Positions 1 to 64,000 of a stretch of 64,000 bases of DNA are shown here, one piece after another. Source of the DNA: Echinarachnius parma (Eukaryota; Echinodermata; Echinoidea; Clypeasteroida; Echinarachniidae); the NCBI GenBank assembly GCA_037951105.1, contig JBAMJV010001399.1, forward strand, positions 113,501-177,500. The letters run 5' to 3'. Within the stretch, counting starts at the first letter, position 1, and each line of letters begins with the position of its first letter. Under the pieces are notes generated by a model that did not search any database, was not told where the DNA came from, and saw nothing but the letters and a program-made list of their open reading frames with translations. Made by a program: the position numbers and the translations under genes.

Positions 1-1080
1 CTGCCGACATGACCGGCGTGGCTCACTTCTAGTTCTAGCCCACCGGTAAAGCCAAACCCTAGGCAATTAGCCAAAGGCAAAGCCGTCGAAGTTACCTACT
101 TCAGAAGTTCAGTACGGGTTCAGTACTTGGTTGCTATCCAGTATTCATGTCCAGTCTTAGATCGACAAAACGAATCGTTTTCATGGCCTATTTTACTGGT
201 TATTTCAGTTAGAATGACCGGCAGTAAGAGACTGAATTAAATGTAAAAAGATGCCACACAAACAAAATATTTGTCGATCTATTTCAGCCGCCCCCAAGAC
301 CAAGTTCCACTTCCACTTCCATATTTTTATTTCACGCTTACAGTTACAGTTACAATTATGATATTATTTCAATCAAACGATCGACATGATGACAAGAATA
401 CACTAACGGCAGTATGGTTAATTATCTTTTAGACACAATCTATAAAATATGGTATTACAGCATTTAAAAATAAAAATCGACTTACTATTTGTGAAAGTTG
501 GCCTCCGCCGTTCTGTATTGTTGTCGTCTGCTATCGATCGCAAGGCTCAAGATCAGTCAATGTGCTTTGTACACAAAGTTAATATTGGACTGCCAAATAT
601 GTGTAATAACTTTGGAATGCCGGTGTAACTTCTTTTATTAAAAAAATTAATGGAATGACCGATTTTGGTTACATTTCACATATTGATGAAATGTCAAACA
701 AAAATTATATATTTAGTGTCAATCTGTACAAAATCGGACTTCTGGTTTGTGTATCAAATCTACAATCTACGGAAAATGTGTACTGCCAACCCGGGCGCCC
801 TTCAAGTGGTCACAAAAAATAATTCGAGTTGACCTTCCTCGAGGCAACACGCAAGTGTATACGCCCTCAACGTTCGTTGCTTATTAGGTTAATATCGCGA
901 TTTTTTTTTATCGTTCTCAAAGTTTTCGATTCTAGTCCTCTGACGTCACTTCGATCGATAATATTGGAATTTATGGTGGGAATATTGTATATTTTACTCA
1001 TTTATGTTGTATTTTCTGACTCAAATGTTAATAAATATTTAAAATTGTATTATTATAAAGTGAAAGCAATAAAGACTGTA
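1..1080. other. Intergenic, nothing recognised
   Basis: AT-rich, with no splice-bounded reading frame, RNA gene or clear terminal repeats that I can support. Open frames here are short and of low complexity. Confidence 0.5.
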
Positions 1081-1439
1081 TTTTATTTCCGTAAATCAAG
1101 TCTAGCGATCTTACTGTGCTCTCCAAATTGGGGCCGTATTGACACCAGCGCACAAATCAGGTTTTGGCAGCTGGTGCGGCGATCGCGCAATCGATGAGCT
1201 GTTTCTCTCTTTGATAGTATATCACAGTATCGAATCTCTCTGCACAAGATACTTGTAAGATTTTGCGCAGAATGAGCGCGCGATAAGCGCGCGACTGCGC
1301 GCAGTCTACTTTTTTTACCGTCTGAACACAATCAGCTTCGAGACTCGTGGTTTGGGTTGACCTCATGACCGAGATATGCTTCCGGTGTGAAAACAAGTCA
1401 AGTGAGCGCGCGTGACCTCAAATGAGAAAGGCGCGCATG

Positions 1440-1575
1440 CTACTTCCGGTTTTAATTCTTAAGAATTGCAACTCTCGAGAATTGGCATCGTTTGAACACA
1501 CATTTTGAAGTTCTTAAGAATTGCAATTCTTAAGAATTGCAATTCTTAAGAACTTGGCTTTCATCGTCTGAATAC
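1440..1575. repeat. Self-complementary AATTCTTAAGAATTGC repeat cluster
   Basis: The 16-mer gcaattcttaagaatt recurs head to tail between about 1455 and 1556, each unit being itself palindromic. The phrases ggccgtattgac near 1132 and gtctgaatacggct near 1565 look like an outer inverted pair, so this may be the inner part of a ~450 bp fold-back element. The family is not recognised. Confidence 0.5.
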
Positions 1576-1704
1576 GGCTAATGTTCACTATTATAAAACG
1601 GCTCTGGTAAATTCAGTAACGTGATTGGTTAAATCCAGTCACGTGACTATTCATTAAATTTCAACAAACAAACAAGAAAAAGCGTAACACACATGTGTTG
1701 TCAC

Positions 1705-2340
1705 TTTTTGTTGTGCGATATTTGCACGGCTGTGACGTCACAATGCTTGTTGACATAGTTCTACGAAGTCAAACTTGCGAAAGTGATAAAAAAACAGATG
1801 GAAAATGCTTCGTTCTGTAAATAATGTGTTCTGTAGTAAATAAATCTTAGCAGATTCGTAAATCATATGGTATGTGGTTTGATATTGGGAAGTTTTGGAA
1901 TGGAAATGCATACAATTCTTTGATAATTCTCACTTTTAACGGGAAAATTTTCGGATTTTCGGCGACTGCATTTGATCTGCTGAGCTGCAGCTAGTCAAAT
2001 TCAGTGAAGCGAGTGCACTCTAGTGATGATTAATTTGGTAAATTCCTAATAAAGTCACACTCTAGTCTCTAGAGAGTAGATAGACTTGGTTACTAATTGT
2101 GGAGAGCCTGTTTTCAATAATCTAGCAAAATAAAACAATCCGTGGTTGAGCCTGTTTTATAAAACAAATAATACTACGGCCTTGTTATCGTGCCGTCATG
2201 TCAATGCATCGACTCTCGGCTATGTTAGCTGTGCGCATGCGCACTCGGCTTCGCCTCGTGCATAACGTACAGCTAACATAGCCTCGAGTGCAATGCATTT
2301 ACACAACACACTCAAGGCCGTGTATTATTTGTATAACACC
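1705..2340 (+). repeat. Dispersed repeat, copy A (pair of 52755-53385)
   Basis: About 630 bp align in the same orientation with 52755-53385. Both copies share tgtcactttttgttg at the left, tataaaacaaataatact near the right, and a hairpin built on gtgcgcatgcgcac. Here the hairpin arms ggctatgttagctg and cagctaacatagcc (2218-2231 and 2270-2283) enclose the CG-rich loop. The right side ends at a C-rich tract (2341-2374). No coding capacity was seen. The two copies are diverged but collinear, as expected of an old transposed repeat. Confidence 0.65.
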
Positions 2341-2522
2341 CCTCCCCCCTCCCCCCCCCCCCCCCCCCGCCCCACCGACGCCTCTGCGCAGCGCAGCAAT
2401 AATGAATTAAATATTGCTGTTCGATATCCGACATAATCGTTTTGGAAATCATCTTCTTTCGCCAAAACGTATGCCTATGGATTGTATTACAAAGGACCGT
2501 CATCCATAGTCATGGCAGTATA

Positions 2523-3164
2523 CACAGGGTGTCCCAGTATAAACGTAACCCAAATAAACGTATGTAATTTTGTTGATTTTTAATATATATTTGGCTTTTA
2601 TATTTCAGATTTAGAAAGCTGAGAAGATAGCAAAACCAGAACACCAACTAGAATGCCTTTTACAGAAGAACATAAATTGTCTGTGTGCTGAGAAAAATGG
2701 AGGAAAATTCCTATAAACATGCCATCGCGAAATTCCGCAGAAAGATATATGACAAGAATAAAACCCCTAGCAAAACTGACATTTACAGGTGGATCAAGAA
2801 GTTTGAGGCTACAGGGACAACCAACAACATGATAAAAAAAAGTCTCTAGCAGTCAGAGTTGGCAGAAAACCTACTGTAAGCAGTAAGGTCTCATAGCACC
2901 TGTCCGAGATTCAGTGGGAAGGATCGATGAGTCCGAAGAAATCCTACTTTCTGCGGAATTTCGCGATGGCGTGTATATAGGAATTTCCCTCCAATTTTCT
3001 CAGCACACAGAAAATTTTCTGTTCTTCTATAAAAGGCATTCTAGTTGGTGTTCTAGTTTTGCTATCTTCTCTGCTTTCTAAATCTGAAATATAAACGCAA
3101 AATATTAAAAATCAACAAAATTACATACGTTTATTTGGGTTACATTTATACTGGGACAGCCTGT
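2523..3164. mobile_element. Fold-back mariner/IS630-type element remnant
   Basis: Flanked by TA. The left end (gggtgtcccagtataaacg) is matched in reverse at the right end (tactgggacagcctg). The inverted match runs about 220 bp inward on both sides, so the right arm (~2945-3164) is an inverted copy of the left arm. The left arm contains the start of a transposase-like frame, MPFTEEHKLSV from 2653, followed by broken segments resembling an N-terminal helix-turn-helix (YRWIKKFEATGTTNN-like, 2788-2835). The DDE domain is absent, so this is a non-autonomous derivative. The superfamily call rests on the TA flank and the transposase fragment. Confidence 0.7.
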
Positions 3165-3880
3165 ATAATGCGCCTCAGACTCGTTACTTAGATGATGGCG
3201 CTATATAAATGCTGGTCTATTATTATGGTTTAGTGTTGTGGATACAATGAGGAATGTGAAATCCGCTATAGAGATCAAAGTGAGTTTTAAGGATTTTGAA
3301 AATGTTACTAGGTCCATTTATTAGATTTCACCAGGAGTCACCATGATTAATATACGCAATGCACGTCTCGCGCTATGTTACTTTTGTGATTTATTTGAAA
3401 TGTTTTCTTTTGTACTGCCAAAGACATGTAGGCATATATTGCCCCCCGTATGACACTCCCATGCATCGACACAGTCCTCTGATGCAATTAATTATATTAA
3501 TAGCATTCGATGTCTCGTTAAAGGGTGAATAAGTTACAAATGCATGTTGACTTTTGCTGATTTTGTCATAATGAATACATCACATATCTTTTGACTTTTT
3601 GATGTACATATTTTTAAATATTATTTTGTCTATTACTCTTATTCTACCTGCTAAGCTCTACCCCTAAAAAACCCATCCATATGCTTATGACTTTTCTGAC
3701 ATCATAAATACGCCAGTCAATTCATTAGTCAGCTAGATAAACAAAAGACATTGGTATGTCCCTTCCCATCAACTAACTACCTGTTTACAGTAGCATTGCA
3801 TGTTTTTAAATTTTTTTTATTTTTATTGAAACCCTTCTTTTCATGGTGAGTTGGCATTGTATAAGAATACAATTTTGTAT
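3165..3880. other. Intergenic, one LINE-tail-like scrap
   Basis: The phrase gatggcgctatataaatgct followed by attatta (3193-3228) resembles the 3' tail of CR1/L2-type LINEs in marine invertebrates. Nothing else is recognised. Confidence 0.4.
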
Positions 3881-3904
3881 GAAAAAAGGCTAAAATCAAT
3901 GTTT

Positions 3905-4430
3905 TTTTTTAAATAGCGCCCTCTTGAGTCGTAACGGCTCTTAAAAAAAAAATGATAACAGGGGTTTTACTCAGTCGTTTTTAATTGTGTGTAGGCTACT
4001 TTTCGAGCATGGTACATGATGAAGTTATAACTATTACTTTATATCGTAATGGTGCCGGTTTTGGTTACTAAAGTTAAGTTTGACTAATGCTCAACCATGA
4101 CTTAACTATTACAAAAGAGGGTTTTAGACCGAGAGTTGTTGACTCTCTCTATAATCATTTTCAACAAAATTCAGTCATGCGCAATATTGTAGGTTACAAA
4201 TGGTTCTTCTTCTTCTTCTTCTTCTATAATCTTCAAAGGGCTATAATGCAGCCTATCTCGAAGATGGGTTTTTAGAGAGCACCCTCTTGAGTTTTAAAGG
4301 CTCTTAAAAAATGATAAGGCTTTTTACTTAGTCATTTGTAACTTTGTATTCCTTTCGAGCATGGTGGAGTTTTAATGTTAGTTTGTAGTGTAATTGTGAA
4401 GGTTTTGGTTACTAAAATATTTTTTATTTA
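3905..4430 (-). repeat. Two partial copies of the TTAA MITE family
   Basis: Two adjacent fragments (about 3915-4092 and 4130-4425) share gcgccctcttgag/gcaccctcttgag, a ggctcttaaaaaatgata block, ttcgagcatggt and ttttggttactaaa. These blocks occur in reverse in the complete element at 13613-14145. Outer ends are missing. A (TTC)n tract lies at 4202-4225. Confidence 0.6.
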
Positions 4431-4659
4431 CTAATATATAATTACTATTATTCTGCCGAAATATCTACTTGTAAGCAGTTACGGATATAACACTATATTG
4501 AGTTTTGCTAAGAGGCGGTTTAATCTTTCAGGTCAGAGCTGTCCAGCTGCTAAATTATCTAAAATGAAAATGCATTAGCCATGCGTTTGGATAAATGTAT
4601 GACCATTTGGCGTTCCATAGACGTGGGAATTTCCAATGTTGTTTTGATTGTAAGTGTAA

Positions 4660-5110
4660 TTTATGTGCAGCGCGCGCAGCGCAGCGCAGCAGATGATGCA
4701 GATCGGATATTACGTCAACCTTTTAGAGCTAGAGCCTAGGCCTAGGGTATCTATCCGGACTTGATCTCTTGCAGGCACTTTTACTAAAGGTAATGGTGAT
4801 TTGAATACTTAATTACGTAATTATTCAACGATTAACTCGTTTTATTTTCAGATTCAAGACGCGAATATCGGAGTCACAAGACAACAAAGACAAGTGTAGA
4901 CGTAGTCACGGTATCGTACGATTAATAGTAGCTGCAGCGCAGGGGTGCGGTGGCGGACCGCTCCGGGGTAGAGGTACGGGCGCGGCGGCTACGTAGCAGC
5001 TCAGCCTCAGCAACTTGCTCGCCGCTATTAAATGCCTTCAAACAAGTGGTACCGGCCATCCATCACATCTACTATGAAGTAAATGGTATAAATTATATGC
5101 TGTATAATCA
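4660..5110 (+). promoter_or_regulatory. Possible CLCC1 promoter and 5' UTR region
   Basis: The only CpG-rich stretch shortly upstream of the first coding exon (gcgcgcgcagcgcagcgcag at 4671; gggcgcggcggc near 4978). A cttttactaaag|gtaatg donor-like site near 4790 and a ttttcag acceptor-like site near 4853 could frame non-coding exons. The coding exon itself follows an acceptor-like ttttcatag at about 5591, so an upstream UTR exon is expected. Without transcripts the start site cannot be placed. Confidence 0.3.
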
Positions 5111-5152
5111 TTATCAGTAGTGTCAGTATATTTGCATGGCACCTAAGACTAA

Positions 5153-5316
5153 GTACATCGACAAATCTATCGCTTTTTTGGCCTCGCCCTCGAGTTTGAC
5201 ATTATTTATTGAATATTGTCATTTTCACTGGCGGCATTCTAGCCGACAGTGAAAATGACAATAATAATTTTAATAATGTCAAAGAGGCCATGAAAGCGAT
5301 AGATTTGTCGATCTAC
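5153..5316. repeat. Short fold-back MITE
   Basis: Nearly complete hairpin. The left arm (tcgacaaatctatcgctt, then tttgacatta, then attgtcattttcact) is mirrored by agtgaaaatgacaat, taatgtcaaa and aagcgatagatttgtcga on the right. No ORF. It lies about 300 bp upstream of the first CLCC1 coding exon. Confidence 0.75.
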
Positions 5317-5610
5317 TGTACTAGCGACTCTCTCACCATGGCCATGCTCACCCAATGTAATGGGGATGCCCATTCCAGGCGATAGGTTACCCACACTAAT
5401 GCCTATGGGGATGAGTCCAGGCCAAGACAGAGTAAGACAGTTTTGTTTTCTTTTAATTATAGTTTTAATACATGCCTTTTTGCTTAATTAATCTATATTT
5501 GATCATGTCTATTTTTGGGCGGCATGACCTGACATGATCAATGACAATGTACCAATGCAATGTTTCTCTCTTTTTGCCTTCCTTTTCATAGAAAACCCAT
5601 CTGAATCCCA

Positions 5611-5895
5611 ATGATTGTTCTTCAGACGTTCCAAAGTGCCAGATTAATGCACAGCATCAGTGCAGCTATGAAGGCTCCTGGTAACATTTCCCTTTTCCTG
5701 TTGGCTATGTCACTCTGTCTGGCCAGTGGCTGCGCAGGACGGGTGGACTCCCAGCATGGACAAGGTCAAGAACTTGAGGAGGTGGACTGCAAACCGGACA
5801 TCTCGGATATCATTGACTACGATCCGGTTACCCAGACCAGCGCTAGATGCGAGAAGATGAAACGGGACAGACAGAAGGCCAGAGAATGCTGCACT
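5611..5895 (+). CDS. CLCC1: CLCC1 exon 1: signal peptide and luminal start
   Basis: Encodes 95 residues. The second in-frame Met cluster gives MKAPGNISLFLLAMSLCL, a basic start and hydrophobic core ending near ASGCAG, a typical signal peptide. The DIIDYDP segment that follows matches the ordered WIDPTDMLNYD-type segment of vertebrate CLCC1. It ends at gcact|gtaagaat in phase 0. The 5' side has an acceptor-like ttttcatag at 5583-5591, suggesting a non-coding upstream exon. Confidence 0.85.
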
Positions 5896-8800
5896 GTAAG
5901 AATTGAATGGCTTGCGTTAATTTGCCAATTTTTTTTTTATTTCTATAGGGTAGGTTAGATGGCACTTTTGTATTATTAATAACTCAGAAATGGTTTTCCA
6001 TTTGCTTATAAAATCATATTTCCTTTGTAAATTAGATACTGTACTTCTAGTAGTTTAGATGCTAGATCTAGATTTGTTGTGTTGCACTTTCAAAATGTCC
6101 AGTTCAAATATAAGCAATGGAGTGGTTAAATATTTTTCTTTTTAGACTAATAAGATATTTTGGGTGGTCTAGATAGATAGCACTTGAATAGGAAATATTG
6201 TATTAAAAATAGTATGATCTTCAAGAAAAGTGCAAACAAGTTTTGGGGTGGCAGTCAAGTCCGTGGTGAAACAGGTTAGGTTACTATAGAAAATGTATGA
6301 TTATTAACCTGTTTCGACAGAATGTGTTTTTCAGAGAGCTCTCTAAGTTTATAAAAGGTGTGATCTGAAGGATGATCTGGTGGAGGCAAAAAGGCAGCTG
6401 GAGAGGGATAAAGCACATAGACTGCCCAACCACCCCTGGCCCTGCAAGTCAAGGGGTTGAATGCATATGCTGCATTTCTGCCCCACTCCACCCTCATGTG
6501 ACTCTCTGAAACAGGTTGCCATGGTGATTACTGATTCAGATCTTATTATTCTAATACCATAATTGTTAGAAGCTAGAAGTTGATGTATAATCATTAAGAT
6601 ATTCTAATTTCTTTCAGAATGATCTGGCAGAGGCTAAAAGGCAGCTGGAGAATTGCCAGAGCGGGAGGGGGGTCAGGCTCTTGGACTGCCCCGCTCCACC
6701 CCCATGTGATTGCCAGGGTCAGGGTGCAGAGGTTGACGCCTACAAGAATCTCAGTGCTGACGACATGTTCTTTTTCCGTCTCACCCGCCACCTTGTCGAC
6801 ATCCTACAAAATACGGCAAAGGTTAGTCTTACGGGTTACCCTACGTAGTTCAGAAGAACATTTGCATGAGACATGTAACATTTATCATTCAGACATTTTG
6901 TTTACATGCTATCCAAAACGCTCTTAAATCAAAGCGACCTTCCGACTGTTTTTTGCTGACAAAAAACATAAAATAAATCGAACCAGAGTTATTTCTTACC
7001 TTTATTTTTTCAAACATTACAAACATTGGGCCTTTATCTTCATAATCATAGGCGATTGGGTCATATAAATATAATTTTAATATACTATATAATTTATATA
7101 GCACCTAATATGATTGATAATCATCTATAAGCGCTTTACCATGCTGTTATGTCCTGCAGACAATGCATGGACATTGCATGGTTGCTGTGTATTTCTTTAC
7201 ACACTAACGCATACATTCTCTATTTACATGTAGGTACTCTGTGCGAACAGGAAATTGAGTGTATGGCATGTAAATGGTCATACCCAAGTATGACTATGTA
7301 CATTGAAGATGTAGGTTAGCCCACTTATTGTGGTTTGTAGCAACATTCAGGCTCTTTTTACCATTTTTGCACACAATATCAATCTCAATTTTCATGCTAC
7401 CAACTTGTAGCCGACTGGCATCTCTTCTATTAATCGTATTTATACAATTCAGACATTTTCCCACCTAAAATGATGTCAATGGGATAGAATAACTTTCCTC
7501 CACTCTTTCTCACATCAGATACCAGATAGTCGGCCGGTGGCAGCCCAGATAGTCATGCGTCTGTCCAGCCAACATTTAAGAGTATTTTTTAAAATTCACA
7601 ATCTTTTCCGCCTTTATTGATGTCAATGGGATTGGATAGGATAACTTTTGTTCTCACTTTTTCACACATCAGGTACCAGACAGTGGGCCAGTGACAGCCC
7701 AGATAGGCGTGCATCAATAATGATGTCTATGAGATAACGATGTAATTTCCCCTCACTTTTCTCACATCAGGTACCAGACAGTGGGCCAGTGACAGCCCAG
7801 ATAGGCGTGCGTCTGTCGAACCACGAGTGGAAGAAACTTCAGAGCTTCACGGACGGCTCTGGCAGGGAGGACTACCGTAAAGCGGACATCCACAGCATTC
7901 TGGTCGGCATGACGATGGATGTCTTCTATGTCAACCAGACTGGCATACTGGAGTGGCTTGGGGAGCAGATCAACTTCAAGTCTCCGGGAATTGTGCTCGT
8001 AAGCTGTTGCTTAATTATATAAGTTTGTTTTAATTTTACTCATTCATCGTTCAATCTTTGTTGGAATATTTTCCCCTCATCACTCAATTTCTATTAAAAT
8101 TTACCCCAATCACTCATTCGCCATGAAATGTTTCTCCTTCATCACTAAAATCTTTACTCAATATAGATCCCTCTATCTTTCTGTATTTATTATTAATCTC
8201 TCAATCGTTGCATCATTTGTTTACAGGCTGCAATGTCTGTGGTGGTGTTTTCCCTGGCCTTTGGTGTGGGCATGTACTCGGACCTCTACTGGAACCGGCG
8301 CTTCCTGTGCTGCCTCTTCCTGGCTGTCTTTGTCATCAGTCTCATCTGGAATTGGATCTTTCTCTATCAGGTACTTAATGGTAGTTCAGGTTCTTTAATA
8401 GGATGGCTGTGTTATCTTGCGAACACCTCGTGCACGGTGCATAAAAACACATGTTTCATCCATTATTATAATTTACTTCTGGTACCGGCCTTTATTGACA
8501 CCATCTGGTAGATACAGCCAAAGTTCGAGCAATTAATTGCAAGTCAGAAAATTTGCGAATTTGAACCAATCAGATAAGCGCATTTAGTCACATGATCGGA
8601 CTTACAATTAATTGCAACGTTACAATCGATTGCATCTATTTCTGTAATGGGGCCTAGCTCAGTGTAATGCAGTAAGCACAAACTAGCAGAATTTCTGCAA
8701 GGGGGAGGGAGGTCCTGCCTTAGAGCCTCTGGCCAGGGTCAGGGGGTGGGGGCCCCCGGAAGCTTTTGGATTTTAGCTATTAAAAGCCCCAAAATCAATA

Positions 8801-11800
8801 TTACCCACTTGCAAGCATTACAAAAAAAAAACATGGGAAAGGGGAGGTTTTTAAAACCACTTTCATGTGTTTTGACTTACAACTTGACGCTGACATGTTT
8901 TCCAACAGTATATATGAAATTTCATCTGAGCGTTCACTAATAAAAGCTTGTTACATAACCACTGACAGCACTAGACTTAACAACAGCCTTCATTATTATT
9001 ATTATTATTATTAATAATATCATTATAATTGTTATTATCATTATTATACTTAATATTTTTATGCCTCCGCAACGAAGTAGCCGGAGGCATTATGTTTTCG
9101 GGTTGTCCGTCCGTCCGTACGTCCGTACGTCTGTACGTCCGTCCCGTTCTCTTGGTTCATGTATGTATCTTGGGGTGCCAATGATCTGATTAGATTTTGG
9201 GGTCATGAGGTCAAAGGTCAAAGGTCACAGGGCTCATTATATATGCAAAAATAGCTCGTGATCGCGTTATCTCAAGAACCGATAGACGGATTCTCACCAA
9301 ACTTGGTTCATTTATGTTTCTTGGGGTGCCAATGATTTGATTAGATTTTGGGGTCATGAGGTCAAGGTCACAGGACTCAACATATGTGTAATAATGCATC
9401 GTTCTCACAAACCAGTTGATCGATTAATTTCAAACTTGATAATCAGATATGAGTGTACATATCGGGATGACAATGATCTGAGTAGATTTGGGGGTCATGA
9501 TGTAAAAGGTCAAGGTCACAGGACTCAATATATATGCAAAAATGGCTTATAATGGCAATATTTTTTCAAGAACAATGTCAGATTTCTATCAGACTTGGTA
9601 CCTGAATGTATCATTAAAGGGACTTAGTAACATTGTCCAAATCCTCAAAATAAAATTTTAATTCTAGCGGTTCCCTCATACCTTGTTGTATTCGTATTAA
9701 CAATAAAATCATGGGACAGGTTTCGGTTTTTCAAATTTCCCTTTCGTTACAAAGATATGTACGATCAAAGTATTCAGATAAGAAAAACTCCGGGCGAGTT
9801 TTTCATCCCTGTACAAAGTGAATGCAGCGAGTTAGTGAATATCACCCAATATCACTTTGCATTTTCGCTCATTACTTGGCCATGCAATGTCCATTTGACT
9901 TGAAATTTTCACACAATACCCTGTGGACATATGAGATAACAGCACTATACATTGCATCAACCATTCATCACTTTTTGCACATGCCAACAAAGTTACTAGA
10001 TCCCTTTAAGAGTCAATGTAGCCATAAAATGTTGGGGTAATGAGGTTGAGGTCAAGGTCATTGAATTGAATTGAATTTTATTAACCACTTTCATAAAAAC
10101 ATGCAAATACAATATAAACACAAGTACAAATTACATAGATCATTACAATAATAAGTACAAAGTAAGTTTGAGAACAAACAAACAATGGAAGAAAAAAAAA
10201 ACAAGAAGAAGAGAAGAGAGAGGAAAGAAAAGAATTATGAAGTGGAAGGATCATCAGGAAAGTTGCAGAGAACTTATGAATAGATGACCCTAGAGCATTG
10301 AAATAGAAAGAGGGTAAGGGGATACCTACAAAGGATAACGGAAGGGAGGGCTGTTGCATTTAAATTTGTTGCATTAAATACATTTTCAATTTTCTTTTAA
10401 AAGTGCTTAATGTTGCACACTGTTTAATGTCATTGGCAAGTTTGTTCCACAATAATGGTCCTTTATATAAAAATATAGAATTTGAAAAAGATTTACGGCC
10501 ATATATTAATCGAGTGTCAGAGGCAAATCTCGTATTATACTGATGCACATCACTATTGCACTGAAACATATTATTAAAAGTCATAGGTAATAAATTATGA
10601 TAATAAGAGTACATAAATACACCAAGCTGGAATTCATGTAAAAGACAAATAGGTAAAATATTCAAAGATAAAAATAAAGGTCTAGAATGACTTAAGAAAG
10701 GCTTATGACAAATTATACGTACTGCTCTTTTTTGTAAGAGATAAATACGGTCTAGTAAATATTTATTGCATGATCCCCAAATAATGTTGCAATATGATAT
10801 ATATGGCAAGACCATTGTATTGTACAATAATAACAAAACAGTTTGTGGTAAAGTGTCTTGAAGCTTACCCATGATTCCTATCATTTTCGAAATTTTACGT
10901 AAAATATCACAAACATGACTCCTCCATTTCAAATCCCTATCAATAATAACGCCTAAAAACTTTGTTGAATCAGTGTGCTGTATTTCTTTATCATCCATAT
11001 ATATTTGTATTTTATCAATATTTTCTTTATTAGCATTAAATACCATAATGTGAGTTTTCTCATAATTCAATTGTAATCTGTTTGCCTTAATCCACTCGCA
11101 AACCTTACGGAGTTCAATATTTAAAGTCTCCATCAAATAATCTGGATCTTTATGTTGATAAAAAATATTTGTATCATCTGCAAACAATAAAAAGTGTAAT
11201 AATGGAGAAACTAAATGCAAATCATTAATGTATATCAAAAATAAGAGGGGGCCCAGGATTGAACCCTGAGGCACACCACAGCAGACTGGTTGCTGACTGG
11301 AGTATTTAAAATCATACACTGTAAATTGTTTCCTATCACTCAAATAACTTTGAAACAAATTTAATGTGGTGCCACGTATACCATAATAATGAAGTTTTGC
11401 AAGTAATACATCATGACTAATAGAGTCGAAAGCCTTTTGAAAATCTAAAAAAATGCCAACTATAATCTCATTATTCTCCATTGCTTGTGATACATGAACT
11501 AAAAAGTTTGAAAGGGCATGAGCAGTTGAATGTTTGGCCCTAAAACCAAATTGCTTGTTTGATAAAATATCATGTCTGTCTAAAAAATTTAAAAGCCGAG
11601 AATAAATACATTTTTCAAAAATTTTAGAGAAGAATGGAAGCAAAGAAATAGGTCTATAATTAGAAAAAATATCTTTAGGTCGTTTCTTATGTATGGGAAT
11701 AACTTTGGCAATTTTAAGATCATTTGGGACAATTCCTTGTTCAAGACACAAATTAAAAATATTACAAAGAGGCTTACATATTAAATGTATAATTGTCTTT

Positions 11801-14800
11801 ACAACATAAACATCAATAGAGTCAAAGCCTGGGGCTTTACCATTTTTAAAAGATAATGTGTGGTCTATAATTTCCTTTACTGTAATGGGTACAAAAAAGG
11901 CTGTGTGAGGATAATATTGAGTCAAAAATGAAGTAAAATGAACATTTGTATTTGTAAGATTCTTGTTTGCTATAGATTGCCCAATGTCTTTAAAATAATC
12001 ATTAAAACCCTCTGCAATGTCTTGTGGATCAGTCAAAAGTAATCCATTGAGAGTAAATACAGAGGAATTACTGCACTTTTTGCTTCTTTGTAAAACATCA
12101 TTAATGAGTTTCCAAGTCTTATTTATATTTCCTTTAAAAGTATTGAATTTTGACAAATAATATTGTCTTTTTGCAGCCCGAATTTGTTTTGTATAACTGT
12201 TTCTACATTTATTATAACGTTCTTTCTTTTGAGCAGTGGGTTTTTTAACATATTTTTTATATAACTTATTTTTTCTTGCACACATTTTTTTCAACTTTTT
12301 TGAAAACCATTGTTTGTTCCGCCTTTTAATTTTGACTCTTTTAATGGGAAAACAATGATCATATGCATCAACAAAAATTGTCATAAATTTTGAATACTTA
12401 TAATTTGGATCCTCATAACAACTATCAAGAATACAATCAAAATCAATACCTCCTAGGTAATTCGCAAAATTAGCAATATTTTCATCATTAATATCATGTT
12501 TATAAATAACTGAGTCTTCCCTATGAATATCTTTATAATCAAATAACGAAAAAAATGGTAAATGATCAGAAATATCTGTAGTTATTATGCCAGGAAGAAC
12601 TGAGCAGGAACTATTGGTAAAAATGTTATCAATCAAAGTGGCTGTAGTATCTGTTATTCTGGTTGGTTTGATTGTCAATGGATAAAAAGAAAATGAATAC
12701 AAAAGTTCTAAAAATTCATTGCATGAATATTGCACATCTAATTTCAACAAATCCAAATTAAAATCGCCAAGAAAAATACACTCCTTTTTTTCCTTTTGCA
12801 AACTCCTCAATATTTGTTTCAAAGTATCAATAAAAATGGCCTTAGATTGATCAGGTGGTCTGTAAAAGCCTCCAATAACAATATGTTTGCCTGGTTTCAA
12901 AATTTCAATAAAAAGACTTTCACATTGATCATTAAAAACAGAGATATCTTTGCGTGTAATATATTTAATATTGTCCTTAATTGCAAGTGAAATACCTCCA
13001 CCTCTCCTGTCATTGCGAACTGTATGCTCCATATTATAACCTTCAAAACAAACATCATTTTTAATATTTTCATCAAGCCAGGTTTCAGAAAAGGCTATTA
13101 CATCCAATGAACAATTTAAGGACAAGAGTAAAGTTTGTATATCCTCATAGTGCTTTGGCAAGCTGCGACAATTTACATGCAAAGTAGAAAAAGCATTATT
13201 CATTGTTGAACAAAATGTTGAAAAGCTTTCAGGTGTGACATAAATGGAATCATTTCCAGCTTCTTCCAGTAATGCGTCTTCTACATCTGCATTGACATTA
13301 TTAAGTAAAACACTCATTATAAGTACTTAAATATACATGTATAACAGTTACACAAAAACTCTATGAGGCAAGTAGCTACAAACACATAAAGACACATGTT
13401 CAAGTGGCAAGGGTATATGATCATCTGGACCAACGAGTAATATATCATGAACATCGAGTATAAGAGTATTATAAAATTGCAACAGATTGAATGAAGAAAA
13501 GAATGCATAACGAAAGGACAGAGGATTTGATAAAAAGTAGAACACACACCCAAACAAAACAACAACAACAAAAAATCAAAGAAAATAAGCACTGCAGATG
13601 TATGCAGCTTAAAGGGGTAGTTTAGTTTTGGTAAGGCTGAACTTTAGTACCCCAAACCTGGACAGTAAGATAAACTAATAGTTATTACTCCACCATGCTC
13701 GAAAGGTATACAAAATTACAAACGACTATGTAAAACGCCCGTTATCATTCAAAAAGAGCCATTAAAACACAAGAGGGCGCTCTCTAAGAAGGCATTGGTT
13801 TAAACCATTTTTCATACAAAATTATGCATGTGATCTTTTATTGAAATAATGATTAGGTAGATAGATCATCAACAACTATTTAAAAAACGCTTTTGACATT
13901 TTTTGAAAAAGTGTAAGCATTTTTTGAATTTTTTTTAAAAATCGTCTAATTATTTGGGCCCCAAATAATTATAAGATCAGATATATTTATTGATATTTCA
14001 GCCGTTTCTGGACCGATTTTGACCAAATAAAGTTTATTCTGCCATTAAAATTACATGTTCTCTCAAATTCGACACTCAGTTTTTCATTACCTCACAACAA
14101 AATTGTGATGTGCAGCGCCCTCTCTACCAAAACTAAACTACCCCTTTAACTATAAAATTTGAATTGAGTAACTATGAATAAATATGGATAAGACAAATTG
14201 GAAAATTAAACAATTATTTTGAGATAAAATGCAAATTTAAAACGGATCTTAAAAAGGATCTTAAAATGGATCTTGAAATAAAACTTGCCAGAAACAATCC
14301 CTAAGAGTATGGGTCAGTTTGTAACGAGATTTATAAGGCAAGAATGTTTGAGAGTCAAGAATGTCATATGTTTAAACGAACCAGGTCAGCGTCTGAGGAT
14401 ACTATGGCTACACTTGTCTTTCCTCCAGTCGCTTGGACCTGGGCGAAGATTTTTCCGTCGTTTGTCCAGGCACTGACAACCTTGCTGCTTGTGTACACTT
14501 TGTGGTACAGGGCTTGGTTCTTTGCTGTCAGATCCTCTTGGATGGAAATACCTGTGCCCTTGAGTTTCCTTCGCGATTGGATGATGTTCCTTCTAACACG
14601 GTAGCTGCACAGTTTGATGATCAGAGCGCGGTGCTTGCCAGGCTTCATCTTTCCTACTCGATGGGACCGCTCGATGTCTGCTGCTGAGACATCAAGCTGC
14701 AGGCGATCTTTGAAGACATCTATGAGGAGGCGGTCCGGGTCTTCGTTTCGCTTCTCTTCGATGCCGAAGATCCTCAAGCAATTTCGACGTGAATACTGCT

Positions 14801-17800
14801 CTTGATCATTTGCGCTTTTCTTCAGGATGTCAAGCTGATTCTGTTGAGTCTCAATCTGCTGGTGTAGACTTCTCAGCTCCTTCTGGGACTCCTCTACCTT
14901 GACTTCTAGGTCGTGTATAGCGCCTCTGTTCTCTTCGCTGTACTCCTTAAGTCGATGGTAAGTAGCATCAGCTATCTCCTTCACCATGGATTTCACCATG
15001 TCTTGCAGTTGTTTCTGGAAGGTGGGATTTACAAGTAAATCACCCATGACTTCAGTTATCAGAGAAGCTGGTGTCTGTAGATGTTGAGTCTCTGGTTCTG
15101 CTTGCTGCTCAGAGTCCTGTACTCCTGCACCCTGCCCCTGGGTTTGGGCTTGGACTTGGGGTTTTTTCCTTGTAATCGGCATGGTGAATAATATTGAACA
15201 ATTTATGGCAAGAATGTTCTCTAATATATATGAATAGGAGTAGAATGTTCAAAAAGTTTATAAAGAGACTGTAACACGGCGACTAATGTTATTGTACGTA
15301 AATGACAATTGCAGCATCAACGACGTGTACTGTCTATGTAGAATTTCACTTACATGAAAATGAGTAGATGGGACAACTCAATCTGATGACGTCCACGGCT
15401 ATTGCAATTTCGGAAGAAAAACATGTCTCTCCGTGAAGTTTATAAAGTCAAAATGGTCACATTTCTTTGTCGATTTGCCAATAAGTACAGGGCATTCACC
15501 CTCTAATATTATACTTTATTCTTGACTCACAGGGCGCTTACGGAATCATACTAGCCTCGGTGTCGGTCTCGGTATATCAGCCGACATTACAAAGTAGGAC
15601 TCATTATATGCAAAAAAGCTTGTAATGGCAAAGATTCAATTTTCCTGAATTGGTTATTAAAGAGTTGTCATGTTCGCACATTTTATTTTCCTATATAGGA
15701 AGAAACCATCAAGCGTTATCGCAAGGCCCAACAGTACGAGGACATCCCTTCCAACTGCCTGCCACACAAGATGTCCTGGAGCCAGTCCCTGTCTGAGTGG
15801 TACAGGACCACCTGGACAGTGCAGAAAGATCCCTGCCTGGACTACCACATGCTGTACCTCGTGGATCCACTGCTGGATATACCGCCATCTAGGGTGAGTT
15901 ACTGAAACGTACAGTATATTCCACATGCTCATGGCTGAATAGTAATTGTATGCTAATATGCTTCAGTCGTCCCTGATGGATTGGTAACACTACCAGAACA
16001 ACAGGATAGTTTCTGGTGGAATATGTATCCACTGCTCGATATACTGCCCTCAAGTGCGAGTTACTGAAACGTACAGTATATTGTATGCTTATATGCTTCA
16101 GTTGTCCCTGATCAATTGGTAACACTACCAGACCAACAGGATAGTCAAGGAGATGGCTAGACTATCACATGCTCTGCCTGGTGGAATATGGATCCACTGT
16201 TCGACATACTGCCCTCAAGGGTCAGTTACTGAAATTTATGTTCTACATGTTCATGGTTGAATGAAAGTTAATACACTTATATGCTTTATTTGTCCCTGAT
16301 GCAGTGAAACGGGACCAGCTGAATAGTCCACATGCTCTATCTTGTAGAGCTAGGTATTACTGATTTGTGTATTAAATCCTTTTTTGATTGAAACTGTACA
16401 ACAGTGTAACCTTAATTACTGCCAACATCCATTCATAAAGAGCATACCATAATTTTAAAACTATTTGTGCATGCTTCCAATTAGTTACATCTAACAACAG
16501 CATATTTGTTTGTTTGTTTGAAAAGCATAACAGTTTTAGCAACCCATTAAAGACAATTTGATTTAGGTATATCATGCATTGTACACAGACCACGGCCCAG
16601 TTTTCTCCGGACCAGTCCTAAATGATTTAATAGTAGGCAGTTTTCGATCGCTTCTAAGACGAGGGCTGTTGACCTGTCGTCCCAGTGAGGTACCACAATG
16701 AGTTGACTAGACACGTTGACTGTTGTTCTCTACCTCTTTCATTTCACACGACGACGTGCGTTCAAGTCTCTGAATAGTTACGTCATGCAGTGCTCGCGCA
16801 AAATTTGCAGAGATTAGTTTTGTAACAAATGTTTTAAGATATAATGGAGTCAAACCTGTGTATAGTGACCACCAAATGGAAACAATTATATAAGTGGCCG
16901 CTATAAGCAGGTGACCTTAATGGACAGGTTCTGTAAAGTCTTTTAAGTCTTACTTCTGTATAATAGTGACCACTCAGTGGAAAAAATAAATTGCAACTGA
17001 CCTTTATAGACAGGTGCCAAAATATCGTTTTCAGTCAAACCTGTGCAGAATGACCACCAAATGGAAATTTAATAATTGGCCGCTATATTAAGCATGTGAC
17101 CATTATAGACAGGTTCCCATACTGGAAACAATTGGCCGCTTTAAACAGGTTTCAATTACAGACAGGTTCCAAAATATTTGTTACAGTCAAACCTGTGAAT
17201 AATGACCACCAAATGGAAATTTAATAATTGGCCGCTATAAGCAGGTGACCATTATAGACAGGTTCCCATACTGGAAACCATTGGCCGCTTTAAACAAGTT
17301 TCAATTACAGACAGGTTACAAAATATTTGTTACAGTCAAACCTGTGAATAATGACCACCAAATGGAAATTTAATAATTGGCCGCTATAAGCAGGTGACCA
17401 TTATAGACAGGTTCCCATACTGGAAACAATTGGCCGCTTTAAACAGGTTTCCACTAGACAGGTTCCGAAATATTTGTTACAGTCAAACCTGTGTATAATG
17501 ATCACCAAATAGTGCTTATTGTCACAGATCTAGACCGACGGCAAAACAGGGGTTTACTCGTACTAGATTTCTGGTACGAACTACGGGCACGTAGATGCTC
17601 ATGCGCACTGCTTCAAAAACTGACGTCACCGTACCAGTCCACTAGTCAACCTACAAATCGAAAAGTCTGTAGTATGAATAGTTATCTCCCTGGTAGACTG
17701 ATCCAAAATGGAAGAAGAAAAACACTCGCCAGTATTCTACTGAACTAAGTATCGACTTAGTTGATAACCTTGGTCCAGATTAAACTTTTGTATTCTGGTA

Positions 17801-19913
17801 GGTCTGTTTATGACTTTAAGCCAGCCTAAAGTTTGCAGGTTTAACTAATCTGAAGTGGGAACTAAAGTGTGCATTAGTTACTCCAAAGTTTAAACTTAGT
17901 CCAGCCTAAGTTGATAAATTTAGTAGAATATCGCCCATTGGCCTGAATTCTTATCAGTGGCTCAACTTGAGCCCGGCCTAAAAACACAAAGACTACAGGT
18001 AATCAGTTAAACCATTTTGCACCTGCAGCTTTATTGATTGTTGCTTTCCACCACCAGAGATATTCTTGTTTCCTTTCATTATCCAGTCAATTCCTCTAGT
18101 TCTGTTTAGAAATTTACAAAGGGCTGCTTGCTATTTATAACTGGTCACCAGCAATACAATGTCCTGGATGATCCAGGACGCAAATTGGCTGATGACCGAC
18201 TACTATGACTGAATTTCAAAGGGCCCATTGTCCTGATGCCTATAAGCAGAACTCAAGGGATTAACTGGATAATGAAAGGAAACAATTAGAATATCTCCAG
18301 TGGGGAATAGCAACAAGACGATAGGTCTACAGGTACAAAATGGTTTAACAGGTTACGGTAGTCTTTGTCTTTTTAGGCCGGGCTCAAGTTGAGCCACTGA
18401 TGAGAATTCTAGCCATTGTGTTTAAACGCTGAATACCCAATATTTCTGTTTCACTCCTTCCAGGCCCTCTCCTTCACGATATCTTCATTCTTCGTAGACC
18501 CCATGAAGTACGCTGGGCGTGCCTTAAGCGAGTTCCACGCGGAACTCTTTCAGAATCTTCCGGTCTGGGGCGGATGCCTAGCGCTCGTGTCATTCTACGT
18601 TATCGCATTCCTCGGCCTCTATGCCTACATCGCCGCGCCGCGACGGGTGCAGAGAGAGCACCGTCGGCTGGCTGGGTTGAGGAGACGGGAGGAGCGGGAG
18701 CATCGTGCCCTGAAGGGTGGGCGCAGACAAGAGCTTCAGGTGGGTCAGATAATCATTGGTTACTAAGGTGGTTATTACTGTAGATTTTCTTCATTTATTT
18801 TAGTCTTTTATATGTTAGAGTGTACTGTATGCTTTTCTGTCATAGCTAGAAATACATTATAACAGATCAATGTCTGTAATGCAATCGTAGGAGAAACTAA
18901 CCATAATATTATTTCAATGGCTGAACAAAAAACTAAAAGGAGAAGTAATTCAAATATGCGATTATAATTATGTGATTATAATCTTAATTGACGAATACAA
19001 TTTCAATTCATTTTCATTTCCTCAGTATGGGAGGCAGTATTCTGATATGGAAGACGAAGAAGATTATGATGACCATGGAGGCAGAAGAGTCGAGAATGTT
19101 GCCCATCCACCCACACTACCTCCTAGAGCTCAAGCAGCCCAAAGACCATCAAGGAGTCAGGATGCGCAAGATCTACCCAAGAAACAGATGAAGCCTGCAA
19201 CGGCTCTAGATGACCTGGGGTATGAAGGGACCAGGTCGGGAGCAAGGAGCCAAGACCCAATGGGACCAGGAGGCCTCAGTCCTAGGGAGTCATCAGAGGC
19301 CTTTCCTGCAGAACAACAACCAAAGCCAGGTAGGCATGCCTTAAAGAGCAGATCATCACAGGCACTTCCCGTTGCAGATCAACCAGCAGCTGTTAGACCA
19401 AAGGAAAGGTACACAGTGATGCAACAGTGTGGGGATGAAGCAGACATCAGCAGCTTGGAAGCTTCTGGAATCCAGAGGCCAACCAGACTTCCTGAGGGCA
19501 GATCAACAAGGACCAAGCACTCCCCAACACAGACCTCGGTAGGAAGCACATACTCTGGCAATATGACAGCGCACCCGGCTTCCGAGCGCTCTGACGTGGA
19601 GTCTCTGGTCAGTTCTGTAGTGGATCCCACCTGGGTAAACGAGCCGGAGGGTAGTGTCCTTAGGGGACAGGATCAAATCGGAGGAGCAACAGAGTGTTCC
19701 TCTCCTGTCTCCGTAGACAGCCCCAGTGACTTCTCTGTCCTCAGTCAGTCCCCAGAGAATACGAATAGCGCCACCTATGAGTTTATTTCGACCAGTGGCA
19801 TAGGGTCAATTGATGGGGAGGAAGGATCACAGTCAGAGACTCTTCATGAGAACCAACACGAGAATGACTATGATGACGATGACTTTGTTGTACTGAAAAC
19901 AGAGACCCAGTGA
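5611..19913 (+). CDS. CLCC1: CLCC1-like ER chloride channel gene (seven coding exons)
   Basis: Seven exons join in a single frame: 5611-5895, 6618-6821, 7771-7998, 8227-8370, 15699-15893, 18464-18739 and 19026-19913. Each junction has GT/AG and phase 0, giving 739 codons. An in-frame TGA at 5602 bounds the 5' side. Met20 (5668) starts a classic signal peptide in better context, so the natural product may be 720 residues. Recognition rests on the conserved core: WNWIFLYQ after paired membrane helices, then PHKMSWSQSLSEWYRTTW, DPC, VDPLLDIPPS, SFFVDPMKYAG and a third helix, in the same order as in vertebrate CLCC1. Known CLCC1 is an ER/nuclear-envelope membrane protein described as an anion channel with effects on ER ion balance. 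The acidic C-tail (about 295 residues) is longer than in human (551 aa total, from memory). Confidence 0.9.
6371..6502 (+). pseudogene. Decayed duplicate of CLCC1 exon 2 in intron 1
   Basis: The segment starting gatgatctggtggaggc closely follows exon 2 (gatctggcagaggctaaaaggcagctggag at 6621) and ends with a match to ccccgctccacccccatgtga (here ccccactccaccctcatgtga). About 40 extra bases lie in the middle, and the frame shared with exon 2 meets a stop at the tga of 6458-6460 (aaggggttgaatg). There is no polypyrimidine acceptor. It is a relic tandem exon duplication, unlikely to be spliced in. Confidence 0.7.
6618..6821 (+). CDS. CLCC1: CLCC1 exon 2: luminal coiled/Cys segment
   Basis: Encodes 68 residues in phase 0-0 between tttcag and gttagt. 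The start NDLAEAKRQLENC continues a helical stretch begun in exon 1, corresponding to the Cys-containing luminal helix of CLCC1. A proline/cysteine-rich patch (DCPAPPPCDC) follows, then DDMFFFRLTRHLVDILQ, a hydrophobic-acidic helix matching the FRRYLNKIL-type helix in vertebrates. Confidence 0.85.
7095..7330 (-). repeat. Fragment of a SINE-like repeat shared with 24588-24990
   Basis: tatagcacctaatatgatt...ataagcgctttacc closely resembles tatagcacgtaatgatt...ttaagcgctttcc at 24588. It is only a piece, without a clear B box. It sits in CLCC1 intron 2. Confidence 0.4.
7466..7716 (+). repeat. Two extra tandem copies of the exon 3 splice acceptor
   Basis: Three tandem units, at about 7466-7568, 7614-7716 and 7719-7830, each carry a tgatgtc-atggga stretch, a pyrimidine tract, cacatcag, and the first ~45 bases of exon 3 (taccagacagtgggccagtg). 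Only the third continues into the full exon. Use of the second copy (acceptor before 7673) would soon meet a stop (catcaataa). The first (before 7519) has drifted further. Confidence 0.8.
7771..7998 (+). CDS. CLCC1: CLCC1 exon 3: luminal domain before the membrane
   Basis: Encodes 76 residues, from VPDSGPVTAQIGVRLS to GEQINFKSPGIVL, phase 0-0. It matches the luminal region of CLCC1 that precedes the first membrane helix, including the L..LQ.F..G pattern and the W near the membrane (LEWLGEQINFK). NQT at codons 54-56 of the exon is a potential N-glycosylation site on the luminal side. The acceptor is the third of three tandem acceptor copies. Confidence 0.85.
8227..8370 (+). CDS. CLCC1: CLCC1 exon 4: first two membrane helices
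   Basis: Encodes 48 residues, mostly two hydrophobic helices (MSVVVFSLAFGVGMYS and CCLFLAVFVISLIWNWIF) separated by the short polar turn DLYWNRR. The ending SLIWNWIFLYQ parallels SLGWNWMYLYK of human CLCC1, the clearest single family signature in the gene. The donor is tctatcag|gtactt. The following intron is 7.3 kb, mostly a LINE insertion. Confidence 0.9.
8641..8860 (+). repeat. Fragment related to the interior of the hAT elements
   Basis: The phrase gggcccccggaagcttttgg (8751-8770) recurs as ggagcccccggaagctttta inside the hAT element at 25320-26441 and, reversed, inside 54528-59374. Related pieces lie at 22690-22735 and 32230-32280. No ends are seen here. Confidence 0.4.
8990..9062. repeat. 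ATT-rich microsatellite
   Basis: (ATT)n at 8990-9013 followed by imperfect ATT/ATC units up to 9060, directly next to the start of the repeat at 9061. Confidence 0.8.
9061..10057 (+). repeat. Tandem ~150 bp repeat element with AGGTCA direct repeats
   Basis: Begins with a near-perfect hairpin (atgcctccgcaacg...cggaggcat), then gtccgtccgtacgt repeats, then about three diverged ~150 bp units with tttggggtcatgaggtcaa, cacaggactca and tatatgcaaaaat. The first unit has aggtcaaaggtcaaaggtca (9210-9229), three direct half sites spaced by one base. A TTAA MITE (9618-10005) and the LINE at 10058-15588 interrupt it. It resumes at 15589-15640 with aggactcattatatgcaaaa. This is a common repeat type in marine invertebrate genomes. 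Confidence 0.7.
9618..10005. mobile_element. TTAA-flanked MITE, short-TIR family
   Basis: TTAA (9614-9617) then AGGGACTTAGTAAC at the left; GTTACTAGATCCCT then TTAA (10006-10009) at the right. The TIR is 14 bp with one mismatch. TTAA target choice is typical of the piggyBac superfamily. No transposase is present. It is inserted inside the 9061 repeat. Confidence 0.7.
10360..13317 (-). CDS. LINE ORF2: endonuclease and reverse transcriptase
   Basis: 985 residues without a stop. An apurinic-type endonuclease occupies about residues 45-255: LHVNCRSLPKHY (46-57), SETWLD (77-82), GDFNLDLL (184-191) and the catalytic ISDHLPF (249-255). The reverse transcriptase spans about 475-760: NYRPISLLP, FLDFQKAFDSISHD (623-636), GVPQGSILGP (681-690) and LLFADDTNIF with the catalytic FADD at 712-715. 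The C-terminal part ends with the usual GPLLWNKL segment. All key catalytic residues are present, so the protein could be functional. It is typical in length for the group. The exact start codon is uncertain; the upstream frame in the same region is not otherwise supported. Confidence 0.9.
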   Translation of the reverse strand: MSVLLNNVNADVEDALLEEAGNDSIYVTPESFSTFCSTMNNAFSTLHVNCRSLPKHYEDIQTLLLSLNCSLDVIAFSETWLDENIKNDVCFEGYNMEHTVRNDRRGGGISLAIKDNIKYITRKDISVFNDQCESLFIEILKPGKHIVIGGFYRPPDQSKAIFIDTLKQILRSLQKEKKECIFLGDFNLDLLKLDVQYSCNEFLELLYSFSFYPLTIKPTRITDTTATLIDNIFTNSSCSVLPGIITTDISDHLPFFSLFDYKDIHREDSVIYKHDINDENIANFANYLGGIDFDCILDSCYEDPNYKYSKFMTIFVDAYDHCFPIKRVKIKRRNKQWFSKKLKKMCARKNKLYKKYVKKPTAQKKERYNKCRNSYTKQIRAAKRQYYLSKFNTFKGNINKTWKLINDVLQRSKKCSNSSVFTLNGLLLTDPQDIAEGFNDYFKDIGQSIANKNLTNTNVHFTSFLTQYYPHTAFFVPITVKEIIDHTLSFKNGKAPGFDSIDVYVVKTIIHLICKPLCNIFNLCLEQGIVPNDLKIAKVIPIHKKRPKDIFSNYRPISLLPFFSKIFEKCIYSRLLNFLDRHDILSNKQFGFRAKHSTAHALSNFLVHVSQAMENNEIIVGIFLDFQKAFDSISHDVLLAKLHYYGIRGTTLNLFQSYLSDRKQFTVYDFKYSSQQPVCCGVPQGSILGPLLFLIYINDLHLVSPLLHFLLFADDTNIFYQHKDPDYLMETLNIELRKVCEWIKANRLQLNYEKTHIMVFNANKENIDKIQIYMDDKEIQHTDSTKFLGVIIDRDLKWRSHVCDILRKISKMIGIMGKLQDTLPQTVLLLLYNTMVLPYISYCNIIWGSCNKYLLDRIYLLQKRAVRIICHKPFLSHSRPLFLSLNILPICLLHEFQLGVFMYSYYHNLLPMTFNNMFQCNSDVHQYNTRFASDTRLIYGRKSFSNSIFLYKGPLLWNKLANDIKQCATLSTFKRKLKMYLMQQI
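13613..14145. mobile_element. TTAA-flanked MITE inside the LINE
   Basis: Flanked by TTAA (13609-13612 and 14146-14149). The TIRs AGGGGTAGTTTAGTTTTGGT and its mirror accaaaactaaactacccct are perfect over 20 bp. Internal blocks such as ttcgagcatggt and gcgccctc identify other family members at 3905, 36690, 37228, 40690, 61985 and 62613. It is inserted between LINE ORF1 and ORF2, hence younger than the LINE. Confidence 0.9.
14364..15182 (-). CDS. LINE ORF1: coiled-coil RNA-binding protein
   Basis: 272 residues. A Gln/Pro-rich start, then a long heptad-type helix at about residues 65-128 (dense E, K, Q and L), then RRNCLRIFGIEE (132-143), which opens an RRM-like fold as in L1-type ORF1 proteins. 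VFKDRLQLDVSAADIERSHR follows, and a C-terminal domain with GISIQEDLTAKNQALYHKV. This is the nucleic-acid-binding chaperone expected upstream of ORF2. It ends about 1 kb before ORF2; 533 bp of that gap is the MITE insertion. Confidence 0.8.
   Translation of the reverse strand: MPITRKKPQVQAQTQGQGAGVQDSEQQAEPETQHLQTPASLITEVMGDLLVNPTFQKQLQDMVKSMVKEIADATYHRLKEYSEENRGAIHDLEVKVEESQKELRSLHQQIETQQNQLDILKKSANDQEQYSRRNCLRIFGIEEKRNEDPDRLLIDVFKDRLQLDVSAADIERSHRVGKMKPGKHRALIIKLCSYRVRRNIIQSRRKLKGTGISIQEDLTAKNQALYHKVYTSSKVVSAWTNDGKIFAQVQATGGKTSVAIVSSDADLVRLNI
15699..15893 (+). CDS. CLCC1: CLCC1 exon 5: conserved loop between membrane helices
   Basis: Encodes 65 residues, phase 0-0 (tatatag| ... agg|gtgagt). 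Contains EETIKRYRKAQ, then LPHKMSWSQSLSEWYRTTW, DPCLDYH and LYLVDPLLDIPPSR. These match the human series [27 protein letters not shown] and LLLVNPIWLVPPTK in order and spacing. It starts just after the LINE-split repeat ends. Confident. Confidence 0.9.
15894..16330 (+). repeat. Diverged tandem copies of the exon 5 end/donor region
   Basis: After the exon 5 donor the phrases gtatccactgctcgatatactgccctcaagtgcgagttactgaaa (from 16025) and gatccactgttcgacatactgccctcaagggtcagttactgaaa (from 16191) repeat the end of exon 5 and its donor (gatccactgctggatataccgccatctagggtgagttactgaaa). The unit is about 160 bp, with two extra decayed copies. They carry remnants of exon coding sequence plus donor, analogous to the acceptor triplication before exon 3. 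Confidence 0.75.
16847..17510 (+). repeat. Tandem array of ~150 bp units in CLCC1 intron 5
   Basis: The phrase cagtcaaacctgtg recurs at about 17033, 17185, 17334 and 17480, with a first diverged copy at 16848. Each unit has atgaccaccaaatgg, ttggccgctataag and attatagacaggttcc. The central units are almost identical, indicating recent unequal exchange. Each unit also contains a half-length sub-repeat (ttggccgctttaaacagg). Confidence 0.85.
17730..17936. repeat. Small fold-back MITE
   Basis: gtattctactgaactaagta at the left is mirrored by taaatttagtagaatatc at the right. Internal cttagttgata, ggtccagattaaactt and gtttaaacttagtcc also pair. No ORF. Confidence 0.55.
17936..18418. mobile_element. 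MITE with ~170 bp TIRs
   Basis: gaattcttatcagtggctca and cttgagcccggcctaaaaa at the left are mirrored by tttttaggccgggctcaag and tgagccactgatgagaattc at the right. Similarity continues inward through aaccattttgcacc, ttgctttcc and tttcctttcattatccagt, so the whole 480 bp folds. It sits just before CLCC1 exon 6, with its right end about 45 bp from the acceptor. Confidence 0.8.
18464..18739 (+). CDS. CLCC1: CLCC1 exon 6: third membrane helix and basic juxtamembrane region
   Basis: Encodes 92 residues, phase 0-0. ALSFTISSFFVDPMKYAG parallels ALAVTFTTFVTEPLKHIG of human CLCC1. The Lys in DPMKYAG appears to sit where human CLCC1 has the Lys implicated in lipid binding (from memory). LPVWGGCLALVSFYVIAFLG is the third membrane helix, followed by a strongly basic stretch (PRRVQREHRRLAGLRRREE) marking the cytosolic side. 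The donor is cttcag|gtgggt. Confidence 0.9.
19026..19913 (+). CDS. CLCC1: CLCC1 exon 7: acidic C-terminal tail (terminal exon, copy 1)
   Basis: Encodes 295 residues plus TGA, entered in phase 0 at cctcag|tatggg. It is a low-complexity, Ser/Pro/Gln/Glu-rich tail with no folded domain recognised. An acidic patch opens it (MEDEEDYDDHGG) and another closes it (NDYDDDDFVVLKTETQ). Vertebrate CLCC1 tails are likewise long and disordered but poorly conserved. A second near-identical copy lies at 28953-29849. Confidence 0.85.
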   Translation, partial: YGRQYSDMEDEEDYDDHGGRRVENVAHPPTLPPRAQAAQRPSRSQDAQDLPKKQMKPATALDDLGYEGTRSGARSQDPMGPGGLSPRESSEAFPAEQQPKPGRHALKSRSSQALPVADQPAAVRPKERYTVMQQCGDEADISSLEASGIQRPTRLPEGRSTRTKHSPTQTSVGSTYSGNMTAHPASERSDVESLVSSVVDPTWVNEPEGSVLRGQDQIGGATECSSPVSVDSPSDFSVLSQSPENTNSATYEFISTSGIGSIDGEEGSQSETLHENQHENDYDDDDFVVLKTETQ

Positions 19914-21225
19914 ATTAAAAAAACTTGACAGTTGATTTATGATTTTTTTTTTTCTTCATCTGTTTATTTTTATTTTGGAATGGAAGCTTAGAATCAATAT
20001 ATTATGTTTGCCATATGATACAAAATGTTTGATTCTGTACAGTTTTGAAATAAGGAGTGATCATTTCTTATATTTTGATAAGATTAATAAGCAAATTTTA
20101 ACAAAACTACTTGCATTTAGCATAGAGATCTCTAATCTATATTTAATATTTATTTTAAATGCATCTTGTATGAAATTAGCAGTATTTATTTGTAAACGAC
20201 ATTTGTAAGGTCTAGCTTGACTAAAAACCAGTCAGATTGGGTTGAGTTGGCTGTGTGTGCATCGAGCTTAAGGGTCACTGTTGTTTGCCCTGATTAAACA
20301 TGTTTCGTTTTATATTTCATCTAAAAAGCCAAACAAAAAATGGTCCTTATCACCTTGCTGCCTAAGTATAAGTTTCATTCTGGTCGAATTTGAAGTGATT
20401 TTTGCACCAATATTGGCAGCTCCAGAACTCGATGTAGAGCAGCTGAAGAATTGAATCTGCAAAAATACTTTTTATTGCAAAATGTGTTGCTGAAATGTTT
20501 GTATTTCATACAATACAGTATAGCCTAGTCAGATAAGTGCCCAAGTAAGTCAAGTACTGAAATATTATGGTGATCCATTAATTTTATAAAATATTTCAAA
20601 AGTTTTAATTGAGACTTCAATCATATACCCATATCATTGAAAGAATCTTCTGAATGATAAATGTTTACCTAGTGATAAAAGTGAACAATTATGTAAGATC
20701 TTATCCCTGATCTTGTGCGTGTTGAATCAAATTTCGGATACTATACACAATCAACGTATCCAAATTCTGAAACTTTTGACTACAATCAAAAAGCTTTTCA
20801 ATTCAATTTAAAATATCTCCACTATTAGGGAGACAGTTGAAAAACCTGTAACCATTAGCCATACAACTTGGTACAAGAGAAGTGTGAAAGCTTCAAGTGA
20901 TTTTGATTGAATTTTACAAAGTAATGGATTACTTTAACAACAAAATAGTTATGTTGGATCATGATATACAAACTATGATAGTTGTAGAGAAAAAATGCTG
21001 CAACTCACAATGTTTTAAATACTTATGGTTGTAATCTAAAGTGTAGTGTAGTCAAATGTAGGTAATACAGCTATTTGAGACAGAAAGTAAATTCTTTTAA
21101 AGTGCAATTTATGGCACAGTCTGTAAGCAATTATTTACTTTTTAAAACGTATTAAGGATGTATACTACAAAAAAAAAAAAATGTTTGAGAAATTATGTAC
21201 ACATGGAGGTGGATTGGTTAGTTGG
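19914..21225 (+). other. Probable CLCC1 3' UTR and flank
   Basis: AT-rich, without ORFs or recognised repeats, and matched closely by 29850-31325 in the duplicate. No canonical AATAAA cleavage signal was picked out with confidence. Confidence 0.4.
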
Positions 21226-21228
21226 TTG

Positions 21229-21386
21229 GTTATTATTTTTGTTAAAGATGCATTCAACCAATTGTGATTATCAACATCTGGGATCGCTCTTTATCATCAC
21301 CATCCGATAGATGCGGCCAAGATTTGAACCCGGGCCGATTATTGCAAAGAGCAGAGCTCTGATTGCTAGACCAGAACACCTCTTCT
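21229..21386 (-). repeat. tRNA-derived SINE (copy 1)
   Basis: Read on the minus strand, a tRNA-like head carries ctggtctagcaatcagagc (A-box type) and, 32 bases later, cgggttcaaatct (B-box type). The body runs to caattggttgaatgcatc near 21260. The duplicate has the same element at 31330-31500, so it predates the duplication. Confidence 0.6.
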
Positions 21387-21841
21387 TGTGGCACGATCAG
21401 AAAAGTGCTTGACCCAAGTTCTAACCCAATCTATGCCCCCGCATTTTATGTCCTTTAGCAATGCATTTAATCCACGTTGTTGCTCTCTACCCAAGAGTAT
21501 AAATAGGTACTTGGTCAGATATTATATCACCCCATATACATGTAGAAGAGCATCTTGGGCTAGTATGCTCCCCTGGGAGTTGAGATGGTGCACAAGATAT
21601 TTGTGTGGGTTTGAACTGTACCTGATGATCAAAGGTAATAATGCGCCTATGAATAGGGTACCTAATGGCGCTCTATAAATGCTATATATTATTATCATTA
21701 TTATTATGTGTTCTGATTCAAACTCAATGAAAAGTTGCTTGTGAATCACTTATGTAACCAGTGTCCACATTATAAGCAAATGAACAGGAAGTCCTAGGAA
21801 AAGGTCATAGAATTAAAGTCTTAGCAATTCTACTAAGAGCC

Positions 21842-22400
21842 TAACTCAAGTGAACGCTAGCGGGGCTAGCGTTCAAGGTCGGGCTGATAGTGCCCCCGAA
21901 TTTATGATCTAATGTGCACAATAAGTGTGCTTAAAATTATACATATGATACGGTACTTACCACCGATTAGATGATACATATGTGATGCAACTATGGGGTG
22001 GATCAGAATGATGATTTTTCGCTCCATTCCGCATCAAAATGAGTGATTTATGCACCTCCTCGACTTCTATCTGTGTTGTATCGCGACTTCTGAACGATCG
22101 ATGATCGCGCGAACAGTCTCCATTCAAGTACCGCGCCCGCCGAATAGTTCAGAAGTCGCGATACAACACAGATGGAAGTCGATGATGTGCATAAATCACT
22201 CATTTTGATGCGGAATGGAGCGAAAAATCATCATTCTGATCCACCCCATAGTTGCATCACATATGTATCATCTAATCGGGGGTAAGTACCGTATCATATG
22301 TATAATTTTAAGCACACTTATTGTGCACATTAGATCATAAATTCGGGGGCACTATCAGCCCGACCTTGAACGCTAGCCTCGCTAGCGTTCACTTGAGTTA
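21842..22400. mobile_element. Near-perfect palindromic MITE, 9 bp target duplication (Mutator-like)
   Basis: 559 bp with TIRs of about 250 bp on each side: taactcaagtgaacgctagc at the left mirrors gctagcgttcacttgagtta at the right. The site duplication ctaagagcc occupies 21833-21841 and 22401-22409. Copy 2 of the large duplication has the uninterrupted site (about 31955), so this is a clean insertion. Long TIRs and a 9 bp duplication fit Mutator-like elements. A decayed relative lies at 37429-37794. Confidence 0.9.
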
Positions 22401-22409
22401 CTAAGAGCC

Positions 22410-24090
22410 ATGTCTGATTAAGGATGTGTACAAGAAACAATGCATGAGAAATTAGTACAAATGTCAAATTCCAAACTCATTCAAAATTTGCTTGTGTATA
22501 ACTTATTAACCTTTGGCCGCATTATAGTGATGGGTGTTCACTTTGGCAATCTTAGTAAACTCGAGTTTGGTTTGTGTTTTGCTTCATGCCAGCATACTAA
22601 CTGTGTGCAATCCAGCATACTAACCATCTAACTGTGTGCTGATTCCAGCATGAAGCGCTTTGGGCCTGCCTTAGGGTGTATGACGGGGGGTCCAGGGGGC
22701 AGAGCCCCCAGGAAGATTTGGACTTTTCATTTGTATAAATTTAGTCAAAGGGTCATAATTTTGTATTTCCTCATTGATTTTGCTCAAATTTGTGGTTTTG
22801 TTTTGAATAAGGTTTGAATCATGTTCTGATCATGGTGCTAATTACATTTCTCTATTTTACCTTTGCTAGATTTATCTCTCTTTGAAGTTGAATGTATATG
22901 ACTGCTTTGTGTTGTATGTGACTTAGTTTCCATTACATGTACCTTCCTATATGGAGGGAAATAGATGAATTGTGTATGTAAAAGTCTTAAATATAAGTTT
23001 GATTATAATGTGATGTAACAAGTGTGACATTTTGTTTTGTGTTGTGTGTCAAAGATAAACATATAGATGCAATATTATTGTCAAAGTAAAGTTATACTGA
23101 TTAAATTGTAAATTAAGCTGTAACTTTTGTTTTCACTTTGCATTTATTATTCTATTTTGCAAGTAACTGTATCCAGACAGTTTGGTCAGCAACATTTTAT
23201 TTTCTACAGACACATCCACGCTAACTTTTGAGTACAGTGAGACCTCATACAGAACCCTGCTTATTATCATATGTCAATCACTGGTCAGCTAACGGTACAA
23301 AAAGAACATATTATAGCTCGCACTGCATGCTTCCATACAATATCTTATCAGTGCCTTTCTTATCCTAATGATGGTTGAGCTTTTCTGACAAAACAACTGC
23401 CATTAAAATTGACAGTGTGTGTTGGTATTGAATTCAAATATTTAATGAAATTTTGAGCAGGCCATCAGCTTGGGCAAAGGTGCATTCCACCAGGTTTTGT
23501 TATTTCATTTATTATTTTGATTTATTTCCTCTTATAGGGTGGATTGCCCTTTCAGCATAGCTGGTTTTCAGAAGGGACTACAAACATCTTATTAGTAACT
23601 GCGTAGTGATTGACTGTTGATGTCACAACCAGAATTTTACTCTGGAGAGTTTATATCTAGTGATATCAAATTAAGAAGAATTACAAATTATTATTATCTA
23701 CGTACAATGTCAGTAGAAGGTTGTACTACTATTATGGCATCACAGATTTTGACAAACTGTCATCTAGAGAAGGTGGCAAACAAATATGACGAAATCATAA
23801 CATTTGCTCGGGGTTTAAATTTACTCTCGTTTCATTCAATTCACATTTATATTTAGGGAAAACTTTTGTAATACTGTGCCCATGCCGTATGTTTGTGGAT
23901 CACAGGTAAAAATAACTTTAACAATAATTTATTTCCTTTATTGTACACATTATGCATGCAATTGAATTGTAAAGAAATACTTCATTTCTCATGGTTCTTG
24001 AACAATTGCATTCCAAACTATTACTACACCCACTCTGTCATAATTGTCAGAGCGTATATTATGATAGCCTTCGAAAACCATATTTGAAGG
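22410..24090 (+). other. Duplicated non-coding stretch
   Basis: Matches 31960-33415 in the second copy. It contains one fragment with ccagggggcagagccccc (22692) related to the hAT interior. No gene is recognised; short open frames differ between copies and are not conserved. Confidence 0.5.
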
Positions 24091-24094
24091 AATT

Positions 24095-24265
24095 TTGGCG
24101 TAGCTATCGAGGGGCACGTGCCCCTAAATGATTGATATAACATTAGCCTTATTATATAATCATCATAATGTGTAATCCTTAGCAAAAACAAAAACAAAGT
24201 ATGCCCCAAATTATTTGCATGCCCCCCCCCCCCCCTATTCAGTCCGACCAAGCTACGCCTCCAAA
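24095..24265. repeat. Small hAT-like MITE remnant
   Basis: tggcgtagct at the left is mirrored by agctacgcctcca at the right, and the centre has gaggggcacgtgcccct and a C run. A copy at the matching place in the duplicate (about 33430-33600) is more worn. Confidence 0.4.
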
Positions 24266-24587
24266 TATCATGAACACACACAGGTGCATTGTTGTATTAT
24301 TTGTATTGATTTGGTTTCCAAACTCAACATGGAAATATAAATAGAATACAGAATGAGGAACTAAAAACGTTTTTTTCATGCATATCGCATTTTAACAAAT
24401 ATAATTGAGGTTGGAGGAGGCTGACCCATTCCCACCATCTGTGTTGACATAGCTGGTCTTCCGTGAGGTTCCTTTACAGAATGCACAAATAAGCATTCTA
24501 TTTATATTTTGCTTGCATTATGATGACGGGAGTATTACCCTGGTAAACGGATGCACACTGCAATAACAATAAAACTACTCGACTTAT

Positions 24588-24990
24588 AGCACGTAATGAT
24601 TAATAATCATCTCTATTAAGCGCTTTCCAGTTTATACAATAATATTATCCCAGTCATATGATATAATGCAAACCAGCACACATTGTGCGCATAATCTCCA
24701 CTACCTGGGGAGCATTCCTTCCAAGTTGCTCATGGGCATTGAGAAGATAATTCCTGTATACAAAATGCACATTTTCTACTCCGTATAGCGAGTATTCCCT
24801 CCCAGTTGCATGTTAGGCGTACATAGTGCTACGGAAAACGTTCTGATTTTTTCCGGGTGCAATACACCTGGGTAGAGAGCAGAGAAATTGTCTATCTGAA
24901 GGACATATGCAAATTAAGGACAATACACTGGATTCGAACTCGGGATCCCACTCTTCCTATCTTGCCACACCACGCCAGCACGTCGATGAC
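24588..24990 (-). repeat. SINE-like repeat with B-box-like end
   Basis: Minus strand gggatcccgagttcgaatcc (24926-24945) resembles a Pol III B box in a tRNA-like head. The far end is tatagcacgtaatgatt...ttaagcgctttcc (24588-24628). A diverged match lies at 34040-34400 in the duplicate, and a fragment at 7095. Confidence 0.45.
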
Positions 24991-25319
24991 AATATCATTC
25001 ATATTTAGTATCATATAAAAGATGATACATTTATGTACATATACATGTATTATAAATAATACAATTCTAATAGGACATATTCATCTTTTTTGTTTCATAA
25101 TTTATAACAAGTTGATGATGTTCAAATGCTTTACATACAGATCAACAAAATTCAGTTATTCCCCATTTCCTGCTTGGATAGAAAATGGAATCATAGTACA
25201 GATACCATTATTGTCCCTGTGTTTGATCATACCACACCCACAGGATGATGAAAACAAGTTTCAAAGCCAACTCCGGACTAATTCACGCTTCGATAACCAA
25301 CGCACCCCCTGGCTACGAG

Positions 25320-26441
25320 CAGGGGCGTCGATCCTTTTTTGCGATTGGGGGGGCGAAATTTGAAAAAAAAATTCCAGAGTGACCACTGAGAGAGCTAAAA
25401 GCCCCACATTGGCATGCCCGGAAGTTTTATTATGCGCTCATTGAAAGTGTCTTGATGGCTCGAAGACCTGACTTTGGGGGGGCACCCACATTTGGGGACA
25501 ATAATGGGGGTCCAGGGGGCGGAGCCCCCGGAAGCTTTTAGATTTCAGACATTTGCAACTCCTATCATGGGTGTTAAAATTGTATAAAATAGTGAACCTA
25601 CTCGTAACGTATTTTTAAAGGGCATAGCGAGGAAAAGATTGAGCCTTGCATGAGATGGATCCACGTGATCCTGTATACTATAGAGCCATCGATATAGTCT
25701 AAGACATTGGGCTCCCGTGAAACTAAGCAAGGGCGTCAACAACTTCTCAAAAGTGGAGGAGAGACATTGCGAGGAAGCGAAGCGACCGAGCGGGGGAGGG
25801 TGTGGGAGGGGGTGTCCCCCTCCCACAGTAGGGAGCTTTTGTATTTTGGGGCGTGAAATTGTGCGATTTGGTGCACACCTGAGACAGAAATTTCACGTAA
25901 TAGGAAGTATATACGTATGGAACCAACCATAATGACAAAGGGAGGGGGACAATCTCCTCCACTTTCAAATGTGTGGGGACATGATATTCCAATTTGATTT
26001 GCGTTCAGCGCATATGGACCGAATTGACTGAAAGATATATTTCAGATTATTTTATTTTCTGTGACGGTGTGCTATCTATAGATGAGGGTTTTATATAAAC
26101 TTCGTTTGAGGTGTGCGTTTGAGAAATTACACTGCCCAACACATTTCGAAAGGTGAGTTCCCGCAACCAAAATTAAACTTGCAATATGAGAAACTATATG
26201 CGCGCGAAGCGCGCGGCAAAAAAGAGATTTACAGTCCTTTTCAAACTAAAAAAAGGGCTATTTTGAAGATGAATTATTGATAAATGTGTCTTTCCCCTCT
26301 TTGGCATTATATCACTCGATTTTTTTCTTCCTCATTTTCGGAATTATTGGGGGGGCGAAATGATATGTTCGCCCCCCCAATATTTTCATTGGGGGGGGGG
26401 GGGGCGACCGCCCCCCTGCCCCCCCAGGATCGACGCCCCTG
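25320..26441. mobile_element. Non-autonomous hAT element
   Basis: 1122 bp with perfect 15 bp TIRs, caggggcgtcgatcc and ggatcgacgcccctg, flanked by the 8 bp duplication gctacgag (25312-25319 and 26442-26449). TIRs beginning CAGGG and 8 bp duplications are the hAT signature. No transposase frame. The interior has gggtccagggggcggagccc and a G/C run near the right end. The same family in reverse orientation is at 54528-59374. It is absent from copy 2 of the duplication. Confidence 0.9.
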
Positions 26442-27084
26442 GCTACGAGCCTGGGTAGTGGTGTGAGTGAAAAGAACATACTATAATAATTCTACATTCA
26501 TGGGCGTATAACGGAGCACATTTTATTAGGGGGGTAAGGTCTAATGCCCGAACCATTACCCTTCCCGCCTTTTCAGCCTGACAAGAATAACTACATGATG
26601 CCCGAATATGATGGAACAGACTCAATTTTGACCAAATATGAGACGGTTTGGCCTCAACATGACAAAACATTATTACACTGATGTAACGTGAGTTTTGACG
26701 AAGGTGGCATGAGTGTTTCCGAATATGACATTATTTTGACCGAATATGACATAGTTTTGCCCGATTATTGGCGTTTCCAAAACTCCCGGGAGCTGCGACC
26801 CCCAGCCTCCTACGCCCTTGTCTACAATAAATCATGTACAGTAAATTATTAACAATTTAATTGTGCTCATCGTATAAGAACGAAACTATCAGCCCCCTGC
26901 CTACTCCCGACGACTGTTCCACAGAGAATGCGACTGGCATCATTGAATGTGTCCACGTACACCTGGGTGGTATAGTAGAGCAGATAAGTGTAATAATCGT
27001 TCAAAGTTTGATACAAGCAACATACTCCGTATGCAGACTACCTTAGGGACACTTTTTAGAAAAAAACATTTAGACAAACGAAAT

Positions 27085-27425
27085 TCCAACATGGCGGCCA
27101 TTGTTGCCAAAAAGCTACTTTTTGATATAAAAATTGACTGAGTTGGCCGATTTTAATAATCTTGGTGTCGTTTAATATGTGTATTGACATGCTGAACACG
27201 ATGGTAATACATACGGACCCATATGATGGCCCAAATCGAAGATGGCCGCCATTTTCCCAAGATGTCCCCCAAAAGCTACTTTTTAATATAGAAACGTACT
27301 GAGTTGGCCGGTTTTGATAATCTCGGTGTTGATTTATATGTTTCTTGATATGCTAAAAACGATGGTGATATAATAGGGACCCATTTGATGGCAAAAATAC
27401 AAGATGGCAGCCATTTTATCACCTT
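27085..27425 (+). repeat. Tandem ~165 bp repeat with ATGGCGGCCATT motifs
   Basis: About two and a half units, each with aaaagctactttttgatata / aaaagctactttttaatata, gagttggccg, aatct(t/c)ggtgt and gatggt. The unit heads are acatggcggccatt (27089), agatggccgccatttt (27240) and agatggcagccatttt (27402). The central motif resembles the YY1 core AAGATGGCGGC. Confidence 0.7.
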
Positions 27426-27429
27426 ATTA

Positions 27430-28726
27430 TGAAGTCTATGTTTTTTAGTTATCGACCGTTTTATTGCTTTTGTTATCCAAGTTTTAGATTTCTTTTTAAC
27501 GGAAGCATTAGGTCTGTTTTTTTTCACTTGGCGCGTGTTTGTCACATATCTGCATGAACCGTTGAAAAAAGGCATTGCAAGCATCATTTGCATCGGAGCA
27601 TATGTAAACGCCTAACCATTGCTCACTCATTAATTCGTTGCTAAATGACTGTACAGAATAATGGAGAAAGTTCCTGCAAGTCACATATTTCTTGCTTGAT
27701 GATGGCGATTTAAACTTTTCAAAAACGGCATAAACAGGGAAATGAGCGGCTATTTCAACATCAATACAACCTGATTGAATATTGTATGATGACATATTTG
27801 TATAAATATGATGAATAAGATATGACGTTCTATGTGTTACTCTAGTTGGCCGATGTATTAATTGGCGTAAACCATAACATTCGGTCATATGTAGGAAATG
27901 TTGGCTTCTGTTATCTAACGATAGCATATTAATATTAAAATCTCCAATAACAATACAAGGATTACGTTCTAAATGTAAGCTATGCAATATCCTATTCATG
28001 TCATCAGTAAAATCATCGAGTATACTGTCTGGTTTTCTATAAACAACACCAACAACAACATGAACATTACCAAACAAAATGTTTAACCATAGTGATTCAG
28101 TACTATTCAAAGATATCCCAGAAATACGTTCATAGCTTAAAGATGAATGAATGTAAGTTCCCACTCCGCCTCCTCTTTGGTTGGTTCTAGATTGATATTC
28201 AAAATTATAACCGTGAATTAAATATTCGACATTTGCTTTTCTGACATTGCTATGATATTAAAATGAGAATGAAATTCATATTCCAAAAGATGTTTTAAAG
28301 CATCAAAATTTCAGTTCAAAGATCTTACATTGACATGTGAAATAGAAAGTGATGATTGCATTGTTTTTTCGAACGATACATGAAAATTGGCTGGAGAAAA
28401 TGACAAAGAGTTTATATTAAATGGATCATTATCAATATCCCTATCAACATTTAAATCATTAGAAGAAACTAAGTCATTGTTTATTATTGTTTTTGTATAC
28501 TTTCGTCGAAATAATTGTCAACAGTTGATAGTTCATACGCCTACTTGATTTTCTTTAAGTCCTCCTCACAATGGATGGCAATCACCTGGTCCTCACTGCT
28601 ACGCCTCACCAGGATGGTGCCATTTGTTGTCCAGAGGAAGCGGTATCCAGCCGTCTTTCTTGCCCCGTTTGCCTTCTTCAACAGCTGCTTGGTCGTCTGA
28701 AGAAGATTCTCATTGATGAAGACCTA
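27430..28726 (-). mobile_element. Second LINE fragment (ORF1 end plus ORF2 endonuclease)
   Basis: Minus strand. A 3' part of ORF1 (about 28715-28530: AGYRFLWTTNGTILVRR and a stop), then ORF2 from about 28480. The longest open piece (28164-27508) carries the endonuclease core YRKPDSILDDF, IVIGDFNINML and RPTRVTHRTSYLIHHIYTN; the expected SDH is EIAAHFP, so a key Asp is lost. The reverse transcriptase and 3' end are missing and stops occur upstream of the open piece. Its right edge coincides with the start of duplication copy 2 (28727). Confidence 0.75.
28533..28715 (-). pseudogene. LINE ORF1 C-terminal fragment
   Basis: Minus strand: FINENLLQTTKQLLKKA, then GYRFLWTTNGTILVRR and a stop at the 28533 side. 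This is the usual C-terminal domain of LINE ORF1 proteins (compare ISIQEDLTAKNQALYHKV in the full LINE at 14364-15182). The 5' part is absent. Confidence 0.65.
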
Positions 28727-28952
28727 TTAGTCTTATATATGTTAGAGTGTACTGTATGCTTTTCTGTCATTGCTAGAAAATACATTATAACAGATCAACT
28801 TCTATAATGCAATCGTAGGAGAAACTAACCATAATATTAATTCAATGGCTGAAAAAAAAATAAAAGGAGAAGTAATTCAAATATGCGATTATAATTATGT
28901 GATTATAATCTTAATTGACGAATACAATTTCAATTCATTTTCATTTCCTCAG

Positions 28953-29849
28953 TATGGGAGGCAGTATTCTGATATGGAAGAGGAAGAAGATTATGATGAC
29001 CATGGAGGCAGAAGAGTCGAGAATATTGCCCATCCACCCACACTACCTCCTAGAGCTCAAGCAGCCCAAAGACCATCAAGGAGTCAGGATGCGCAAGAGC
29101 TACCCAAGAAACAGATGAAGCCTGCAACGGCTCTAGATGACCTGGGGTATGAAGGGACCAGGTCAGGGGCAAGGAGCCAAGACCCAATGGGACCAGGAGG
29201 CCTCAGTCCTAGGGAGTCATCAGAGGCCTTTCCTGCAGAACAACAACCAGAGCCAGGTAGGCATGCCTTAAAGAGCAGATCATCACAGGCACTTCCCGTT
29301 GCAGATCAACCAGCAGCTGTTAGACCAAAGGAAAGGTACACAGTGATGCAACAGTGTGGTGATGAAGCAGACATCAGCAGCTTGAGTTCCTTGGAAGCTT
29401 CTGGAATCCAGAGGCCAACCAGACTTCCTGAGGGCAGATCAACAAGGACCAAGCACTCCCCAACACAGACCTCGGTAGGAAGCACATACTCTGGCAATAT
29501 GACAGCGCACCCGGCTTCCGAGCGCTCTGACGTGGAGTCTCTGGTCAGTTCTGTAGTGGATCCCACCTTGGTATACGAGCCGGAGGGTAGTGTCCTTAGG
29601 GGACAGGATCAAATCGGAGGAGCAACAGAATGTTCCTCTCCTGTCTCCGTAGACAGCCCCAGTGACTTCTCTGTCCTCAGTCAGTCCCCAGAGAATACGA
29701 ATAGCGCCACCTATGAGTTTATTTCGACCAGTGGCATAGGGTCAATTGATGGGGAGGAAGGATCACAGTCAGAGACTCTTCATGAGAACCAACACGATAA
29801 TGACTACGATGACGATGACTTTGTTGTACTGAAAACAGAGACCCAGTGA
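28953..29849 (+). CDS. Second copy of the CLCC1 terminal exon
   Basis: 897 bp, 298 residues plus TGA, fully open, behind an intact acceptor (tttcctcag|tatggg) and in the same phase as exon 7, so exon 6 could splice to it. Compared with copy 1 it has seven substitutions (for example DLPKK to ELPKK, QPKPG to QPEPG, PTWVNEP to PTLVYEP) and three extra residues (SSL after ISS). Only about 225 bp of intron 6 precedes it in the duplicate; no other CLCC1 exon is repeated. It is an alternative last exon, a non-functional duplicate, or an allelic copy placed by assembly. Confidence 0.65.
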   Translation, partial: YGRQYSDMEEEEDYDDHGGRRVENIAHPPTLPPRAQAAQRPSRSQDAQELPKKQMKPATALDDLGYEGTRSGARSQDPMGPGGLSPRESSEAFPAEQQPEPGRHALKSRSSQALPVADQPAAVRPKERYTVMQQCGDEADISSLSSLEASGIQRPTRLPEGRSTRTKHSPTQTSVGSTYSGNMTAHPASERSDVESLVSSVVDPTLVYEPEGSVLRGQDQIGGATECSSPVSVDSPSDFSVLSQSPENTNSATYEFISTSGIGSIDGEEGSQSETLHENQHDNDYDDDDFVVLKTETQ

Positions 29850-30562
29850 ATTTAAAAACTTGAAAGATAATTCCAGATTTTTTTTTCTTCATCTGTTATT
29901 TTTTTATTTTGGAATGGAAGCTTAGAATCAATATTATGTTTGCCATATGATACAAACTGATTGATTCTATACAGTTTTGAAATAAGGAGTGATCATTTCT
30001 TTTATTTTAATAAGATTAATTTATAAGCAAATTTGTTTGAAAAATTCATTTCAAATTTGAACAAAACTAACTGCATGTAGCATGCAGATCTCTAATCTAT
30101 ATTGAATATTTATTTTAAAAGCATCTTGTATGAAATTAGCAGTATTTATTTGTAAACGATATTTGTAAGGTCTAGCTTGACTAAAAACCAGTCAGATTGG
30201 GTTGAGATGGCTCTGTGTGCATTGAGCTAGAGGGTTAATGTTGTTTGCCCTGATTAAACATGTTTCGTTTTATATTTCATCTAAAAAGCCAAACAAAAAA
30301 TTGCCCTTATCACCTTGCTGCCTAAGTATAAGTTTCATTCTGGTCGAATTTGAAGTGATTTTTGCACCAATATTGGCAGCTCCAGAACTCGATGTAGAGC
30401 AGCTGAAGAATTGAATCTGCAAAAATACTTTTTATTGCAAAATGTGTTGCTGAAATGTTCGTATTTCATACAATACAGTATAGCCTAGTCAGATAAGTGC
30501 CCAAGTAAGTCAAGTACTGAAATATTATGGTAATCCATTCATTTTATAAAATATTTGAAATG

Positions 30563-30672
30563 ATTTCTTGCTGAAGGATGAAAATGCAAGAGCATTTATC
30601 TATTCAGATTCAGTTTATTCACACCATAAAACAAAAGTAACAAATATAAATGGCAGTTTGATAATCAAAAGT
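30563..30672 (-). mobile_element. LINE 3' tail insertion in copy 2
   Basis: About 110 bp present only in copy 2, holding tattcagattcagtttattc and accataaaacaaaagtaac. This resembles the reverse of LINE 3' ends in this window (compare tttattcgaccaaaaagcat at 41717). A severely 5'-truncated insertion is likely. Confidence 0.5.
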
Positions 30673-33600
30673 TTTATTTGAGACTTCAATCATATACCCA
30701 TATCATTGAAAGAATCTTCTGAATGATAAATGTTTACCTAGTGATAAAAGTGAACAATTATGTAAGATCTTATCCCTGATCTTGTGCGTGTTGAATCCAA
30801 TTTCGGATACTATACACAATCAACGTATCCAAATTCTGAAACTTTTGACTACAATCAAAAAGCTTTTCAATTCAATTTAAAATATCTCCACTATTAGGGA
30901 GACAGTTGAAAAACCTGTTACCATTAGCCATACAACTTGGTACAAGAGAAGTGTGAAAGCTTCAAGTGATTTTGATTGAATTTGACAAAGTAATGGATTA
31001 CTTTAACAAAAGAATATAGTTATGTTGGATCATGAATCATGATATATAAACTATGATAGCTATGATAGCTGTATAGAAAAAATGCTGCAACTCACAATAT
31101 TTTAAATACTTATGGTTGTCATCTCATGTGTACAGTAGTCAAATGTATGTAATACAGCTATTTGAGACTGGATTTAATATAAACTCTTTGTCATTTTCTC
31201 CAGCTATTTGAGAAAGTAAACTCTTTTACAGTGCAATTTATGGCACAGTCTGTAATCAATTATTTACTTTTAAAACTTATTAAGGATGTATACTACAAAT
31301 TTTTTTTTTTTGAGAAACATGGAGGTGGATTGGTTAGTTGGTTGGTTATTATTTTTGTTAAAGATGCATTCAACCAATTGTGATTATCTACGTCTGGGAT
31401 TGCTCTTTATCGTCACCATCCGATAGATGCGGCCAAGATTTAAACCCGGGCCGATTATTGCAAAGAGCAGAGCTCTGATTGCTAGACCAGAACACCTCTT
31501 GTTGTGGCACGATCAGAAAAGTGTTTGACCCAAGTTCTAACCCAATCTATGCCCCCGCATTCTATGTCCTTTAGCAACGCATTTAATCCACGTTGTTGCT
31601 CTCTACCCAAGAGTATAAATAGGTACTTGGTCAGATATTATTTTTGCCTATATCACCCCATATACATGTAGAAGAGCATCTTGGGCTAGTATGCTCCCCT
31701 GGGAGTTGAGATGGTGCACAAGATATTTGTGTGGGTTTGAACTGTCCCTGATGACAAAGGTAATAATGCACCTATGAATAGGGTACCTAATGGGGCTCTA
31801 TAAGTGCTATATATTATCATTATTATTATGTGTTCTGAATCAAACTCAATAAAAAGTTGCTTGTGAATCACTTATGTAACCAGTGTCCACATTATAAGCA
31901 AATGAACAGGAAGTCCTAGGAAAAGGTCATAGAATTAGAGATGATTAGCAATTCTACTTAAGAGCCATGTCTGATTAAGGATGTGTACTTAAAAAAAAAC
32001 AATGCATGAGAAATTAGTACAAATTTTAAATTCCAAACTCATTCAAAATTTGCGTGTGTATAACTTAGTAACCTTTGGCCACATTATAGTGATGGGTGTT
32101 CACTTTGGCAATCTTAGTAAACTAGGTTTGTGTTTGTGCTTTTGTTAGGTTTGTGTTTTGCTTCATGCCAGCATACTAACTGTGTGCTGAATCCAGCATG
32201 AAGCGCTTTGGGCCTGCCTTAGGGCGTCTGACGGGGGTCCAGGGGGCGGAGCCCCCAGGAAGCTTTGGACTTTTCATTTGCATAAATTTAGTCAAAGGGT
32301 CATAATTTTCTATTTCCTAATTGTTTTTGTTCAAATTTGTAGTTTTGTTTTGAATAAGGTTTAAATCATGTTCTGATCTTGGTGCTAATTACATATCTCT
32401 ATTTTACCTTTGATAGATTTATCTCTCTTTGAAGTTAAATGTACATGACTGCTTTATGTTGTATGTGACTTAGTTCCCATTACATGTACCTTCCTATATG
32501 GAGGAAAATAGATGAAGTGTGTACGTAAAAGTCTTAAAGATAAGTTTGATTATAATGTGATGTAACAAGTGAGACATTATGTTTTGTGTTGTGTGTCAAA
32601 GATAAACGTATAGATGCAATATTATTGTCAATGTCAAGTTATACTGTCTAATTAAATGGTAAATTAGGCTCTAACTTTTGTTTTAACTTTGCATTTATTA
32701 TTCTATTTTGCAAGTATCTGTACAGGTTGGTCAGCAACATTTTCTTTTCTAGGGACATCCATACTAACTTTTGAGTGCAGTGATACTTCATCATACAGGA
32801 CCCTGCTATTACCACCATTTGTCAATCACTGGTCAGCTAACAGTACAAACAGAACATGCTCAATTCTAGCACGCACTGGATGCTTCCATACAATAGCCTT
32901 TCTTGTCCCAATGATGGTTGAGCTTTTCTGACAAAGCAACTGCCATTAACATTTACAGTGTGTTTTGGTATTGAGCGGGTAAGTCGCATTTCACCGGGTA
33001 TTGTCATTGCATGTATTATTTTTTATTTATTTCATCTCATAGGGTGGATTGCCCTTTCAGCCTACTATTAAGGCATCACATATTTTTACAAACTGAAACT
33101 CTCATCTAGAGAAGGTGGCAAATATAACATGACAAAATCATAACATTTAATTTGCGCGGGGTATAAATTTACTCTCCTTTCATTTATATTTAGGGAAAAC
33201 TTTTGTAATACTATGCCTATGCCGTATCTATATGTTTGGGGATCACAGGTAGAGTTAATCACCTGATTGTACACATTATGCATGCAATTGAATTGTAAAG
33301 AAATACTTTATTTCTCATGATTTGTGAACAATCGTTTTCCGAACTATTACTACACCCACTCTGTCATAATTATCGTAGCGTATATCATGATGGTCTTCCA
33401 AACCAGATTTGAAGAAGTATTGCTGTAACTATCGAGGGGCACGTGCCCCTAAATAATTGCTATAACATAAGCCTTATTATGTAATCATCATCATGTGTAA
33501 TCCTTAACAAAAACAAAATAAGTATGCCCTAAATTGTTTGCATGCCCCCCCCCCCCCCCCCCTCCCATTCAGTCCGACCAATGCAAGCTACGCCTCGGAA

Positions 33601-33839
33601 TATTATGAACAAACACAGGTGCATTGTATTATGTTGTATTTAATTGGTTCCAAAATCAACATAGAATACAGAACGGGGAATATCGTATTGTAACAAATAT
33701 AATAGAGGTTGGAAGATGACACATTCATCACCATCTGTGTTGACATAACTGGTCTTCCATTGGCTCCCTACTGGGTGGCCCAACAAAAAAAGGAACTGGG
33801 AACTTTCCAAAATATAGTAGCAAAGTGATTATGTCCATT

Positions 33840-33965
33840 GGATAGCATGATCGTGTTTAAAAAAAAAGCTTTTGCTTGCAAGCAATTGCTTGTTTGTGTG
33901 CATACCGATTCAAGCAAAAGGCTAGCACAAGCAATTGCTTGTTTTTATGCATACGGCCCATTGTA
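33840..33965. repeat. AAGCAATTGCTT palindromic repeats
   Basis: Copies of aagcaattgcttg at 33877-33890 and 33930-33943, with tgcttgcaagca (33873) between TIR-like acgatc/gccca ends. Copy 1 lacks this stretch. Confidence 0.45.
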
Positions 33966-34204
33966 CAACAACGTTTTTTTATCTAATATTATTTTAATTG
34001 CATTATGATAATGGGAGTATGATCGCGTTTTTATTTACACTATCATTATTACCCCGGTCAACGGATACAGACTGCAATCATTCCTGCACACAAAGTGCAT
34101 ATTTTCAAACTCCGTATAGAGAGTTTTCCAGCCATTTGCCTGTTAAACACCTGGGTAGAGCAGCTTGTCTTGCTGAAGGACACACACAAAGGACAATACA
34201 CTGG

Positions 34205-34330
34205 GTGATTTCAAGTATGGTATTTAAGGCCGATGTTAGTGTTTATTAAACGCTAACACCAGCCTTATATTCGAAACTAGTCAAGTATGGTGTTTAAGGG
34301 CCTTAAACACCATACTTGACTAGTTTCGAA
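34205..34330. repeat. Perfect 29 bp-arm palindrome in a copy-2-only insert
   Basis: Arms 34271-34299 and 34301-34329 (tcgaaactagtcaagtatgg... and its mirror) are perfect around a single central G. A diverged half copy and a small hairpin (gttagtgtttattaaacgctaac) precede it. The matching place in copy 1 (about 24915) reads straight through. Confidence 0.8.
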
Positions 34331-35565
34331 TTTGGGATCCCGATACATGCATGGAGAGCTCAAACTCTTGCCACATTCTTGCCACGTGCACCACGCCCGC
34401 ACGTCCACGACATAATCATTTAGTATCATATGAAAGATGATACATTTATATAGATGTATATTATACATAATACATCTCATTAGGACATACTTATGCATAT
34501 TTGTGATTAATACTTTATAACAAGCTGATAATGTTCAAATGATTTACATATGAAACAACAAAATCAGGTATTCCCCACTCCCTGTTTGGATAGAAATAGA
34601 ATTATAGTACAAGTACTTTTATTGTCCCTGTATTTGATCATTATTCACGGTATGAAAAACAACTTCCAAGACTATTTCCGCTTCGATAACTGTGTAGTTG
34701 TGCGAGTGAAAATCACAGAATGTAATAATCATACAATCTTGGGCGTATAGGAGCACAATTTATTTAGGGGGCCGGTGAGGTCTTTTGCCCGAAGAACTGT
34801 CCTTTTTCGTCTCTTCACCTGACAAGCAAAAATAAATTATGCCCGATTTATGATAATTTTAGTCCGGAAAAAAATGCCTAAATATATCATGGCTTTGTAT
34901 AAATATTACAAAACGTTATATTGCCCGTTTGTAACATGAGTTTGCCCATGGGCGTAGGAGCACATGTTTTACAAGGGGGTTGAGGTCTTTTGCCCGAATA
35001 ATTAGCCATCCTATTTTTTTTTAACCAAACAAGCAGAAACAAGTCTTTTCCTCTTTGACGACCGACAATTTCCTAATATGGGACGAGTTTCGCTGAAAAT
35101 CTTTTGTTCTAAAATGTCATGATTTTGCCCAAATTTAAGGGGCTTTTTTGCCTGAATATGGCCGTTTTCAAAACCCTAAGAGGGGGGGGGGGGGGGGGGG
35201 CTGCAGCCCCCTTAGCTCACAGCCTCTTACGCCTATGAGTGCGCCCAAATATCACATGGTTTTGCCCGAAATTGAGGTGTTTTTGCAGGATGATGGGCGT
35301 TTTCATAACTCCCGGGGGCGCAACCCCCAGCCCCCCGCCTCCTACGCCTATGTCTACATGTACGGTAAAGTATTTTTCTCAATGAAATTGAATTAAAACG
35401 AAACTATCCGCCTCTGTTCCGACGACTGTTCCACAGAAAATGTGTCTGGGTGGTAGAATGACGTCATGATTACAAAAGAAAACCACATTTACCGTTATCT
35501 CGGAAAGTTGTATCGAGTGTGCAGTACACTGCGGAATCGAAGTTATGACTTTTATGTAGCTGTAC

Positions 35566-54480
<18,915 letters not shown>

Positions 54481-55723
54481 GTAAAGTGTGAAGTAATACT
54501 TTACCAATAATAAATGATGCTAAGTAGCAGGGGCGTCGATCCTGGGGGAGCAAGGGGGCGGTCGCCCCACCAATGAAAATATTGGGGGGCGAACATATCA
54601 TTTCGCCCCCCCCCCCCCAATAATTCCGAAAATGAGGAAGAAAAAATTGAGTGACACAATGCCAAAGAGTGAAAAGACACATTTATCAATAATTAATCTT
54701 AAAAAAAGCTGGGTTTTTTAAAGTTTAAAAAGGACTATAAATCTAATTTTTGCCCCGCGCTTCGCGCGCACACAGTTTCTCATATTGCAAGTTTCATTTT
54801 GGTTGCGGGAACTCGCATTTCGAAATGTGTTGGGCAGTGTAATTTCTCAAACGCACACCTCAAACGAAGTTCATTAAACCCTCATCTATAGCACGCCGTC
54901 ACATAAAATAAAATAATCTGAAATAGTCAATGCAGTCAATTCGGTCTTTATGCGCTGAACGCAAATCAAATCGGAATATCATGTCCCCCACACTTGAAAG
55001 TGGAGGAGATTGTCCCCCTGTTGCACCACAAATTGTCGTACCTGCACAAATTGTCGTAGGCGACAATTTGTGCAAAATTTCACGCCACAAATTGTCGCCT
55101 CCTGCACAAATTGTCGTTTGCGACAATTTGTGTTGCTCTCGCCGTCCCCATACCCGGCGACAATTTGTGAAATCACGTAAAACCTCACACCACAAATTGT
55201 CGCATATTGCACAAATTGTCGTCAGTCGCTGTCTTCAAGCTATAAAGATGATGATGATAATAATAATAATCAGTGTTGGTGGACTCGAGGCCGGCCTCGG
55301 CGTCGACACCAGTGGAAGATTTTTACGAAGCAGAGACCGAGATCCGTCAACAAATCTCGAGGCCGAGACCGAGACTATTTGGTTTTGGGGGCCGAGACCA
55401 TTAAAGAACACTACAAATTGGCCTCGAGACAACTTAAAAAAAAAAAAAAAAAAACAAGCCATGTGTGAGCATGTGTTAATATTCGTTTTTATGTGATTTT
55501 CGGTTGTATTTCTGCTTTTCCTTCAGTTTCTAGCTAGGTACCTTTCATGGGTGTTTGTGAGCTGGGGGGGGGGGCAATGATTTGTCCCCTTTTTTTTAAT
55601 TTCTTGTCTTTTTTGTATTTTCGTTTGTGAATACATGGTTTATTTATTCGTGCTGTCTTTGTAATAATTAAAATGGTTATGTTTTTTTTATTCGATGTCA
55701 AAAGAAATTTGTATTCAACCAGG

Positions 55724-55725
55724 CC

Positions 55726-55756
<31 letters not shown>
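55724..55756. repeat. Poly-G tract
   Basis: About 30 G in a row, inside the element at 55020-56750. Assembly length here is unreliable. Confidence 0.8.
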
Positions 55757-56319
55757 TCGACCTTTCGCGTGATAATTCCGCAACGCACGCAGGTATCGCC
55801 GCGTGACTTCATGGGTTTTTTTTTGTATTGAAGTCTTTTGAGACCAAATTTGCGACGACCGGGTATACTATTCCGAAGTCACGCAGTGACCGTTTGTAAG
55901 TGAGCGTCGGCCCCAAAATCAATAAATTGTGTGTTTGGTGTACAAATGCTAGATGGAAATGGTAAATAATTTTTTCCATTGAAAAAAAAACACAAATAGC
56001 CTACATAAAAAAAATCTGCGCTGTCGCAATTTCTAACGTTCGAAACCGGTTAATTTAGGCAAACAAATATATTAATGTTCAGTGATTATTTAGCGATAAA
56101 AGGGGATTTCAGCATAAATGTGAATAATCAATTGAAATTGTATTATTTTCAAAAACGTAACAATGTAATCTTCTAGATTACAATAATTAATATTAATAAT
56201 TAATAAACCTCAACGACACCCCACTCGAATAATCCTCACCGACACCTCCCCCCCCCCTAAAAAAAAATGGGTACGCCACTGCACCCATCCCTAAAACACA
56301 CCCCTCCACGCCCACCGTC

Positions 56320-56475
56320 ACTCCTCCACACACACACACCCCACACACGCATAAACACACACACACCCTACATTCACACATACACCCATCCTTAATCCTT
56401 CACATACCACATGTGCACACGCACGCACACACACACACATATATACACAAATACACACACTCACACACTATACAC
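56320..56475. repeat. (CA)n-rich microsatellite
   Basis: Several interrupted runs of ACACAC with short spacers, all on the same strand. Confidence 0.85.
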
Positions 56476-56809
56476 AAACCTCACATGACCTATAATGTTG
56501 GTGCGTTGGTATATATCCGTATGTCAAGAATGATCATTTTAATCAAAAATGTATGTCATCATGGCTTTGAACAGGACCGTAGGTGTGGCGACAATTTGTG
56601 GTGCCAGCTACCAGCACAAATTGTCGCCGTCGCCTCCACAAATTGTCGCAAACGACAATTTTTGCAGAAAGCGACAATTCGTGGTGTCAACATTTTGCAC
56701 AAATTGTCGCCTACGACAATTTGTGCAGGTACGACAATTTGTGGTGCAACACCCCCTCTCTTTGTCATTATGTATGTTTGGTTCCATACTTATTGTCAGG
56801 ATTTGTAGC

Positions 56810-58835
56810 GTATATATGTTTTAAATGGCAAGAGACCACGTGAATAAATACAATTGTAACTCAATTCTTAGAAAATAAACAATTATTTTAATAAATCAAC
56901 GGTTCGTCGACATTTTATACGAGTTCAAAACATACAAAACAAATTAATCTGTGAATACAAGACATTAATGATTACTGCAGTTTCTAACATTCCCAAAATG
57001 AGCCGGCATATTATTTCCAGTTTCTAATAACTAAACAGTTCACCCGGGTGTGCTTGGTGTTTGAAGCGCGAATTCTCCCTGACCGCGAGTGTAGGTTGAA
57101 CTGCCGTCACGCGAACGTGGTCAGCGCGCTCGACGATCCCGAAGTCGGTGCTATCCGGACCCTGTCCGAATGCTATGTTGCAATCCGGCGCTACTCGTGC
57201 TTGTGCTGCGTCGAGCCTCGTTGCTTTGTGCTGACGTTGTCATTACACCGCATACATGACGTCTCGTCGCTGGTGGACGTAGCTTCAGCCACGCGGCTGA
57301 ATAAAAGGAATTAACAATTCATAAACACTTTGGCTGATCCCGTTTCAACTCAGCCCCTCAATAAGCGATATCAATGTCAATAATCCGCTTCCATTTAGTA
57401 AGTGTAAACAATCTCACTAATCACGTAGAGATTTTACTGAACTCTCCATTTCAATTTAGTTCACAAGTACAAACATTTTTATCAACATGAGATGAACATA
57501 TTACTGTATTAATCGTACAGTCAGAATTATTCAATTCGTATAAGCAAGTAAAGCAAGCTTTCATACATATCAACCTAATTATCTCGTTTACATTCAACAT
57601 CCTCATCCTAAATGACTAACTTCCAATAACATTAAACAAATGTATCCATTCTCGGCTTTTATCTGGCTTTAATGCCTTTAACTCATAACCAAACAAAAAT
57701 TACAGCGTTTCTCGTCAAAGGGCGTTTCCCGAAACCCTCATAATAACCTTCACGCCGTTTTCCCGACACTACAAAATACAATAGCATTAAATATATGAAT
57801 TGCAACTCATCATCTTTAACACAAGCATTAGTTTAAATTAGACACACAACTGTGAGAAAGTCAACATCCACGAGTTTCTTGATGTGGTACAAAAACAAGC
57901 AATTATACAAGAATACACAATTACAAAACTTACAGTTATTTCTTTGAGAAGTTTAACCATTGACGCCGTCTGTGCCTGCCTCCCGAGGAAAATGTCCTTA
58001 AACAGGGTTCCGCTCACACCAGCAGAAATACATGCAAGGGTAAATACCGGTGATAACCTCTCACTCATAAAACAGCAAGACTTCCCTTCCCCCACACTGG
58101 CATCATCTCGCTCCCTGGACTCCTCGACCTGGAGATCCACAGACGTCCTCACTCGTTCATGGCTTAATAGCTTCTCACTGTTGTTGTTGTTTAGTTTGGT
58201 GGCAATCAGTCAAATCTGACTATTGTTGCCAATTGCTTTTCTATTGATTTCATCTTCACATATTTTTAAAGTATTATACAATTTTATATATCATCAACAA
58301 ATTATTTATATGGCACCGCTAAAAATATTGCGATATTTCATTTTTTTTCTTTTCTCCTACCTTATTATGAATATTACTTTTATATACAAAAATATAACAA
58401 TTTTCCTTATTTCAATAACAAAGCCCACCTCTCACCTCTCACTCTTTCCTGCCGCACCTTAAATGTCCCGCAAAAACTCAGCTATACGTGTCACAACACC
58501 CTAGCCAATCACAGTCTCTCCCTTTTACTCACATGATCACTTTTACTCACACGCCTCACGGTCACAGCCATTCACCTTCCTCATTCATAATCACGTGATC
58601 GCGCACCCCTCAAAAACATCCAATTTGCATATGACGATTCGCACCCATATCATCCCGCTGTTCGCAACCCCTATTCAAAAGCATCAGTGCATCGCCAGAA
58701 ATTAGCATTTGAAAACGATCGCATTCGCGCGCAAACCCAAAATGGGCAAAACCAAACATAATGCAAAGTGTTAACACTAAGTTCTTAAGACTGGGGAAAT
58801 CACGGGCCACAGTAGGTTTTGACACTTATAGACTT
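56810..58835. mobile_element. Second insertion in the hAT element, partly related to 45247-49000
   Basis: The hAT sequence stops near 56810 and resumes at about 58836. Inside, 58150-58345 (ttggtggcaatcagtcaaat, tattgttgccaattgctttt, atatcatcaacaaattattt) matches the right arm of the large inverted-repeat element at 47950-48110. 57040-57315 is a GC-rich island unlike the rest. Remaining sequence is unrecognised. Probably a relic of the same or a related large element. Confidence 0.5.
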
Positions 58836-59429
58836 CATAACGTGAAATTTATGTCTTAGGTGTGCACCAAATCGCACAATTTCACACCCCAAAATACAAA
58901 AGCTCCCTAAAGGGGGACACCCCCTCCCACACCCACCCCCGCTCGGTCGCTTCGCTTCCTCGCAATGTCTCCCTCCACTTTAGAGGAGTTGTTGACGCCC
59001 TAGAGTATATCGATGGCTCTATAGTATACTGGATCACTTGGATCCATCTCAATCCATCTCAATCTTCGCTATGCCCTTTAAGAATACGTTACGAGTAGGT
59101 TCACTATTTGATACAATTTTAACACGCATGATAGGAGTTGCAAATGTCTGAAATCTAAAAGCTTCCGGGGGCTCCGCCCCCTGGACCCCCATGATTGTCC
59201 CCAAATTTGGGTGCCCCCAAAGTCAGGTCTTTGAGCCATCAAGACACTTTTAATGAGCGCATAATAAAATTGTTCGGGCATGCCAAATGTGGGTTTTTTA
59301 GCTCTCTCAGTGGTCACTCTCGAAATTTTTTCAAATTTCGCCCCCCCAATCGCAAAAACGGATCGACGCCCCTGCTAAGTAGTAGTATTAAATTGTGTAT
59401 GCACATTTTAGAACTGAATATATCAGCAT

Positions 59430-60570
59430 ATACACTCTTGGTCATAAAGTTGGAATATTTTTTTTTAGATCCAACTTTCTTTTCCCTGTTTTTTTTGCGC
59501 CTTTATTAATCTTTTTAGACTAAAAATAATGATAATATAATGTTTCCAAACTACCAATATTCAATACATGGTAGCATGAATTTGCATCAATTAATTAAGC
59601 CTTTTGTTATGAGCTTTGAAAGGCAGGACCTTTGATGATTGGCCCCTTTCCCTCTCCAAAGCGTATGTCCAACTTGTAATCGTTATGAGTCATTTCTCAA
59701 AGTTGGCTGTACAATTTTCAACAAAAATTGGCACCAAGGCTCTCTAGGCCATACTCCGTCCAACGTCATTGGCTACACATGATTGTGCTCCACCAGGAAG
59801 GGGTGTCAACAAGCAATGTCCACTATTTCGTTGGAACATCGAGAGGAGGGTCAATTAAAGCCACGGTAATCTCTATGACATCCACGATTGACCACCAGAA
59901 TAGATTATCGCAAATTGCTTAACCTGTGCTAAAATTGAACTTTCGCAGTCTATGAAGAAAACGCTATGGAATCAACACCTTCCGCCAAACTGTACATCAG
60001 AGATCTCTCTAACATGGCCACCGAGCAATACACACTACGAAGTTTCCACCCAATACCATACAACCAAGTCCCTGGACTAGGGAGTACAGAAGATCACCGC
60101 CTGGACACTCGTGATATGTCATCTTAATGGGTACGAGCCATACCACCGTTGGGCGGTCACAACCTCAAGTCGTTTTGTGAATGCAGAAATCTTGGAGTTT
60201 TTTGTCAGGTTCCAATTTTTGTCAATTTTTTACCAAGTCAATGCCCGATAATTTGTACTCACTGCCCGTTATAGCGGAGCATTACGCGCGCCATTGTTAG
60301 TGTGCATTCAGCTTTGAAACGAAAGAATGGGCACAGTTGTCCGATGCTATAACGGGCAGTAAGTGCGAATTATCGGGCAATGACTTGGTAACAATTTAAG
60401 AAAATGGGAACCTGACAAGGTGTCACTCAGAGCGCTCTTAAACAAATACACGACCAAAATTACTATTCTTGGTATCGTTTTTCATTGGAAAAGACACCCT
60501 ATCCGATGGACATGTTCATTTTGTTACTTTATTTTGGGAAGTTTTTGGGCCACCCTGTATAGTCACTGTC
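59430..60570. repeat. Degenerate repeat region, possibly mariner-like
   Basis: The right side ends ggccaccctgtatag, typical of mariner-type ends. Within it lies a fold-back (60203-60416). No transposase motif can be supported. Confidence 0.3.
60203..60416. repeat. Fold-back MITE
   Basis: gtcaggttccaatttttgtc, caagtcaatgcccgataat and actgcccgttatag are mirrored by ctataacgggcagt, attatcgggcaatgacttgg and gggaacctgac. The loop is GC-rich. Confidence 0.75.
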
Positions 60571-60879
60571 TCTCTACCCTGCCAATTTCGTAACTAGTTT
60601 ATTTTCTCCATTTCTCTCCACAGATTCAGAATATATTACTTTATTACATTCATCTTGCATTGTTGGCCTGTTACCATACTGTTTCTATCATTCTGTTTTA
60701 ATTTACATATCTTGTCATTCTTATCCCAGTTGGTTCTTTTTCCCTCCAATTTTTCTAATCGGTCTGTTTCCGTCATCATATAATTCCCACCTAGCAATTT
60801 TCCCTTATACTCCATATATCGCCATTCTGACTTGTACATCATTTATCCAGATAAACACTTATATTATATGACCTATAAA

Positions 60880-61480
60880 GATACTGGTGTGCGATTGGTC
60901 AAAATGATGTCACGTGACCATCGCTACAAGGATGAGCAGCGTTATATTGACCGACCAGTCAATATAACGCCGTTATATTGACCGGTGACGTAATTTACGT
61001 CACAATGGGTGTGTGAAGATGAACAATGTGCGCGTATTAGCATCCTGGCACGCGCAGCGTTGTTAAGCTTTCTACGGAGATTGCGCGATCCGAAAGTAAA
61101 TTTGAAAGGACGGTCGAATAAAGAAGCATTTTGCGCAGCATTTCGATAACAACACGTCTGTTCTACTGGAAGGATTTCGATTTAATCTAATGATTTTCCC
61201 TTGTCCATAATTTTATTTCAACACCAAATTTATATTTATCTTGATTTGTATCTATATAGGTCATCATAATATAACAGATATTGACTTTTTCCTTCGGGAA
61301 CCATATAACATTTCATTTCCCTTGGGGAGTTATATTTTTGTCTCGGAATACTATATTTTTCCTCAGCGCTACGCGCTTTGGAAAAATATAATGTCCCTCG
61401 ACACAAATATAACTTCCCTCGAGGATCTCAAATGTTATATTGCCCCTCAAGACAGTCAATATCTGTATAATATTATATCT
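60880..61480. repeat. Palindrome-rich repeat with GTTATATTGAC motifs
   Basis: gttatattgaccgaccagtc...aatataac (60941-60968) is a near-perfect palindrome, and gtgacgtaatttacgtcac (60986-61004) is another. At 61267-61480, ataacagatattgactt...agtcaatatctgtataat forms a hairpin with internal ccttcgggaa and ctcagcgctacgcgcttt pairs. Repeats of this look are common in marine invertebrates; the family is not named here. Confidence 0.5.
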
Positions 61481-61489
61481 TTTTAGATA

Positions 61490-61985
61490 TGCACTTGTGT
61501 CACTTTGTACACAATTCCCCCCCCCCCCCCCATCCCACTCTACTTTGTACCCCAGCCAGCGTTGACCCCAGCAGTGCCAGCACTAAACCCCTCCCACTTG
61601 CCATCCATTGTATCTTTCCATCATCCCCTTTGCACACCTCCTTTGTTCCATATCCTGTTCTTTCATTGCTCATCTCATAGCTTTAAAGCTACCACTTGAC
61701 TCATCCTCCTATGCCCAGTAGCCCTCATCAGCACTATTTCTGTTGTTCCTGCTACTGCATTTACACCTCCTCCATTTTATCCCCCATTCTTTTGTGCTTG
61801 TTCACTCCAGGTTGTTGTGTGTAAAATAGATGTAAAATCTATGAAAGTCTAAAATACTTGCACTTTTGTATTTGAATATATTTTATTCCAAGGCTACACA
61901 TGGCTTTTCATACTGTTTAAGTCCAACTTAGTGTTAAGTTCAACTTATGATCTTTGTGAAACACCCCAGGTTTATTTGAGTAAAA
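61490..61985. other. Unassigned stretch
   Basis: C-run (61518-61531), then pyrimidine-rich text without splice-bounded coding sequence. No feature supported. Confidence 0.35.
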
Positions 61986-62262
61986 AAAAATAATTAAATA
62001 ATGCTTACACTTTTTTCAAATTTTACAAAAGAGGTTTAAAATAGATGCTAGTGATCTATTTAACCATTATTTCAACAAAACATCGCATGCACAATTTTTA
62101 TTTTATTTTAAATGGCTTAAACCAACACATTTTTAGAAAGCGCCCCTTTTTGTATTTTAACAGGTAATTTTGAATGATATACAGGCTTTTTACTTAGTCA
62201 ATTTTAATTTTGGATACCTTTCGAGCATGGTGGAGTTATAACTATTAGTTTGTAATGTTATG
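61985..62262 (-). repeat. Half copy of the TTAA MITE family
   Basis: aaagcgccccttt, ttttacttagtca, ccttTcgagcatggtgg and gttataactattagtttg match the interior of the family in reverse. It ends at a poly-G tract (62266-62287). Confidence 0.6.
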
Positions 62263-62612
62263 GCTCGGGGGGGGGGGGGGGGGGGTGGGGGGCACTCAAC
62301 TATATTGCTGTACACACGCGACCAAAAAAACGCGTAAAAAGGGTACTTTTTGCCGATCATGGCGCGTCACGCGCGTCACGCGTTTAGGGTGTCAAAAAGG
62401 CAAAAATCAGAAAAAAGGTACGTTTGTGGAGTTAAACAAATACGCGTTTAGGGTATCTTTTTCTCCAAACATGTTTCCCGGACTTGTCTAAAGTTTGCCG
62501 GGGATATTGTGCGACTTCGAATGATTCCAGGGGATTCCAGATCTCGGGAACGTCCCTTGATCGCGCGATCATATCCCCTGCCCCCCTCCACCATTCCCAG
62601 GTCCCCGCTTAA

Positions 62613-63164
62613 AGGGATAGTTGAGTTCTGGTAAGGAGAGTACAGTTTTGGTGAAACTAAATTTTAGTAACCAAAACCTGCATCATTACATTACAAACTA
62701 ATAGTTATAACTAGAAAGGAACACAAAATTAAAAATGACGTAGTAAAGATCATGTTATCATTCAAAAAGAGCCATTAAAACGTAAGAGGGCGCTCTTTAA
62801 ACACTCATCGGTTTCAACCATTTTGAATAAAATATTGTGCATGTGATGTTTTGTTGAAATAGTGATTAGATAGAGAAATAACCAACAACTATTTAAATAC
62901 CTATTTTGTAACTTTTTGAAAAGAGGAAGCATTTTTTTGAATTTTTAACGGCTGGTTCAAAATTCTCTAATAAACCTGGGGCCCCAGCTTTATTACAAAT
63001 TGTTATATTTATGGATATTTCAGCCTTCTCTGAACCGATTTTGATCAAACAAAGATGATTTTATTATTGAAATATTATGCTCTTTCAAATTTTACACTCA
63101 GTTTTTCGTAACCTCACACAAAAAATTAGTCTAGCGCCCTCTGTACCAAAACTCAACTATCCCT
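62613..63164. mobile_element. TTAA MITE
   Basis: TTAA at 62609-62612 and 63165-63168. The ends agggatagttgagttctgg and accaaaactcaactatccct pair. Full length (552 bp) but more diverged than the 13613 and 36690 copies, with a short duplication of the left end. Confidence 0.85.
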
Positions 63165-63593
63165 TTAAGCTCCGCATGTATCCAGGGCCCAGATATCGGC
63201 TCTGCATGCATAACTGTACGTACGGCGACGTACGTAGGTAGATGTATACCGTGTCTCAACCATTACACAGCATCATTTTGCATGAAATGAAATGTAAATC
63301 GGAATTTCCTTTTCAATAATAAAAGTGAATACAAATGGTCTAGTTTGTTGTCTTAAACAGATGCCACGCATTTATAATCGTAGTGTTTTTATGTTTGGCG
63401 ATTCGGAATGCGCGCGCGCGCGGACGATTTTTAGATGCACTTTTCTAGGCCAATGAGCGGCTCCCCTCCGACAATAGGCGGCTTTTTCAATTTTCTTACA
63501 CCGGAATAGTTTTTTTTTCGTTAATTTTTTCTTTGCCGGTATTTTCAACTCATCCCCGAAATCCGACTTTCCCATTGACTTTGCATTGCCTGC

Positions 63594-63838
63594 TAGTCTA
63601 TGATCTAAACCCTCGATCGCATGCTGAAAATAATCCCACCACCCATAATAGATAGCCACCAAAGAGAGAGATCTGCCCAACAGCAGTGATGGCTGCCAGC
63701 CCTCGTTAGCAGCGATCACTGATGTTATGCAGACCTCTCTTGTTGTGCAGATCTCTCTCGTTGGTGGCGCTATATATTGTGGGTGGTAGGAGCTAGTTCA
63801 GCATGCGATCGAGGGTCTCGATCCTAGACTAGTTGCCT
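63594..63838. repeat. Fold-back MITE
   Basis: ctagtctatgatctaaaccc, cgatcgcatgctga, cccaccaccca and agagagatctg are mirrored by cagatctctct, tgggtggtagg, tcagcatgcgatcg and gatcctagactag. ~245 bp. No ORF. Confidence 0.75.
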
Positions 63839-64000
63839 GCCGGTTAATGGCCGAGGACCTCCTGATCTGCTTCATCCGAAACAAACGCAGATTCAATAAG
63901 TTTTAGAATGTCATGTGATATAATTTTACTATTGGCTGAAAATACAGTATTTTTCGTCTATGTCAAGCTGTAAAAGATTTAAATTGAACTAGTCATGACA
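63839..64000. other. Window end, nothing recognised
   Basis: No SRCR exon, stop-bearing terminal exon or other gene is visible from 59383 to the window end. Confidence 0.4.

Follow-up and report, generated by a model that had tools for sequence, protein, structure and literature searches.

Introduction

In heterotype false duplications, or duplicated overlapping contigs, two adjacent direct copies have unique flanks on opposite outer sides and part of a gene is repeated (PMC9516828, PMC2864568). Criteria for recognizing such overlaps are that the copies lie on separate contigs, are >95% identical, and align to within 300 bp or less of both contig ends. In one assembly 82% of the false overlapping contigs aligned within 10 bp of contig ends, and the same study states that duplications within a contig are rarely mis-assembled (PMC2864568). 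Tandem segmental duplication with interlocus gene conversion likewise yields direct copies, with mosaic or graded divergence and later insertions in one copy. In the VCBP region of amphioxus large haplotype-specific indels and mobile elements lie beside a putative immune receptor gene, and the sequenced clones (alleles) differ by 8.6% (PMC2632668). Amphioxus heterozygosity, 3.2-4.2%, has been called exceptionally high (PMC12862219).

The duplicated block described here lies in a window (the whole stretch of Echinarachnius parma DNA that was analysed) of 64,000 bases, and shares features with each of these systems. Unlike the overlapping contigs, it has no gap, its homology stops short of the putative join, and identity drops to about 80% or lower. 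Compared with segmental duplications with conversion, the case here offers only two copies and lacks an outgroup; conversion can therefore only be inferred. In contrast to VCBP, substitution reaches 19% and both copies are in one record.

Results

The original prediction of a direct duplication was borne out by self-BLAST of the window, which gave direct, collinear blocks. Since E-values were as low as 0.0, a chance match can be excluded. The copies and the self-BLAST blocks are as follows.

18800..26980, + strand: copy 1 of the duplicated block, 8,181 bp
28727..35460, + strand: copy 2 of the duplicated block, 6,734 bp
18800-20600/28727-30560, direct: 94.7% identity
20596-21081/30665-31168, direct: 93.8% identity
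21068-21841/31201-31966, direct: 92.0% identity
22399-23431/31955-32974, direct: 87.7% identity
23726-24334/33062-33666, direct: 81% identity
24968-25230/34389-34641, direct: 81% identity

With more sensitive local blocks the homology extended to 26937/35449, identity ranging from 94.5% down to about 70-76%; about 5.65 kb of columns were alignable. The block comprises the end of the last CLCC1 intron, the terminal exon, the 3' flank and intergenic DNA to just before the SRCR gene. An Rfam scan of the whole window gave no match.

Three coding segments are relevant to the CLCC1 gene.

18413..18763, + strand: ORF with a CLCC1 (MCLC family, Pfam PF05934) exon, upstream of copy 1
19026..19914, + strand: CLCC1 terminal coding exon, copy 1; ORF of 295 codons and stop, splice acceptor TTTCCTCAG
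28953..29850, + strand: CLCC1 terminal coding exon, copy 2; intact, 298 codons and stop, same splice acceptor

The match of the upstream ORF to PF05934 was weak (E 4.9e-5, 22.7 bits; the curated cut-off is 25), and the terminal exons are assigned to CLCC1 by this match in the preceding exon and by the name given in the original prediction. As had been claimed, this exon precedes copy 1 and has no counterpart before copy 2; a second copy did not turn up. Beyond copy 2, SRCR domains were detected at 39.2 and 40.0 kb (Pfam, E 3e-33). The placement of CLCC1 only before copy 1 and of SRCR only after copy 2 had been taken as a sign of joined haplotypes, but it does not discriminate, because this order would follow from any simple direct tandem duplication.

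Both terminal exon copies have an intact acceptor, frame and stop. Copy 2 differs from copy 1 by seven amino-acid replacements and by silent changes in seven codons (dN 0.013, dS 0.026-0.030), and the sole indel is an in-frame 9 bp (three-codon) insertion in copy 2. The dN/dS of about 0.45 is not decisive, being compatible with one constrained and one free copy but equally with two copies under moderate constraint. Over 2,146 bp of sequence flanking the exon there are 16 indels of frameshift size. At that rate the exon should hold 6.6 frameshifts with both copies free (P of none 0.0013) and 3.3 with one free (P of none 0.036); none was found in copy 2. Its intactness speaks for a pair of functional alleles, or for gene conversion. 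An exact 38-mer from the terminal exon had no match when searched in genome contigs.

Divergence between the copies is strongly graded and not uniform, which corrects the earlier account. Non-coding substitution divergence is about 3-4% next to the exon and climbs smoothly to about 19% on the SRCR side; the values from left to right are 3.1% (intron), 5.0%, 3.6%, 2.6%, 3.7%, 6.8%, 10.8%, 14.9% and 19.3%. It correlated with position along the block (Spearman 0.77, 48 bins), and a linear gradient (BIC 2539.9) fitted better than step models (2553.2) or a constant (2669.0), by which uniform divergence is ruled out. Constraint near the gene is unlikely to be the sole cause of the gradient, because two SINE-looking and hence presumably neutral stretches lie in segments that differ by about 2.6% (21196-21700) and by about 15% (around 24.8-25.0 kb). 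Both were read as SINEs by eye, from tRNA-like A and B boxes and an ATT tail, not from a library. Recombination among alleles, and not just gene conversion, would also be expected to make divergence heterogeneous along the copies.

Insertions that distinguish the copies include the following.

21842..22400: foldback (MITE-like) insertion, copy 1 only, with 9-bp target duplication CTAAGAGCC
25320..26441: hAT-like element insertion, copy 1 only, 1.1 kb, with perfect 15-bp TIRs and 8-bp TSD GCTACGAG
31157..31213, + strand: short insertion in copy 2, 33 bp flanked by two copies of GCTATTTGAGA

The element insertions had been said to have clean empty sites in the other copy. This holds for the foldback, whose empty site lies near 31958 in copy 2, the only clean case among the large insertions; the copy 2 site corresponding to the hAT-like element is altered. 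An exact 22-mer of the hAT-like element end had no match in viral contigs. At the short insertion copy 1 holds a single GCTATTTGAGA, at 21070, and the 33 bp are identical, inverted, to positions 28390-28422 of a LINE fragment in the spacer between the copies. This spacer, 1,746 bp between the homology ends and unrelated to either flank, has two parts.

26981..27424: left, non-homologous part; 100 bp unassigned, followed by a 150-bp tandem repeat of about 2.1 units (27107-27417)
27425..28726, - strand: LINE fragment cut off at both ends; ORF1 C-terminus at 28544-28723, ORF2 endonuclease at 27511-28257

The repeat units (27107-27255 and 27268-27417) are 82% identical by self-BLAST, and the repeat meets the LINE at about 27424. 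The LINE, recognized by Pfam (Baculo_FP_2nd, E 2.7e-16; Exo_endo_phos, E 2.1e-7), is 36% identical to the ORF2 at 12538-13044 of the window, and its truncated 5' end lies just where the homology of copy 2 begins on the left. An exact 30-mer of the LINE was without match in viral contigs. The left part of the spacer is a different repeat, so an origin of the duplication by exchange between two LINE copies is unsupported. None of the 64,000 bases is N, so there is no gap between the copies, although gaps may have been filled or N removed.

Discussion

We slightly prefer, at about even confidence, a real tandem duplication to a false one, a choice that sequence alone cannot settle; nor can it tell whether two haplotypes were joined, as originally proposed. 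The gap-free window, the non-homologous spacer and the graded divergence do not match what has been published for overlapping haplotype contigs, and we infer that the junction exists within one DNA molecule. In the preferred reading, a block spanning the CLCC1 tail and intergenic DNA would have been duplicated directly long ago. The SRCR-side half would since have diverged by 10-20%, the gene-side half being kept alike through later exchange (gene conversion) between the copies. The foldback and hAT-like elements in copy 1 and the LINE in copy 2 would have inserted afterwards; alternatively, if unequal exchange between homologues produced the duplication, the parental chromosomes may already have differed in these insertions. 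The tandem repeat may have been joined to the LINE by deletion or by the duplication breakpoint itself. Against this reading, a dead partial copy should show more damage unless recently converted, and highly heterozygous marine invertebrates carry strong allelic differences in places (PMC2632668).

It is quite possible, if somewhat doubtful, that the assembly joined two allelic contigs overlapping on the block without collapsing them, the first running out in the tandem repeat and the second beginning within the LINE. Only the last CLCC1 exon is repeated, and documented partial-gene cases miss 5' and 3' exons; falsely duplicated haplotypes also tend toward more divergent regions (PMC9516828). 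The intact exon copies, with their dN/dS and single in-frame indel, suit alleles, and repeats, at which assemblies break, lie on both sides of the putative join. However, the junction has no gap, and the 1,746 bp lacking homology could be explained only by allele-specific insertions at both contig ends. No position of the join brings the larger overhang below 873 bp, which is beyond the 300-bp limit. Identity is below 95%, a threshold set for vertebrates and therefore weak for this organism, and up to 19% substitution is several times amphioxus heterozygosity.

A heterozygous duplication, in which one chromosome carries the tandem copy (perhaps from unequal exchange between two different haplotypes) and the other does not, is unlikely. 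It predicts intermediate read depth and accounts together for the allele-like differences, the gap-free junction and the insertions at both ends; a tandem duplication specific to one allele, lying within a single contig at haploid depth, has been described (PMC9516828). The junction elements differ, however, and homologous exchange between them is unsupported. It is improbable that a real duplication supplies CLCC1 with a second terminal exon as an alternative to the first, that selection or conversion keeps the two similar, and that the gene can thus end in either of two slightly different tails.

Either outcome is of an ordinary kind and would not surprise a specialist. If the duplication is false, a spurious CLCC1 fragment enters the gene annotation, and the two copies of the block ought to be collapsed into one. 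If the preferred tandem duplication is real, the locus would be a small example of a tandem gene-end copy staying intact beside an SRCR gene, and its clean divergence gradient could be used for studying exchange between copies.

Extent and content of the two copies

The original prediction of a direct duplication was borne out by self-BLAST and by repeat search, both of which gave collinear direct matches running from 18800/28727 to approximately 26937/35449. In the global alignment the homology ended at approximately 26980 in copy 1 and 35460 in copy 2. The main features are as follows.

Features of the duplicated block (window coordinates)
18800-26980, copy 1
19026-19914, CLCC1 terminal exon of copy 1
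25320-26441, hAT-like insertion, copy 1 only
26981-28726, spacer between the copies
27425-28726, minus strand, LINE fragment forming the right part of the spacer
28727-35460, copy 2
28953-29850, CLCC1 terminal exon of copy 2

The duplicated block opens with the final part of an intron, followed by the terminal coding exon of CLCC1 and then by several kilobases of 3' flanking and intergenic DNA. The identification as CLCC1 is based on the exon preceding the block, which matches Pfam MCLC weakly. The homology of copy 2 ends approximately 120 bp upstream of a start codon whose reading frame, judged by eye, resembles a signal peptide. This start codon is probably the opening of the SRCR gene, whose SRCR domains are located at 39.2 and 40.0 kb, downstream of copy 2.

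The hAT-like insertion shares its 15-bp terminal inverted repeats (CAGGGGCGTCGATCC) with a 4.85-kb element at 54528-59374, which is bordered by the 8-bp target site duplication CTAAGTAG. The ends of the two elements are 87-88% identical, and the short one looks like an internally deleted relative. No long transposase frame was seen in the 4.85-kb element. The GC skew is strongly negative (approximately -0.2) across the 6 kb between 56000 and 62000, unlike the rest of the window. Elsewhere there is a large inverted repeat with 1.2-kb arms of 97% identity (45291-46505 and 47772-48968), in which a further pair (46924-47153/47548-47777, 99%) is nested.

The CLCC1 terminal exons

The terminal exons of copy 1 (889 bp) and copy 2 (898 bp) have the same acceptor, the same starting phase and the same stop. 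They differ by seven replacements, silent changes in seven codons and one 9-bp in-frame insertion (dN 0.013, dS 0.026-0.030). In the near flanks 21 indels were counted over 2,146 bp. Of these, 16 had lengths not divisible by three; no indel of this kind was found in the exon copies. The expected number of frameshift-size indels in the exon was 6.6 if both copies were unconstrained (P of none 0.0013) and 3.3 if one was (P of none 0.036), figures that overstate the contrast between exon and flanks because the flanks are richer in homopolymers. The absence of frameshifts favours two working exons or recent conversion.

The spacer and its junctions

The 1,746-bp spacer has no homology to either outer flank. 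Its LINE fragment starts within ORF1 (Baculo_FP_2nd, E 2.7e-16), includes the ORF2 endonuclease (E 2.1e-7) and ends short of the reverse transcriptase. Since the 5' truncated end of this LINE coincides with the start of copy 2 homology, the left edge of that homology looks like an insertion site rather than the breakpoint. Another LINE in the window (10360-15248, minus strand) has an open ORF2 of 988 aa that includes both endonuclease and reverse transcriptase; an ORF1-like frame lies apart from it at 14364-15248.

In the left part of the spacer (26981-27424) a 150-bp repeat is present as two units that have diverged. If there is a true join, it lies at about 27424, where repeat meets repeat; this position was placed by eye from reading frames. 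A 149-bp minisatellite (3.4 copies, approximately 93% matches) is located slightly upstream of copy 1, at 17004-17510.

An insertion in copy 2 (31157-31213) carries 33 bp (31172-31204) identical, in inverted orientation, to LINE positions 28390-28422 and flanked by an 11-bp target duplication. It resembles a templated repair insertion and suggests filler copied during break repair. The template was possibly the nearby spacer LINE, and the piece therefore weakly supports the presence of LINE and copy 2 on a single molecule, but a LINE copy elsewhere in the genome is just as plausible a source.

Tandem duplication or assembly artefact

The argument for an artefact drawn from flank order, with CLCC1 upstream of copy 1 and the SRCR gene downstream of copy 2, carries no weight, because tandem duplication and overlapped allelic contigs alike give the order CLCC1-block-block-SRCR. 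A real tandem duplication has, in our estimate, an even chance of being correct. That two allelic contigs overlapping on the block were joined without collapsing is a tentative reading, short of even probability. The intact second exon and the allele-like insertions speak for it, and false duplications of partial genes are documented, with gaps sometimes falsely filled (PMC9516828). However, the sequence is without N, homology does not reach the join, divergence is high, and the case falls outside published criteria for overlapping haplotype contigs; duplications within one contig are reported as seldom false (PMC2864568), which also counts against an artefact. That only one chromosome carries the duplication is improbable.

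Substitutions per aligned column, excluding the exon and the hAT-like insertion, were 3.1% (intron), 5.0%, 3.6%, 2.6%, 3.7%, 6.8%, 10.8%, 14.9% and 19.3% in successive segments. By BIC a linear logit model described the divergence better than all step models, and BLAST blocks, computed independently of the global alignment, gave the same trend. Amphioxus, termed exceptionally heterozygous, shows 3.2-4.2% (PMC12862219), and an amphioxus immune-gene cluster up to 8.6%, indels included (PMC2632668), whereas the E. parma copies differ by 15-19% at the SRCR side; between alleles this would therefore be extreme, though possible. The gradient is predicted neither by a plain recent duplication nor by two alleles of the same age. 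It needs either exchange between the copies, which would be gene conversion if they are paralogous and crossing-over if they are allelic, or a coalescence time growing towards the SRCR gene.
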